From Bartonella sp. AU18XJBT (lineage in GTDB: Bacteria; Pseudomonadota; Alphaproteobacteria; Rhizobiales; Rhizobiaceae), in the NCBI RefSeq assembly GCF_028618595.1, contig NZ_JAQITE010000001.1, positions 62,001-126,000 of the forward strand: a DNA stretch of 64,000 nucleotides. Reading direction: 5' to 3'. Shown piece after piece: positions 1 to 64,000 of the stretch. The notes under the pieces are model-generated. The model was not told the DNA's origin. It was given only the letters and a program-made list of their open reading frames with translations, and made no database searches. A program made the position numbers and the translations under genes. Position 1 is the stretch's first letter. Each line of letters starts with the position of its first letter.

Positions 1-423
1 GGTACCAAGATTTCCAGGATCACGTACACGATCAAGCGCGATGTAAACATCTTTGATCTGTCCTTTTATCATTTCAAAAGAGTGCCATTTTTGCTTGAAA
101 ATACCAATAACTGTTTGTGGATTATCGCGTCGGGTAAGTGATTCCATAACCTTTTGTGAGGCTTTAATAACAAAACCACCGTTGGCTACAGCACGTGCAG
201 CAGTATTTTCGATAGCAGCATTACCAATTTTACTTTTAGAAAAAATAAGCGTCTGTATTGTCCAGCCGAGATCGAGAGCATCAATGACCAATTTCAATCC
301 CTCTGCCATGAAAAGACCTTCTCTATTACGATTTTTCTTTTGGCTAAGTGCTTTAAGATCTTTTATGATGGGGTTGCTAAGAGAGGTAATTTCTTTCACT
401 CTGCCAGTTTTGGGTCTACACAT
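1..423 (-). CDS. TrmH/SpoU-family RNA 2'-O-methyltransferase, N-terminal part (cut by window edge)
   Basis: The minus strand from 423 to 1 is open for 141 codons and runs off the window, so the C-terminal SPOUT (knotted SAM-binding) part is mostly missing. The visible piece has the small substrate-binding domain (about residues 10-110, with KALSQKKNRNREGLFMAEG) followed by ALDRVRDPGNLGT, the usual entry into the SpoU catalytic domain. Members transfer a methyl group from SAM to a ribose 2'-OH in rRNA or tRNA; the target here cannot be told. ATG at 423 lies 2 nt after the stop of the upstream methyltransferase gene, so the two are probably co-transcribed. A plus-strand open frame over the same bases is a shadow. 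Confidence 0.88.
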   Translation of the reverse strand, partial: MCRPKTGRVKEITSLSNPIIKDLKALSQKKNRNREGLFMAEGLKLVIDALDLGWTIQTLIFSKSKIGNAAIENTAARAVANGGFVIKASQKVMESLTRRDNPQTVIGIFKQKWHSFEMIKGQIKDVYIALDRVRDPGNLGT

Positions 424-425
424 AT

Positions 426-1358
426 TCAAGCAATCCAACGGCTAAAAAGAGAAGTAGAAAGAGCACGTCCTGCAACTTCTTCACGCAAAATGAGTTCTCC
501 TGATTCGACTGTACCACCAAGATTTACAAATGCATCACGCATTAAAGCATGAAGTGCAAAGAAGGAAGCACGAATAGAATAAGCTGTAAGGACAACAGAG
601 AGCGGTTTATCAGAGAGAAGTTTACGACAATTTGTGATCATAGCGGGTAAATGATCAAACAGTTGCCAAATTTCACCATGGGGTCCACGCCCATAAGCGG
701 GGGGATCAAGAAGAATCATATCATAGCTTTTCTTACGACGCAGTTCACGCTCGACAAATTTCATAGCATCATCGCAAATCCAGCGAATAGAATGATCTGG
801 TAATTCTGCTTTTTCTTGATTAGCTTTTGCCCACGCGATGGCTTTTTTAGAAGCATCAACATGGGTAACATTCGCACCCGCTCGTGCCCCAATCAAAGAG
901 GCGATACCTGTATAGCCAAAAAGATTCAACAATTTTATAGGACGTTCGGCTTTAACAATTTGTTCTTCCATAGAGCGCCAATGGGCATCTTGTTCAGGAA
1001 AAACCCCCACATGCCGAAAGGAAGTAAAACGGCCTAGAAAAGACAATCCATTCCAAGCAAGAGTCCATGTTTCATCAAGTGGCTTTTTAGGAAAATGCCA
1101 ACGACCAACCCCTTCTTCATCACGGTTTCCTGTGAAAATAGCATCAACATCAGCCCATTGTTTTCGTGATAAAGCGGGTTTCCATAGTGCTTGACCTTCT
1201 GGTCGAATAATGCGGTAAGCTCCATAACGTTCTAATTTTTGTCCATGACCAGAATCAATGAGAGAATAGTTTTCACTTATACCTGTTTCTAAAATAAGGG
1301 GCAACTTTTCCTGCGGATATCTATTGTTATGGGAGGATTGAAAGCATTGTGCAAGCAT
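426..1358 (-). CDS. Class I SAM-dependent methyltransferase, RlmI/RlmK-like
   Basis: The 310-residue product has a Rossmann-type methyltransferase fold. SAM-binding motif I is NLFGYTG (about 145-151), an acidic VDAS follows, and the catalytic motif IV is LLDPPAYGRG (about 217-226). This DPPAYG form is typical of the 23S rRNA cytosine-5 methyltransferase group (RlmI-like), so rRNA is the probable substrate. The open frame extends to 1442, but those first 28 residues look like untranslated sequence. MLAQCF at 1358 is a more natural start, though neither start has a strong ribosome-binding site. It is followed 2 nt later by the TrmH-family gene, giving a small RNA-modification operon. Confidence 0.82.
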   Translation of the reverse strand: MLAQCFQSSHNNRYPQEKLPLILETGISENYSLIDSGHGQKLERYGAYRIIRPEGQALWKPALSRKQWADVDAIFTGNRDEEGVGRWHFPKKPLDETWTLAWNGLSFLGRFTSFRHVGVFPEQDAHWRSMEEQIVKAERPIKLLNLFGYTGIASLIGARAGANVTHVDASKKAIAWAKANQEKAELPDHSIRWICDDAMKFVERELRRKKSYDMILLDPPAYGRGPHGEIWQLFDHLPAMITNCRKLLSDKPLSVVLTAYSIRASFFALHALMRDAFVNLGGTVESGELILREEVAGRALSTSLFSRWIA

Positions 1359-1530
1359 GTTTTGTATCACGGTATATGAGGTATGAAGATGTATTATAAA
1401 GCTCTTAAGTGTTTCGTAAAAGTGCAAAAAAGCTAAAGTCAATTAAAATATGTATAAAAAAAGAAAAAGAGCACTTTTAACTCTGTACTGAATATAAAAT
1501 ACAGAGAGAAAAGATTTCATTAAAATACCA

Positions 1531-1827
1531 TTACACCAGATTTGTGATAGATGTTTTCAATTTCTCGATCTCGGCATTACTTTTTTTGAGAGCTTTTTTG
1601 TATTTGTGATAGGAAAACCAACTGATCAGATTTCCTAATAAAATACCAAAACCAAAGAAAATAAAGAGCCATACAAAGAGGGGAGCATGATAAGTAAAAC
1701 TTTCAGAATCTGCTCGAAAAGGATCAAGGGTTAACGGAACCATTTGACGATTAGCCACGATAAAAACAATCAAAAACGCTGCGAGAATCACACCGATACT
1801 TGTTAGAAGAATACGTTTAATTATCAT
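1531..1827 (-). CDS. LapA-domain (DUF1049) inner-membrane protein
   Basis: This is a 98-residue protein with two predicted membrane segments (about residues 5-25 and 45-65) and a charged, probably coiled C-terminal tail (YKKALKKSNAEIEKLK). The layout matches the LapA/DUF1049 family, whose E. coli member helps control LPS synthesis. MIIKRI at 1827 starts 7 nt after the ihfB stop, so the two genes are in one operon. A longer in-frame upstream extension overlaps ihfB and is rejected. In rhizobial relatives ihfB-lapA is followed by trpF-trpB-trpA-accD-folC; here RNA methyltransferases follow instead. Confidence 0.82.
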   Translation of the reverse strand: MIIKRILLTSIGVILAAFLIVFIVANRQMVPLTLDPFRADSESFTYHAPLFVWLFIFFGFGILLGNLISWFSYHKYKKALKKSNAEIEKLKTSITNLV

Positions 1828-1834
1828 AAGTTTC

Positions 1835-2113
1835 TCACTGATTAAGACGGTCGCGTAAATCCTTGCCAGTTTTAAAAAAAGGAATCCACTTTTCTTCAAC
1901 AGAAACGGCTTCACCTGTTCGTGGATTACGTCCATTACGGGCTGAACGGCTTTTTACAGAAAAAGCTCCAAATCCACGAAGTTCAACGCGATTTCCGTTT
2001 GCAAGTGCTGTTGAAATTTCCTCAAAAATAGCGTTTACAATATTCTCCACATCCCGTTGAAAAAGATGCGGGTTATGACGAGCAATAATTTGCACAAGCT
2101 CTGATTTTACCAC
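1835..2113 (-). CDS. ihfB: Integration host factor beta subunit
   Basis: The 92-residue DNA-bending protein of the HU/IHF family pairs with IHF-alpha to bend DNA sharply at specific sites. It shows [12 protein letters not shown] and the DNA-binding arm [10 protein letters not shown] with the minor-groove-intercalating proline. The start is a GTG at 2113 preceded by GAGG with 5 nt spacing. This gives the usual family length, while the open frame upstream to 2227 encodes a hydrophobic stretch unlike IHF. It is divergent from lptC across about 180 bp that must hold both promoters, and it is followed by the LapA-like gene. Confidence 0.93.
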
Positions 2114-2296
2114 AATAGCCTCACTTTCACACAAAAAATTTTTGTAATTGTGCATACCATGCATATTACAATATATAAACGGATAAAAGCAAAATAAAAC
2201 CAAGAAAAAGCAAATTGCAAGAAACAAAATTTGAAAATACCTTCTATAAAGGTTATACAGATTAAAAATGCGGAGTATTTAAGAGATTAGGAGAGT

Positions 2297-2941
2297 ATGT
2301 CCGTACATAATCATTATAAAGCCTTTTCAACGCAATCATCTTTTGGAGATGTTTTAAAAAAAGCATCCCGTCATTCGCGTCGCATTAGCGTATTAAAAAT
2401 TTTTTTACCTCTCTTAGCGTTGATTTCAGCGCTGGTTTTTTGCTGGTTTACGTTTTTCTTGGTTCCTGTTACTTCTGATTCTATGCCTTTGAATAATGGA
2501 GAAAGTGGCGTGATGAATTTGACGATGCTCAATCCAAAATTAGAAGGGTATACGCGTGCTCATGAACCTTATTGGCTTAAAGCAGAAAAGGCATTTCAAG
2601 ACCATACACACGCTGGAATGATTGGATTGCAAAACATTACAGCTAAAGCATCTATGGGCCAACAAAGACAGGTTTTTCTCGCAGCACAAGGAGGGGTTTA
2701 CGATAACATTAATGGTTTTTTACAGTTGGACAAGCCATTCACCATTACGACGAATGATGGGATGATGGCACAATTTATGTCAGCGAGTATTAACTTATCC
2801 GAGGGACAATTAAAAACAGATCAACGTGTTAATATTCAGCAAGCCGGTTTGCATCTTGCCGCAAACGCCTTACAAATTCGAGAAAAAGGAAAAAACATGT
2901 ATTTCCATGGTGGTGTGCATCTAGTGTTTCAAAAGCAATGA
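2297..2941 (+). CDS. lptC: LPS export protein LptC
   Basis: The 214-residue product has a short cytoplasmic N-terminus, one membrane segment (about residues 33-57) and a periplasmic beta-jellyroll domain. LptC is the single-pass component that receives lipopolysaccharide from LptB2FG and passes it to LptA. The start ATG has the ribosome-binding sequence TAGGAGAG directly upstream. It opens a plus-strand operon with lptA and lptB. Assignment rests on size, topology and the lptC-lptA-lptB order, because the family diverges strongly in sequence. Confidence 0.88.
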   Translation: MSVHNHYKAFSTQSSFGDVLKKASRHSRRISVLKIFLPLLALISALVFCWFTFFLVPVTSDSMPLNNGESGVMNLTMLNPKLEGYTRAHEPYWLKAEKAFQDHTHAGMIGLQNITAKASMGQQRQVFLAAQGGVYDNINGFLQLDKPFTITTNDGMMAQFMSASINLSEGQLKTDQRVNIQQAGLHLAANALQIREKGKNMYFHGGVHLVFQKQ

Positions 2942-3017
2942 CGCGCATCAATACGAAATCTTTAAAGGATATTTATAAAGAGAAGTACGTGTATATACAA
3001 ACAGAAGAATTGAAATA

Positions 3018-3617
3018 ATGAAATCATACAAAAGATGGATAGGTGTGATATTGGCTTTTAGCATGGGAATGTTAGGAGGAGGAGCAGTTCTAGGATATGC
3101 TGAAGTGGCCCATTTTGGAATAAGTCTATCAAGCGACAAAGAACCGGTAGAACTGCATGCAGATTCTTTGGAAATACGTGATAAAGAAGGGATAGCGCTT
3201 TTTAAGGGTGATGTTTCAGTGGTGCAAGGTGAACGTCTTTTAAGAACGGCGAAATTAGTTGTTTACTACGATAAAGCATATAAAGAAATTGATAAAAACA
3301 AGGAAGATACAAAGGCATCATCTGTTTCTTTATTTGGTTCGTCGGGTATACAAAAAATGGAAGCTTTAGGAAAAGTTTATATAAAAATTGCTACGCAAAT
3401 TGCTACGGGTGATAAAGGCGTTTTTGATGGAAAGTCAAAAATGATGAGTTTGACAGGGAATCATGTTGTGTTAACTGATGGTGACAATGTGGCAACGGGA
3501 TGCAAACTAACGGCAAATATGGAAAGCGGAAAGGCTTTTTTAGAAGGTTGTGAGACGCCTAAGAAAAAAGGTCGTGTTTCTATTATTTTAAAACAAAATC
3601 AAAAGAATGGCCATTAA
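3018..3617 (+). CDS. lptA: LPS transport periplasmic protein LptA (OstA domain)
   Basis: This 199-residue OstA/LptA-type protein has an N-terminal signal or anchor helix (about residues 8-29) and then beta-jellyroll repeats. The domain begins PVELHADSLEIRDKEGIALFKGDV, and its core is recognisable in the 'LFKGDVSVVQGERLLRTAKL' stretch. It polymerises into the periplasmic bridge that carries LPS to the outer membrane. It lies 76 nt after lptC and 6 nt before lptB. A short insert of Lys, Asp and Ser around residues 93-110 is probably a loop. Confidence 0.9.
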   Translation: MKSYKRWIGVILAFSMGMLGGGAVLGYAEVAHFGISLSSDKEPVELHADSLEIRDKEGIALFKGDVSVVQGERLLRTAKLVVYYDKAYKEIDKNKEDTKASSVSLFGSSGIQKMEALGKVYIKIATQIATGDKGVFDGKSKMMSLTGNHVVLTDGDNVATGCKLTANMESGKAFLEGCETPKKKGRVSIILKQNQKNGH

Positions 3618-3623
3618 GATTTC

Positions 3624-4418
3624 ATGTTTGGAATCAAAAGAAAAAAACAGACCGATAGGTATAATCTTGAAAGTGAAGCTTCAAAAAATCCTTTAAAGGG
3701 GACCTTGATTGCCAGTAATTTGATTAAAGTTTATCGAGGAAGACGAACTGTTAATGGTGTTTCTTTTGGCATTCGTACGGGAGAAGCAGTTGGCGTTTTA
3801 GGGCCCAATGGGGCAGGTAAAACAACTTGTTTTTATATGGTTACGGGGCTCATAAAATCTGATGGAGGATCTATTAAAATTGATGGATTCGATATTACGC
3901 ATCTTCCGATGTATCGACGTGCGCGTTTAGGTATTGGATATCTTCCACAGGAGGCTTCTATTTTTCGTGGTCTTTCAGTAGAAAATAACATTAAAGCTGT
4001 TTTAGAGGTTGTTGAAAAAGATCGCCTTAAACAGCGTGAAGAGTTAGATAGCCTTTTACATGAATTTAAAATTGATCATTTACGTAAAATGTCTGCACTT
4101 TCGTTATCTGGAGGTGAACGTCGGCGACTTGAAATTGCGCGCGCTTTAGCTTCTCGTCCACATTTTATGTTACTTGATGAACCATTTGCGGGAATTGATC
4201 CTATCGCTATTTTCGATATTCAACAGCTTATTCGTCATCTAACTAGGCGTGGCATTGGTGTTTTAATAACGGATCATAATGTACGCGAGACATTAGGGCT
4301 TGTCGATCGCGCTTATATTATTAATACAGGGCAGGTGTTAGTTCACGGCTGTCCTAATGATATTATCAACAACGTTGATGTACGCAGGATTTATTTGGGA
4401 AATCAGTTTTCCCTTTGA
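3624..4418 (+). CDS. lptB: LPS export ABC transporter ATPase LptB
   Basis: The 264-residue ABC ATPase powers LPS extraction from the inner membrane together with LptF and LptG, which are encoded elsewhere. Walker A GPNGAGKTT is at about 60-68, the signature LSGGE at 161-165, Walker B FMLLDEP at 181-187 and the switch histidine at 218. A positively charged N-terminal extension of about 25 residues is longer than in E. coli LptB. It starts 6 nt after the lptA stop. In many rhizobial relatives lptB is followed by rpoN, hpf and ptsN; here only ptsN remains, after a 0.9 kb gap. Confidence 0.96.
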   Translation: MFGIKRKKQTDRYNLESEASKNPLKGTLIASNLIKVYRGRRTVNGVSFGIRTGEAVGVLGPNGAGKTTCFYMVTGLIKSDGGSIKIDGFDITHLPMYRRARLGIGYLPQEASIFRGLSVENNIKAVLEVVEKDRLKQREELDSLLHEFKIDHLRKMSALSLSGGERRRLEIARALASRPHFMLLDEPFAGIDPIAIFDIQQLIRHLTRRGIGVLITDHNVRETLGLVDRAYIINTGQVLVHGCPNDIINNVDVRRIYLGNQFSL

Positions 4419-5315
4419 TTTTACAGCTTTCAGGATTTTCCATTTAAGTTTAACCAAACATTATTACTGAAAATCTCCTTATTTATGCCAAAACTTCTTT
4501 TATGACTATAACCTTAGAATGTTTTTATTGAGTGGTGAAAAAGGATTCATCATTAAAGGGTTAGTTTTTTGTTTTATAAGTTTAGCTTACTCATGATTGT
4601 ATCATAGAAAAGATATCACTAGATTAACTTGATAATGAGTGATAAACGAAGCTCGCAATAAATGCGTGTATTATTGAAAGGTAAGAGATGTTTATCATAT
4701 TTTTCTCTGTCGAATCAAATAATATATCGATGATGCTGTTTTAGGTATTTTGATGGGAGCACCGGTTATTCAATGTGAGTTGTCGTATTTTATTGTTTTA
4801 TATGGCCTATTTAAAAATAGGAGCTCAGCTACAGATATCAGGCTAAATTTACAAATTTTTAAAGTAATCATTAAATCTCTAAAAACCTTTATATTCTTGT
4901 TATAAGGCGATATTCAAGCTATACAGTAATTTTCAAAGTAAAGGTCCATTTTGCGCAGTACGCTTTTCATCTTAATTTAAGGGATCATTTTTAAAGAAAG
5001 AAAAACTCTGATGGCGAATTATACATCAACCCTTATGACAAGTTTAATAAATTTATGAATAATGACCTTTTCTAGAGTCGTAAGGAAATTAACTTTATGA
5101 ACAACTTCATTTCTTCGTTTTCTCATGCCGTTAATGAGGAGCTAAATACTATTTATTATTCTGTTAAAAGTGATATGACATGTATTGAGTTATCACCTGC
5201 TATGAATTGAAAAATAAAACACATGCGATGTTGCGAAAAGTGAAAAACATTAAATGTCTATACCGTTTATAGGTTTATTTATGAGCATTTGAGCGTGTAA
5301 GAGGAAAATTAAAGT
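4419..5315. other. Non-coding gap between lptB and ptsN
   Basis: There are no open frames of useful length on either strand in about 900 bp. The position corresponds to rpoN and hpf in related rhizobial genomes. I could not recognise residual codons of either gene by eye, so the relationship is an inference from gene order only. No integrase relic is seen here. The last 100 bp presumably hold the ptsN promoter. Confidence 0.6.
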
Positions 5316-5780
5316 ATGAATTTGAGTGAGTTAATAGCACCGGAAGCGATCATTCCGGCTCTTAAGGCTAATTCGAAAAAACAAGTTCTACAAATTTTAG
5401 CAGAAAAGGCTTCTAAGCTGACAGGTCTTAGTGAGCATGTAATTTTTGATGTTGTTTTGCAACGCGAGAAGCTTGGTTCAACGGGTTTGGGTGGTGGTAT
5501 TGCGATTCCTCATGGGAAATTACCTAATATTAATCGGATTATTGGTATATTTGCACGTCTTGAAAGTCCTGTTGATTTTGAAGCTCTCGATGACGAACCT
5601 ATAGATCTTGTTTTTCTCCTTTTGGCACCTGAAAATGCTGGTGCAGATCACTTAAAAGCTTTATCACAGATTGCACGTGTTTTGCGTCATGCTGATGTTG
5701 TGCAAAAGTTGCGCAATACGCATAATGCCAATGCGCTTTATGCTTTATTGATTCAAACTTCAGAATCAAATGCAGCTTAA
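5316..5780 (+). CDS. ptsN: PTS IIA-like nitrogen regulatory protein PtsN (EIIA-Ntr)
   Basis: This 154-residue EIIA domain takes phosphate from NPr in the nitrogen phosphotransferase system and regulates targets by its phosphorylation state. The phospho-acceptor is His66 in GGGIAIPHGKLP. Domain length and the downstream PVDFEALDDEPIDLVFLLLAP stretch fit EIIA-Ntr. The ribosome-binding site is AGAGGAAAATTAAAGT before the ATG. The gene is conserved although its usual neighbour rpoN is absent from this locus, so its regulatory output here is not via an adjacent sigma-54 gene. Confidence 0.94.
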   Translation: MNLSELIAPEAIIPALKANSKKQVLQILAEKASKLTGLSEHVIFDVVLQREKLGSTGLGGGIAIPHGKLPNINRIIGIFARLESPVDFEALDDEPIDLVFLLLAPENAGADHLKALSQIARVLRHADVVQKLRNTHNANALYALLIQTSESNAA

Positions 5781-5997
5781 AAGGTATTATTGAGTGTATA
5801 AATTGCGAGGTATGCACCATAGAACGTGGGAAATAATATAATTTGCATCTTAAGACTAATGATAAAAGATTATGTCATGAGATTTAAAAAATAATTTCTA
5901 AGTGAACTTTCTTGTTAAAGAATAAGCAACAAAAACGAAGGACTTGTCCTTTCTTGTTCTCGTATATTAAAGCATCTAATTATTATGTTTGTGGATT

Positions 5998-6250
5998 CTT
6001 TTATCCTGTTATACTGTAAAAAGCTATCATTTGAGGTGTGGTGAGATAAATCCTGTAAGTCTTCTTAGTATATTTAAGTGCTTTTAGAGTACGTAGTAAA
6101 TATTCTTGAGTAGGACTTGTCTATAGATCCTTTAGTTAAGTGAATCACATGAGTGGGAAGGCAAGAGGAACCGGCTCAACAAGAATCCAAACTTTTTATA
6201 CACCAAGTTGGATTAAGAGTCTTCGCTCTTTGAGGTTGGAGAAGAAATCA
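5998..6250 (+). repeat. Intergenic repeat family A, copy 1
   Basis: This stretch aligns by eye with 56,325-56,540 and 62,965-63,200. Shared stretches include a core like 'CATTTGAGGTGTGGTGA', a variant of 'AAGTGAATCACATAAGT' and a tail like 'TCTTTGAGGT'. All three copies have the same orientation. No open frame survives in more than one copy and the origin is unknown. It lies about 115 bp before an integrase relic. Confidence 0.6.
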
Positions 6251-6365
6251 ATAGGAAAGTTTATTTGTGCATTGAATTTTTTTATAATTTAAATTTGAAT
6301 ATTTAGGGATAATATTATTAAGGTACAAGTAGACAATAGGGGATATTGTATCCTGTATGTATCAG

Positions 6366-6715
6366 TGTATTGATTTTAAATATAAATCACTATTTTTCAT
6401 GTTGGATGAGAGATCTGAATATTGTAAGCTTCTCTCATTCCAAATTTGTTTATATTGAATCAATAAAAATCATTTTCTTGCACGTTATAAACGGAATTAG
6501 CGTGTGGATAAAACTGTATAAGACAAGGAGTAAAAATGCCTCTTATGAACCGTCTCAAGAGCCAAGGGCTGTAGCAATATTAGAAGCTGGAAATAGTGTG
6601 ATGGTGCCGGTTTGCTTCTTCAAAATGGGAGATATCAATTATTTTAATAGGTATGATTTAGATGTCAGCTGTTGTATAGAGCTCATACTAAAAAACAATT
6701 TTGTACAGTAAGAAT
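6366..6715 (+). pseudogene. Integrase relic p1 (tyrosine recombinase N-terminus, decayed)
   Basis: The relic starts with the shared AT-rich leader (TATTGATTTTAAATATAAATC) and the block TATTGAATCAATAAAAATCA. The decayed gene start ATGCCTCTTATGAACCG is at 6,537. Broken frames give AVAILEAGNSVM, equivalent to AVATLGAGKHSDG of intact alphaproteobacterial integrases. A 121-codon open frame at 6,346-6,711 runs through this relic out of the ancestral frame and is not considered a gene. From 6,716 to 7,660 I see no gene, only AT-rich sequence with a T7-G8 homopolymer run at 7,275-7,289. Confidence 0.7.
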
Positions 6716-7660
6716 GAAAATTATATCTTTAGATTGGGTGAAAGAGTTTTTGTGCACAGGAAGATTTATTCAAGTGCCTTTAATTGATTAAAATGTTGTT
6801 TAGAAAACAGTAAAGTTAGAACTTCTATAGAAGAAAGTTTTATATTTTTGTTTATAAATTACTAAGAAACAAGAGAAGGAAACTTTCCAAAAGAATTTTT
6901 AAGAAGCTTTTTATAATAGAAAGAAAAATATTGTCTAATACATTAAAATAATATGATTAAGATATTATAAGCTACTGAAATCAGTTTAGAAATTAACAAT
7001 TTGAGATGAAATATATAGGGAAATAAGATCAAAAGAAACAAAATTGTATGTGATTATTGAGATAGAATCTGAATTCTTTATGTTTTATTATTAATATCTT
7101 GATAATATTATATTATTTTTGAAAGATATTTTGAAGATTGAGAAAAAGTGTTATCGGGACGATATTGAATACGAAGTATGAATGCACTATAATGGATGAA
7201 AGGTGGAATATTTTGCAAACATAAATGTATTGAATGCATAAGGTCGAGAAGTGATATTCACAAGGCGATGAAGCTTTTTTTGGGGGGGGAGTACGGGGTG
7301 TATTTTCAAAATTTTGCATCAGATTGCTTGTGATATAAAGAGTATGGTTTATTTCTTAACAGAGTGATGATATATTTTCATTTCGTTTGAAGTTCTATAG
7401 CTTAGAAAATCGTTTTTTATACAAAAATGAAATGAGTAGCGTGAAATGAAGATGTTATTTTTTAATGTGATTATTGAATAAGAAGTTTATATTTTGGTAA
7501 CGATTAAAAGGTCACAATGAAACGTAGAAGTCTATTCTCATTAGTGTGAAAATATTTCGATTATTGAAGGAATTAGGACAATAACACATAAATATTGAGG
7601 GTTTTTTGTTGAATTTTTCCAATGAAGAGAATCTTGTTAGAGACTAAAGAAGTGAGCTAA

Positions 7661-8170
7661 ATGAAGATGTTTGAAAAGACTGTTATTGCTGCATCTGTAA
7701 TGGTTCTTGTTACAGCGGGAGCGGCATGTGCGCAAACGCCGAGTCGTTTAAATCAATTTGAAGCGTGGGGAGCTTATTCTTATAAATCGCCCAAAAATAC
7801 GATTTGCTATGTGTTATCGGTACCTTTGAAGGCTCTTCCAACGACAGTTAATCATGGTGATAATTTTTTCTTGGTTACCAAGCGTTCTCATTCACCTATT
7901 TCGTTTGAACCGCAGTTTATGGCTGGTTATACCCTTCAAGAAGGGTCGAGAGTGACAGTGACCATTGGAGGTAAGGATTTTGATTTTTTCACGAAAGATT
8001 CCTCAGCTTGGTTGGCGTCGTCAGAGCTAGAAAAGCAGCTTGTTTCTGCTATGCGTACTGGAAGCAATATGACAGTGAAAGCGATATCAAAACGAGGAAC
8101 GCATACCACTTATACTTATTCCTTAAAAGGGGTCACTGCTGCATTAAATGCAGCTCAAAAGTGCCATTAA
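7661..8170 (+). CDS. Invasion-associated locus B (IalB) family secreted protein
   Basis: The 169-residue protein has a clear signal peptide (charged MKMFEKT, hydrophobic core, cleavage after ACA at about residue 24). A mature IalB-type domain (PF06776) follows, beginning FEAWGAYSY, with one cysteine near each end (NTICYV, QKCH) that could form a disulfide. IalB of Bartonella bacilliformis is linked to erythrocyte invasion, but the family is widespread in Hyphomicrobiales and this may be a paralog with a general envelope role. It stands alone after a long gap, 28-43 nt before rlmN. ATG at 7667 is an alternative start. Confidence 0.85.
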   Translation: MKMFEKTVIAASVMVLVTAGAACAQTPSRLNQFEAWGAYSYKSPKNTICYVLSVPLKALPTTVNHGDNFFLVTKRSHSPISFEPQFMAGYTLQEGSRVTVTIGGKDFDFFTKDSSAWLASSELEKQLVSAMRTGSNMTVKAISKRGTHTTYTYSLKGVTAALNAAQKCH

Positions 8171-8212
8171 GGTTTCGATAATTTCTAAAATAGTGATGTG
8201 AATTGGAAAGCA

Positions 8213-9439
8213 ATGGCCATTTCCTATGACCTTAGACCAGTTGGTTCATGTTTTGCGCGAGAAACAGATAATGTGTTCGTGAAGGAGAGTTCTAAGCTCT
8301 CTTTAATTGGTTTGTCGCAAGATGAGATGGTGCAAGCTTTAAAGACAGTTGGTGTACCAGAGTATCAAACGCGTATGCGTGTGCGTCAGCTTTGGCATTG
8401 GCTTTATGTGCGTGGTGTTTCAAATTTTGATGAGATGCTGAATATTTCTAAAGCAATGCAAGAGATACTTAAGTGTCATTTCTCCATTGCGCGCCCAGAA
8501 ATTGTTGGAGAACAAATATCAAAAGATGGTACGCGTAAATGGCTCTTACGTTTTCCTGCACGTGGAGCTGGAAAGCCTGTTGAAATTGAAACGGTTTATA
8601 TCCCTGAAGAAGGACGTGGTACTTTATGTCTTTCATCGCAAGTAGGGTGTACATTAACTTGCTCTTTTTGCCATACGGGAACGCAGATGCTTGTTCGCAA
8701 TCTGACTGCGGAAGAAATTTTGGCACAATTATTGGTTGCACGTGATTGTTTGGGTGATTTTCCTGATAAAAATACCCCTGATGGGGCAATAGTTCCCATT
8801 GAAGGTCGCAAAATTACCAATATTGTTATGATGGGGATGGGAGAACCTCTTTATAATTTTGAAGCTGTTAAAAAAGCTTTATTGATTGCTTCTGATGGTG
8901 ATGGGCTTTCTTTATCAAAACGTCGGATTACGCTTTCAACCAGTGGGGTTGTTCCTGGAATTATCCGAACCGGAGAAGAAGTTGGTGTTATGTTGGCGAT
9001 TTCACTCCACGCAGTACACGATACATTAAGGGATATGCTTGTTCCCATTAATAAAAAATATCCGCTTGCTTTACTTATGGAGGCTTGCCGTAATTATCCT
9101 GGTCTTTCCAATGCAAAACGAATCACTTTTGAATATGTTATGCTGAAAGATATCAATGATAGTTTAGATGATGCTAAGAGATTGATTCAGTTATTGAAAG
9201 GGATTCCTGCTAAGATCAATTTAATCCCTTTTAATCCGTGGCCAGGGAGCAATTATCAGTGTTCTGATTGGGAGCAAATCGAGCGTTTTGCTGATGTTGT
9301 TAATCAAGCGGGCTATGCTTCTCCTATTCGGATACCGCGTGGACGCGATATTTTAGCGGCATGTGGACAACTTAAATCAGCTTCAGAGCGTTTACGGAAA
9401 TCTGAACGTTTGCGACTTGAAAATGCCGTTGGTCATTAG
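8213..9439 (+). CDS. rlmN: 23S rRNA (A2503)/tRNA (A37) C2-methyltransferase RlmN
   Basis: This radical SAM enzyme methylates C2 of A2503 in 23S rRNA and A37 in some tRNAs. The 408-residue form has the cluster motif CTLTCSFC (Cys146, 150, 153) and the catalytic-loop Cys139 in [10 protein letters not shown]. The second catalytic cysteine, needed for the methyl-cysteine mechanism, is near the C-terminus in [21 protein letters not shown] is also typical. I chose ATG at 8213 (MAISYDLRP) because relatives begin this way. An in-frame GTG at 8198 would add five residues. Confidence 0.95.
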
Positions 9440-9444
9440 TTAAT

Positions 9445-10222
9445 GCAACTTTCTGCGATATTAAAGCCTATGCTTTTTTCAGTAAATCAGCATATAATAG
9501 CATGTGTGAGACAGAAATTAAGATGGATAAGTGCGAGACGAACAGTTTCAGCTTTTATATGCTAAATGGAGTAAGATATTGCCTATAATCTGTTTGCATA
9601 ATCTCTGAAATAAGAAGGAAGCCTAATTTAAAGGGAATATGAAGTTTAAGGATTGTAATTAATTTACACCTTATTATCATACCCTTTAATTCGGTTTTAT
9701 GACTTTTAAAAGCATTCACGGTAATATCCTTTAAAAAGTGGAGATTGGCCTTGCCTCACTTTTTTGTTTGTTACGTTCTTTAACAAGATTACACCTCACA
9801 CACAAAACGGAGTTTCTAAAATATAAATACCATTGTGTTGTCTATTGACATGTTTTTAAAAAAGTATTCTCTAATGCACTCCCCATTTCATGATAAGGCT
9901 TGTGAAGAGTATAAAACAAAGGAATCTATGGAATTATGATATTACCTCACCTTTACATTTAATAAAGGTTTAAATTGGTACTACCATTCTATTTTTCAGC
10001 TCCTAATGTTGTAACAGCTTTTGGCACTTGAGATAGTTCATAAGAGGTATTTTTATTTTTTTCTTAGATAGTTTTATTCATACGAAAACTTCAGCTTCGC
10101 TTGTGATGTATAAAGGAAAGGTATTGTTTTATTCAACATAAACAGGTTTGAAATGAAAAAATCTTATAATATTCGTTTTTTTATTTAAATTAAAAGCGAT
10201 ACACTACACTTATAAATCAATG
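9445..10222 (-). pseudogene. Integrase relic m1 (longest copy, minus strand)
   Basis: Reading the minus strand from about 10,222, the shared leader CATTGATTTATAAG is followed by the decayed start AAATACCTCTTATGAACTATC near 10,050. Interrupted frames then give HEMG, LVKERNKQKSEA, LKDITVNAFKSHKTELKG, LKLHIPFKLG and AETVRLALIHLNFCL. These match consecutive segments of phage-type integrases (arm-binding and core-binding regions), in order over about 260 codons. Many stops and shifts make it clearly dead. It spans from the rlmN stop to the 3' end of the RhtB-type gene, whose TGA stop lies inside the leader motif. Confidence 0.8.
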
Positions 10223-10858
10223 TTTTGTAACGATAAGAAGATGAAGGGCAAAGCTGGTAAAAGTACCAGCAATAAGCCAGTCGAGAAAGCGAATATAAAG
10301 AGGATTTTTCTTGAGAATTTTGGTAAGTTTATGCGCTGTAAAAACGACAGAAATTGTAATAGGAAAAGAAATAGGAATATAAGAGAGTCCTAAAAAGAGT
10401 AGCTTTTGTGTTGCCATAGGATCATCCGCGTTGATAAATTGTGGTAAGAATGTTGCGTTAAAGAGTATAACTTTAGGATTTAGAAGATTGATTCCAATAC
10501 CAGCAAGATAGTTACGTTTAGCGCTTTGAGATTTAGAAGATGTCTGTTCAAAGGAAGATGTCGGATTTCTCCGTAACGCTTGAAAGGAAAACCATAAAAG
10601 ATAAAAGGCGCCGGCAATTTTTAAAAGAATAAAAGTGTGTGGCGCAGCAAAAATAAGTGCTGATAAGCCAAGTGCTACAGCGGTAACCTGAATAGCAAAC
10701 CCTGTTGCACTTCCCAAGGCGCACATAATTCCAGCTTTTTTGCTTTGTGTAATGGTTCGTCCTACAGAAAGCATCATATCTGGTCCTGGAATAAGTGCTA
10801 AAATCAATGATGCTAAAGCAAATTGTACAACAATAGACCACTCCGGTAGAAATGACAC
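10217..10858 (-). CDS. LysE/RhtB-family amino-acid exporter
   Basis: The 213-residue protein has about six hydrophobic segments and the RhtB-family N-terminal signature LILALIPGPDMMLSVGRT, followed by KAGIMCALGSATG. GIGINLLNPKVILF is the other conserved family stretch. Members export amino acids such as threonine, homoserine or leucine; the substrate here is unknown. It stands alone, divergent from argG, with a 170-bp shared upstream region. Its stop codon overlaps the leader of integrase relic m1. Confidence 0.92.
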   Translation of the reverse strand: MSFLPEWSIVVQFALASLILALIPGPDMMLSVGRTITQSKKAGIMCALGSATGFAIQVTAVALGLSALIFAAPHTFILLKIAGAFYLLWFSFQALRRNPTSSFEQTSSKSQSAKRNYLAGIGINLLNPKVILFNATFLPQFINADDPMATQKLLFLGLSYIPISFPITISVVFTAHKLTKILKKNPLYIRFLDWLIAGTFTSFALHLLIVTKH

Positions 10859-11029
10859 GTAAATCTCCTTTTATTTTTAAGCAGTATTCATTATTTACAC
10901 TCTAAAGCGTTTTTATTTACGCTTTTTGCGTCTTTTTGATGTTGCTTAAAGAGAATTTATTTTTATATTTCTTGTATTGTTTTGATTTCTGGATAGAAAT
11001 ATAAAAAGCAGCTCATATAGAACGTTAAA

Positions 11030-12265
11030 ATGAAAAAGTGGCAAAATATTAGAAAAGTTGTTTTGGCTTATTCAGGGGGATTGGATACGTCAATTATTCT
11101 CAAATGGTTGCAAAGTACGCTAGGCGTTGAAGTTGTAACTTTTACAGCGGATTTGGGGCAGGGGGAAGAGCTAGAATTTGCTCGTCGTAAAGCTGAAATG
11201 CTAGGTGTTAAAGAAATCTACATTGAGGATTTGCGCGAAGAATTTGTGCGTGATTTTGTGTTTCCGATGTTTCGAGCCAATACCGTTTATGAGGCGACTT
11301 ATCTTTTAGGAACATCAATTGCACGCCCACTTATTTCAAAACGGCTTATTGAAATTGCTAAGGAAACAGGAGCAGATGCAATTGCTCATGGGGCAACGGG
11401 CAAAGGCAATGATCAGGTACGCTTTGAGCTTTCCGCTTATGCTCTTAATCCTGATATAAAGATTATTGCTCCATGGCGTGATTGGGATTTTAAGAGTCGG
11501 ACAGATCTGTTTGAATTTGCTCGTACACATCAAATTCCTGTAGAAAAGGATAAGCAAGGCGAAGCGCCTTTTTCAGTGGATGCAAATTTATTGCATTCTT
11601 CATCAGAAGGAAAGATTTTAGAAGATCCAGCACTTCCTGCTCCTGAATATGTCCATATGCGTACTCTTTCGGTGGAAGATGCTCCAGATCAAGCAACCAG
11701 AATCACTCTTGGCTTTAAAAAAGGTGATGCTGTTTCAATCAATGGAAAAAATTTATCTCCTGCAACTTTACTTGCAGAATTAAATCATTATGGGCGCGAT
11801 AATGGTATTGGTCGGTTAGATTTGGTGGAAAATCGCTTTGTGGGTATGAAGTCGCGGGGTATTTATGAAACCCCAGGAGGGACCATTCTTTTAACGGCTC
11901 ACAGAGCTATAGAATCTTTAACGCTAGATCGTGGTGCAGCTCATTTAAAAGATGAATTGATGCCACGTTATGCAGAACTCATTTATTATGGATTTTGGTT
12001 TTCGCCGGAACGTAAGATGTTGCAGGCAGCCATTGATTTATCTCAAGAACATGTTGAAGGTGAAGTCACGTTAAAACTCTATAAAGGAAACGTGATTGTT
12101 GAAGGACGCCAAAGTAAAAAATCACTTTATTCGAATGAGTTGGTAACTTTCGAGGATGATCAAGGCACTTATGATCAAAGAGATGCAACTGGTTTTATTA
12201 AATTAAATGCTCTACGTTTGCGTACATTAGCAATGCGTCATCAAAGTGATAAAGAAAAGAAATAG
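11030..12265 (+). CDS. argG: Argininosuccinate synthase
   Basis: The 411-residue enzyme joins citrulline and aspartate with ATP in arginine biosynthesis. The ATP pyrophosphatase loop is AYSGGLDTS (about 13-21). Other conserved stretches are [15 protein letters not shown] and [18 protein letters not shown]. It is full length for the family. It is a single gene with no other arginine genes in the window. Confidence 0.97.
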
Positions 12266-12638
12266 AAAATTACGGTGACAAGTGTAGAGTGGATTAATGC
12301 TTTTGTATGAAATGCCTAACTTAAGCATTTTATCTGTTGGTTTTTACCATTCTTTCATTCAATATTGGAAGCTTATCTTTTGTGCTAATAAATATAATAA
12401 GCAAAACCCATGATGATAATAGCAATGAAGGCTTCAATAATCAAAACAAGTCAATTTTGCTTTATAATGTTGAATGTTTTTGATTTTATCAGAATAAAAT
12501 ATGTTTATAGCGAAGGCAGTTTTTGTATTGTGACTTAAGAGTATAAAGAAATTTTCATCTTTTTTCTTGCTATTATTGACGAATAAATTCAAGAACCATA
12601 CACCCTATTTTGAAAGAGTGTAATTTTTAGGATAAATA
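12266..12638. other. Non-coding gap between argG and lysS
   Basis: There is no gene on either strand. On the minus strand around 12,372-12,437 an 18-21 codon stretch could encode a membrane-helix-like peptide (IIEAFIAIIIMGFAYYIY). It has no credible start and is closed by a stop just upstream, so at most it is a remnant of a small membrane protein. The last bases before lysS contain the ribosome-binding site AGGATAAATA. Confidence 0.5.
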
Positions 12639-14300
12639 ATGATGCGTGATCAGTGTGATACCCTCAGCCTTACGCCTGAATTAAAAGATGCAGCTTCTCA
12701 ATCGAGAACTTGGCCATTTGAAGAAGCACGTAAGATTATCAAACGGTATGAAAAGACGGGTTATCCAGACAGTGTGATATTTGAAACAGGTTATGGACCT
12801 TCTGGTTTACCGCATATTGGAACTTTTGGGGAAGTTGCACGTACAACTATGGTACGCCATGCATTTCATATTCTTACGGAGAATAAAGTAAAAACAAAAT
12901 TACTTTGTTTTTCTGATGATATGGATGGTTTGCGCAAGGTTCCTGAAAATGTGCCTGATCGCGAAAGGATGGAACATTATCTTGGTCAACCGTTGAGCCG
13001 TGTACCCGACCCTTTTGGAGATGATTATCCTTCTTTTGGGGCAGCGAATAATGTGCGGTTACGGGCTTTTCTTGATCGTTTTGGTTTTGATTATGAATTT
13101 GCAAGTGCTACGGATTATTATAGTTCCGGTCGTTTTGATGAAACGCTTTTGAAAATTCTTGCCTGTTATGACAAGGTTATGGCAATTATTTTACCAACAT
13201 TAGGTGAAGAACGGCAAGCGACCTATTCACTCTTTCTACCGATTTCTCCTTTTTCTGGAAACGTATTACAGGTACCGATGATTGCGCGTAATGTTGAAAA
13301 AGGTACAGTCACTTATATTGAGCCAGAAACAGGAGAAACCATAGAAACAGAGGTTACAGGGGGCAAGGTTAAGTGTCAGTGGAAGGTAGATTGGGCAATG
13401 CGTTGGACAGCGCTTGGCATTGATTATGAAATGGCGGGAAAAGACCTTATCGATTCCACAAATCTTTCTTCTAAAATTTGTAAAGTATTAGGTGGAAATC
13501 CCCCAGAAGGATTCAACTATGAGCTCTTTTTAGATGAGAAAGGGCAGAAAATTTCCAAATCCAAAGGAAATGGCTTAACCATTGATGAATGGCTTACTTA
13601 TGCCCCAACAGAGAGTTTAGGGCTTTATATGTTTTCAAAACCGAAAACAGCAAAAAGGCTTTATTTTGATGTTATTCCCAAAGCTGTGGATGAATACTAT
13701 GCGCATCTTTCAGCCTATGGTCGTCAAGAATGGAAAGAGCGGTTGAATAACCCTGTATGGCATATTCATAGTGGTTGTCCGCCGCAGGTTGATTTGCCTG
13801 TATCCTTTGCGATGCTCCTAAATTTGGTAAGTGCTTCAAATGCGGAGAATGCAGAAGTTCTTTGGGGTTTTATTTCTCGTTACGCTAAAGGAGCAAATGC
13901 ACAAACTTATCCAGAACTTGATCAATTGGTGAAGTTTGCCATTAAATATTTTGATGTTTTTGTTAAACCAAACAAAAAATTCCGGCTCCCTGATGATAGC
14001 GAACGAGCAACATTAGCACAAATTGATGAAAAACTAGCTAATTTACCTGAAACTATTGATGGCAACATGTTACAAAATATGCTTCTTGATGTTGCACGGT
14101 TAACGGAACGCTATCAAGATCATAGCAAAAAAAGCCCTGAAGGTGGACCTGGTGTTTCCAATGTTTTTTTTCAAATGCTGTATGAAGTCCTTCTGGGACA
14201 AGAGCGAGGTCCACGATGGGGATCATTTATAGCGCTTTATGGGATTGATGAAATGCGTGCACTAATTGCTGAAGCGCTTGCACGGCCGACGGAGGAATAA
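12639..14300 (+). CDS. lysS: Lysyl-tRNA synthetase, class I
   Basis: The 553-residue class I synthetase charges tRNA-Lys. The HIGH-type motif is HIGT (59-62) and the KMSKS-type motif is KISKS (304-308). The class I form is used by archaea and a minority of bacteria including many Alphaproteobacteria. [16 protein letters not shown] is characteristic of this family. The stop overlaps the prfC start by one base, so the two translation genes are coupled. The alternative symbol lysK is used for class I in some organisms. Confidence 0.95.
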
Positions 14301-15874
14301 TGGAAAAGAGAGTGCAAGAAGTAAAGCGACGCCGTACATTTGCAATTATCGCTCACCCAGATGCGGGAAAAACAACATTGACAGAAAAGCTTTTATTGTT
14401 TGGTGGTGCTATTCAACTTGCAGGAGAAGTAAAAGCTAAAAAAGATCGTATTCAAACCCGTTCTGATTGGATGAATATTGAGCGTGATCGTGGTATTTCC
14501 GTTGTGACTTCGGTGATGACGTTTGAATATGAAAATCATATTTTTAATCTTCTAGATACTCCAGGACATGAGGACTTTGCGGATGATACGTATCGCACTC
14601 TCACAGCTGTTGATAGTGCTGTCATGGTATTGGATGGGGCACGCGGGATTGAGCCAAGAACATTAAAATTGTTTGAAGTATGTCGGATGCGGGATATTCC
14701 TATTGTTACGTTTATCAATAAAATGGATCGTGAGGCACGTGATCCTTTAGAGCTTTTAGATGAAATTGAAGAAAAGCTTGCTCTTGATACCGCACCTATA
14801 ACATGGCCAATTGGAACGGGTAAAGATTTTGTTGGTACCTATGACCTTCATCATAATCGTTTTCGTCAAAAAGATGATGAGATAACACAGCGGATGGTTT
14901 CAAATCCCAGAGAGGTTGTCCATTTACTCCCTGAATATCAACATTCAACTTTTATTGAAGGGGTAGAACTTTCTCAAAGTGTTTGCAAGAATTTTGATCT
15001 TCAAGCTTTCCGTGAAGGTCATATGACTCCGGTTTATTTTGGTTCAGCTTTGCGAAATTTTGGTGTCCGTGATTTGATCAATGCGCTTATTGATTTTGGT
15101 CAAAGTCCTCGTGATCAAAGTGCAGATCAGCGCAATGTCATAGCCATGGAACCTAAAATGACGGGATTTGTTTTTAAAATTCAAGCGAATATGGATCCTA
15201 ATCATCGTGATCGTATTGCATTTTTTCGGGTATGTTCGGGAACACTTGAACGTGGTATGAAAACAAAGTTAGTTCGAACAGGAAAACCAATGACACTTTC
15301 GGCTCCACAATTTTTCTTTGCTCGTTCACGCCAAATTGCTGATCAAGCTTATGCCGGTGATATTGTAGGGATTCCTAATCATGGAACATTGCGTATTGGC
15401 GATACTTTGACTGAAGGAGAAGATATCCTCTTTAAGGGAGTACCAAATTTTGCACCAGAGATTTTGCGTCGTGTTTGTTTGGGCGATCCAATGAAAGCAA
15501 AAAAGCTCAAAGAAGCTTTGCAACAAATGGCTGAAGAAGGGGTTGTACAATTGTTTATTCCTGATGATGGGTCGCCTTCTCTCATTGGTGTTATTGGTGC
15601 CTTGCAAATTGACGTTTTAACGGAACGACTTAAGGTGGAATATTCTCTGCCGGTAAGTTTTGAATCAGCGCGCTTTAATTTATGCCGTTGGATTTCAGCA
15701 CAGAGCAAAGATGAGTTGCAAAAGTTTCTCAGCAATCACCGCTCTGCTATTGCGTATGATTTAGAAGGTGATCCAGTTTTTTTAGCGGAGAACCATTTTT
15801 CATTGAATTATGAGGCAGAAAGAGCTCCTAAAATAAAATTTTCTGCTTTTAAAGATTATCAAGTACGCTCTTAA
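14300..15874 (+). CDS. prfC: Peptide chain release factor 3
   Basis: This 524-residue translational GTPase removes RF1/RF2 from the ribosome after termination. G1 is AHPDAGKT (18-25), switch and G3 are RGISVVTS and DTPGHEDF, and G4 is NKMD. The start ATG overlaps the lysS stop, with GGAGG just upstream inside lysS. Length is typical for RF3. It is followed by integrase relic p2 about 30 bp after the stop. Confidence 0.96.
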   Translation: MEKRVQEVKRRRTFAIIAHPDAGKTTLTEKLLLFGGAIQLAGEVKAKKDRIQTRSDWMNIERDRGISVVTSVMTFEYENHIFNLLDTPGHEDFADDTYRTLTAVDSAVMVLDGARGIEPRTLKLFEVCRMRDIPIVTFINKMDREARDPLELLDEIEEKLALDTAPITWPIGTGKDFVGTYDLHHNRFRQKDDEITQRMVSNPREVVHLLPEYQHSTFIEGVELSQSVCKNFDLQAFREGHMTPVYFGSALRNFGVRDLINALIDFGQSPRDQSADQRNVIAMEPKMTGFVFKIQANMDPNHRDRIAFFRVCSGTLERGMKTKLVRTGKPMTLSAPQFFFARSRQIADQAYAGDIVGIPNHGTLRIGDTLTEGEDILFKGVPNFAPEILRRVCLGDPMKAKKLKEALQQMAEEGVVQLFIPDDGSPSLIGVIGALQIDVLTERLKVEYSLPVSFESARFNLCRWISAQSKDELQKFLSNHRSAIAYDLEGDPVFLAENHFSLNYEAERAPKIKFSAFKDYQVRS

Positions 15875-15902
15875 AATGAAGAAAAATATTTTCTACAATA
15901 AT

Positions 15903-16345
15903 TTGATTTATAATGATAATTTATCGTTTTTCATATTGAAACAATCAAAATCATTTGTTTTCACGTCATAAGTAGGATTGGTATGTGCGTAAAAACACTT
16001 GAAGCAAGAAATACAAAGCCTCTTATAAACCTTCTCTATAGCCAAGAGCTTTCAAAATATTGGATGAGGGTAAAAAAGTGATGATGGTGGTGTGTGACGT
16101 ATCTTATCCCATTCACGGAAGTTACATTATACTATTCATTTATATTATTTACGGGACGACATTACGAGGTAGGCTCAAGTACAATGAAAGATGTCTCTTT
16201 AAAAACAAATATATAAAATTGCAACATAATGATATTTTTGGGCATTCTATTTTTCATCAGGGATGTGATCCTAGCAAGATAGAGGCTTGCACGATAAACT
16301 TTTGCAAAACTCTCTCCATAAAAGTAATCTATTTTCGCTGTTAAA
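15903..16345 (+). pseudogene. Integrase relic p2
   Basis: The leader TTGATTTATAATGATAATTTATC is followed by AAACAATCAAAATCA and the decayed start AAGCCTCTTATAAACC at about 16,016. Pieces of the integrase N-terminal domain are readable in shifting frames: a counterpart of YRYTIHG near 16,140, TMKDVSLK near 16,182-16,205 and QGCDPSK near 16,259-16,279. A 94-codon open frame at 16,060-16,344 crosses the relic in several ancestral frames and is not a gene. It begins about 30 bp after the prfC stop and points the same way. Confidence 0.72.
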
Positions 16346-16836
16346 GGTGGACATATTATTTTTTTCCAAGCTTTTTATGAGCTATGAGCTTCGAAAATAT
16401 TATTTATGAAACTGATTTTTTAAATTTTGCAATATCATGATATCTATTTTTCTCTGAAAATAGTTGAGTATGTAAAGGATATTTTCAGATTGCACTGTAT
16501 AAAGAATACGGTAAATTTATTTATTATATCCAAATGGTTATAATGCATTGGTGCCCCTAACGCCTTTTAAAACTTGAATATTTATTTTTATATTACCTAT
16601 TTGAGTTAGAGAATAAATTGTAGCCAATTCTACGTTGAAAAATATCAAAAAAATTTTACATATTTTTTCGCGATGACTTAAGACATATAATTTACTTCAA
16701 TATTTTTTAAAATTAAGCTAAAAAATCTGCTGTATAAATATAGCTTTTCAGTTTTTCATTGTATAAATATTGTATACAGTCAAGATTATACAAATAATCA
16801 ATAAGCTGAAATTTGTTATCCCAAATATGAGATCAT
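16346..16836. other. AT-rich non-coding gap before addB
   Basis: I see no gene here. A stretch near 16,485-16,540 ('CTGTATAAAGAATACGG') resembles sequences at 7,318-7,360 and 24,105-24,160, suggesting a further weak intergenic repeat. The addB promoter presumably lies in the last 150 bp. Confidence 0.4.
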
Positions 16837-19800
16837 ATGACCTATAAACCGCGTGTCTTTTCTATTTCTCCGGGAACTGCTTTTTTGCCTCACTTTGTTG
16901 ATGCACTACTTTCTGGTAGCCTTATTGATAATTTCGCTTCCAGTGGAGATATTCAAACTGCCCTTGCCGATAGCCTTATTTATGTTCCAACACGTCGTGC
17001 TGCTCGCGCTTTGCGTTTAGCCTTTGTTGAAAGAAGTGATACACAATCAACATTTTTGCCAACCATTCGTGCTCTAGGAGATGTAGATGAAGACAGTTTC
17101 CTTTTTGTTGAAAATCATACCAGCACTCTCGATCCACCTCTTGGAGAAAGCGAACGTCTTTTACTTTTAGCGCGCCTTATCCGTCCATGGCGTGAAAATT
17201 TGCCTGCGCATCTGCGTGCCATGTTTGGCACAGAAGATGTACTTATTCCGGCTCATAGTGCTGATGCGATTTGGCTTGCGCAAGATTTAGCACACTTGAT
17301 GGACGAAATTGAAACAGAAGGAGCAGACTGGTCAAAACTTAAAAATATTGCACCTGATATGATCGCTGAATGGTGGCAAATAACGCTCGATTTCTTGACT
17401 ATTGTTACGCAAAATTGGCCAAAAATCTTGACAGAAAGACAACGAAGTAATCCCGCGGAATGGCGTAATCAAGCACTCACAATGCATGCAGAGACTTTAC
17501 GACGCATGCTGCCTGATAAACTGGTCATTGCAGCTGGTGTGTCAGGTTCTATGCCTGCAGTTTCTCATCTTTTAAAAGTTATCGCTTCTTTGCCAAAAGG
17601 GGCTGTTGTTTTTCCTGGTCTTGATCTTCATATGGATGAAGATCAATGGAATGCACTTAGCACAAGCAATGAAGAAAAAACAGTTTGTGATTTTTTTGAT
17701 CATGCAGAAAATGTTTTTAGCCATCCTCAATATCATTTAAAAAAACTTCTAACTCTCATGGACTGTCAACGCGATCATGTTTGCGAAATTGGCCAACAAA
17801 GTATAACAAAGAAAAGACGAATGGCGCTTTTATCAGAAGCACTCCGACCAGCTTCTACGACAGACAAATGGATACAAATTGTTCGTGATGATTATGAAAG
17901 TCTTTGTGCAGATTGGTCATTTATTGAAGCTATCAACGAACGTGAAGAGGCTCTCGCTATCGCTGTTGCTTTACGCAAAGCTATTGAAGAACCCCAAAAA
18001 ACCGCAGCCCTTATTACCAATGATCGTAACTTAGCCCGCCGTGTTGCTGCGGAATTACAGCGATTTGGAATTGAAGCAAATGATTCAGGCGGAATACCAC
18101 TTGCACAAACATTGCCTGTAACGCTCTTACGACTTATCTTAGAAAATGTGTTACAACCTAATGATCCCATTGCTTTTCTTTCTCTTCTTAAGCATCCACT
18201 GACAACACTCCAACAAAACCGTCATCGTTTACGGGAAATGGCAGAAAATTTTGAACTTTTTATTCTTCGAGGGAATACAGGGCGCATCAATCTTTGCGAA
18301 TGTGATCAATTTCTTGAAAAATGGATTGAAACGCACTTTCATAATAGTTCTGAAATCAACGCTCTTGATCAGCAGAAATGTGAAGAAGCACGTCTCCTGT
18401 GTCATCTTTTGAAGAAAGCTGTTGAACCTTTAGCCTCTCTCATGAAACAAGAGAAAGAATGCACCATCAACGAAGCTGCGATAGCAACGGTTGAGGTTTT
18501 TGAAAATTTTGGGCGCAATGAGGATAATTCTCTTGCTCATCTTTATCAACACGAAGCAGGACAAGCCCTATCAAAATTTTTACGTGAATTGGTCAGTGAT
18601 CAATCCGGATTAACATTTCATCTTTGTGAATGGCCCGCTATGTTTTCTGCCATAATAGCAACCCGTTCCGTCACACCCTCGCCTGGAGGACATCCACGTT
18701 TATTCATCTGGGGTACTTTGGAATCACGTTTGCAAACGGTTGATACAGTGGTTATCGGCGGTCTTAATGAAGGGTCATGGCCGATATCAACCCGAAATGA
18801 TGCTTTTTTATCGCGACCGATGAAAATGATGTTAACTCTGGAACCACCAGAGCAGCGTATTGGCCTTTCCGCGCATGACTTTCAATGGGCGATGGGAATG
18901 GATAAAGTAGTGATGAGTCGCGCACTGCGCGTTAATCATACGCCTTCCATTCCTTCACGTTGGCTACAACGCATGGAAACAGTTGTAGGAAAACAGGTTT
19001 GGGAACAAATCCGTGAACGAGGTGAAATACTACGCCATTGGGCAAAGATGCTTGATCATACAAGCATAACTTCTGAGGTGGAACGTCCTTGTCCTGCTCC
19101 ACCTCTTGATATACGTCCGCGTCATTTTTCGGTCACTGAAATAAAAACATTGCGGTATGATCCTTATGCTATTTATGCTAAAAAAATTTTACGGCTCAAA
19201 CCACTTAAAGAACTTATTCATGATCCTAGCGCTTCAGAACGTGGAACACTTTATCATGCTATTCTTGCGGCTTTTTGTACACAAATAAAAAATCCAAATG
19301 CTGCAAATGCACTCAATGTACTGCTTGCTATTGGACGCAAAGAGTTTGATAAATTCAATTTTCCACCCGATATTGAAGTAATTTGGTGGAATAGTTTTGA
19401 AAATCTTGCTCCGCGCCTTATTCAATGGGAACAAAGTTTAGGACTGCGAGAGCGATATTCGGAAGTGGTATCACAAAAAGTCCCTATAGGAACAACAGGG
19501 GTAACCCTTTCAGGACGTGCTGATCGTCTTGATGTTTTGCCAGATAAAACGGTTGAAATTCTAGATTTCAAAACCGGTACCCCTCCTTCATCAAAACAAG
19601 TTCGTGAATTATTATTTCCGCAATTGGCTTTAGAAACAGCTTTACTCATGCAAGGGGGATTCCCAGATTTTCAAGATTTTACTCCCTCAAATTTATTTTA
19701 CATTCCTCTTAACAAAAAAGGTGAAATTAAATCCCAATCAATTCTTTTAAAGAAAAAAGACGGCAAAACTTACCTAACTGCTGTTAATCTTGGTGAAAAT

Positions 19801-19956
19801 GCATGGGAAAATCTTATCGCACTCATAACTTATTATCAAAATCCACAACAAGGCTATCTCTCACATGCTGTTCCTATGTCAAAACGATATGAAGGTGACT
19901 ACGACCATTTGGCTCGGTTGTGGGAATGGTCAAGTGGTTTTCATAAAGAAGAGTAA
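16837..19956 (+). CDS. addB: Double-strand break repair protein AddB
   Basis: The 1039-residue subunit pairs with AddA to resect double-strand breaks and load RecA, replacing RecBCD in this lineage. The N-terminus has the alphaproteobacterial AddB form (VYVPTRRAARALRLAF). The middle contains VIGGLNEGSWP. The C-terminus carries a RecB-type nuclease domain with LSGRADRLDVL and EILDFKTGTPP, whose acidic and lysine residues are the metal and catalytic positions. It ends 2 nt before the addA start, so addB-addA are co-translated. Confidence 0.95.
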   Translation: MTYKPRVFSISPGTAFLPHFVDALLSGSLIDNFASSGDIQTALADSLIYVPTRRAARALRLAFVERSDTQSTFLPTIRALGDVDEDSFLFVENHTSTLDPPLGESERLLLLARLIRPWRENLPAHLRAMFGTEDVLIPAHSADAIWLAQDLAHLMDEIETEGADWSKLKNIAPDMIAEWWQITLDFLTIVTQNWPKILTERQRSNPAEWRNQALTMHAETLRRMLPDKLVIAAGVSGSMPAVSHLLKVIASLPKGAVVFPGLDLHMDEDQWNALSTSNEEKTVCDFFDHAENVFSHPQYHLKKLLTLMDCQRDHVCEIGQQSITKKRRMALLSEALRPASTTDKWIQIVRDDYESLCADWSFIEAINEREEALAIAVALRKAIEEPQKTAALITNDRNLARRVAAELQRFGIEANDSGGIPLAQTLPVTLLRLILENVLQPNDPIAFLSLLKHPLTTLQQNRHRLREMAENFELFILRGNTGRINLCECDQFLEKWIETHFHNSSEINALDQQKCEEARLLCHLLKKAVEPLASLMKQEKECTINEAAIATVEVFENFGRNEDNSLAHLYQHEAGQALSKFLRELVSDQSGLTFHLCEWPAMFSAIIATRSVTPSPGGHPRLFIWGTLESRLQTVDTVVIGGLNEGSWPISTRNDAFLSRPMKMMLTLEPPEQRIGLSAHDFQWAMGMDKVVMSRALRVNHTPSIPSRWLQRMETVVGKQVWEQIRERGEILRHWAKMLDHTSITSEVERPCPAPPLDIRPRHFSVTEIKTLRYDPYAIYAKKILRLKPLKELIHDPSASERGTLYHAILAAFCTQIKNPNAANALNVLLAIGRKEFDKFNFPPDIEVIWWNSFENLAPRLIQWEQSLGLRERYSEVVSQKVPIGTTGVTLSGRADRLDVLPDKTVEILDFKTGTPPSSKQVRELLFPQLALETALLMQGGFPDFQDFTPSNLFYIPLNKKGEIKSQSILLKKKDGKTYLTAVNLGENAWENLIALITYYQNPQQGYLSHAVPMSKRYEGDYDHLARLWEWSSGFHKEE

Positions 19957-19958
19957 TC

Positions 19959-22900
19959 ATGACGTTTTTTTCTATTCCTGAAGCCGCTCTTGATGCACAA
20001 GCAACGGCAACACATCCCCAAAAAAACGTGTGGGTTTCTGCAAATGCTGGATCTGGAAAAACTCACGTTTTAAGTGAACGTGTTATCCGTTTGTTATTAA
20101 ACGGTACGCCTCCAGCACGTATTTTATGCCTTACTTATACCAGAGCTGCTGCTGCTGTTATGCAATCACGAATTTTTCGCACGCTTTCTAGTTGGAATGA
20201 ACTCGATGATGCACAGCTGCGAGAAACCTTAACACGGTTTGAAAAAAAAACTGTTAATGCGCAAAAACTAACTTATGCACGACAACTCTTTGCGCGTGCT
20301 CTCGAAACGCCTGGTGGCTTAAAAATCCAAACGATTCACGCTTTTTGTGAATCTCTCTTGCATCAATTTATGTTAGAAGCCAATATTGCGGGGCATTTTG
20401 AACTTCCCGATGATATCAGTCGAAAAAAATTACAACAAGAATCCCGCCGCCAACTTTTAGCCTGTCGTGATGTACAGCCTGCTTTGCAACAGTTATTTAC
20501 AGTTATTAGCGAACATACTTTTAACCAATTGCTCTATGAAGCAACGGAAAAGCAACATAAATTATCTGATTTTTTATCTTCTCTTCTATCTGAAAATGGA
20601 GAAGAAAAATTGCGTGCGCTTTTTAACTTAGCGCCTGATGAAACAAACCAATGTTTATTGGAACAAATTAAACAGACAGCGCGCCTTCCTCTTTATGCCT
20701 TTAACCATTGTGAAATCAATGGCAGTCAAAGCTGCAAGGATATGGTGGAAAAACTTTCCCAATTAGAAAAGGTGCATGATGAGACAAATATTCTCAATAT
20801 TATTTCTGATATTTATTTTAAAACAAAAGGTGAGCCGCGTAATTTTTCACATTTATCTCGTAAAAAATCAGATGAAATTTGGCCTTTTATTCAACAAATG
20901 CTTGAAGATAAACAAAACAAGCTTTCTATTCTTTTAGAGAAATATCAATGCGCAAAAGTTGCTACTCTCAATATGGCTGCTTTTCAGTTATGTGCTGTTT
21001 ATCTCAAAATCTATACGAATCTAAAAAAGGCCAATGGCTTCTTAGACTTTGATGATCTTATTGAGCGTACACTTCATTTGTTACAGCGTAAAGGTGCAAG
21101 CCAATGGGTGCATTATAAACTTGATCGTGGGCTTGATCACATTCTACTTGATGAAGCACAAGATACTAATCCTGAGCAATGGCAAATTATTCAACTGTTG
21201 GCACAAGAGTTTTTCTCAGGTTATAGCCAACGAACAAATATACGGACTCTTTTTGCTGTTGGAGATGAAAAGCAATCTATTTATTCTTTTCAAGGAGCAG
21301 CTCCAGAAAATTTTGCTGAAAATGGACGAATCATTCAAAAAAAAGTGCAGCAAACCAATCAGCAATTTGAAAAAATACAACTGCATTACTCTTTTCGCTC
21401 TACAGCGGATGTTCTTAAAAGCGTTGATATTGTTTTTGAAACACCAGAAAACTATAAAGGACTTTCGGTAGAAAATACAAAAACGGTGCATGAAGCTATT
21501 CGTGTTCATAGCCCCGGTGAAGTTGTTATATGGGATGCAATTTCTAGAGAGACGAGTGAATTTCCTCATGATTGGCATTTAAGCGTTGATCATTTAGATA
21601 CCCCAGAAGTTCGTTTAGCAGAAAAAATTGCTGAAACTATTGCTAACTGGTTACAAAAAGGTGAAATGCTTCCAGCAAAAGGACGCTTAATACGGGCAAG
21701 TGATATTATGATCTTGGTTCGTAAACGTGATCAATTTGTCTCAGCTCTTTCCCGTGCTTTTAAACACCGCAATATTCCCGTAGCAGGGGCTGATCGTTTA
21801 CAGCTTACCAAACATATTAGTATCCGTGATTTAATGGCGCTTGCACGTTTTGTTTTGCAGCCACAAGATGATCTTTCTCTTGCTTGTGTTTTAAAAAGCC
21901 CCCTTTTTGCTCTTAGTGAAGAGGAACTCTATCAGCTTGCCGTACACCGCACCGGCTCTCTTTGGCAAAGCTTATGTACGCACGCATCATCGCAGGCATC
22001 TTTTAAAGATGCTTTTGAAAAGCTAAACCATTATCGCGCTTTAGTGGATAAAATACCGGTTTTCGAGTTTTATAGCCATATTTTGAATAATGATAAGGGA
22101 AGACAAAAAATTCTGTCTCGTTTAGGATCTGAAGCAAATGATGTGCTCGATGCTTTTATGGATTATACGCTCACTATTCAAAAAACAGGATTACCAGGAT
22201 TACAAGCTTTTTTAGAAACATTAAGTGCAAGCGAACCAGAAATTAAACGTGAATTTGAACAAAATAATGAAGAAATTCGCATCATGACTGTTCATGCTGC
22301 AAAAGGACTAGAGGCTGCTATTGTGTTTTTAGTTGATCCTGGTAGTGCGATTTGGCATCCTCAGCATGCGCCTCACTTGCTTAAAGTTCCTTTAAACAAT
22401 GCACAATGGAACGGAAAACAAGCCTTTATTTGGCGCCCCAATGAAAAGTTTGATACAAAACTCTCTAAACAAGCAATTTCACATTTAAAAGAGCGTGCAG
22501 AAGAAGAATATAGGCGCCTTCTTTATGTAGGAATGACGCGCGCTGAAGATCGTTTGTTTATTTGTGGATATAAAGGCCAGAAAACGCAATCTCATACATG
22601 GTTACAACTGGTAAAAAAAGCCCTCGAACCGCATGCTCTTGCTATAAAAGATTCTGCGGAAGATATTGCAGCTTGGCGTTTTTGCATCACACCTCCTTTC
22701 TCTGCTTCCATGAATCAAGAAGCTTCCCGCGCTGAATGCCAAACCTTACCACCTTTGCCTGCTTTTTTCTCCCATAAAGTACCAGAAGAGCCAGTGCTAC
22801 CAAAACCGTTAAAACCCTCAGTCGCGAGCCTTTCCATTGAAGCTGATACAGAACTACCCTCAAGTCCAAAACAGCTTACCATCTCACCTGTTTTAGGAGC

Positions 22901-23435
22901 AACAAACACTAACAGAGCTTTTTCCATTGAATATGGTAATCTCGTTCACCGATTGTTACAATATTTACCCAATTGCCCCCTACAAAAACGTCGAGATTAT
23001 GCTCGCAACTATCTCAATATCAAAGCCTCTCATTGGCATGAGAGCCAAAGAGAAGATGCTCTTCGCCATGTTTGGAAAATATTAGATCATGTTTACCTCA
23101 AGCCCCTTTTCTCTGAGCATTCACGTGCTGAGGTCTCTTTAATGGGTATTGTGAAAATTCGTGGAAAAGAACACGCAATTTCGGGTCAAATTGACCGTCT
23201 CTACATCACGCAAAATAGCATTATCTTTGCCGATTTTAAAACAGGAACCCCGCCAGAAAATGAAGCTGCTATTGCTTCCCATCACTGGTTGCAAATGGCT
23301 CTTTACCGAAAATTGTTGCAAGCTATTCACCCCGATAAAGATATCCAAGCTCTGCTTATCTACAGTAAAAAAGCCAAAATTTTTAAACTTCCTCCAGAAA
23401 AACTCGAGGCATTTCTTGGTGAAGTTGCCTTATAA
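19959..23435 (+). CDS. addA: Double-strand break repair helicase AddA
   Basis: The 1158-residue UvrD-type helicase-nuclease is the partner of AddB. Motif I is ANAGSGKT (28-35), motif II DEAQDTNPEQ, motif III VGDEKQSIYSFQGA, motif V TVHAAKGLEA and motif VI LLYVGMTRAEDRLF. The C-terminal nuclease domain shows ISGQIDRLYI and FADFKTGTPP. Length is typical for alphaproteobacterial AddA. A short gap with AT-rich sequence separates it from trxA. Confidence 0.96.
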   Translation: MTFFSIPEAALDAQATATHPQKNVWVSANAGSGKTHVLSERVIRLLLNGTPPARILCLTYTRAAAAVMQSRIFRTLSSWNELDDAQLRETLTRFEKKTVNAQKLTYARQLFARALETPGGLKIQTIHAFCESLLHQFMLEANIAGHFELPDDISRKKLQQESRRQLLACRDVQPALQQLFTVISEHTFNQLLYEATEKQHKLSDFLSSLLSENGEEKLRALFNLAPDETNQCLLEQIKQTARLPLYAFNHCEINGSQSCKDMVEKLSQLEKVHDETNILNIISDIYFKTKGEPRNFSHLSRKKSDEIWPFIQQMLEDKQNKLSILLEKYQCAKVATLNMAAFQLCAVYLKIYTNLKKANGFLDFDDLIERTLHLLQRKGASQWVHYKLDRGLDHILLDEAQDTNPEQWQIIQLLAQEFFSGYSQRTNIRTLFAVGDEKQSIYSFQGAAPENFAENGRIIQKKVQQTNQQFEKIQLHYSFRSTADVLKSVDIVFETPENYKGLSVENTKTVHEAIRVHSPGEVVIWDAISRETSEFPHDWHLSVDHLDTPEVRLAEKIAETIANWLQKGEMLPAKGRLIRASDIMILVRKRDQFVSALSRAFKHRNIPVAGADRLQLTKHISIRDLMALARFVLQPQDDLSLACVLKSPLFALSEEELYQLAVHRTGSLWQSLCTHASSQASFKDAFEKLNHYRALVDKIPVFEFYSHILNNDKGRQKILSRLGSEANDVLDAFMDYTLTIQKTGLPGLQAFLETLSASEPEIKREFEQNNEEIRIMTVHAAKGLEAAIVFLVDPGSAIWHPQHAPHLLKVPLNNAQWNGKQAFIWRPNEKFDTKLSKQAISHLKERAEEEYRRLLYVGMTRAEDRLFICGYKGQKTQSHTWLQLVKKALEPHALAIKDSAEDIAAWRFCITPPFSASMNQEASRAECQTLPPLPAFFSHKVPEEPVLPKPLKPSVASLSIEADTELPSSPKQLTISPVLGATNTNRAFSIEYGNLVHRLLQYLPNCPLQKRRDYARNYLNIKASHWHESQREDALRHVWKILDHVYLKPLFSEHSRAEVSLMGIVKIRGKEHAISGQIDRLYITQNSIIFADFKTGTPPENEAAIASHHWLQMALYRKLLQAIHPDKDIQALLIYSKKAKIFKLPPEKLEAFLGEVAL

Positions 23436-23610
23436 GTTACTCCTTTTCTTCAAAGAATCCTTATAATTTTTTACTTTCATAAAATCGTCTAAACAAACAC
23501 AATGCACAATCTCTGGTGTAAAAAAGTTCTTTAATAATTTATCTTTGCAATAACTTGATATGAATTGTTATCATACCAATCTATAAAAAGTGAATATAAA
23601 GGATAAATCA

Positions 23611-23934
23611 ATGACGTGTATAAAAGCTGATAAGGACAATTTCGAAAGTGAAGTTCTAACCTCTTCCATCCCTGTTGTGGTTGATTTTTGGGCAGAATGG
23701 TGTGGCCCTTGCAAAATGATTGCTCCAATTTTGGATGAAATTTCAATGGAAATGCAAAATCAAGTTAAAATTGCTAAGGTAAATATTGATGAAAATCCGG
23801 AACTGGCTACCCAATACGGAGTACGTTCTATCCCTACATTATTAATGTTTAAAAATGGAAATATTTCATCGAATATGGTTGGCGCTACCTCTAAAGGACG
23901 TCTTTCTGAGTGGATAAAAGATGGGCTTCGTTAA
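23611..23934 (+). CDS. trxA: Thioredoxin
   Basis: The 107-residue thioredoxin reduces protein disulfides in the cytoplasm. The active site is WCGPC (residues 30-34), and the conserved cis-proline lies in the RSIPTLLMF segment. I chose ATG at 23,611 because the ribosome-binding sequence AAAGGATAAATCA precedes it and the length is then the family norm; an upstream in-frame start at 23,590 is unlikely. In rhizobia trxA sits between addA and folC. Here folC is 7 kb away on the other strand. Confidence 0.95.
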
Positions 23935-23954
23935 TGCCATGCATAGGGCACGAT

Positions 23955-23992
23955 AAAGGAGAGAAATTTTAGTCTCTCCTTTTGACTTTTTT
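23955..23992 (+). terminator. Rho-independent terminator after trxA
   Basis: A 10-bp perfect stem (AAAGGAGAGA with TCTCTCCTTT), an 8-nt loop and a T-rich tail lie 20 nt after the trxA stop. This probably ends the addB-addA-trxA transcript. Confidence 0.85.
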
Positions 23993-24712
23993 AAAACATT
24001 CTTTTTTTGCAATATATTGTAATGAAAAGACAATAAAATAAAAATGTTAGGTAAATTTAAGAATTCGTACTTTTATGCATGATTCAATTGCCCATTTTTT
24101 ATAAAAAAATTGCTCTGTATAAAGAATATAGGCAATTCCTTCCTTATATGCGCGTCAAAAATGTTGGGTGAATGATAATTTCATAACGATATTTTCTTCT
24201 TGGATAAGACTATTGAGATAAATAGTACTTTCAACACATAAAAAGGCAATATCGATCTAGCAATAAGGAGATTTTTGTTTGGAATACTTAGCAATTATAA
24301 AAGGGATTTTAAGCAAGAACTAAGCAAGAACTTTGCAAATTACCTTTCTGAAGTTTACAATTTTTAAGCAGAAAGAAGCAAACAATTCACTACAGGTTAT
24401 ATAATGCTCTTCTAAGGGTTACCACTTCAATTTAAAATTCCTTTACACTATTCTCTAGAATCAAAAGACTTTTTTCGAAGCCTTTAGCAAAAATATGAAA
24501 GGCAAAAAACATTCTCTAAAATAAATTGATAAATTCCTATAAATTAACGGCTGTCCTTTGCAATTTATGTCATTGTTATATAAAACAGCCAGTAGTTCGT
24601 CTCATCTTCATGGTTTATACCTCTATGAGGGACTTCTTTGTGTTATTCATCATCTCAAATTTCATAGGTACGTACTGAGGTATTATCAATTAAAGAATGA
24701 TGATGTCGATGC
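23993..24712. other. Non-coding gap between trxA and tsaE
   Basis: No gene is supported. It holds a tandem 11-bp repeat (AAGCAAGAACT twice) at 24,311-24,332 and a weak match near 24,105-24,160 to stretches at 7,318 and 16,485. An 80-codon plus-strand frame at 24,558-24,800 overlaps the 3' end of tsaE and is not credible. In rhizobia this neighbourhood carries a phosphotransferase (amgK) and a nucleotidyltransferase (murU) gene; neither is seen. Confidence 0.5.
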
Positions 24713-25210
24713 TCATATCGATGTTTTTTTAAATGTGCGAATTGCAAAAGATTGTTGCAAACGTTCAACGGAATGTTGTGCTGATCTGAGTGTTACATGA
24801 CGCCCATGTGCTTGATATTGTAAGGTAAGTGCAAAAGTGGCGAGCTCTAAAAGAGCTGTACTTCTTTCTGGCCATTCAACAAGTAAAATATTTTTCTCAC
24901 GCGCTTCATGAAGTCCTAATTCATCAATTTCTTCTGCCATAGAAAGGCGATAAAGATCAGCATGAATAATTTCAAACTGTGGAAGTTGATAGCTTTGCAC
25001 AAGAGTAAAAGTAGGGCTTGGAACATCCATAGTGTTATTGTTCGCAAGCGTTTGGATGATTGTACGTGCAATGGTTGACTTTCCAGTTCCAAGATCTCCT
25101 TGCAGCGTTACAAGATCTCCTGGCTTTAAAGAAAGAGCTAAATTTTGTGCAAAAAGCTTTGTTACCTCTTCATTTTCAAGAAAAAAACTAAAATTCATTA
25201 AAAGTTCCAT
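24713..25210 (-). CDS. tsaE: tRNA threonylcarbamoyladenosine biosynthesis ATPase TsaE
   Basis: This 165-residue P-loop ATPase supports the TsaB-TsaD complex in making t6A37 on ANN-decoding tRNAs. Walker A is GDLGTGKST, followed by PSPTFTLVQSY and HADLYRL. The start could be ATG 25,210 or the in-frame ATG at 25,198 (MNFSFF); neither has a strong ribosome-binding site. The rhizobial fusion partner or neighbour AmgK-type kinase is absent, so the gene stands as TsaE alone. It lies about 40 nt downstream of the DivL-like gene and may be co-transcribed. Confidence 0.92.
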   Translation of the reverse strand: MELLMNFSFFLENEEVTKLFAQNLALSLKPGDLVTLQGDLGTGKSTIARTIIQTLANNNTMDVPSPTFTLVQSYQLPQFEIIHADLYRLSMAEEIDELGLHEAREKNILLVEWPERSTALLELATFALTLQYQAHGRHVTLRSAQHSVERLQQSFAIRTFKKTSI

Positions 25211-25249
25211 GAAATGGATGAAAAATTTTTGTTATCATAAAGGTTAAAA

Positions 25250-27715
25250 TTAAAAAATCTTATCTCCTTTGGAAAGTGGGAAAAAACATTTAACTGTTGT
25301 TCCTTTTCCAGAACCGGTAAGAATTTCAACATGTCCACCGTGTAGTTCAACGAAACTTTTCACAAGGGAAAGTCCAAGACCCGCTCCTGCGCGCCCACCA
25401 TGGTGTGAATGAGAAGAAAAACGTTTAAAAATACGATTAAGGACATCTTCTGGAATATCAGAGCCTTCATTGTGAACGCTAAAGACAATGTTATCATCTT
25501 GTTCATCGACGCAAAATTCAATAGTGCTTGCCTCCGTTGCAAAATTAAGTGCATTACTCAGTACATTCACAAAAATTTGATGTAAGCGTTTTTCATCAGC
25601 AGAAATAGAATTTAAGGAAGGAGAAATTTGTTGTAAAAGCGTAATATGACGTCCATTAAGGCGATCTTCTACACGTGCTACTGCTTGTATCATAGCATCG
25701 GCAATGTTAACCGATTTTATGTCCAACTCCATAATGCCTGCATCAAGAGTAGCAAGATCAAGAATATCGTTAACAATATTTAAAAGAGTTCCTGCTTCTG
25801 AATGAATGTGCCCAAGATATTCTTGTTGACGTTGATTGATAGAGCCAAAAATTTGATCACGTAAAATATCCGAAAATCCGATAATATTGGTGAGAGGTGT
25901 ACGCAACTCATAAGAAACATGTTGGACAAATTCATTACGCAAACGATCAGCACTTTCTAATGCTTCATTTCTTTCTTGAAGAGCACGGGCAACATGGACA
26001 GTATCCGTAACATTTACAAAAGTAAGCATCGTTTGTCCATCAGGAAGAGGGACCAGAGTATAGTCAATAATCATATCATTTTTAAGCTCTATACGACCTG
26101 AATATGTTTCACGTTTTTCAGCAAAACCGGTAATGAATTTGGTAAATTGATCCCATTCTTGTCCTAAGGTTAAGGCTGAACAATGGCTTTGTAACTGTGT
26201 AATATGGGTCCCTTCTACCAGTAAATTATAAGGAAGCGACCACAATTTCGACAAGGCAGGATTCGATAAACGAAGGCGTCCATCAGTACCAAAAACAACC
26301 ACGCCTTCGGAAAGTTTATCAAGTGTTTCACCTTGTATTTTAATAAGTGTATTATAACGGCGTTCAAGATCAATTTTTTCTGTAAGGTTTTCGTAAAGCC
26401 AAGTGACACCTCCTTGTGGATGAGGGTTAGAGATAACACGCACCGTACGCCCATCTGGAAGATTCCAAATTTGTTGGTTCGATTCTGTTTGTCGATAGGC
26501 TTTAAAAAGTTCTTCTTTCCATGCGCGCCAATCGGGGTGTTCAGCAATGAGCCCTTTTTCACGTAGACGTTCAAGAAATAATGTATGGCTTGGTTCACTT
26601 TCTAAAAAGGAAGTCTCCAACGGCCATAAAATTTTAAAAGCATGATTACAGAATTTTAATTTTTGGTTTGTATCAAAAATGGCTACAGCTGTTGAAATTT
26701 GGTCAAGTGTTTCACAATGGCTTTGAAGGACATATTTTAATTCATGAGCAAGATTTTCATATGCGCTGTCATCACGCGCAAAAGCTGCCATACCTTCGTC
26801 TGTTGTAATGCGTGTGAGATGAAAACGATGTCGTTCTCCGTCAATAACTGTGTGAACATGTTCTTGAAAAATTGTTTCTGTTTCATCTGTTTTGCGTTGT
26901 GTATTTTCATTGAAAAGATCCCCCACTTCATCACTGTCTTCACGAAAGTCTGTCATTTCTCTAAAGGCGCGATTGATAAAACAAACTTTTCCTTTACAAT
27001 CTTTTATCCATACAGGCTCTTGAATAAGATCAAGAAGATTACGCTGCATTCTCAGTTCAGTAAGAAGACGGGCGATATCTTTCTGTAAACGAGCATTTTC
27101 ACTCTGTTGTTTTGAGATATCTTGAAAACGAGCAATAGCGACTGTTCCTGCGATGACTCCTGTAACTTGTAGCAGCACATTGTTTGTGGTGGTGATAGAA
27201 AGATCAAAAGGGTGACATTGACAACGTAGTTGAGTCAATGCATAATCAAGTTCTCGCAGAGAATTTTCTTCAACCCAGAGCTCAAAACGCTGAAAATCTT
27301 TCTGATCGATTCCTATTTTTTGCAATGCAGAAAGAGCACCAACGACACGGGGTAAGGTTGTTGGATTTTCCCAAATAAGAAGGAATTGCTCGGTTTCTTC
27401 CAGAAGCCATTCATAATATTTAAGTTTTTCAGAAAAATTTGCCTGAAGTATCTTCAAAGGCTTCTGTGCAGTTTTTTTTGCACGCATGATAACAGCCATG
27501 CACGTGAGAAGTGAAGCACAAGAAATTCCTCCACACAGCGCTAAAAGCAGCCATGGACCATTGGGCAAAGTGAAAGAAAATGGTAAATAACTTTCCAATG
27601 ACTGAGCAACAGCGCGTGTTGGAGAAAAAAAGAAAAAAAGGCAAAATACATACGTATAGATTCGAATCACTCTTTGAGCTTTTTCTTTGGGGTTATAGTC
27701 ACCAAAGCTGAGCAC
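25250..27715 (-). CDS. DivL-like PAS sensor kinase with tyrosine in the H-box
   Basis: The 821-residue membrane sensor has two N-terminal hydrophobic segments (about 17-37 and 53-79), a linker and three PAS-like repeats. These are recognised by EPVWIKDCKGKVCFINRAF, VAIFDTNQKLKFCNHAF and VVVFGTDGRLRLSNPAL. A dimerisation/kinase core follows. The H-box reads FVQHVSYELRTPL: the phospho-accepting histidine is replaced by tyrosine (about residue 602), as in Caulobacter DivL, which controls CckA-CtrA cell-cycle signalling. The ATP-binding N, G1 and G2 boxes are still present (FVNVLSNALNFA, VHNEGSDIPED, GAGLGLSLVKSF). I chose GTG at 27,715 (AAGGGAAAGATGCC upstream); the open frame reaches 27,829 but overlaps ahcY. 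It follows ahcY in the same operon. Confidence 0.8.
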   Translation of the reverse strand: MLSFGDYNPKEKAQRVIRIYTYVFCLFFFFSPTRAVAQSLESYLPFSFTLPNGPWLLLALCGGISCASLLTCMAVIMRAKKTAQKPLKILQANFSEKLKYYEWLLEETEQFLLIWENPTTLPRVVGALSALQKIGIDQKDFQRFELWVEENSLRELDYALTQLRCQCHPFDLSITTTNNVLLQVTGVIAGTVAIARFQDISKQQSENARLQKDIARLLTELRMQRNLLDLIQEPVWIKDCKGKVCFINRAFREMTDFREDSDEVGDLFNENTQRKTDETETIFQEHVHTVIDGERHRFHLTRITTDEGMAAFARDDSAYENLAHELKYVLQSHCETLDQISTAVAIFDTNQKLKFCNHAFKILWPLETSFLESEPSHTLFLERLREKGLIAEHPDWRAWKEELFKAYRQTESNQQIWNLPDGRTVRVISNPHPQGGVTWLYENLTEKIDLERRYNTLIKIQGETLDKLSEGVVVFGTDGRLRLSNPALSKLWSLPYNLLVEGTHITQLQSHCSALTLGQEWDQFTKFITGFAEKRETYSGRIELKNDMIIDYTLVPLPDGQTMLTFVNVTDTVHVARALQERNEALESADRLRNEFVQHVSYELRTPLTNIIGFSDILRDQIFGSINQRQQEYLGHIHSEAGTLLNIVNDILDLATLDAGIMELDIKSVNIADAMIQAVARVEDRLNGRHITLLQQISPSLNSISADEKRLHQIFVNVLSNALNFATEASTIEFCVDEQDDNIVFSVHNEGSDIPEDVLNRIFKRFSSHSHHGGRAGAGLGLSLVKSFVELHGGHVEILTGSGKGTTVKCFFPLSKGDKIF

Positions 27716-27749
27716 GGCATCTTTCCCTTTTTTAACCCAAGGAAACGTA

Positions 27750-29147
27750 TTAGTAACGGTAATGGTTTGGTTTATAAGGTCCTTGTGGTGTGACTCCAAT
27801 ATAGGCGGCTTGTTCTTCTGATAAAACACTTAATTTTATTCCTAACCGATCAAGATGTAGACGTGCAACTTTTTCATCAAGATGTTTAGGCAAAACAGTG
27901 ACTTCATTTGTATAGTGTTCTGCACGGGTAAAAAGTTCAATTTGCGCTAAAATTTGATTAGTAAATGAAGCTGACATGACAAAAGAGGGATGCCCAGTCG
28001 CATTACCGAGGTTTAACAAACGCCCTTCAGAGAGCAAAATGATGCGTTTTCCATCGGGAAAGGTGATCATATCAACTTGTGGTTTAATATTCGTCCATGG
28101 CAAATTTCTAAGAGCTGTGACTTGGATTTCGTTATCAAAATGACCAATATTTCCAAGAATACACATATCCTTTACTTGTCGCATATGGTCTAAACGAACA
28201 ACATCTTTATTGCCTGTTGTCGTGATGATAATATCAGCACTGGAAGCAGCATCATCCAAATTAACAACTTCATAGCCATCCATAGCTGCTTGAAGAGCGC
28301 AAATAGGGTCAATTTCTGTTACTTTAACACGAGCTCCAGCACCAGAAAGAGATGCTGCTGAACCTTTTCCCACATCACCATAACCACAGACAATGGCAGT
28401 TTTACCAGCGATCATCACGTCTGTTCCACGTCGAATACCATCAACCAATGATTCTTTACATCCATATTTATTATCAAACTTTGATTTAGTGACGCTATCA
28501 TTGACATTAATAGCAGGAAAAGGCAGAAGCCCTTCTTTTTGTAACTGATAAAGACGGTTTACACCTGTTGTGGTTTCTTCGCTTACACCTTTTATTGCTG
28601 CACGCTGTCGTGTAAAAAATCCTGGTGTTGCATCTAGGCGCTTTTGTATTTGTTTGAAAAAAATTTCTTCTTCTTCTGTTTTGGGATGCGAGAGGATATC
28701 TTTATTTTGTTCTGCACGACTTCCCATTAAAATATAGTTTGTGGCGTCAGCTCCATCATCTAAAATAAGATTAGAAGGATTACCATCTGGCCATTGGAAA
28801 ATTGCATCTATATAAGTCCAATATTCTTCCAATGTTTCACCTTTAACGGCGAATACAGGAATACCAGTTGCGGCGATAGCTGCTGCTGCATGGTCTTGCG
28901 TAGAAAAAATATTGCTAGAGCTCCACCGTATATCGGCGCCAATTGCTTTTAATGTTTCAATTAAAACAGCTGTTTGAATTGTCATGTGCAATGAGCCAGA
29001 AATACGCGCTCCGCGCAAAGGTTGATTAGAGGAAAACTCCTTGCGACAAGCCATCAAACCAGGCATTTCAGTTTCAGCAATATCAAGTTCTTTACGACCA
29101 TAAGCGGCAAGTGCAATATCTTTGACAACAAAATCTTGAGCTGCCAT
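27750..29147 (-). CDS. ahcY: Adenosylhomocysteinase
   Basis: The 465-residue NAD-dependent enzyme splits S-adenosylhomocysteine into adenosine and homocysteine, relieving product inhibition of methyltransferases. The NAD-binding loop is [33 protein letters not shown] and [17 protein letters not shown] near the N-terminus, and the C-terminal PYKPNHYRY, are typical. AAGGA lies 8 nt before the ATG. I looked for a SAH riboswitch upstream and saw no convincing fold. It probably heads an operon with the DivL-like kinase and tsaE. Confidence 0.97.
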
Positions 29148-29865
29148 TCTTCATTCCTTTAAAATAAGTTTTTCCAAGACGGTAGGAGAAATTAAAAAAA
29201 AATGCAAGACAAGAAGAGGACTTCTTTATGTGAAAAGGCGCTTTTAAAATCTCCATAAATTTGTGCAACAAATATACATTTATAGATCTGAGTAATGATG
29301 TTACTGACAGAATAAAAGATCTTCATGATAAGTCTTATTATATAAACAAAAATCTATCCTTTTCACGTAACTTTAAAGCTTTTAAAATCTCCAGAGAGAA
29401 TACCTTTTAAATAGTAAAAATGGTGCATTGCTTCACAGTTTTTATATCGATTTTTTAATGAGATAATATCGAAAGTAATATACTCGTATTCTACTCACTT
29501 ATGCAGTTGTTGAAAAAGGAAGTATTACCTTACTTTAATCTCATGACTAAGCTTTTTAGCAAAATAATATAATGCAAAGCCATAGGTTATCATGTTTATG
29601 AATAGGCAATTCAGAATCGGTTCTTTAGGATTCCAATGTTGTATCTGCTCTTGGATAAAAACAGTTTATCAGAAGTGCTTTTCTCCTGTTTTCAACGATT
29701 TTTATCAAAATATTATAGACATACAATTAAAAATTTTTTGTGACACTGAATAGAACATTTAAAATGCAAAAACATTACTCTATTGAACGCTCTGATTTTA
29801 AAACCGCTAACAACGAGCTATGAATTATAAATCAAATAATTAACTCAGTTTTGGAAGAATTTATT
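29148..29865. other. Non-coding gap upstream of ahcY
   Basis: No open frame or recognisable relic is seen in about 720 bp on either strand. The part next to 29,148 must hold the ahcY promoter and leader. The remainder is AT-rich and unexplained. Confidence 0.5.
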
Positions 29866-30864
29866 CTAGACGAGTAAGTTTTGGGAAAATTGACCATGTG
29901 GACGAAATCGCCAGAGATAACTTGGCAAAAATGCAGCCATTGCTCTGGGGGTAATTCCCACACCTTCTAGAGTATATCCATTCTCTATAGCCTCTTTAGA
30001 AACAATGTTATCCATTTGCAAAAAACGTATCTGATTGGCTGTTACAAGTGTTGGTACAAAAGGCAATTTACCAATAGTTCCCAAAATTCCCCCAATCAAT
30101 AGACCAACAGAAAGAGGCATGGATAGGATTGTTTTTTTACGGTGAATAATTTTGAGTATATTTTCAAGAGTATTTTGGAAGGTGATAATCTGGGGACCGC
30201 CAAGATCATAATTTTTTCCCCAAGCAACCTGTCCATCTAAAGCGCGCGCGATAAACTCAGCAACGTCACCAACATACACGGGTTGCAATTTGCTTTGCCC
30301 ACCTCCAAAAAGAGGCATAATTGGTAAAAAACGTGACAAATCTGCTAAGGTGTTAAAGAAACAATCCTCTGGTCCAAAAATAACGGATGGACGGATAATA
30401 ATTGCTTGAGGATGCTTGTTATGAATAATTTGTTCACCCATAAACTTAACACGTGCATAAAGACATGAAGCATTCTCGTTAGCCACAAGTGTTGACATAT
30501 AGATGAGTGGAATAGCAGCTTCTGCTGTTAATTCAGCAACATTGTAAACACCATCAATTTGTGTGTTTTTAAAATTCGATTGACTTGCTTGTTTTAAGCT
30601 ACCAGGTAAAAATACTGCCGCATCAGCTCCAAGCAACGCGCGTGCAACAGAGGCACGATGCTTGATATCTGTTTTAAGCATTTGGGTTTGTCCTACTTCT
30701 CCTATTTGGAGCATGTAATAAGCTTTTTGTGGACAACGAACAGCGATACGAACGCGATATCCCCGCTTAGTCAAAGTTTCAACGACATGTCGTCCTACAA
30801 AACCAGATCCGCCAAAAATAGTAATAAGTTTAGGATGTTGATAAAGTGCACAATCAAGTTGCAT
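29866..30864 (-). CDS. NDUFA9-like NAD(P)-binding protein (extended SDR family)
   Basis: The 332-residue protein has an N-terminal Rossmann fold with the dinucleotide motif TIFGGSGFVGRHVVETL (about 16-31). GADAAVFLPG and IIRPSVIFGPEDCFFNTLADL follow, as in the complex I NDUFA9-type atypical SDR family. In mitochondria NDUFA9 is an accessory subunit of NADH dehydrogenase. Bacterial members are associated with the respiratory chain by homology only, so the role here is inferred. It lies about 40 nt downstream of folC on the same strand. Confidence 0.85.
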   Translation of the reverse strand: MQLDCALYQHPKLITIFGGSGFVGRHVVETLTKRGYRVRIAVRCPQKAYYMLQIGEVGQTQMLKTDIKHRASVARALLGADAAVFLPGSLKQASQSNFKNTQIDGVYNVAELTAEAAIPLIYMSTLVANENASCLYARVKFMGEQIIHNKHPQAIIIRPSVIFGPEDCFFNTLADLSRFLPIMPLFGGGQSKLQPVYVGDVAEFIARALDGQVAWGKNYDLGGPQIITFQNTLENILKIIHRKKTILSMPLSVGLLIGGILGTIGKLPFVPTLVTANQIRFLQMDNIVSKEAIENGYTLEGVGITPRAMAAFLPSYLWRFRPHGQFSQNLLV

Positions 30865-30907
30865 GATTAAAAAGTCTATCTTTCAAAGCTTTCAAAATAA
30901 TCGATTT

Positions 30908-32227
30908 CTAGCATGGAGGTGTTTTATTGTCACGCAAAATATCGCCCGCAAGATAAAGGGAACCACCAATAAGGACAATAGCCTTTTTATATTCGGCTCT
31001 AATCTTATGCAAAGCATCTTGTAGATGCGCTTGTGGAGTAGAAAAGATTCCTGCTTTTTGCGCTGATTCAGCTAATTTTATTGGAGAGATACAGGCATTA
31101 TTGTTAATCAGCGGTATCGTATATATTTTATCGACAAGGTTTGCTAAGGAACGAAAATAACCGACGGCATCTTTGGTATTGAGCATGCCAGCAATCATAA
31201 TAATGGGATGATCTGTTTTTTTTCTCCATTGTGCAAGTTCTACCGCAATAACTTTTCCAGCGGCAGGATTGTGACCACCGTCTAACCATAAATCAATATT
31301 AGGAGACAGTTGATCAACCAAATGTCCTTGGATAAGATGTTGCATCCGTGCGGGCCAATAGATATTTTTCAAAGCATCATTTATGGTTTGTTCTGAAAGT
31401 TGAAAACCCGCTTGACAAACTGCTTCAAGAGATGCGCTAGCATTGGCAACTTGGTGGTCTCCAATAAGGTTAGGAAGGGGAAGATCCATGAGACCTTGAT
31501 TGTTTTGGAAAACCATACGTCCATGTTCTTTATAACTTTGATAATCTTGATCAAATAGAGAATAAGGTGCTTTATTTTTATTAGCAAGAGGTATTAAAGT
31601 AGCAAGAGTTTCTTCATAATTTTGCTTCCCGATGACTACTGGAACGTTTGGTTTGATAATTCCTCCCTTTTGAAAAGCGATTTGAGCAATTGTATTTCCA
31701 AGAAAGATCTCATGATCATAATCAATGGGCATAATAAGTGATACAGCTGGTTTGTTAATGACATTGGTAGCATCAAAACGTCCTCCCAACCCAACTTCTA
31801 AAATGACAACATCAGCTGGATGTATACTAAACAGCATAAAGGCAGCGGCTGTAAAAATTTCAAAAATAGTAATCGGCTCTTGACGATTTACTTTTATAAT
31901 TTCACTGATTGTTTCAGCCAATTGGTTTTCTGTAACAAGTTGACCACCTCCTTTTTGACCTATCCGGCAGCGTTCATTCCAATTTACGAGATGAGGTGAG
32001 CTATAGACATGAACGCAGTATCCTGCACTTTCCAAAAGAGCACGGCAAATTGCTGAGGCAGATCCTTTGCCATTTGTTCCAGCGATGTGAATAATAGGGG
32101 CAAGTTTTAAATGTGGATTACCAAGACGCTCTAAAAGGTGAACAATACGCTCTAAAGAAAGATCAAATTTTTTCGGATAATTTTTTAGTAAATCATCCAC
32201 CACCCTTTGTATTTGACTTTGTTGCAT
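30908..32227 (-). CDS. folC: Folylpolyglutamate synthase / dihydrofolate synthase
   Basis: The 439-residue Mur-ligase-like enzyme adds glutamate to dihydropteroate and folates. The ATP loop is HIAGTNGKGSA (about 47-57). VILEVGLGGRFDATNV and WLDGGHNPAAG are the other conserved stretches. It starts 4 nt after the accD stop; accD-folC is the usual rhizobial pair. In relatives trxA-addA-addB follow, but here those are elsewhere in the window. Confidence 0.95.
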   Translation of the reverse strand: MQQSQIQRVVDDLLKNYPKKFDLSLERIVHLLERLGNPHLKLAPIIHIAGTNGKGSASAICRALLESAGYCVHVYSSPHLVNWNERCRIGQKGGGQLVTENQLAETISEIIKVNRQEPITIFEIFTAAAFMLFSIHPADVVILEVGLGGRFDATNVINKPAVSLIMPIDYDHEIFLGNTIAQIAFQKGGIIKPNVPVVIGKQNYEETLATLIPLANKNKAPYSLFDQDYQSYKEHGRMVFQNNQGLMDLPLPNLIGDHQVANASASLEAVCQAGFQLSEQTINDALKNIYWPARMQHLIQGHLVDQLSPNIDLWLDGGHNPAAGKVIAVELAQWRKKTDHPIIMIAGMLNTKDAVGYFRSLANLVDKIYTIPLINNNACISPIKLAESAQKAGIFSTPQAHLQDALHKIRAEYKKAIVLIGGSLYLAGDILRDNKTPPC

Positions 32228-32231
32228 AAAC

Positions 32232-33152
32232 TTAAGCTGCTTTTGTCCTAGAAAGCGATGTTTGAGAGTCTGTTGGGGATGGATCGGAAGGGTTAAAAAC
32301 AGCAGGGCGTTTCATCATCAAGCGTAAAAGACGTGCAATTGTTGTTTTCATTTCTAAACGCGATACAACCATATCAATCATACCATGTTCGAGCAGATAT
32401 TCACTACTTTGAAAGCCTTCTGGTAGGGTTTCACGTATAGTTTGTTGAATCACACGTGGACCAGCAAAACCAATCATAGCGCCAGGTTCGGCAATGTGAA
32501 TATCACCAAGCATGGCGTAAGAAGCAGTAACACCACCGGTGGTTGGATTAGTCAGCACAACAATATAGGGAAGTTTTGCTTCTTTCAACATTTCAATCGC
32601 TACAGTTGTACGAGGCATTTGCATCAACGAGAGGGTTCCTTCTTGCATGCGTGCGCCACCAGAAGCAGAAAAAAGAACCAGCGGACGCCTTTCGGCAATG
32701 GCAGTATCAAAAGCTTTGATAATAGCTTCTCCTGAAGCCATACCAAGTGATCCACCCATAAAGGCGAAATCTTGAACGGTTGCAATAATTGGTAAGCCTT
32801 CAATCGTACCACGTGCACTTAAAATATTGTCATCAACACCAAGTTTAGAACGATAATCTTTTAACCGGTCAATATAGCGTTTTTCGTCACGAAATTTTAA
32901 AGGATCTGTTACAACTTTTGGATTTTCAAGAGTTGTATAAACACCATCATCAAAAAAATGCATGAGACGATTTTTAGCGCTGATACGCATATGATGGCCA
33001 GAATTGGGAGCGACAAATTGATTAGCTTCCAGATCTTTATGGAAGATCATTTCACCACTGGTAGGATCTTTAATCCACAGATTTTCTGGAATTTCACGGC
33101 GCCCCAATATAGAGTTAATTTTAGGACGAACATAATTTGTAATCCAGTTCAT
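32232..33152 (-). CDS. accD: Acetyl-CoA carboxylase carboxyltransferase beta subunit
   Basis: The 306-residue subunit, with AccA, transfers the carboxyl group from biotin to acetyl-CoA, the first step of fatty-acid synthesis. The crotonase-like core is clear ([40 protein letters not shown]). The N-terminal zinc-ribbon region ([10 protein letters not shown] ... [11 protein letters not shown]) has no cysteine, and the whole protein contains none, so it cannot bind zinc through four cysteines as E. coli AccD does. The ATG is preceded by AAGGTTATAAAG. It heads an operon with folC. Confidence 0.95.
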
Positions 33153-33629
33153 CTTTATAACCTTCCTTTAAATATTACACATCTTTCGCATAATTTGAAA
33201 GAATACGAACCTAAGCAGTCACATTTGCTTTACCGGTGGAACAAAGGAGTCTATTTAATACTTTTATCAGTGTACGTATAGCTTGTTTTTTAATTTTTAA
33301 TTTTTCCAATATCATAACAATCATATCTATGAAGAGTATACCCTATAACAAATTTGTCGTAAGTTTAAGAACTTACATGTTTTTATTTTTTACTTTGGTA
33401 TTTAAATTCACTCCTTGCGATGGTTAACAAATCCTTTATTTTTTAATAAAAATGAATATCCAATTAATCATTCGTCAATAGTTTTGAAGAAAAGAAACCT
33501 TATAATATAAGGCATTAACAAGGTTAAAATAACCCATTTAAGACAAGGATATAATAACACCATATTAGCGAAACGCTAATATCAGAGCAAGATTTTTTTC
33601 AAAAGGTTTCTTTAAAGCGCGCGCTTTTC
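33153..33629. other. Upstream region of accD with a perfect hairpin
   Basis: No gene is present. The accD promoter should lie near 33,153-33,300. At 33,562-33,582 a perfect 9-bp stem (ATATTAGCG with CGCTAATAT) closes an AAA loop. It is not followed by a clean T-run on either strand, so its role is unclear. Confidence 0.5.
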
Positions 33630-34065
33630 ACAATTAAAATAGAATACCCTCAAAAATGCTATTATATTACTCATTCATGTGCTTTTTTTACACAGACATT
33701 TTTCAATAATCCCCAAAACTCTCTTATGATGGTGCTCAGAAGAGTATACACTCTCCATAAATGGTATAAAATACATTATGCTCTCCATTTTTACTGAAAT
33801 AGAAGGTACAAATCGATACCATCATACTCTTTTCCAGTTTTTAATGTGACGAAAATGTTTGCATTGAGAGGATTCATAAAAGATATTTCACGCCTTTTTG
33901 AAAGTACTTTTATCCACACACCACCTCCGTTTGTGACATATTAACAAACGATTTCACTTGATCTAATATGAATAGGATTAAAATGAGAAAGCCTCATGAT
34001 ATTTAGTTTTTTCACTCATGTTGTGAAACGATAATTATTATTATAAATCAATATATTAGTTTAAT
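33630..34065 (-). pseudogene. Integrase relic m2
   Basis: Read on the minus strand from 34,065, the leader ATATTGATTTATAATAATAATTATC is followed by a decayed start TCTTTTATGAATCCTCTC. Interrupted frames then give LKTGKEYDGIDLYLL and FSKNGEHNVFYTIYGE, equivalent to LGAGKHSDGAGLWLHK and the QWVYRYTIHGR segment of integrases. It begins only a few bases beyond the terminator of the EI24-like gene and points the same way. Confidence 0.75.
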
Positions 34066-34070
34066 AAAAG

Positions 34071-34101
34071 ATAAAGCATAAAATTTTATATTATGCTTTA
34101 T
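34071..34101 (-). terminator. Terminator after the EI24/CysZ-like gene
   Basis: An 11-bp perfect stem (ATAAAGCATAA with TTATGCTTTAT) with a 9-nt loop lies 40 nt beyond the stop at 34,141. On the minus strand it is followed by a moderately T-rich stretch. Confidence 0.65.
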
Positions 34102-34140
34102 TTAGCTGGCAAGTTTTATTAACTTTAAAGTCAAGGAACA

Positions 34141-34860
34141 TTATTTTTGTGTAATGCGTGCCATGGTCTTTTGGGAAAGCATTTTGTGTAAATATGTCAT
34201 AAAGGCGGCTGCAAAAAGCGGTGTTGCTAAATTAAGAATTGGAATTGAAACAAAAAGCGCTATCAATAACCCTGCACCAAAAACCGTTGTGTAATGAGTA
34301 TGTAAAAAAGCACGTGCATCTTGCTCTGTTCGAAAACGATAAGCAGCAAACAAGAAATATTCATGACCAAGCAAATAACCATTAATAACATAAAAAGCAA
34401 TTAAATTAATACCTGGTATGAAGAATAAAATAAAAGCAATTCCATTACCAAGAAGGCTTAAAATAACGAATTTTAAGGAAATGATAAGAGAACGCTGAAA
34501 CGATAAAGCTTGTCCAATAGGCTCGTTTGGATAATCCTCTTTTTCAATAATTTCAGCAGCAGAGTCAATGAAAAAACCACCAATCATAGCTGCGATTGGT
34601 GCAATTAAAAAAGCTAACAAAAGAGCTAAACCAAGATTAAAAATGATAAGCATGCTAAACCCAATCCATCCCGCCCAACTAGGGAGTCCAGGAAGGAATT
34701 GAGCAATCCAGGGCCAAAAGTAAGACACAAAAAGTTGGTGCGCACATAACCATAAAATGGTGAGAATGAAAAAAGTAACCCCCAATGCTTTCAGTATCAT
34801 AATACGATATTGCGAAGTCAAAAGACGTTGTAAAGCACGATAAGCAGCAGTAAAAATCAT
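34141..34860 (-). CDS. EI24/CysZ-like integral membrane protein
   Basis: The 239-residue protein has about five long hydrophobic segments. It contains LIAPIAAMIGGFFIDSAAEIIE, then FIPGINLIAFYVINGYLLGHEYF and FRTEQDARAFLHTHYTTVFGAGLL, which characterise the EI24/CysZ (formerly DUF540) family. CysZ of gammaproteobacteria is involved in sulfate uptake; alphaproteobacterial members are uncharacterised, so function is not assigned. It stands alone on the minus strand, with its own hairpin terminator. Confidence 0.85.
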   Translation of the reverse strand: MIFTAAYRALQRLLTSQYRIMILKALGVTFFILTILWLCAHQLFVSYFWPWIAQFLPGLPSWAGWIGFSMLIIFNLGLALLLAFLIAPIAAMIGGFFIDSAAEIIEKEDYPNEPIGQALSFQRSLIISLKFVILSLLGNGIAFILFFIPGINLIAFYVINGYLLGHEYFLFAAYRFRTEQDARAFLHTHYTTVFGAGLLIALFVSIPILNLATPLFAAAFMTYLHKMLSQKTMARITQK

Positions 34861-35554
34861 AGATTAACAAACTAGGGAAAGAAGCAAAAAAAACAAGAAA
34901 TATATTTAAAGAATGTAGGGTGTAATTTTTTCTTTTTTTAATTACAAGATTTCTTTTCAAGAACATTATAAAAAACGGCTAAGGCTTCTTTGTTTAAAAT
35001 AAAGTTTGAATAAATAGAAATTTTGATTTTTAAAAACCAAGAAGAATTTAAAGAGCAGCTGTTTTAGAAGAAATTTTGAATATTTTTGTACAGAGTGTAG
35101 ATTAGTGCATTTGTATGATATATGTGAAAAATTAAGGAATAAGAACTATTTGGGAGGAAAGTTGTTTACTTCTATTTATTCAGTAGAGTTGTCTAACTTC
35201 GTTTATCTAATTGTTTTGCACAATTCCTAATACTCTGTACTTTTCTACTATTTGACGGCATGCTTTTGCCTCTCGCTTTTATTCAAAACAATATTGAGTT
35301 CAATGGATAGGAGTAATGGAATAGATCCGTAGATATTCTGATTTTGGGCAACAGAATAATTAATATGATAGAAGTGGAAAAAATAAGCTTAAGCGATTAA
35401 CCACCCATATCCCATGGAAGGATAAGTTTCTTGAGAAGAAGCAAAGAGTGGGAGACACCACTGATGATTAAAAATGATGAGATTTTAAATTTTAAAAGCT
35501 ATAAGTGCAACGAAGTAAGAATTCACTGAAGCACTTTTCATACAAGTGGTGCAC
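34861..35554. other. AT-rich non-coding gap
   Basis: No gene, hairpin or recognisable relic stands out on either strand. The first 100-150 bp next to 34,861 presumably hold the promoter of the EI24-like gene. Confidence 0.4.
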
Positions 35555-35965
35555 TGTATCAAATAATTTTTAGATAATAACACCACTAATTTATGAAGAG
35601 AATTGATCATTTTCAACTTGAATAACAAAATATAGAAATATTCTTTAATTTCAAAGCTTCTGTTCAACATCAAAAAGTTATTTACTTGAACATTATAGGC
35701 GAGATCAATGTATAGATACAAAGCTTTCGATAAAGGAATAAAAATGCTTCTCATGAAACATCACAATGTGAGGATATCATGGATCAAATACTAGTCTTTT
35801 GGGTCTTGGTATATTGGAGAGAGGACACGCACATTTAATTTTAAAGACTGATCACTGAGGAAAATAATAAAGGCTTCAGTTTCATAAACTTATAGACAGT
35901 GGTGCAATGAATTTTGTCTACACTCTTTATGAGCGATTTATAAGTTTTAGTGTGAGGTATGCTTA
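35555..35965 (+). pseudogene. Integrase relic p3
   Basis: The leader here is weaker (GATAATAACACC, then GTTCAACATCAAAAAG). The decayed start AAAAATGCTTCTCATGAAAC is at about 35,739. Further on, GLQFHKLIDSGA and NFVYTLYER correspond to the GLWLHKRKDGGA and QWVYRYTLHGR segments of intact integrases. A minus-strand open frame at 35,485-35,754 is antisense to the leader and is not a gene. Relic p4 follows immediately in the same direction. Confidence 0.65.
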
Positions 35966-35982
35966 GAATTGCATTGAGATGT

Positions 35983-36262
35983 TATAATATATTGATTTAT
36001 ACATTATTTTTCACAGTGAATAAGAGCTCCAAATAAAGTTGTCATATTTTCTCATTAGCTGCTCTCATCATGAAACAATCAAAATCATTTATTTGCATAT
36101 CATAAACAGGACCAATATGGGGATAAAAACATTGAAGAAAGAAAATGCTTTTTATAAATTTTATTCAGTGCAAGAGCTTTCTCAAAATTGATAGTAGGCA
36201 AAGTGAACGATAGCTTGTTTTTTTATAAGCAGGGGAGACAGTGGTGCAATAGATCCTACTTT
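35983..36262 (+). pseudogene. Integrase relic p4
   Basis: The leader TATAATATATTGATTTATA leads into AAACAATCAAAATCA, GGGGATAAAAAC and a decayed start (AAAATGCTTTTTATAAA) at about 36,145. The only readable integrase piece is LFFYKQGRQWCN near 36,210-36,250. It runs head-on into relic m6, forming an inverted pair. Confidence 0.65.
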
Positions 36263-36284
36263 TATGAAGGCTAGGTGAGATAGG

Positions 36285-36667
36285 ATTTAAAAAAAACATT
36301 TCCCAACGCTCGTCATACTCATTTCGCAACAGCGCTTGTTAATGGTATAAGGGAAAGCTCTCGGGAATAATATAACACTTATAGGGCACCCACTATCTTG
36401 ACGCTTAATAAAAGGGCACGCTGGCGCCATCATCCTCGGTGTTGCTCGACAATCCTTGGTCCTTGAGACGGTACGTTATAAGCGTTTTTTAGTTCTTTCT
36501 CAAACATTTTGTATTCATACAGCTATCCTTGTTTGCAACGTGCAAGAAAATGGTTTTCATTGTTTCATGATGAAAGAGATTGGGAATAAGAGAATCTTAC
36601 GATATGCGGGATTCTAATTTAATATGAACAACACTAGATTATCATTATAAATCAAAATATTATATAA
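36285..36667 (-). pseudogene. Integrase relic m6
   Basis: Read on the minus strand from 36,667, the leader ATATTTTGATTTATAATGATAAT is followed by GAAACAATGAAAACCA. A decayed start resembling CTTATAACGTACCGTCTCAAG lies at about 36,478. Weak counterparts of AVATLGAG, DGGAQWVYRY and HGRRREMGMG follow in broken frames. The leader starts 73 nt after the coaBC stop, codirectional with it. Its base composition is less AT-rich than the other copies. Confidence 0.6.
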
Positions 36668-36739
36668 TAATCGAGATAGATAGATACTATTGTCAGTTTT
36701 ATTTTATGAGGTGTTTTAATCAATGCATTTGAAGAGTTA

Positions 36740-38161
36740 TTATGTGGAATGGGGTATATTTTTCTCGTGAGGAGTAGGTGTTTGGGGAGAAAAAAATGAT
36801 ACAATCATGTTTGCTAATTTTTGCGCTACGTGTTGTTTACTCATATGGGGCCATTGTTCAATTTTTTCCTTACTCACGAGATAAACTTGATTTGTATCAG
36901 CACCCATGACACTTGTTCCATCTAGTTGAAGAGAAATATCATTAGCAAGAATGAAATCAGCTCCTTTTTCAACACATTTTTTTTGTGCATTGGCAATGAT
37001 ATCACATGTTTCAGCAGCAAAACCAATGACCAATGAGGGGCGGTTTGGAGCGTGTCCAATTGTTGCTAAAATGTCAGGATTTTCGACCATATGAAGGGAT
37101 GGTGGTATTTTATGAGCATTCTTTTTAATTTTGTGTAACGACTGCGTTTGACTGCGCCAATCACAAACAGCGGCAACGAAGATGGCGCCATCAGCAGGCA
37201 ATGCGGTTTGAACGGCTTGTAACATCTGTTGTGCTGTTTCAACATGAATGGTTTTTACTTCTTGTGGGTCTGCAAGATTAACAGGTCCACAAATAAGTGT
37301 TACTTTTGCACCCAAATGCGCAAGAGCGGTTGCGATGGCATGACCTTGTTTACCTGAAGACCGATTAGCAAGATAACGCACCGGATCAATTGGTTCATGG
37401 GTAGGGCCAGAGGTAACGATGAAATGGCGGTCAGAGAGAGGTTTTTCATGCACATTCAACAGAGTCTCTATGGTAGCGACAATGTTTAAAGGTTCGCTCA
37501 TGCGCCCATATCCTATCTCGTCACGTTCAGCCATATTTCCGATTTCTGGTCCAATGATATGAACGCCATCTGCGCGCAGTTGTGCAACATTGCGAATAGT
37601 AGCTGGATGCGCCCACATGGACGGATTCATAGCGGGTGCAATTAAGAGTGGACAACGTGCCGCTAAAAGGATGCAATCAGCCAGATCATCTCCTATGCCA
37701 TTGGCTATTTTTGCAATGCGATTGGCTGTAGCAGGGGCTAAAATAATAAGGTCAGCATTACGTGCTAATCGGATATGTCCAATATCGTGCTCTTCTTCGC
37801 GTGAAAATAAATCAGTATATACAGTACCACCGCTTAAAGCTTCAGCGGCTAAAGGCGTAATAAATTTTTGCGCTGCTTTTGTCATCACAACTTTTAAGTG
37901 TGCTCCACGTTCTTGTAAACGGCGAATTAAATCAAGTGCTTTATAGGATGCAATACTTCCTCCAATAATAAGAAGGAGTGATTTTGATTTCAATGATTGC
38001 ACTTCAACAGCACGAGTATGAGAGAGTTGTGCGGTGAAAGGAGTGGGATTGCTTAAAAGGCGTCGGACTTCTTCTTCCATAGAAATACCATTTTGCGCTG
38101 CGCGTATGCGCAAAGCTTCTTTGGTTTCAGGAGACAGGTTACGAATAGTAATGCTGGCCAT
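36740..38161 (-). CDS. coaBC: CoaBC (phosphopantothenoylcysteine synthetase/decarboxylase) with N-terminal RHH domain
   Basis: The bifunctional coenzyme A enzyme couples cysteine to phosphopantothenate (CoaB) and decarboxylates the product (CoaC). The CoaC half begins LLLIIGGSIASYKALDLI (about 62-79), with His129 in HI, LAPATANRIAK (141-151) and PAMNPSMW (176-183). CoaB shows SGPTHEPIDPVRYLANRSSG (251-270). Residues 1-42 are an extra FitA/Arc-like ribbon-helix-helix segment (SITIRNLSPETKEALRIRAA then SMEEEVRRLL), resembling a plasmid-stability antitoxin. The flap that carries a catalytic cysteine in E. coli CoaC (ACG...GRM) reads AERDEIGYGRM here. It follows ubiB. Confidence 0.92.
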   Translation of the reverse strand: MASITIRNLSPETKEALRIRAAQNGISMEEEVRRLLSNPTPFTAQLSHTRAVEVQSLKSKSLLLIIGGSIASYKALDLIRRLQERGAHLKVVMTKAAQKFITPLAAEALSGGTVYTDLFSREEEHDIGHIRLARNADLIILAPATANRIAKIANGIGDDLADCILLAARCPLLIAPAMNPSMWAHPATIRNVAQLRADGVHIIGPEIGNMAERDEIGYGRMSEPLNIVATIETLLNVHEKPLSDRHFIVTSGPTHEPIDPVRYLANRSSGKQGHAIATALAHLGAKVTLICGPVNLADPQEVKTIHVETAQQMLQAVQTALPADGAIFVAAVCDWRSQTQSLHKIKKNAHKIPPSLHMVENPDILATIGHAPNRPSLVIGFAAETCDIIANAQKKCVEKGADFILANDISLQLDGTSVMGADTNQVYLVSKEKIEQWPHMSKQHVAQKLANMIVSFFSPQTPTPHEKNIPHST

Positions 38162-38229
38162 AAAATACCTCCAAGAAATAAAATGATTGCAATGATTTCA
38201 TTGTTGATATTTTTAGCATATTAAGGAAA

Positions 38230-39816
38230 TTAGAAAAGATGAAAAAAGTAAAAAGTGAGACAAACGCAACAAAGTGCAATGATGAAAAGGCTATAACGAC
38301 CATAACGGTTTCTACGACTTTGTTCGACAGCAAGGTGTTTGAGGGTGGCAGGAGAAAGATTAAAACCTGTTTTTCTCATTTGATTGAAATCTTCTTCTAT
38401 CCGTTGGAAATTTTGAACCAATTGTGGTGTTTTGCGTGCCAGCGAAAGGAGAGCTTGTGCTCCTTCACTAAAGTCTTTTGCAACGCCTACGGGCCCTAAA
38501 TTTTTACTAATCCATTCTTTGACAACAGGTTCAGAAGCTTTCCACATATTAAAAGTTGGGTCTAATGTGCGGGCAACACCTTCCACGACAACCATCGTTT
38601 TTTGCAGCAATAAAAGTTCAGGTCGCGTTTGCATGTCAAATAATTCAGTGACTTCAAACAATAAAGTGAGCAATTTAGCCATGGAAATGCTTTGTGCTGA
38701 TTGTCCATGTATTGGTTCGCCAATAGCGCGGTTGGCTTGAGCAAAGCTTTCAATATTATGGTGTGAAGGAACATAACCTGCTTCAAAATGGGCGCGTGCA
38801 ACCCGATGATAATCGCGGGTAATAAAGCCATAAAGGATTTCAGCAAGGAAATGCTTTTCTTTTTTGCCAAGCCTTCCTGTAATGCCTAGATCAACAGCAA
38901 CAATACATCCTTGCGAGTCTACAAATAAATTACCAGGATGCATATCGGCGTGAAAAAAACCATCACGCAATGTATGACGAAGAAAAGATTGAATAAGCGT
39001 AATGGCAAGCGCCTGCAAATCAAATCCTGCTTCTTTGAGTTTGGAAATTTCGGATATTCTGATACCATCAATCCATTCCATTGTAAGAACATTACGTCCT
39101 GTCCGTTCCCAGTCAATACGTGGAACTCGAAAGCCTGTATCGTGTTGAATATTTTCAGCCATTTCAGATATAGCTGCTGCTTCTAAACGTAAATCCATTT
39201 CAATGCGTGTTGTTTGTGCTAAAGTATCCACCACACTAACAGGACGAAGCCTTCGAGAGGCAGGAATATAGCGCTCTTGTAAGTGAGCAATAAGATAGAA
39301 TCCTCTAAGATCTTTAGAAAAACGTGCTCTAATATTAGGACGAATAACTTTTACAGCACATTTTTTCTTATGACCAGTTTCATCATTGTATTCAGCTGGA
39401 TGAACTTGAGCAATAGAAGCGGCGGCAATGGGCGGATAAAAATTTACGAATAAATCATCAATAGAGCGACCAAGAGAACTTTCAATTTGAGCAATAGCGG
39501 CAGTGCAAGAAAATGTTTGGACACGATCTTGTAGTTGTGACAAATCTTCCGCAATATCACGCCCAACAATATCAGGTCTTGTGGCAAGAAATTGACCAAG
39601 TTTTATGTACGAGGGTCCAAGCTTATTAATAGCATACGAAATATTTTCAGATCGCTGTTTTTTTTTCGTTTTTCGTCGTGCTAATGCACGCGCTATACGA
39701 TGACATAGTGCTGGAAATCCTTGAAGATCATCATGAGGAAGAGCATTTAAAACACCTTCACGTGTTAAAATCCATCCTGCACGCATCAATTGAAAGTAAG
39801 GGGAAATTTGCACCAT
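38230..39816 (-). CDS. ubiB: UbiB, ABC1/ADCK-family ubiquinone biosynthesis kinase-like protein
   Basis: The 528-residue atypical kinase-like ATPase is needed for ubiquinone synthesis. Family motifs are NKLGPSYIKLGQFLATRPD, CAVKVIRP, FFHADMHPGNLFV and VAVDLGITGRLG. The C-terminus ends in a hydrophobic segment (LFIIALCCVCLTFYFFHLF), consistent with membrane anchoring. I chose ATG at 39,816 (MVQISPYF), 2 nt after the ubiE stop. A TTG at 39,831 extends the frame but would overlap ubiE. Confidence 0.94.
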   Translation of the reverse strand: MVQISPYFQLMRAGWILTREGVLNALPHDDLQGFPALCHRIARALARRKTKKKQRSENISYAINKLGPSYIKLGQFLATRPDIVGRDIAEDLSQLQDRVQTFSCTAAIAQIESSLGRSIDDLFVNFYPPIAAASIAQVHPAEYNDETGHKKKCAVKVIRPNIRARFSKDLRGFYLIAHLQERYIPASRRLRPVSVVDTLAQTTRIEMDLRLEAAAISEMAENIQHDTGFRVPRIDWERTGRNVLTMEWIDGIRISEISKLKEAGFDLQALAITLIQSFLRHTLRDGFFHADMHPGNLFVDSQGCIVAVDLGITGRLGKKEKHFLAEILYGFITRDYHRVARAHFEAGYVPSHHNIESFAQANRAIGEPIHGQSAQSISMAKLLTLLFEVTELFDMQTRPELLLLQKTMVVVEGVARTLDPTFNMWKASEPVVKEWISKNLGPVGVAKDFSEGAQALLSLARKTPQLVQNFQRIEEDFNQMRKTGFNLSPATLKHLAVEQSRRNRYGRYSLFIIALCCVCLTFYFFHLF

Positions 39817-39818
39817 TT

Positions 39819-40601
39819 TTAAATTTTCCAACCTGAATGCAGCGCTGCAATCGCACCGGTGAAATTGCGGTACGATACCCGCGAAAACCCCGCATGCTTG
39901 ATCACATGGGCAAAATCATCTTGCTTAGGAAATTTTCGGATAGATTCAACCAAATAACGATAAGCATTGCCATCATTTGCAATAAATTGACCCAGCTTAG
40001 GGATAGCATGGAAAGACCAAAGATCATAAATTTTATCCAGCCAAGGTATCTCGACATTTGAAAATTCTAAACATAAGAAACGTCCACCGGGCTTTAAAAC
40101 ACGAAAAGCTTCTCTAAGAGCTTGATCAATATGAGGAACATTGCGAATTCCAAAAGCAATAGTGTAAGCGTCAAAGCTTTGATCTTCAAAGGGGAGATTT
40201 TCTGCATTGGCTTCAACAAAATCAATCAGAGGGGCAAGACCATTTTTTTGTGCGCGTTTTTTTCCAACGCTGAGCATTGAGCCATTAATATCAAGCACTG
40301 TAGCATGGGCTTTTTGGCGTGAAGCATTAAGAATACGAAAAGCAATATCACCTGTACCGCCAGCGACATCAAGAACTTTCCAATGAGAAAGTGCTGGTGG
40401 GGAAAGCCAAGCAATCATGGAATTTTTCCACATACGGTGTAGCCCTAAGGATAAGATATCATTCATCTTGTCGTAATTTTCAGCAACAGAATGAAACACA
40501 CCATCTACCATGGATTGTTTTTGTGTTTCATCTACTCTTGTAAAACCAAAAGAGTGCTCCATGCCACCCTTGGTTCCTACACGTTCTGTTTCAACTGCCA
40601 T
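39819..40601 (-). CDS. ubiE: Ubiquinone/menaquinone biosynthesis C-methyltransferase UbiE
   Basis: The 260-residue SAM-dependent enzyme methylates carbon 2 of the benzoquinol intermediate. Motif I is [35 protein letters not shown] and [20 protein letters not shown] are hallmark family stretches. It heads a ubiE-ubiB-coaBC operon. In rhizobia a divergent mutM (fpg) gene usually lies upstream; here gyrB ends 118 bp upstream instead. Confidence 0.96.
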
Positions 40602-40719
40602 GTGTATGATCTTCCTTATTTTTCTTTTATCGTAAATGAAATAGAGAGGAAATGCTCAAATACGAAAAAACAACGTATAAAACTGCGACATTTACACAGC
40701 TAAAAACAGAAGAGTACCT

Positions 40720-43329
<2,610 letters not shown>

Positions 43330-43862
43330 ATACAGTTTATTTAGGGTGGTGATATAAATATTTAAGCGCTTCCTTGATATATTGTCATCCTTTTATTCAA
43401 CTTTACAACTTTGAAAACGTTCATGACAATGTTTTTAAATAATAAGGTAATGACACAGTGTTTACGTTTTTTCTCATTTCTGTAATGGAGGTTACGTCCT
43501 CATTTAAAACAAAATGCCATTGTGCTACTTATTTACGCACTTTTTAAGAAGCATCTTTCAAATGTTCTCAGACTTGTTTTCTATGACGTTTGAATAGCAT
43601 AAAGTACCTTGTGAATGCTATAAAATCCATTGTCTTATCTTGATAGTAAGGTACAAACCAGTATCATCATTTTATTTTCAGCTCTTAAATGTTGATGCAA
43701 CCTTAATGTTGAGAAAACCCTTGGCATTTGAGAGGCATTTTTATTCTTTTCTTTAATAGTACTTATATACTCCCTCCGGTTGTGATACACAAAGAAAGAG
43801 TTTTGATATTTTCAATATAAATAAATTAATATTACAAATCGGTATCTTAATATTTTAAGATA
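43330..43862 (-). pseudogene. Integrase relic m3
   Basis: Read on the minus strand from 43,862, the copy contains DDTGLYLTIKIRQW and HSQGTLCY. Further on it has segments that align by base with the LKDI...AFKSHKTELKG region of relic m1 (around 43,370-43,450). The leader (CCGATTTGTAATATTAAT) is more decayed than in other copies. Unlike most copies, the gene facing its leader (at 44.15 kb) points away from it. Confidence 0.65.
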
Positions 43863-44027
43863 CGCGGGATATTTTGATAAAATGGAGCGTGCCACTAAAG
43901 TATGTACAGCTTATTTCTTATATTTAAAAAATCAAATCGCCTTTCGCTAAAATTACTTTTTATATTCATTTGGGAAAATTAACATAAGAAATCTAAGTAT
44001 TTTCAATGGGTTTCAAAAAAATATATG

Positions 44028-44055
44028 AAAACTGTTAAATTTTTTAACAGTTTTT
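44028..44055 (+). promoter_or_regulatory. Terminator-like hairpin upstream of the solute-binding protein gene
   Basis: A perfect 11-bp stem (AAAACTGTTAA with TTAACAGTTTT) with a 5-nt loop is followed by a T-run. It lies about 100 bp before the gene and no plus-strand gene ends nearby, so it could be a leader attenuator or a relic terminator. Confidence 0.45.
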
Positions 44056-44163
44056 AAAAATAGCAAGAATTTTATTTATTAAACGCCAGATATTTTGGTG
44101 AAGTGCGTTAGATAATAATTGAGAAGAGTTGCATCTTAGTTTTGAAAAATGGGGGGAGAGATT

Positions 44164-45069
44164 TTGAAAATAAAAAAATCTATATATGTAAAACAGCTTC
44201 AATCGCGTTTACGGTACTTTTTATTCAATAATCCATATAATATTTTTATTCGTATTTTATTTGTAGCAGGGGGGGGGCTATTTTCCTCTTACGCAGAAGC
44301 TGAAAGGTTGCCTTCTTTTTTTGATTCGCATGAACATTTGGTGCAACCTGATACAACGGATATCCTTCGTTTGCGTTTTGTAACAACTTTTGATTTTCCA
44401 CCTTTTAATTTCCTTGATCAAACGGGGCATCTTGCAGGTTATAATATCGATTTATTGCGCGCTATTTGCTCAAAATTAAAACTAGAGAAGCTTTGTGAAG
44501 TAGAAGTAATTCCTTGGAAAGAGCTTGTGGAACATGTTAAAAGTGGTGGTGCAGAAGTCATTATTGCGGGTTTAAAAGAAACAAGTAAAACCCAGCAAGA
44601 TCTTGTTTTTACAAAGTCATATTTGCGCTTTCCAGCGCGATTTGTTGCTTCTCGACTTTTAAATATCGATGAGCCAATAAGCGATAAATTGGTATATTTA
44701 ACAAGTGGTGTTTTGTCTAAAAGTGTTCACGAAAAGCTCTTTCATCATTATTTTCCTAAAGCAAAATGGCAAGGATTTAAAAAGAGAGAAGAGCTCTATA
44801 AAGCATTACAGGAGCGTAAAATTGACCTTATTTTTGATGATGGATTTGCTTTATCGTTATGGTTCAAAAAACAAAAATCTGTTGATTGCTGTCATTTTGT
44901 TGGGGGGGCATATATGGCGCCACAGTTATTGGGACAAGGAATGCAGCTTGCTGTTGCAAAAAAGAATGAAAAATTGGTTGATATACTCAATTATGCGCTG
45001 AAATCTCTAGAAGAGGATGGTAAACTTACAGAACTTTATTTGCGGTATTTTCCAATAAGTTTTTATTGA
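44164..45069 (+). CDS. Periplasmic amino-acid-type solute-binding protein (SBP_bac_3)
   Basis: The roughly 300-residue type II periplasmic binding protein has a long basic N-terminus, a hydrophobic signal segment (IRILFVAGGGLFSSYAEA) and then a bacterial family 3 domain. The domain shows LRFVTTFDFPPFNFLDQTGHLAGYNIDLLRAI and VIIAGLKETSKTQ. Such proteins capture polar amino acids for ABC importers, but no permease or ATPase gene is adjacent. I favour TTG at 44,164 because GGGGGGAGAG precedes it; ATG at 44,149 lacks such a site. A run of nine G (44,269-44,277) lies in the signal-peptide region and another of seven at 44,902-44,908, making frameshift by slippage possible. Confidence 0.82.
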   Translation: MKIKKSIYVKQLQSRLRYFLFNNPYNIFIRILFVAGGGLFSSYAEAERLPSFFDSHEHLVQPDTTDILRLRFVTTFDFPPFNFLDQTGHLAGYNIDLLRAICSKLKLEKLCEVEVIPWKELVEHVKSGGAEVIIAGLKETSKTQQDLVFTKSYLRFPARFVASRLLNIDEPISDKLVYLTSGVLSKSVHEKLFHHYFPKAKWQGFKKREELYKALQERKIDLIFDDGFALSLWFKKQKSVDCCHFVGGAYMAPQLLGQGMQLAVAKKNEKLVDILNYALKSLEEDGKLTELYLRYFPISFY

Positions 45070-45080
45070 TGAATAGTTTT

Positions 45081-46613
45081 TTAATTAAGAGCTGTTAATC
45101 TTTCTGTGCCTAGTCGATAGGAAATAGCTTCTGCGAGATGATAGCGTGAAAGATTATCTGATTCGTCAAGATCAGCAATTGTGCGTGCAACTTTGAGAAT
45201 GCGATGATAAGCGCGTGCAGAGAGGTGCATTTTTTCACTCACATCTCGTAAGAGTGTGGTCGCACTTTTATCAGGAATGGCAATCTGTTCTATAATTTTG
45301 GCAGGGCAATCGCCATTGGTGCGAATATGATCAAACCCCATTGTTGCAAAACGTTTAGCTTGAATGGTACGGCATCGTGCGACGCGTTTGGCAACATCGC
45401 AGCTTTTTTCTGATTGTTCTGGTTGCATAAGGTCCATAGCTGTCAAAGCAGGGACATCAATCCGTAAATCAATTCGGTCAAGCAGAGGACCAGAAATACG
45501 GGACTGATAATCGATTTGGCAGCGTATTCCTTTAGCGCAAACATGGTCTTTTTCGCCTGCCATACCACAACGGCAAGGATTCATTGCGGCAATGAGTTGG
45601 AAGCGAGCAGGATAGCTAATATGGTGATTAGCGCGGGCGATAACCGATTCCCCACTTTCTAAGGGTTGACGAAGAGAATCAAGAACCTGCGGAGAAAATT
45701 CAGGCAATTCATCAAGAAATAACACACCATTATGGGCAAGGGAGACCTCTCCCGGTCGTCCTTTAAGTCCCCCACCAATCATTGCGGCCATGGAAGCAGA
45801 ATGATGTGGGGAACGAAAGGGGCAATGAAGTGAAATGGTATTATGAACCGCTTCTCCTGTAATAGAAGCAATCAGAGAGACATCTAAAAGCTCACGGCTA
45901 TCAAGAGGTGGCAAAATGGAAGGTAAGCGTTGCGCTAACATAGATTTCCCAGCACCAGGAGGTCCTACAAACAAGAGGTTATGGCGTCCAGCAGCACAAA
46001 CTTCTAAGGCACGTTTGGCTGTTTTCTGTCCTTTGATTTCGCAAAGATCTGGAAGTTCAGTTTCGATAGTATATTGGCGCGGTTGTGGACGTTTTTGAAT
46101 TTGGGTTCCTTTGAAATGGTTGACTATAGTGAGCAGAGTCTCTGGGGCAAGAATATTTATTTCTGCATTTGCCCAAGCAGCTTCAGGTCCACATTGGAAA
46201 GGACAAATCAGTCCTTTATCGAGTGATAAAGCTGTCATGGCAGCTGGTAAAACACCATTAACAGCGGTAAGTGAACCATCCAGTGATAATTCTCCTAAAA
46301 TGATATAGTCTTGTGCTACTTCGGGAGGGAGGATTCCCATAGCAAGCATTAAGCCTACGGCGATTGGCAAATCATAATGCGATCCCTCTTTAGGCAAATC
46401 AGCTGGTGCAAGATTAATCGTAATCCGTTTAGTAGGCATAGAAAGTCCACAAGCGTGGAGGGCTGCTTGTACACGTTCACGGCTTTCTGCAACTGCTTTA
46501 TCAGCTAATCCAACAATAGCCATTCCTATTTTACCAGATGAAATCATAACCTGTACATCCACAGGGACTGCTTCTAGACCGCGAAAAGCGACAGTTGTAA
46601 CACGTGCGATCAT
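45081..46613 (-). CDS. ComM/YifB-family Mg-chelatase-like AAA+ ATPase
   Basis: The 510-residue protein has an N-terminal Lon-protease-like fold (MIARVTTVAFRGLEAVPVDVQ, GMAIVGLADKAVAESRERV). A central AAA+ module has Walker A GPPGAGKSML and Walker B GVLFLDELPEF, and a C-terminal Mg-chelatase domain follows (NPCRCG, RISGPLLDRIDLRIDVP). ComM is a helicase that aids branch migration during natural transformation; orthologs are common in non-competent species too. I chose the ATG at 46,613 preceded by AAAGGGGGAAA. An upstream in-frame start at 46,652 adds 13 unlikely residues. It is convergent with the solute-binding protein gene, 11 bp apart. Confidence 0.93.
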   Translation of the reverse strand: MIARVTTVAFRGLEAVPVDVQVMISSGKIGMAIVGLADKAVAESRERVQAALHACGLSMPTKRITINLAPADLPKEGSHYDLPIAVGLMLAMGILPPEVAQDYIILGELSLDGSLTAVNGVLPAAMTALSLDKGLICPFQCGPEAAWANAEINILAPETLLTIVNHFKGTQIQKRPQPRQYTIETELPDLCEIKGQKTAKRALEVCAAGRHNLLFVGPPGAGKSMLAQRLPSILPPLDSRELLDVSLIASITGEAVHNTISLHCPFRSPHHSASMAAMIGGGLKGRPGEVSLAHNGVLFLDELPEFSPQVLDSLRQPLESGESVIARANHHISYPARFQLIAAMNPCRCGMAGEKDHVCAKGIRCQIDYQSRISGPLLDRIDLRIDVPALTAMDLMQPEQSEKSCDVAKRVARCRTIQAKRFATMGFDHIRTNGDCPAKIIEQIAIPDKSATTLLRDVSEKMHLSARAYHRILKVARTIADLDESDNLSRYHLAEAISYRLGTERLTALN

Positions 46614-47019
46614 TTGTTTATTTCCCCCTTTAGACTTTGTAGAGACAATCATATCTATGCATAAAAATCAAGAAGCATCTCTATGGTTTTTTTTATAGAG
46701 AGATCTATATACGTAGGCAGTTTTTTAGCGTTCTCATGGAAAGTCATTTGTACAAATTTAACCATGATAGTATGGAACGCAATAAAACGTTTATAATAAG
46801 CTAAATAAATATGTTAAGGAAAAAGAATGAGGCTGTTCGTGTTATGCAACAGTGCAGAATTTTATGAAAATATAAGGGGAGGGTGACGTTATGTATCGCA
46901 GAATGTTATTTGATGTGATAAAACGTGTAAAATGTGCAAAGTAATTATATTTACCTTTCTCATTTTTATATTATTTAAAGTGTAGTAGATGCAAAGTGTA
47001 TTATAAGGTATCTGATTTT
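46614..47019. promoter_or_regulatory. Divergent intergenic region between comM-like gene and tamA
   Basis: About 400 bp without a gene, between two divergently transcribed genes. It should hold both promoters. I see no repeat or relic in it. Confidence 0.45.
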
Positions 47020-48984
47020 ATGGTATACCAGGCAAGAATTTTGTTAAAATCAGGGACTGTGCGCTGTGTATTTATAGGCTTGTGTTTCGCTTTTGCTTTT
47101 CCACAGCCACTTGCTGCATTTGATTTTTTCGGCATACCTTTTTTTGGTCAAAAGAAAACAAATTCTCCTTCAAATTATGCCAAAAGTACAGAGAGATTTT
47201 ATAAAGTTGATGTTGTTGCTCCGCCAGGCGCGCCATTAGAAGGTATAAAAATAGTTAAATCTGTTTCTTCTCTTGTTGCTGATAAAGAGAAAGCATCCGC
47301 CAGTTCTTCTGGTTTGCTAGCCAAGGCGCGTTCAGATTATCGAGCAATTCTTTCTGCTCTTTATGCTGATGGACGCTACGGTGGTGTTATTAGTATTAAA
47401 ATTAATGGCTTAGAAGTCGCTGATTTAAGTCCGGTAACTCAACTTCCAGCACAATCCAATATTGTTATTACAATTAATGCCGGTCCACAATATGTTTTTA
47501 GTATTGCAGATATTGATAAAGTAGCTCCGTTTGAAAAACGTAAAGCGCATAAAATGCCCACAATTGAAGAATTGGGCTATAAAGTTGGGGCTATTGCTAA
47601 ATCTGAAACCATTTTGAAAGCAGAAAAATGGGCGATAGAAGGATGGCGTCAACAAGGTTATGCCAAAGCTAAAATTATGAAAAGTGAGGTCGTGGCTGAT
47701 CATGCTGCGTTGCGTGTTGAAGGACGGATTGTTGTTGATCTTGGACAAAAGGCTCATTATGGTCCTTTAAGTGTGCGTAATATAAGTAATAAACCACGTG
47801 TAGATTCAGCTTATATCGCATGGATGACCGGATTGAAGCAAGGTCAGAAATACGATTCCGATGCCTTAGCGAAGGCAAATGAACGTCTTGCGCGCCTTGG
47901 TGTTTTTCGTGCTATCAATATACGTGAGGCTGATACCATTAATCTAGATGGCAGTTTACCGCTTTCACTTGTTGTACAAGAACGTAAACCGCGTCGTTTT
48001 GGTGTAGGCGGTAGCTATTCAACATTAGATGGTGCTGGTTTTGAAGCTTATTGGATGCATAACAATCTTTTTGGTCATGCAGAGGTTCTTAAAATTGAAA
48101 CAAAAATAAGTGGTGTTGGTAGCAATAAAAAGCAATCGTATAATTTTAAAAATTTTGATTATCTTTTCGGTGGTACGTTTATAAAGCCTGGTGTACTCAC
48201 GCCAGATACAGATCTCAGATCAGAATTAAAAATACAACAAGATGTTCTAGAAAATTATACGACAAAGGCCATCAAAGGAAGATTAGGGATTACACATATT
48301 TTCAATGGTAATCTATCGGGACAGGCTGCTGTAGAAGTTTCAAATGGTTATTCACGTGATATTTATTTTGGGAGCCGTAATTTTACAACAATAGGTTTCC
48401 CTAGCGGTTTGATTTACGATAGTCGTAATAATAAGCTTAATGCAACAAAAGGTTTATATGGTGAAGTTTTCATTGAGCCTTTTTATGAGATGCGTTTTAG
48501 CAACTTTGTTGCAAAAGTAACAGCAGAAGGTCGTTCTTATTGGGCGTTGGATGAAGGGAATCGTTTTGTTTTTGCTACGCGGGCAAAGCTTGGTACAATT
48601 CTTGGGAATGATACAGCACAAATCCCCGCGAATACGCTTTTTTTTGCTGGTGGTGGGGGCTCTGTTCGTGGTTATGCTTACCGTAATATTGGTATCAAAA
48701 CAGAAAATGATGCGGTTGTTGGTGGACGGGCAGTTGTTGAGGGATCGGCAGAATTGCGTGTTTCTTTAAATGATAAAATAGGGTTTGTCGGTTTTCTTGA
48801 TGGAGGTGCCGTAGGGGAAAAGGCGAATTTTGATTTTTCTCAAAAAATTAAATGGGGAGCCGGTATAGGAGGTCGTTATATGACGGGTCTTGGTCCTTTA
48901 CGCGTTGATTTAGCCTTTCCTTTAAAGAGAGAGAAGGGTGATCCTCGCATTGGTTTTTATGTGGGTATAGGGCAAGCATTTTAA
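47020..48984 (+). CDS. tamA: TamA, Omp85-family outer-membrane assembly protein
   Basis: The 654-residue outer-membrane protein has a signal peptide (VFIGLCFAFAFPQPLAAF), three POTRA-like repeats (to about residue 320) and a C-terminal 16-strand barrel. FFAGGGGSVRGYAYRNIG is the conserved Omp85 loop-6 region. It ends in IGQAF, with the terminal phenylalanine expected for Bam-dependent barrels. With TamB it helps insert a subset of autotransporters and move phospholipids. ATG at 47,020 is favoured over GTG 46,996. Its stop overlaps the tamB start (TAATG). Confidence 0.9.
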   Translation: MVYQARILLKSGTVRCVFIGLCFAFAFPQPLAAFDFFGIPFFGQKKTNSPSNYAKSTERFYKVDVVAPPGAPLEGIKIVKSVSSLVADKEKASASSSGLLAKARSDYRAILSALYADGRYGGVISIKINGLEVADLSPVTQLPAQSNIVITINAGPQYVFSIADIDKVAPFEKRKAHKMPTIEELGYKVGAIAKSETILKAEKWAIEGWRQQGYAKAKIMKSEVVADHAALRVEGRIVVDLGQKAHYGPLSVRNISNKPRVDSAYIAWMTGLKQGQKYDSDALAKANERLARLGVFRAINIREADTINLDGSLPLSLVVQERKPRRFGVGGSYSTLDGAGFEAYWMHNNLFGHAEVLKIETKISGVGSNKKQSYNFKNFDYLFGGTFIKPGVLTPDTDLRSELKIQQDVLENYTTKAIKGRLGITHIFNGNLSGQAAVEVSNGYSRDIYFGSRNFTTIGFPSGLIYDSRNNKLNATKGLYGEVFIEPFYEMRFSNFVAKVTAEGRSYWALDEGNRFVFATRAKLGTILGNDTAQIPANTLFFAGGGGSVRGYAYRNIGIKTENDAVVGGRAVVEGSAELRVSLNDKIGFVGFLDGGAVGEKANFDFSQKIKWGAGIGGRYMTGLGPLRVDLAFPLKREKGDPRIGFYVGIGQAF

Positions 48985-51900
48985 TGAAAAAAGGTGTACA
49001 TTTATCAGCTTTCTTCTTTGTATTTTTGTTTTTTGGGGTGGGTGGTTTTGTTTTTGCGCAAAGAGGAGATACTCTTCCCTCTAGCGAAATGAAAACAGAT
49101 GATCGCTCATGGTTTGTTTCTTTAATTGAACGAAAGCTTTCAACGCCCAATCGTCAAGTTCGTTTACATAATATACAAGGGACACTGTCTTCTCAAACAT
49201 CAATTGATGCTATTACTGTCAGTGATAAAAAAGGGGTTTGGCTTAAAATTACCAATGCTAAAATGGATTGGAATCGTCTAGCGTTGCTGAGAGGGCGGAT
49301 GGACATTAACCAGCTTTCGGCAGAACAGGTCGCATTTTTACGCAAACCGCAAGGCAATTCTTCTTTTGTTTCTTCCCTTGGGACGGGCAAGTTCTCTTTA
49401 CCAAAATTGCCGCTTGCTCTTTCTATCAATACGCTTATAGCTCAACATGTGACATTTGAACAGAATCTTTTTGGTTTTTCTGCTGATATGTCATTAAAAG
49501 GTAATCTCACTTTGGCTAGTGGTAATTTTGATGTCGATATAGCGGCGCATCGTTTAGATGCACCAGGTTCTTTTTCTGTTGTCACCAAGATATCTGATAG
49601 TAATCGTACAGCTCAAATTGATATTTCTGCTAACGAACCACAAAATGGTATTTTGGCGAATATTTTTAACATTGAACAACGTCCAGCATTAAATCTCGTC
49701 GTGAAAGGTGATGGTACTTTTGATGATTTGGTTATCAAACTTTCTTTAGAGTCCGATCATCATTCTATTTTAGATGGTAATGTTATTCTTGCAAGTGTTC
49801 CAGAAGGACACAGTTTTTCTACGAAACTAGAGGGAACACTGAGCCCTTTAATACCTTCTCAATATCGTAGTCTCTTCGAATCTGATATAACATTAAAAGC
49901 AAAGACAAGAAGAACAAAAGAAGGTGTGACACACCTTGATCAGATGGTTATTCAGAGCAAAGCAATGAATGTTATAGCCAATGCTGAAATAACCGCTGAT
50001 GGATTTTTGCGGCGGCTTTTTGTTGATGGTAAAATGGCTCTTGATAACGAACAGGAGTCTATTCATTTACCTGTATCAGAAGTATCAAAACCTGCGAATA
50101 CTCTTGCTTTGAACATTGACTATGGTCGCGAAGGACAACAATCTTGGAATGGGCGGTTGGTTGTAGGTCATTTAAGCAATAAAAATATTTATATTCGCGA
50201 TGCAATTTTTGATATGGGAGGAGTAAGCGAAAATCTTGATAATGCAGCTTCTCGTCATGTTGGTGTTCAGGTTAAAGGAACGCTTCAAGGGGTTAAAAAA
50301 ATTAAGGGAGCGTTAGTAGAAAATTTAAGCCAAGCGGTTCATGTGCATTTAGATACGGATATTGTTTCGAATAAACCAATTTTGATTCATGATCTGAGTG
50401 TTACGGCTCAGGGTTTTTCTTCTTGGTTAAAAGGGACAATGGAGGGTTTTGTTTTTAAAGGCGATCTCGGTTTAAAAGCTCAAACATTAACTCCTTTGGA
50501 AGTGTTCAGTAAACAATCACTTTCTGGTATTGCAGATATTAAAGCCAAAGGAACGATCAATTTATTGAGTGGCATTTTTGATCTCCAATTATCAGGAATG
50601 GCTGACGATATGAAAATAGGCGTGCAGTCTTTTGATCGTTTATTCAAAGGAAACATCACTCTTTCAGGTGGTGCTACTCGAAATACGAAGGGTTTCATTT
50701 TTCGTCATTTTAATTTGAAAAATCAATATACAAACATAAAGGCTAACGGTTATTTTTCAGATGAAAGCGCTAAAATGGATCTATCTGCTGAAATATCTGA
50801 TTTGTCCAAATTAGATCCAAAGATAAGCGGTGCGCTTACGATTGAAAGTACGGCGAGAGGGCGCAATAGCCATATAAAACTAAATACACGTGCTCATATT
50901 GCTGAAGCATTAATCGTAGGGAAGAAACTTCAAAACACAACATTTAACATAGATGCACTTATAGATAATACAGCACCAGTTATTGCTTTAACGGGGGTGG
51001 TAAAAGGTGAAGGGATTTTTGCTAAGAAACCTTTGCATTTATCGGCCTCTTTTAAAGATTCTCATAAAATTCGAAAACTTGAAAATATCGATATTAGAGG
51101 GGGAAGTGCAAAAATAACGGGTGCTCTTTCTCAACAACTTGGGGGGTTTTTGAAAGGAGCGTTGCATATTGATGCCGATGATATTTCCGTACTTTCAGCG
51201 TTATTTTTGCAGGATGGTAGTGGAAAAGTAAAAGGAGATTTTATTTTTGATGAACAAAATGGCAGACAAAAAACCAATGTGAAGGCGCATGTTAGCCATT
51301 TGAATTTTTCCAAGAATAAAATAAAAAAATTGGCAATAGATGCTGACATATTCGATCCTTTTGGCATGACACAGTTTGAAGGAGTTATCAATGCAGAACA
51401 TATTCAAACACCTTTGATAATGGTCAATCGTTTAAATGCTCACGCCGATAGAAATAATGGACAAACGGTTTTTACTGTCCAAGCGATGTTGCATGATACT
51501 CTCAATGCACAGCTTTCTGGTCGTTTAATGGTTGAGGAACTTCCAGACAGTATAAAACGAGAAGTGCAAATTGAAACTGTGGATCTAAAACAACACATTT
51601 TTCATGCAACATTGCTGAAACCATCCATAATTGCTTTTGATAAAGATGGAATGACAATCAATGAATTAGGAATTGCAATAAATGGAGGCAACATCATCTT
51701 AGCAGGGAATATTCAAGATACCCTGAATTTGCAACTTACAATGAATGCGCTTCCTGCTACTTTAGTCAATCTGTGGAAAGCCGATCTTGGAGCAGCAGGG
51801 AGTGTAACAGGGCATGTTATGATTCGTGGTCATTTAAAAAAACCTGATATAACGTACGATATAAAAGGTGAGGGACTGACAACCGTTGCTTTTCAAGATA

Positions 51901-53642
51901 AAAAAATTATGCCTTTTTCTCTTTCTGCTACGGGAAACACTGTAGATCAAAATCTTACTTTAAATGCAAATTTAACAGGAGAAGGAGTACAAGCAGAAGC
52001 TCAGGGGCATGTATCTCTAGAGAAAAATACGCTTGATCTTCATATTAATTTGCAAAATTTATCTGCACGTTTGGCGAATGGTTTTATTGCAGGACAAGCG
52101 CTTGATGGGACACTGATAGGCAAAATTGATATTGGTGGAATAATGAAGGATCCATCTGCTCATTTTGAGCTTTCTAGTCAAAATTTAACCGCTATGACGC
52201 ATAAAGGACCAATGTCAATCAATATAAATGCTCGTGGTTCTTATAAAAAATCGACATTTCATATTGAAAATATGATAGCTACTGGAGATAAAGGATTAGA
52301 TCTTTCCGTCCATGGGCCTGTATCTCTTAATGGTTCAGAGGCAAAATTAAACGTTAAAGGGATAATGCCTCTTGATTTTGTTAATCTCTTATTAGCTAAG
52401 CGTGGTGCACATATAACGGGTACAGCAAGAATTGATACAGTTCTTAATGGAACGTTATCAAAGCCACAATTGATAGGAAATATTTCTATAGGCGACGGTA
52501 GCTTTTTTGATTCACAAACAAATGTAGGATTGAATAATATAACGCTTGAAGGCAAATTGAATGGTGATCATATCCTTATAGAGAAAGCTTCAGCTTCTTC
52601 GTTTGAGGGGGGGAGAATTTCTGCTTCAGGTCGTATCTCTAATGGTCTAGAGACAGATTTGATATTTCATCTTGATAATGCCAATTATAATGATGGTTCT
52701 ATGATTCTGGCAACATTGTCAGGTGAGATGACAATGAAAGGTCATTTTTTAAATGATCTTGTTGTTGGTGGTGATATCATCGTTGAAAAAGCTGAAGTTT
52801 TTGTTCCTGATCATTTTAAAAGTGCTAAGTTTCTTGATATTAGAAATAAGAATTTAACTAAATCGATTCAAACAACACTTGAACGTGCTGATGTTAAGAA
52901 AACGAACAAAAGCAAAAGCCGTATAGTTACACAAGAATCTTCATCTGTCGTGTTATCAAATATGAGTATTACAGCACGCAATCAATTTTTTGTACGCGGA
53001 AAAGGCTTAGATGCTGAACTTGGAGGACGCATTAATCTAGCAGGCCCATTGAATGATGTGCATCCAGTTGGTGAATTTAGAATGATTCGTGGACGTTTTG
53101 ATATTCTTTCGCAACGTCTTAATTTTGATCAAGGGCAAGCGAGTTTTAGCGGTAATCTTAATCCTACGGTTTATTTTGTAACCAACAATAACAGTGGTGA
53201 TATTCGCGTCACTGTAACGGTAAGTGGGACGGTTGATAATCTTGATATTAATTTTTCTTCACAACCAAATTTGCCTCAGGATGAGATTTTAGCGCGTTTG
53301 ATTTTTAATCGCTCTCTTAATGAATTATCACCATTTCAGATTGCTCAACTTGCAGCAGCAGTGGCGGATCTTGCAGGTGCTTCTAATACATCTTTATTGA
53401 ATACTTTACGAACTAAAATTGGACTTGATGATCTTGATGTTATCGTTAATGAGAAGGGTAATACAGGCTTACGTATTGGACGCTACATACACAATAATAT
53501 TTATTTGGGCTTTGAAGCAGGGTCTGATGGAACGACGAAAGGGACAATTAATTTAGATATTTCGCGTCATCTCAAAGCTAAAGGTGCCATAGGAAATGAA
53601 CAAAATTCTAGTATTGGTCTCTTTTATGAAAGAGATTATTAA
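48984..53642 (+). CDS. tamB: TamB, translocation and assembly module inner-membrane protein
   Basis: The 1552-residue protein has one N-terminal membrane anchor (about residues 8-25, FFFVFLFFGVGGFVFA). A very long periplasmic beta-taco region of AsmA-like repeats follows, and the C-terminal DUF490/TamB domain (RGRFDILSQRLNFDQGQASF, PQDEILARLIFN, GLRIGRYIHNNIYLGFE). It spans the periplasm and contacts TamA. The start overlaps the tamA stop, so they are translationally coupled. Length is in the normal alphaproteobacterial range and no frame break is seen. Confidence 0.93.
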   Translation: MKKGVHLSAFFFVFLFFGVGGFVFAQRGDTLPSSEMKTDDRSWFVSLIERKLSTPNRQVRLHNIQGTLSSQTSIDAITVSDKKGVWLKITNAKMDWNRLALLRGRMDINQLSAEQVAFLRKPQGNSSFVSSLGTGKFSLPKLPLALSINTLIAQHVTFEQNLFGFSADMSLKGNLTLASGNFDVDIAAHRLDAPGSFSVVTKISDSNRTAQIDISANEPQNGILANIFNIEQRPALNLVVKGDGTFDDLVIKLSLESDHHSILDGNVILASVPEGHSFSTKLEGTLSPLIPSQYRSLFESDITLKAKTRRTKEGVTHLDQMVIQSKAMNVIANAEITADGFLRRLFVDGKMALDNEQESIHLPVSEVSKPANTLALNIDYGREGQQSWNGRLVVGHLSNKNIYIRDAIFDMGGVSENLDNAASRHVGVQVKGTLQGVKKIKGALVENLSQAVHVHLDTDIVSNKPILIHDLSVTAQGFSSWLKGTMEGFVFKGDLGLKAQTLTPLEVFSKQSLSGIADIKAKGTINLLSGIFDLQLSGMADDMKIGVQSFDRLFKGNITLSGGATRNTKGFIFRHFNLKNQYTNIKANGYFSDESAKMDLSAEISDLSKLDPKISGALTIESTARGRNSHIKLNTRAHIAEALIVGKKLQNTTFNIDALIDNTAPVIALTGVVKGEGIFAKKPLHLSASFKDSHKIRKLENIDIRGGSAKITGALSQQLGGFLKGALHIDADDISVLSALFLQDGSGKVKGDFIFDEQNGRQKTNVKAHVSHLNFSKNKIKKLAIDADIFDPFGMTQFEGVINAEHIQTPLIMVNRLNAHADRNNGQTVFTVQAMLHDTLNAQLSGRLMVEELPDSIKREVQIETVDLKQHIFHATLLKPSIIAFDKDGMTINELGIAINGGNIILAGNIQDTLNLQLTMNALPATLVNLWKADLGAAGSVTGHVMIRGHLKKPDITYDIKGEGLTTVAFQDKKIMPFSLSATGNTVDQNLTLNANLTGEGVQAEAQGHVSLEKNTLDLHINLQNLSARLANGFIAGQALDGTLIGKIDIGGIMKDPSAHFELSSQNLTAMTHKGPMSININARGSYKKSTFHIENMIATGDKGLDLSVHGPVSLNGSEAKLNVKGIMPLDFVNLLLAKRGAHITGTARIDTVLNGTLSKPQLIGNISIGDGSFFDSQTNVGLNNITLEGKLNGDHILIEKASASSFEGGRISASGRISNGLETDLIFHLDNANYNDGSMILATLSGEMTMKGHFLNDLVVGGDIIVEKAEVFVPDHFKSAKFLDIRNKNLTKSIQTTLERADVKKTNKSKSRIVTQESSSVVLSNMSITARNQFFVRGKGLDAELGGRINLAGPLNDVHPVGEFRMIRGRFDILSQRLNFDQGQASFSGNLNPTVYFVTNNNSGDIRVTVTVSGTVDNLDINFSSQPNLPQDEILARLIFNRSLNELSPFQIAQLAAAVADLAGASNTSLLNTLRTKIGLDDLDVIVNEKGNTGLRIGRYIHNNIYLGFEAGSDGTTKGTINLDISRHLKAKGAIGNEQNSSIGLFYERDY

Positions 53643-53920
53643 AGATTAAATTTAAAAAACAAATTCTTCGTTTTTTGTCTCTCATTTCTAAATCTGAGGA
53701 AGGAGACATAGACTAGAAATCCTACAAAAGAAGAAGCTTTTTTTGAGGCATAAAGAAATATATCTGAAATACTTGATTTTTGTTTATGCTATTCTCTAAA
53801 GGGGAAAAATCTTCACAAAAGACAGTGTGTTATTTTGCTGTTATATATTTATTGTAGAGAAATACCTTACCTTGTTCTCAACCCCATCTCATGCTGTTGC
53901 CTAAAGAATGTAATGTATGC
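53643..53920. other. Gap after tamB
   Basis: No gene is present. A weak 6-bp stem (TGTCTC at 53,677 with GAGACA at 53,704) could aid termination of tamA-tamB but lacks a clear T-run. Confidence 0.35.
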
Positions 53921-54430
53921 AATATATTGATTTATAAAAATAATTTATCATTATTCAATTTGAATTAGAACTTTGAATATCATATGATTCTCTCATTGCG
54001 AATCTTTCTTATGTTGAATCAATCAAAAACCATTCGCCTTGCATGTTACAAGCGGGGAATCCTGTGTGGATAAAACTATTAAGAAATGACTAAAAATGCC
54101 TCTTATGAACCATTTCGAGAGTTAAGGCTGTCGCAACATTAGGGGCTGGCAAAATAGCGTGAATGGTGCGGGCTTGTTACTCCACAAGATTAAAGATAGG
54201 AGGTAATGGATTTATCGTTATACAATTCACGGACGTTATCGCGAAATGGGCTTGGGGAGGATTTTGAGGGAGGTCTCTTTAAAACAAGCATCTGAATTTG
54301 CAACACAATGACATTCTGTTTTTGCGTGAAGGACATGATTCCATTAAAGAACGTGATAAACAAAAGCATGAGGCAAGCGGTTAATCCATAAAGATAATCA
54401 ATTTTATTGTCAAACGCATTTAAAGCCATA
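53921..54430 (+). pseudogene. Integrase relic p5 (left arm of the plasmid-bearing pair)
   Basis: This is the best readable plus-strand copy. The leader AATATATTGATTTATAAAAATAATT and TTGAATCAATCAAAAACCATT are followed by ATGCCTCTTATGAACC at about 54,096. Frames interrupted by stops and shifts then give IYRYTIHGRYREMGLG, EVSLKQASEFATQ and, after a shift, REGHDSIKERDKQKHEAS. These match, in order, the arm-binding domain of alphaproteobacterial phage integrases. Homology fades around 54,430, where plasmid-like sequence begins. Confidence 0.85.
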
Positions 54431-54447
54431 TTTTTTAATAATAAACA

Positions 54448-54700
54448 TTACCTATCTGGACTAGCTGTCATGACGTATTCAACTGCTAGCACAGCGTTTT
54501 TACGTCGTTTTTCTGGTAGTAAATTGCGCATTTTTCCCATTGCTTCACTGGATGATTGGGATACATGATGTTCATTGTTTTGTGTTTGATCCTTATCAGC
54601 ATTTGGTGTTTCTCGTTCACGGTAGCAGTGTTGCAGAGCAGCAGCCACACAGTCCATTGTTGCTAGCTTTTTACAACCGCATGATCGCATATACCGCCAT
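54448..54700 (-). pseudogene. MobV-family (Mob/Pre) relaxase, truncated and frameshifted
   Basis: Reading from ATG 54,700 (AGGGG 5 nt upstream), the product starts MAVYAIMRL. A TAA stop and one-base shift at about 54,672 interrupt it, and it continues KKLATMDCVAAALQHCYRER, ETPNADKDQTQNNEH and KRRKNAVLAVEYVMTASPD before a premature stop. These are consecutive N-terminal segments of MobV relaxases such as MobM of pMV158. The His in LQHCYRER (about residue 24) corresponds to the nucleophile region of MobM. The HxDExPHxH metal motif and everything beyond are missing. An oriT-like site lies just upstream, and the gene is followed by integrase relic p5. Confidence 0.82.
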
Positions 54701-54776
54701 ATCTGCCCCTATCTGTTATTCAACTGTTTTACTTGGGGCATCGCAAGGCGGTACCTCCGGTGGTCCACCATAAATT

Positions 54777-54808
54777 GTGTAACTCACTAGACTTTATTAC
54801 ATAAAGTC
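54777..54808 (-). other. oriT-like site of MobV type
   Basis: On the minus strand, a perfect 8-bp inverted repeat (GACTTTAT and ATAAAGTC, 3-nt spacer, 54,790-54,808) is followed by TAGTGAGTTACAC (54,777-54,789). The pMV158 oriT as I recall it has the same layout: an ACTTTAT/ATAAAGT repeat, then TAGTGTG with the nick before TTAT. The site lies 77 bp upstream of the mob start, as expected for this family. Confidence 0.7.
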
Positions 54809-54864
54809 GTTTGTGGCTAAAGCCCTTTTTGATGCTGGCTAGCAGAAAAAAGCACTTCCTTCTT

Positions 54865-55009
54865 ATCATGATTCTGGAGCCGTGCGGGAACGTAAAAACA
54901 ATCCGTTAGGTTCTGGGTCAAGGTCGCCGTTAGGCGCCCCGAAGGGATTGCCTTGACCCTAAGAACCAAGGATTGTTAGTTCCCAAAAGCACGGCTTTTA
55001 GATCATGAT
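54865..55009. repeat. 145-bp T-shaped palindrome between oriT and repL
   Basis: Matching arms from outside inwards are ATCATGAT (both ends), GCCGTGC/GCACGGC, GGGAAC/GTTCCC, ACAATCC/GGATTGT, GGTTCT/AGAACC and GGGTCAAGG/CCTTGACCC. The top carries two mini-hairpins, CGCC-GTTA-GGCG and CCC-GAA-GGG, giving a T or Y shape. It is much more GC-rich than the surroundings. It could be a single-strand replication origin of a rolling-circle-type plasmid, or a terminator shared by two operons. Confidence 0.7.
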
Positions 55010-55051
55010 TTTGGTGAGTGTACGGAGAGTTTGAGAGCCGGTAGCCTCTCA

Positions 55052-55622
55052 TTACTCGTTTGAATCATCAAACATATCTAGGGTACTATCGTCCTTTTTT
55101 TCGTTTCTTCTTCGTTGAATAACGGTTGTAAAGGCAATTCTATCGCCATTGAAAATAAGGTTAGGATTGATAAAGTACCACCCTTGTCGTAAATGTTTAG
55201 CGATGATTTGAGCGCTTTCTAGTTCGGTTAAACCACATGCGAAAGTAGGAAGAGAAAGTGCTATTTTTTTCTTTATTGGTTTCGAGAAAGTCGTCTAAAG
55301 CTAGTTTATCTAATGGTACTAGATCTTTGCTTATTCCTTTTTCCTGCAACATCCAGACTAGTACTCCAAAAGCTTTTATTCCTGCTGTTTTTAATTCAAA
55401 AGTTAGAGCAATATTATTTGTGAATAGTTTTATAAACTCTTGCGAATCCACTCGTCGAAAAGTCGTTACATGAGTGCCTTGCATTTCACCAGTTGATTGA
55501 TTGATTAAAACATTATCGTCACGTCCTAATCTTGATAATCGTATTCGTTGATTTTTTATAGGAACAGTCATTCCCTCAATAAATGGATTTTCTTCATATC
55601 GAATAGCTTTTATTTTTTTCAT
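55052..55622 (-). pseudogene. repL: RepL-type plasmid replication protein, one frameshift
   Basis: From ATG 55,622 (GGAGGG upstream) the frame encodes MKKIKAIRYEENPFIEGM, IRLSRLGRDDNVLINQSTGE, then KAFGVLVWMLQEKGISKDL and LALDDFLETNKEK. A one-base insertion in a run of seven A (about 55,266-55,272) throws it out of frame. In the corrected frame it continues TFACGLTELESAQIIAKHL, RQGWYFINPNLIFNGDRIAF and ends at 55,052, for about 189 residues. The C-terminal winged-helix region with 'WYFINPN..FNGDR' is typical of RepL replication initiators of small plasmids. The uncorrected open frame runs to 55,197. A chromosomal plasmid gene this complete suggests fairly recent capture. Confidence 0.8.
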
Positions 55623-55655
55623 ATAACGAATAGCCCTCCAAACAGAATACTCCAA

Positions 55656-56075
55656 AATATAACGCTATTGTGTTGCAAGTTCATGTGCTTGTTTTAAAGA
55701 AACATTTCTCAGTGTGCACTTAAGCCTATTTCATAAGATTGCTTGTGAAATGGTATAAAGGACTTCTTATGAATGCTATAAAATACATATTACCGTTATT
55801 AATAAAGGTATAAGTATTTATTAAAGGTATAAGTCGGCATTATCATTCTATTTTCCAGCGTCTCATGTTGCCGACAATCTTTTCATTTGAAAATGTAGAG
55901 GTATTTTTATTGCTTATCTTAAGAGTTTTTTTGCATATTCCTCTTATGATGTACACCAAGTGCTTTTGATTAATTCATCATAAATATAAAGAAAATTTGT
56001 AATGAACAAATTACACCTTATCTTTTATTTAAGATATAATATAATAAATTATGATTATAAATCAAAGTATTAATA
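55656..56075 (-). pseudogene. Integrase relic m4 (right arm of the plasmid-bearing pair)
   Basis: Read on the minus strand from 56,075, the leader ATACTTTGATTTATAATCATAATT is followed by a decayed start AATACCTCTACATTTTC. Later come FHKQSYEIGLSA and FLKQAHELATQ, equivalent to HGRYREMGLG and SLKQARELATQW. Homology stops at about 55,656, a few bases before the repL ribosome-binding site. It is inverted relative to relic p5. Confidence 0.75.
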
Positions 56076-56197
56076 TGCATGCCAAAAGATATTTTTTGTA
56101 AAAATATTTATCAGGGTTATATATCATATTTTTCTATTTAGGCATTTAAAAGAAAGAGGAATATCACGTTAGTTTCTAGATATAGAAAAAACAGCAA

Positions 56198-56217
56198 AGC
56201 TTGCTTTAAAGCAAGCT
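56198..56217. repeat. Perfect 20-bp palindrome
   Basis: AGCTTGCTTT is followed directly by its reverse complement. It could be a protein-binding operator or a loop-less cruciform; there is no gene within 600 bp on either side apart from relics. Confidence 0.45.
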
Positions 56218-56324
56218 ACAACAGTAAAAAAGTTTTATAATAAATCCTCTCTTATTTTTTCAATGTTTTTTTCATGCTGAGTGTAGCTATAATTTGCAGC
56301 ACAATTTATAATTGTCAGCCTATC

Positions 56325-56540
56325 CTGTTGTACCATAAAAGACTGCCATTTGAGGTGCGATAATATAAGGCATGTAAGTTTTGACAAAGTATTTTGAAAG
56401 CACGTGGTGAATATTTAGGGTAAGCCTTGTATAAGTGAATCACATAAGTTGTTATCAAGTGCAACGAACTCAATAAAAATCTGGATTGTTTACAAATCAG
56501 ATTGGGTAGAATCTTTGTCCTTTAAGATGTGTGGAGAAAA
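56325..56540 (+). repeat. Intergenic repeat family A, copy 2
   Basis: This copy shares with copies at 5,998 and 62,965 the stretches TGCCATTTGAGGTGCGATAAT, AAGTGAATCACATAAGT and a tail with CTTTAAGATGTGTGGAG. No gene is recognised. From 56,541 to 56,908 nothing further is seen. Confidence 0.6.
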
Positions 56541-56908
56541 CAATTGTCAGTGTAGGGATAAACACAGATAAAGGTTGTATTAATTCAGATTCATCATCAT
56601 AATCCGTGGCAATTTTTTCAAACCTTGATGCTCTCTCTTTTAGGATTCACAACACTTATGAATGTTTCAACACTTATTTGAGGAAGGAAAGGGATTTTTG
56701 AAGTTTCATTGTTAGAGTCAATTGTATTCAACAAAATAGTGAGTAAAGTTTTCATCTAAATTCAAGAAGTTTATTTTCAATAAACCATAAAATTCTCTGC
56801 CAATTCTTGGTTGAAGTAATACTTTTTCTTGATAACAAATCTTTTTTATAAACGGAGCATTAGCTTCTACCCATTTTTTATTTCAAGTCTTATTTAAGGA
56901 TCTAGAAA

Positions 56909-58675
56909 TTAGGAGGTATGTTTTTTGAACTGGATATTATGAAGTTTTTTATAAAACCCATGTTCTTTTTCTAGCAATTCTTTTTGAGTACCTTGTTCAA
57001 TCAGTTGTCCATTTTGTATGACCACAATTTTATGAGCACGAGCAATCGTTGAAAGGCGATGAGCAATAATGATCGTTGTGCGTCCTTTGGTAAGGTGATG
57101 AATGGCTTCATTAATTTGTGCTTCGGTATGTGAATCGAGCGCGCTTGTTGCTTCATCAAGAATCAGAATTTCACTATCGTGAATCATTGCTCTAGCAATA
57201 GCGAGTCGTTGTTTTTGTCCCCCTGAAAGATTACAACCATTATCGCCTATCTGTGTATCATAACCATTTGGCAAATTCATAATAAAGTCATGAGCATTTG
57301 CTGCTTTTGCTGCTGCGATAATTTCATCATCACGAGCGCCTTCTTTTCCAAGCCCAATATTATATTTAACGGTTCCTTGAAACAGAAAAGTATCTTGCCC
57401 TACATAGGCCATTAGGTTTCTCAGAGAACGAAAAGTTGTGTAGCGAATGTCTTGATCATTAATCAATATGCGTCCTTTTGTGGGGTCATAAAGGCGCATA
57501 ATAAGATTGATAAGGGTTGATTTTCCTGAACCAGACGGCCCCACCAATGCGGTCATTTTCCCGGCTTCTATTTCTAGATTGATGTCTGTCAATACCATTT
57601 TGTTATCAGTATATGCAAAAGAAACATGCTCGAAACGAATAGCTCCTTGCGTTTTATTCAGATCTTTAGCTTCTTTATGCTCTATAACTGTAAGGGGACG
57701 ATCGAGTATTTCAAACATCGTACGAATATTGACCAAGCCAGATTCAATTTTAACACGGACATTTGCGAGTCTTTTTGCTGGTTCATAAGCTAAAAGTAAA
57801 GCAACAATAAAGGACATAAATTCACCTTGAACACCTGCGCGTTGGGTTGCAAGGTAACCGGAAAAGCAGATAATACCTGCAATGGCAACACCTGTGAGTG
57901 TTTCCATAATCGGATTGGTAATAGCTTCAAGTGTTGCAATATTGTTTGTTTGTTTTTCAACATCACAAATGGCTTTGTCCATCCTTTTTTTCATGACTTC
58001 TTCTAGTGAAAAAGCCTTGATGACTCGAATACCAACAGCCGTTTCCTGCACGATTTTTATAATTTCACCAAGTGAAAGAAGTTCTTTTTCCATAAGGCGG
58101 CGAACGCGTTTTAAAGCCATTCGAACACCTAAAAAAGCCAGTGGTCCTACGATTAAAGTAATGGAGATTAACACAAAGTTTTGAATAAACATGACAAGCA
58201 ACAGACCACTAACAGAGAGCAAATCACGTACAAAAGTTGTGATAATCGTATCAATGATATTACGCACGGCTGTTGCATTATGGGTTACGCGAATAAGCAG
58301 ATCAGATGACGTGTTATTATGATAAAAGGAGACACCTTGTTCCATAAGGCGCGCATAAATTTTGCGTTGTTGTTCAGCAATGATACTGTTGCCTGCTTTG
58401 CTTAAAAAGTAAGTTTGGGCAAAAGTTGCAATCCCTTTGAGAATAAAGATAAAAGCAATGAAGCTAGAAATCAAAACGATCATAGCAAAATTCTGCGCAT
58501 CAACAATATAATTAACAACATCACGCATAATCCACGCACTGGTTGCAGTTGTGCAAGAAATGATGATCATTGAGATAATAGCTGCACTGTACCAACGCGC
58601 ATGTTTATGAAAATTTTCCCGCAAAAGGCGGATAACAAGATGTTTATCAAAAGAAGAAAGTTGTTTTTTGGCCAT
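56909..58675 (-). CDS. ABC exporter, MsbA-like fused permease-ATPase
   Basis: The 588-residue half-transporter has six predicted membrane helices (residues about 20-310) and a C-terminal ATPase. Walker A is GPSGSGKST, the signature LSGGQKQRLAIARAM and Walker B ILILDEATSALD, with the switch His in IIAHRLSTI. It would act as a homodimer. The organisation matches lipid A flippase MsbA and related multidrug exporters; substrate is not proven. Next to other envelope genes a lipid role is plausible, but the gene is monocistronic, so context is weak. Confidence 0.88.
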   Translation of the reverse strand: MAKKQLSSFDKHLVIRLLRENFHKHARWYSAAIISMIIISCTTATSAWIMRDVVNYIVDAQNFAMIVLISSFIAFIFILKGIATFAQTYFLSKAGNSIIAEQQRKIYARLMEQGVSFYHNNTSSDLLIRVTHNATAVRNIIDTIITTFVRDLLSVSGLLLVMFIQNFVLISITLIVGPLAFLGVRMALKRVRRLMEKELLSLGEIIKIVQETAVGIRVIKAFSLEEVMKKRMDKAICDVEKQTNNIATLEAITNPIMETLTGVAIAGIICFSGYLATQRAGVQGEFMSFIVALLLAYEPAKRLANVRVKIESGLVNIRTMFEILDRPLTVIEHKEAKDLNKTQGAIRFEHVSFAYTDNKMVLTDINLEIEAGKMTALVGPSGSGKSTLINLIMRLYDPTKGRILINDQDIRYTTFRSLRNLMAYVGQDTFLFQGTVKYNIGLGKEGARDDEIIAAAKAANAHDFIMNLPNGYDTQIGDNGCNLSGGQKQRLAIARAMIHDSEILILDEATSALDSHTEAQINEAIHHLTKGRTTIIIAHRLSTIARAHKIVVIQNGQLIEQGTQKELLEKEHGFYKKLHNIQFKKHTS

Positions 58676-58839
58676 GCAGTGCTTCTATATTTTCTTACTG
58701 TTTTATGCAAGATTGAAGCGTTCTTAATTAAAAAGCCCCTTAATCTTTTTTACAAAAATAACCTTTTCTTTCAAGGTTCATCACATCAATTTCACGACGT
58801 AGAGAGTGAAGAATATAGTGCAAAGTTTCTGTGACAGGT

Positions 58840-59137
58840 ATAATGAAAATTCGTTGTTCATCATTATCTTTAGTTCAATAAAAGTACCGGCGAGTTTCAC
58901 CATTGTATTTACCAATTCCCATATTGTGATAGCCTTTGACACTTGAAATAGCTCACAAAAAATATTTCTGCTTTTTTAATAATTTTTATGTATCGTCTCC
59001 ATTTGTAATGTATAAGCAAACAATTCTGCTGCATTACATGATAAGAGAGCTTGAAATAAGCAGACCTTACGATGTTTAAGCTTTCTCATTTAATATGCAA
59101 AATAACGAATTCTTCTTTAAATCGATAAAGCATTATT
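58840..59137 (-). pseudogene. Integrase relic m5
   Basis: Read on the minus strand from 59,137, a decayed leader (ATCGATTTAAAGAAGAATTCG) is followed by a decayed start (TTTGTGAGCTATTTCAAGTG). A broken stretch then reads KYNGETRRYFY with a following KDNDEQ, equivalent to GKYNDGAGLFLHKRKDNGEQ. It begins about 35 bp beyond the infC terminator and points the same way. The 160 bp between 58,676 and 58,839 hold nothing else recognisable beyond the upstream region of the ABC exporter. Confidence 0.65.
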
Positions 59138-59170
59138 AAACTCTTAAAAGGATTTATACACATTTATAAA

Positions 59171-59206
59171 AGCTTAAAAGCACCACAAAAACTCTATGTG
59201 GTGCTT
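59171..59206 (-). terminator. Rho-independent terminator after infC
   Basis: A perfect 9-bp stem (AAGCACCAC with GTGGTGCTT) with a 10-nt loop is followed on the minus strand by TTTAAGCTTTT. It lies about 60 nt after the infC stop. rpmI and rplT, which often follow infC, are not here. Confidence 0.8.
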
Positions 59207-59266
59207 CTAAATAATATCATACGCTCGTGTTGACGAGTTGCATGCAAATATTATTTCAATGCAAAA

Positions 59267-59803
59267 CTATTTAGGTGCTATCACCATCATCATTTGCCGT
59301 CCTTCAAGCTTTGGCTCCAATTCGATTTTGGCAATTTCACTTGTATCTTCTTTCACACGCTGAAGAAGCTTTAACCCAAGGTCTTGGTGAGCCATCTCAC
59401 GACCACGAAAACGCAAAGTAATCTTTACTTTATCACCATGATCAATAAAGCGATGAACAGCCTTGAGTTTGACTCCATAATCATGGACATCAACATTTGG
59501 GCGCATCTTAATCTCTTTGATTTCGATGACTTTTTGCTTCTTACGCGTTTCAGCAGCTTTTTTTTGGGTTTGATATTTTAATTTGCCCAAATCGATGATT
59601 TTACATACGGGCGGCTCCGCATTTGGCACAATTTCAACCAAATCAAGTCCCGCATCTGCAGCCATAGCAAGAGCTTCTTGTATCGCAACAATTCCCTGAT
59701 GTTGTCCCTCATCATTGATAAGCTGAACATGAGGTACGCGAATATCCTGATTTGAACGTGGTCCGTCTTTTGGGGTAAGTGTCATTTTAAACGGTTTACG
59801 AAT
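59267..59803 (-). CDS. infC: Translation initiation factor IF-3, starting at AUU
   Basis: The 178-residue factor binds the 30S subunit and enforces start-codon choice. Family stretches are [39 protein letters not shown] and [20 protein letters not shown]. The first ATG in frame is at 59,785, but a strong ribosome-binding site (AAGGAG) sits 8 nt before an ATT at 59,803. This adds MRKPFK and gives the usual length. An AUU start is the known autoregulatory device of infC: IF-3 represses its own non-AUG start. From the ATG the site would be 26 nt away, too far. Confidence 0.92.
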
Positions 59804-59811
59804 GGTTTATG

Positions 59812-59817
59812 CTCCTT
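59812..59817 (-). promoter_or_regulatory. Ribosome-binding site that fixes the AUU start of infC
   Basis: AAGGAG on the minus strand, 8 nt before the ATT at 59,803-59,801. Its spacing supports AUU rather than the downstream ATG. Confidence 0.8.
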
Positions 59818-59981
59818 AATTTTGATTCAACTACAGTTAATTTAATATACAATTATGCACCTAAAAACAACTATAATTCGTGTTATTTTCATTATTTGAT
59901 TTATTACTTTTTGGAATGATTTAGATTATAAAAGTTTTTCTCTTTAATTTAGAGAAATTGTTTTATGGAGGTTACAGAATC

Positions 59982-60791
59982 ATGGATCAAAATATTCCTT
60001 GTCAGTTTTTTTCGTTTGAGAACACTCCACTTGCAGTACGCTATCGCAAGAGGCGCCAATCTCCAGGTTTGGTGTGGCTTCATGGCTATCTATCTGATAT
60101 GTCAGGGGATAAGGCGATGTTGGTTGATAGTTTTGCTCAGAAGAATGATTTGTCTTGTTTACGTTTTGATTACTCTGGACATGGAGAATCGGGAGGTGAT
60201 TTTTTTCAAGGAACGATTTCACGCTGGGTGAAAGAAAGTTTAGCGGTTTTTGAAAATTATTGTGAGGGGCCACAAATTTTGATTGGCACCTCTATGGGCG
60301 GGTGGATTGCGCTCAAGCTTGCTATGATGCTAGCACAGAAAAATAAGAAGCTTGCTGGCATGGTCTTGATTGCGCCAGCGCCTGATTTTACACAAACATT
60401 GATAGAATCAGGGTTGGGTCGAAAGGGGTGGAAAATTTTAGAAGAAACAGAGCATATTGAACGATCTGCGATTAGTTATACGGAGCCGGTTCCCTTTACA
60501 AGAGTATTTATTGAAGATGGCAGAGACAACTGCGTCATGAAGGGATGTATAGATGTTGGATGTCCAATCCATATTCTACAAGGGATGGAAGATGTGGAGA
60601 TACCCTATCAGCATACTATGACTTTACTTGATCATTTGCCTCTCCATGATGTAACATTGTCACTCGTTCGTGATGCTGATCATCGCTTTTCTCGTCCGCA
60701 AGATTTGGATTGCCTCGAAACGGTATTGAGGTCATTGATTGACCGGATTAATGCGGGAGAAGGGTCAAATTCATTGATGATGAAGATATAA
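59982..60791 (+). CDS. Alpha/beta hydrolase
   Basis: The 269-residue serine hydrolase has an oxyanion region HGYLSD (34-39), nucleophile elbow GTSMGG (Ser104), DYSGHGESGG, and a likely catalytic His234 in DADHRFS; the acid is probably Asp204. The pattern resembles the small esterase/palmitoyl-thioesterase-like (ABHD10-type) hydrolases, but the substrate is unknown. ATG at 59,982 follows GGAGG by 10 nt; an earlier in-frame start adds 8 residues. It overlaps nothing and runs 3 nt into the metalloprotease gene. Divergent from infC. Confidence 0.88.
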   Translation: MDQNIPCQFFSFENTPLAVRYRKRRQSPGLVWLHGYLSDMSGDKAMLVDSFAQKNDLSCLRFDYSGHGESGGDFFQGTISRWVKESLAVFENYCEGPQILIGTSMGGWIALKLAMMLAQKNKKLAGMVLIAPAPDFTQTLIESGLGRKGWKILEETEHIERSAISYTEPVPFTRVFIEDGRDNCVMKGCIDVGCPIHILQGMEDVEIPYQHTMTLLDHLPLHDVTLSLVRDADHRFSRPQDLDCLETVLRSLIDRINAGEGSNSLMMKI

Positions 60792-60794
60792 TGT

Positions 60795-61535
60795 ATGAGC
60801 ATTTCTAAACAGCATTTTATTTTTTCTGATCGCTCTGTACCTGTACAGGTGCGGGAAAATAAGTGCGCGCGCCGTCTTACCTTACGTATTGATGCGAGCG
60901 GACAGAGGATTTGTGTAACAACACCACCAGCGATAAGTCTCTGTACGATTCAAAGTTTTATTGAAAAGCATCGATCTTGGATTGAGGCACGTCTTGCTCG
61001 TGTACAAATCTCTCATGAAAATGCTTATCTCAAAGAAGGGGCAATGATTCCTTTATTGGGTGTTGCACATACTATAAGGCATAAAGAAGGGCGTGGGGTG
61101 ACGGAAATTATTGCAGGAGATGCAGAACAAGAACCTCAAATTATCGTTTATGGTCAATTAGAATACCTCCCAAGACGCATTGCTGACGTTTTGAAAAAAC
61201 AAGCAGCACGTATTATAACACCTTTGGTGACACATTATGCCTATAAAGTAGAGCGTAAAGTCAAATCAATTTGTTATAAAGATACGAGAAGTCGTTGGGG
61301 GTCTTGTTCAATAGATAAGCGTCTTTCTTTTTCTTGGCGCCTTGTTATGGCACCAAAAGAAGTTGTGGAATATGTTGTTGCTCATGAGGTTGCTCATCTT
61401 GTTGAAATGAATCACGGTCCAAGATTTTGGGCTCTTTGTGAAGAACTATGTCCTGGTAGTAAAACGTATCGTGCTTGGTTGAAGGAAAATGCTCATAGAT
61501 TGCAAGCAATTAATTTTGATTCATATAATTTATAG
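60795..61535 (+). CDS. YgjP-type M48-like zinc metalloprotease (DUF45)
   Basis: The 246-residue protein carries HEVAH (197-201) with a third ligand His207 in MNHGPRFW, preceded by SRWGSCS, the standard DUF45/YgjP signature. Such proteins are predicted cytoplasmic metallopeptidases of unknown substrate, sometimes paired with type I restriction systems, which is not the case here. It begins 3 nt after the hydrolase stop, so both are in one operon. Confidence 0.9.
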   Translation: MSISKQHFIFSDRSVPVQVRENKCARRLTLRIDASGQRICVTTPPAISLCTIQSFIEKHRSWIEARLARVQISHENAYLKEGAMIPLLGVAHTIRHKEGRGVTEIIAGDAEQEPQIIVYGQLEYLPRRIADVLKKQAARIITPLVTHYAYKVERKVKSICYKDTRSRWGSCSIDKRLSFSWRLVMAPKEVVEYVVAHEVAHLVEMNHGPRFWALCEELCPGSKTYRAWLKENAHRLQAINFDSYNL

Positions 61536-61762
61536 GTGTAAAAAACTTTCCAATGAAGGCAATATTTAACGGAACTTTTTATTGAGTATTTTGTTGTGTG
61601 TGTACTTGCTCATGCATAATGAGGAAGCCATTGAAGCTCTCAGCACGATTGTTTTCCCCTGCTTGGTTTGCTGAGTGTCTTCAATGTTTTTGCTTTATCT
61701 TTTTGTAATTCAGCGTAATAATCTTAAGTTACGATAACTTATAAAAAATGGGAAGGGCTCCT

Positions 61763-62935
61763 ATGCCTGTTCTTACAGATCCACTTCAGCTGTTAAAGAG
61801 ACTTATCCGTTGTCCTTCTGTTACTCCTCATGAAGCAGGGGCTTTATCAACTTTGGAACAATTTTTGAAAAAAATGGGGTTTCATGTCGAGCGTCCTATT
61901 TTTACGGATAAAAATACAGATAATGTTGAAAATCTTTATGCAAAAATGGGAAATGAAGGACCCCATCTTATGTTTGCAGGCCATACAGATGTCGTACCAC
62001 CAGGTGCATTGGAAGATTGGACTTATTCACCTTTTGAAGCTGTCATAGATCAGGGGAAATTATATGGGCGGGGTGCTGTTGATATGAAGGGCGGAATCGC
62101 TTGTTTTATTGCGGCGCTAGCGCGAGTTCTTGAGAAACGACCCATTAAAGGAATGGTAAGTTTTTTGATTACCGGTGATGAAGAGGGACCTGCTGTTAAT
62201 GGTACCGTCAAACTTCTCAAATGGGCAGAAAAAAAAGGCGAAAAATGGACTGCGGCTCTTGTAGGGGAACCAACAAGTGTAAAGACTGTTGGGGATGTCA
62301 TTAAAATTGGTCGCCGCGGATCGATTTCTGGTATTATTACCGTGAGAGGTCGCCAAGGTCATGTTGCTTTTCCAGAGCGGGCTGCTAATCCCTTGCCTTT
62401 AGCAAGTAAGCTTATTCAAGCATTGACACAAACTGCTTTAGATAAAGGGACAGAGAATTTTCAGCCTAGTAATTTAGAGCTAACAAGCATCGATACCGGT
62501 AATTTAGCGGTCAATGTTATCCCAGCGCAGACAACAGTTCATTTTAATATACGCTACAATGATCTTTGGACAAAAGAAACACTGATGCAGGAAATTGAAA
62601 AGCGTCTTGCTTTGGTGCAATCAAAAAACAATGGTTATCAATATCCCTCTTATCAGCTTGAATGGATTCCAAGCCTAGGAGATGTTTTTTTGACCAAAAA
62701 TGATAAGCTCATTCAAACTCTATCCAATGCTATTAAAAGTGTAACAGGAAATATACCAGAATGTTCCACTTCTGGTGGTACTTCAGATGCGCGATTTATT
62801 AAGGATTATTGCCCAGTAGTTGAATTTGGCTTGCCAGGGCAAACCATGCATATGGTAGATGAGTGTGTAGCTCTTGATGCAGTGGAAGCTCTTACGACTA
62901 TTTATGAGCGTTTTATTATTGATTTTTTTGCATAA
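61763..62935 (+). CDS. dapE: Succinyl-diaminopimelate desuccinylase
   Basis: The 390-residue M20 metallohydrolase removes succinate from N-succinyl-diaminopimelate in lysine and peptidoglycan synthesis. Metal and catalytic sites are [11 protein letters not shown] (His74), [10 protein letters not shown] (Asp107) and ITGDEEGPA (Glu140/141); SGGTSDARF is near the C-terminus. I chose ATG 61,763, which follows GGAAGGG, over ATG 61,748. A 210-bp gap separates it from the metalloprotease gene. Confidence 0.96.
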
Positions 62936-62964
62936 AGAAATGAGTGCTGGTTCAAAAATACCTT

Positions 62965-63200
62965 TATCTTATCGTGCCATAAGACATTGCCATTTGAGGT
63001 GTGGTGATATGAGACACGTAAGACTTAATATATTAAGCGGTTTTAGAGTAAGTGATGAATATTCTTAAGTTGGGATTCTTGCCTGTAGAGTCTTTAGTTT
63101 AAGTGAATTACATAATTGGAAAGCCAAGTGCGACCTGCTTTAAGAAGCAGAACTGTTTACAGACTATATTGAATTAAAAATATTCGTTCTTTCAAGTGTA
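62965..63200 (+). repeat. Intergenic repeat family A, copy 3
   Basis: This copy has TGCCATTTGAGGTGTGGTGAT, AAGTGAATTACATAATTGG and a tail like TTCTTTCAAGTGTAGGAAGG, matching the copies at 5,998 and 56,325. It starts 30 bp after dapE. From 63,201 to 63,869 no gene or clear relic is recognised. Confidence 0.6.
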
Positions 63201-63869
63201 GGAAGGAAGTCAGTACGCAATCATATATGGAAAACAATGAGTATTATATCATCATTGTGTGATGACAGGTTGAAGCCATAAAGACACATAAAAACATGCT
63301 GCTATTGTAAAAAGTTCGTACAACATAAATGCGCTCATTCACAGTTCATGTCTTAATATGGTTTCTGCATTCTCATAAAAGGTACTTCTTGTTTCAATTA
63401 GCCTCTCTTAGAGTAAAGCCCATAGGAAACGCGTTTTAAGTTTGTTTTATTTCATATATTTTGCCTTGCTTTTTTGTCCCCAAGAACTTTCGTTGCAAAA
63501 TCATTACGAGATAGAAGGTGAGCTTATTTAATCAGCTTTAATATTAGTTATGATAAAGATACACAGAAATTCTTTTGTAGCATCACGTTGACTTCTTTAG
63601 CTAAGGATTGTCCTAGTATTATTCTCAATTTTTTAATAAAATACCTTAAAGGATGCGTACAGACACTTATAAGCATGTACGCATAACAGTAAGATCATAT
63701 GGGATTAATATCGTTTCGCTCGCTAACAAAGCAATCTCGATTCATATCTGGTATATTTGCCATTTGAGTGCATTATTTGTGTAATAAAGCTCATGATGTT
63801 GCTGTTACCTATAAATCAACACCAATCATACAGCCGCGTATCTTAAATAAATATTGGTTCAGTATTTTT

Positions 63870-64000
63870 TGCGACAACAGCTTTTACATGCTAAAATAGG
63901 ATAAAGGTATAAAGGTGAAAATCAGCGTGCTTTTTTACACTCCTTTTTTATTCGGTTTTACGGTTTTCAAAATTATCTAGAGCAATATCTTTTTAAATAA
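63870..64000 (-). pseudogene. Integrase relic m7, cut by the window edge
   Basis: The minus strand entering at 64,000 reads LKDIALDNFENRKTE near 63,947-63,995, then decays. This is the same segment as LKDITVNAFKSHKTELKG of relic m1 and precedes a weak counterpart of HTKAETVRK. The N-terminal part of this relic should lie beyond the right edge. Confidence 0.7.

Follow-up and report, generated by a model that had tools for sequence, protein, structure and literature searches.

Introduction

The RepL plasmids of staphylococci are classed in one account as rolling-circle plasmids, whose sso is orientation-specific and relies on RNA polymerase for priming (PMC5703833). Their sso sites are also described as points of recombination (PMC5703833, PMC5037232), and in one proposed model it is the genes lying between dso and sso that pass from plasmid to plasmid (PMC5037232). 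The sso of ICEBs1 is reported to resemble those of rolling-circle plasmids, and second-strand priming after conjugation is stated, in a discussion of ICEs, to be little known for most elements (PMC4595007). Frpo/ssi single-strand promoters, which belong to conjugative leading regions, are presented as DNA with secondary structure located on the side of oriT that enters first (PMC11541004).

The plasmids closest to the locus studied here come from Bartonella itself. Plasmid pKM19s of Bartonella tribocorum (NC_010615.1; 3,321 bp) carries RepL, oriT, MobV and copies of the hairpin element described below, while pBGR1 and pBGR2 of Bartonella grahamii (NC_006374.1 and NC_004308.1) have a RepL and MobV module. 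Here we describe a relic related to these plasmids in a window of 64,000 nucleotides, the whole stretch of Bartonella sp. AU18XJBT DNA that was analyzed. The relic is familiar in kind, but through it we came upon a conserved element by which transfer-competent plasmids appear to be marked throughout Bartonella.

A plasmid fragment between tamB and an ABC exporter gene

The plasmid-derived DNA runs on the minus strand from position 55,622 to 54,456 of the window, about 1.16 kb (1.2 kb when rounded). It is flanked by tamB on the left (48,984-53,642, plus strand; TamB match, E 6.2e-47) and by an ABC exporter gene on the right (56,909-58,675, minus strand; ABC_tran and ABC_membrane matches). An earlier note, made from the sequence alone, had placed a captured cryptic plasmid between these two genes at 54,431-55,655. 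Both neighbours were confirmed, and the span does contain plasmid DNA but is slightly too long. The repL-like gene, palindrome, oriT-like site and mob gene named in that note were all recovered, consecutively and in the minus-strand order repL, hairpin element, oriT-like site and mobV 5' fragment. The host contig is 235 kb long with chromosomal flanks and belongs to a 161-contig draft assembly; a truncated piece within such a contig is a relic and not an autonomous circular replicon. A search of the 161 contigs gave no second high-identity copy and no free copy of the plasmid. We regard the segment as a captured piece of a mobilizable plasmid of the RepL/MobV kind, a relative of pKM19s and pBGR1, with a probability of about 0.93 that applies to the capture alone and leaves the role of the hairpin element aside. 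Such a relic is a familiar kind of finding, and the capture itself is well supported.

The repL gene consists of two overlapping open pieces in different frames, as expected from the single frameshift that had been noticed in it. The first piece (55,200-55,622, minus strand; 141 codons), whose start codon is the site of the 5' joint with the chromosome, has no Pfam match and shows 94.4% identity to pKM19s RepL over 124 of its 141 residues by tblastn. The second piece (55,055-55,294, minus strand; 80 codons) matches Pfam RepL (E 3.5e-5, 23.8 bits) above the cut-off of 20.3. The protein searches thus identify a frameshifted copy of a RepL-family initiator as found on plasmids of the pKM19s/pBGR1 type.

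The MobV-type oriT-like site (~54,770-54,810, minus strand) comprises an inverted repeat and a downstream block common to pKM19s and pBGR1. Judged by its conservation with both plasmids, it is a putative oriT upstream of mobV. It may resemble the oriT of pMV158. The mobV 5' fragment (54,451-54,708, minus strand) is an open frame that holds about the first quarter of the gene and is cut off by the right-hand joint. A protein search gave a match to Pfam Mob_Pre, the MobV family, just below the cut-off of 25.5 (24.0 bits, E 3.9e-5), and the DNA gave matches to mobV genes: the stretch 54,440-54,860 matched 271 plasmid records and lay within annotated mobV in 12 of the 15 listed. Across oriT and mob the DNA is 87.5-89.3% identical to pBGR1 and pKM19s. 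Compared with mobV as read in pKM19s, the reading frame of this piece differs from that of the first ~8 codons. The relaxase gene had thus rightly been called truncated, but the frameshift near its start had been overlooked, and its end is the joint and not a product of decay.

Because repL is frameshifted and mobV is both frameshifted and truncated, the chromosomal piece is probably inert. The decay that had been proposed for it amounts to two small frameshifts; the 98.4% identity of repL to pKM19s, and the fact that mob stops where the joint lies, instead point to a recent capture.

Relationship to known plasmids

When the repL stretch was compared by blastn with 72,556 plasmid records, 46 records matched. 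The best match was pKM19s, with 98.1% identity over the whole stretch, and the expected free plasmid with the same module thus exists in a form with nearly the same repL. Base by base, the alignment to pKM19s gave 559/568 identities in repL (98.4%), 188/205 in the hairpin element (91.7%) and 342/383 in oriT and mob (89.3%), the element, oriT and mob being 88-92% identical to pKM19s and pBGR1. The step in identity between the repL and mob parts is significant (Fisher 7.7e-10). Plasmids pKM19s and pBGR1 differ from each other far more in repL (68.3% identity) than in mob (88.6%), and the two halves therefore have separate histories. On the evidence of these alignments, the captured fragment is a mosaic.

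The window also differs from its closest relatives in gene order. In pKM19s and pBGR1, mobV is convergent with repL, whereas both have the same direction in the window. Plasmid pKM19s furthermore carries two inverted full copies of the element, an extra RepL paralogue and 34 bp more between repL and the element, which in the window starts ~2 bp past the DNA shared with repL. Two inverted copies are also present on pBGR1, which has 87.5% identity in mob; the repL of pBGR1/pBGR2 is just 68.6% identical to that of the window. Zymomonas mobilis pZMOBP6 (NC_017185.1) does have repL followed by mobV in the same direction, its repL being 73.8% identical over 87% of the query, but it lacks the hairpin element. 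The shared direction of repL and mobV in the window thus has a counterpart in pZMOBP6 and none in the closest plasmids. It may come from an isomer that arose by inversion between copies of the element, or from a plasmid with this gene order that has yet to be sampled; since the closest plasmids carry mobV in the other orientation, the exact donor is not among them.

The paralogue on pKM19s (300-818) bears the annotation of a helix-turn-helix protein but matches Pfam RepL with 29.8 bits, and so adds a second gene of the RepL family to this plasmid. A gene that adjoins the element on pBGR3 is 80.5% identical to it.

The capture site

A 4.3-kb region around the fragment was searched in 71 Bartonella genomes, and the seven with collinear flanks (G021, G025, G040, G052, G054, G055 and G066) were aligned. 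In place of the 1.16 kb of the window, each of them contains only a short sequence (~41 bp in the closest genome), and they thus provide the empty site that a capture predicts. The chromosome/plasmid joint on the repL side (55,612-55,626) shares ~2 bp and the plasmid/chromosome joint on the mob side (54,450-54,462) ~1 bp. No target duplication was found at the capture site, and ~41 bp of the site are lost. With 1-2 bp shared at each joint, the site fits capture by illegitimate recombination or end-joining rather than integration; the replacement is read from the comparison with the relatives, and the joining mechanism is inferred. Some part of the plasmid segment is matched in 40 of the 71 genomes. 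Ancestral chromosomal genes were rejected as a source, as repL, element and mob occur together in none of the other 70 Bartonella genomes among the matches listed.

The earlier note had seen no site of entry other than the integrase relics on either side. The left relic (53,917-54,376, plus strand) is the 5' part of a tyrosine integrase gene and belongs to a repeat family with 45 further matches listed in the same genome, a full-length member of which is a tyrosine integrase (PF00589, PF13356 and PF22022). The right one (55,649-55,711, minus strand) is a short inverted relic of 63 nt with 78% identity, also present in the empty-site relatives. Both relics are thus real, but they are older than the capture because the empty-site relatives carry the same flanks, and they do not mark an entry site. 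Site-specific integration through the flanking integrase, which the relics on both sides might suggest, is accordingly hardly credible, the more so as the relic's family is so widely repeated in the genome and the joining cost ~41 bp and left no target duplication. It is also very improbable that plasmid reads were misjoined into a chromosomal contig. The assembly is a draft of 161 contigs and closely related free plasmids exist, but the segment is frameshifted and truncated inside mobV, its mob half is 89% identical to known plasmids and so well short of ~100%, the joints lie at 1-2 bp of shared sequence and not at a repeat, ~41 bp of the site are missing, and the assembly holds no separate copy of the plasmid.

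For the favoured capture of a plasmid fragment, we propose that a mobilizable plasmid with RepL and MobV, akin to pKM19s and pBGR1, broke, and that a 1.16-kb piece reaching from repL through the hairpin element and oriT into mobV, of which it took roughly the first quarter, was joined between tamB and the ABC exporter gene in place of ~41 bp. On the plasmid, RepL would have started replication and MobV would have nicked oriT.

The integrase repeat, up to ~450 bp long, is dispersed in the genome, with some copies at contig ends. Five copies that were inspected overlap open reading frames of 379-400 aa, and the one tested by Pfam is an integrase. A separate chromosomal relic of a pBGR1-like plasmid was observed in another genome (G055:C2:408,087-409,502). 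Its mob part is missing, repL is matched in two frames, and one partial and one full element copy are present in the native order.

A conserved hairpin element

The large palindrome reported between repL and oriT proved to be a conserved element of ~205 nt (~54,848-55,054, minus strand), composed of a small hairpin, a conserved linker and a long forked hairpin. It is asymmetric, with the small hairpin and the nearly invariant linker on its 5' side. Folded as single-stranded DNA, the window copy reached -54.8 kcal/mol (z -9.04), which none of 200 shuffles equalled, and the other strand folded with a z of -7.85. Like an sso, it is a conserved, hairpin-forming and non-coding element.

For an alignment (A1), we collected 46 copies that covered at least 165 of the 221 query bases, and 43 were left after removal of three identical ones. 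Of these, 41 (40 distinct) were aligned, a truncated copy (L073) and the pKM19s copy spanning the record start being omitted, and the pBGR1 copy that spans its record start was entered in part. The alignment gave a structure of 73 pairs with 90.0% paired cells, a percentage most favoured by the derivation of the structure from the consensus. Both sides of a pair had changed in 80 cells; slid controls had 11-25 such cells and shuffled alignments 26.8, with none of the 500 shuffles reaching the observed number. The covariation score exceeded those of all 500 shuffles, while two weaker measures were reached by 2 and 18 of the 500. Unaided, RNAalifold found 25 pairs, 7 of them with compensatory changes.

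Among the mismatched hairpin pairs in A1, read on the strand in the direction of repL, A-C (131) outnumbers G-T (63). The excess may reflect a mutation bias, or else the element may function as a single strand in its complementary form; the counts are suggestive of the complementary strand and were not used to choose a strand, as the columns are non-independent. A scan confined to the window copy of the element revealed neither a sigma-70 promoter nor a terminator-like site. The sole Rfam match, to ZFAT-AS1_1 (E 0.5), was below the gathering score and was treated as chance. We also rejected an attC-like reading based on GCCTAAC, as this motif lies at the tip of the hairpin and not at its base.

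Distribution of the element and its link with transfer genes

Within the collections searched, the element is, by its sequence matches, restricted to Bartonella. It was found in eight of the 72,556 plasmid records, all from Bartonella, and a scan of an 84,980-species collection for the exact pattern gave 19 stretches, again all from Bartonella. In 199 genomes of the wider family, the exact pattern was present in two of three Bartonella and in none of the 196 others. A phage or viral origin was rejected, since neither blastn against phages nor the exact pattern in viral contigs gave a match. At E <= 1e-15, the element was detected in 30 of the 71 Bartonella genomes.

A relaxase gene is annotated on each of the eight element-bearing plasmid records, and those records that are typed in PLSDB are MOBV, MOBQ or MOBP; pBHa is called non-mobilizable there, yet has an annotated traI. 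Eight Bartonella plasmid records have a RepC match, and among the seven of them that were listed the five with transfer genes have the element, whereas the two without transfer genes (pBT01 and BM1374166) lack it. Of the 71 genomes, 18 have a match to MobA_MobL or Relaxase, and the element occurs in 15 of these (the exceptions being G037, G046 and G063) compared with 15 of the 53 others (Fisher 6e-5, kinship ignored). A link with RepL is seen as well, with the element in 13 of 16 genomes that have a RepL match and in 17 of 55 that do not (Fisher 5e-4; 71 genomes). RepL homologues were found on seven of the eight element-bearing plasmid records, including annotated or unannotated ones on pBHa, pTLV-1 and pOE11-1, and were missing from both element-free RepC plasmids. 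The exception is pTT0105, where the element is present three times and RepL gave no match at E 1e-3; it separates the link with transfer from that with RepL and therefore favours transfer. The element was absent from the RepL plasmids of Zymomonas and E. coli, of which one each was checked.

In the genome of the window, the element is present at five other places, three of them on contig C80. This contig carries a relaxase gene and close homologues of TraA, TraG, ParA, HigA/RelE and other proteins of pBGR3, and is probably a conjugative plasmid of the same strain or an integrated form of one. Two RepL homologues not annotated as RepL were observed on each of the RepC plasmids pBHa (12,266-12,604 and 12,841-13,365) and pOE11-1 (27,928-28,509 and 28,745-29,053).

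Position and orientation of the element

Element and relaxase gene occur together on 16 contigs, three of which were treated as circles. In 15 of them the element is situated 5' of the relaxase gene; G001 is the exception. As oriT of pVbh is placed between traA and traCD (PMC5675462), the 5' side of the relaxase gene is the oriT side for this type. The nearest copy is 2.3-3.9 kb from the relaxase gene. In MOBQ contigs it is 2.7-3.2 kb away and opposite in orientation to the relaxase gene (9/9), and where a further copy exists this has the orientation of the relaxase gene (7/7), so that both orientations are present. In MOBP contigs the nearest copy is in the relaxase orientation (7/7). Nine traG genes are followed by a copy in their own orientation, at a distance of 22-47 bp in eight cases and of ~540 bp in one; TraG identity is 82-93% in unannotated loci with the element.

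Inverted copies bracket variable genes, among them those for a YdcK-like beta-solenoid protein, RelE/HigA and small unassigned proteins. On conjugative Bartonella plasmids the YdcK-like gene is repeatedly found beside the element, for example at 25,171-25,839 of pBGR3, at 18,496-19,161 of pTT0105 and at similar loci.

Possible function of the element

Our favoured reading, for which we would put the chance slightly short of even, is that the element is a single-strand priming site resembling sso or ssi; such a site would on the plasmid have primed second-strand synthesis, and most likely also marks cassette boundaries. It is suggested by the covariation, the transfer-linked distribution and the precedent of an sso common to ICEBs1 and rolling-circle plasmids, whereas the lack of a promoter-like site in the window copy, the occurrence of both orientations on MOBQ plasmids and the nearly identical link with RepL speak against it. 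As described for the sso of rolling-circle plasmids and ICEBs1, the element is a hairpin common to small and conjugative elements, flexible in position and associated with recombination points (PMC5703833, PMC4595007, PMC5037232); unlike these, it was found here in Bartonella only. With Frpo/ssi promoters, as these are portrayed in PMC11541004, it may have in common that structured DNA is placed where entry begins at oriT, but it differs in that the window copy contains no promoter-like -35/-10 hexamers. By analogy, a form of sso/ssi specific to the genus may be at hand. The two inverted copies of pKM19s and pBGR1 would then serve opposite strands, one matching repL and one the convergent mobV; with repL and mobV in the same direction, as in the window, a single copy would suffice.

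The element could instead be a mere recombination boundary, the end of a cassette with no function on single strands. Its inverted pairs bracket variable gene sets on plasmids, the window copy starts 2 bp past the repL-shared DNA where pKM19s has 34 bp more, and the repL and mob parts differ in history (Fisher 7.7e-10), but covarying hairpin arms and a link with relaxases are not what a boundary predicts, and we consider it unlikely; the staphylococcal sso sites, which are described as recombining too (PMC5703833, PMC5037232), leave an sso compatible with the same observations. A double-strand origin dependent on RepL, or another target of RepL, would account for the RepL-family genes on seven of eight element records and on neither element-free RepC plasmid, for those adjoining the element on pKM19s, pBGR1 and pBGR3, and for the genome counts (13/16 against 17/55). 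With three copies on pTT0105 in the absence of a RepL match, and with one RepL plasmid each of Zymomonas and E. coli that does without the element, this is likewise unlikely. That the element is transcribed into a structured RNA, or terminates the transcription of convergent genes, is quite improbable even though it often follows traG, repC or repL by tens to hundreds of bases, as it is also found upstream of divergent genes, the window copy has no terminator-like site, Rfam gave nothing above chance level, and the excess of A-C over G-T leaves the repL-direction strand with no wobble signature.

Taking the priming site and the cassette boundaries together, we tentatively picture a forked hairpin private to Bartonella that would act on single-stranded DNA, sit on the entry side of oriT and prime or promote synthesis on the incoming strand, with inverted copies acting as exchange points for cassettes between small and conjugative plasmids; the window would then hold one such recombinant frozen in the chromosome. 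As a whole this picture is somewhat doubtful. No earlier description of the element was found in the passages and listings obtained from open-access literature, a scope that excludes the original 2003 pBGR1 paper. One compact element is common to three relaxase classes (MOBV, MOBQ and MOBP), and its role can be tested on a small plasmid.

A further inverted pair of elements was observed in another genome (G068:C1:217,916-218,682), around ~380 bp that are also found between elements in G055. An 82-aa open reading frame between these elements has no Pfam match, and the pair adjoins DNA resembling the RepL-paralogue region of pKM19s.
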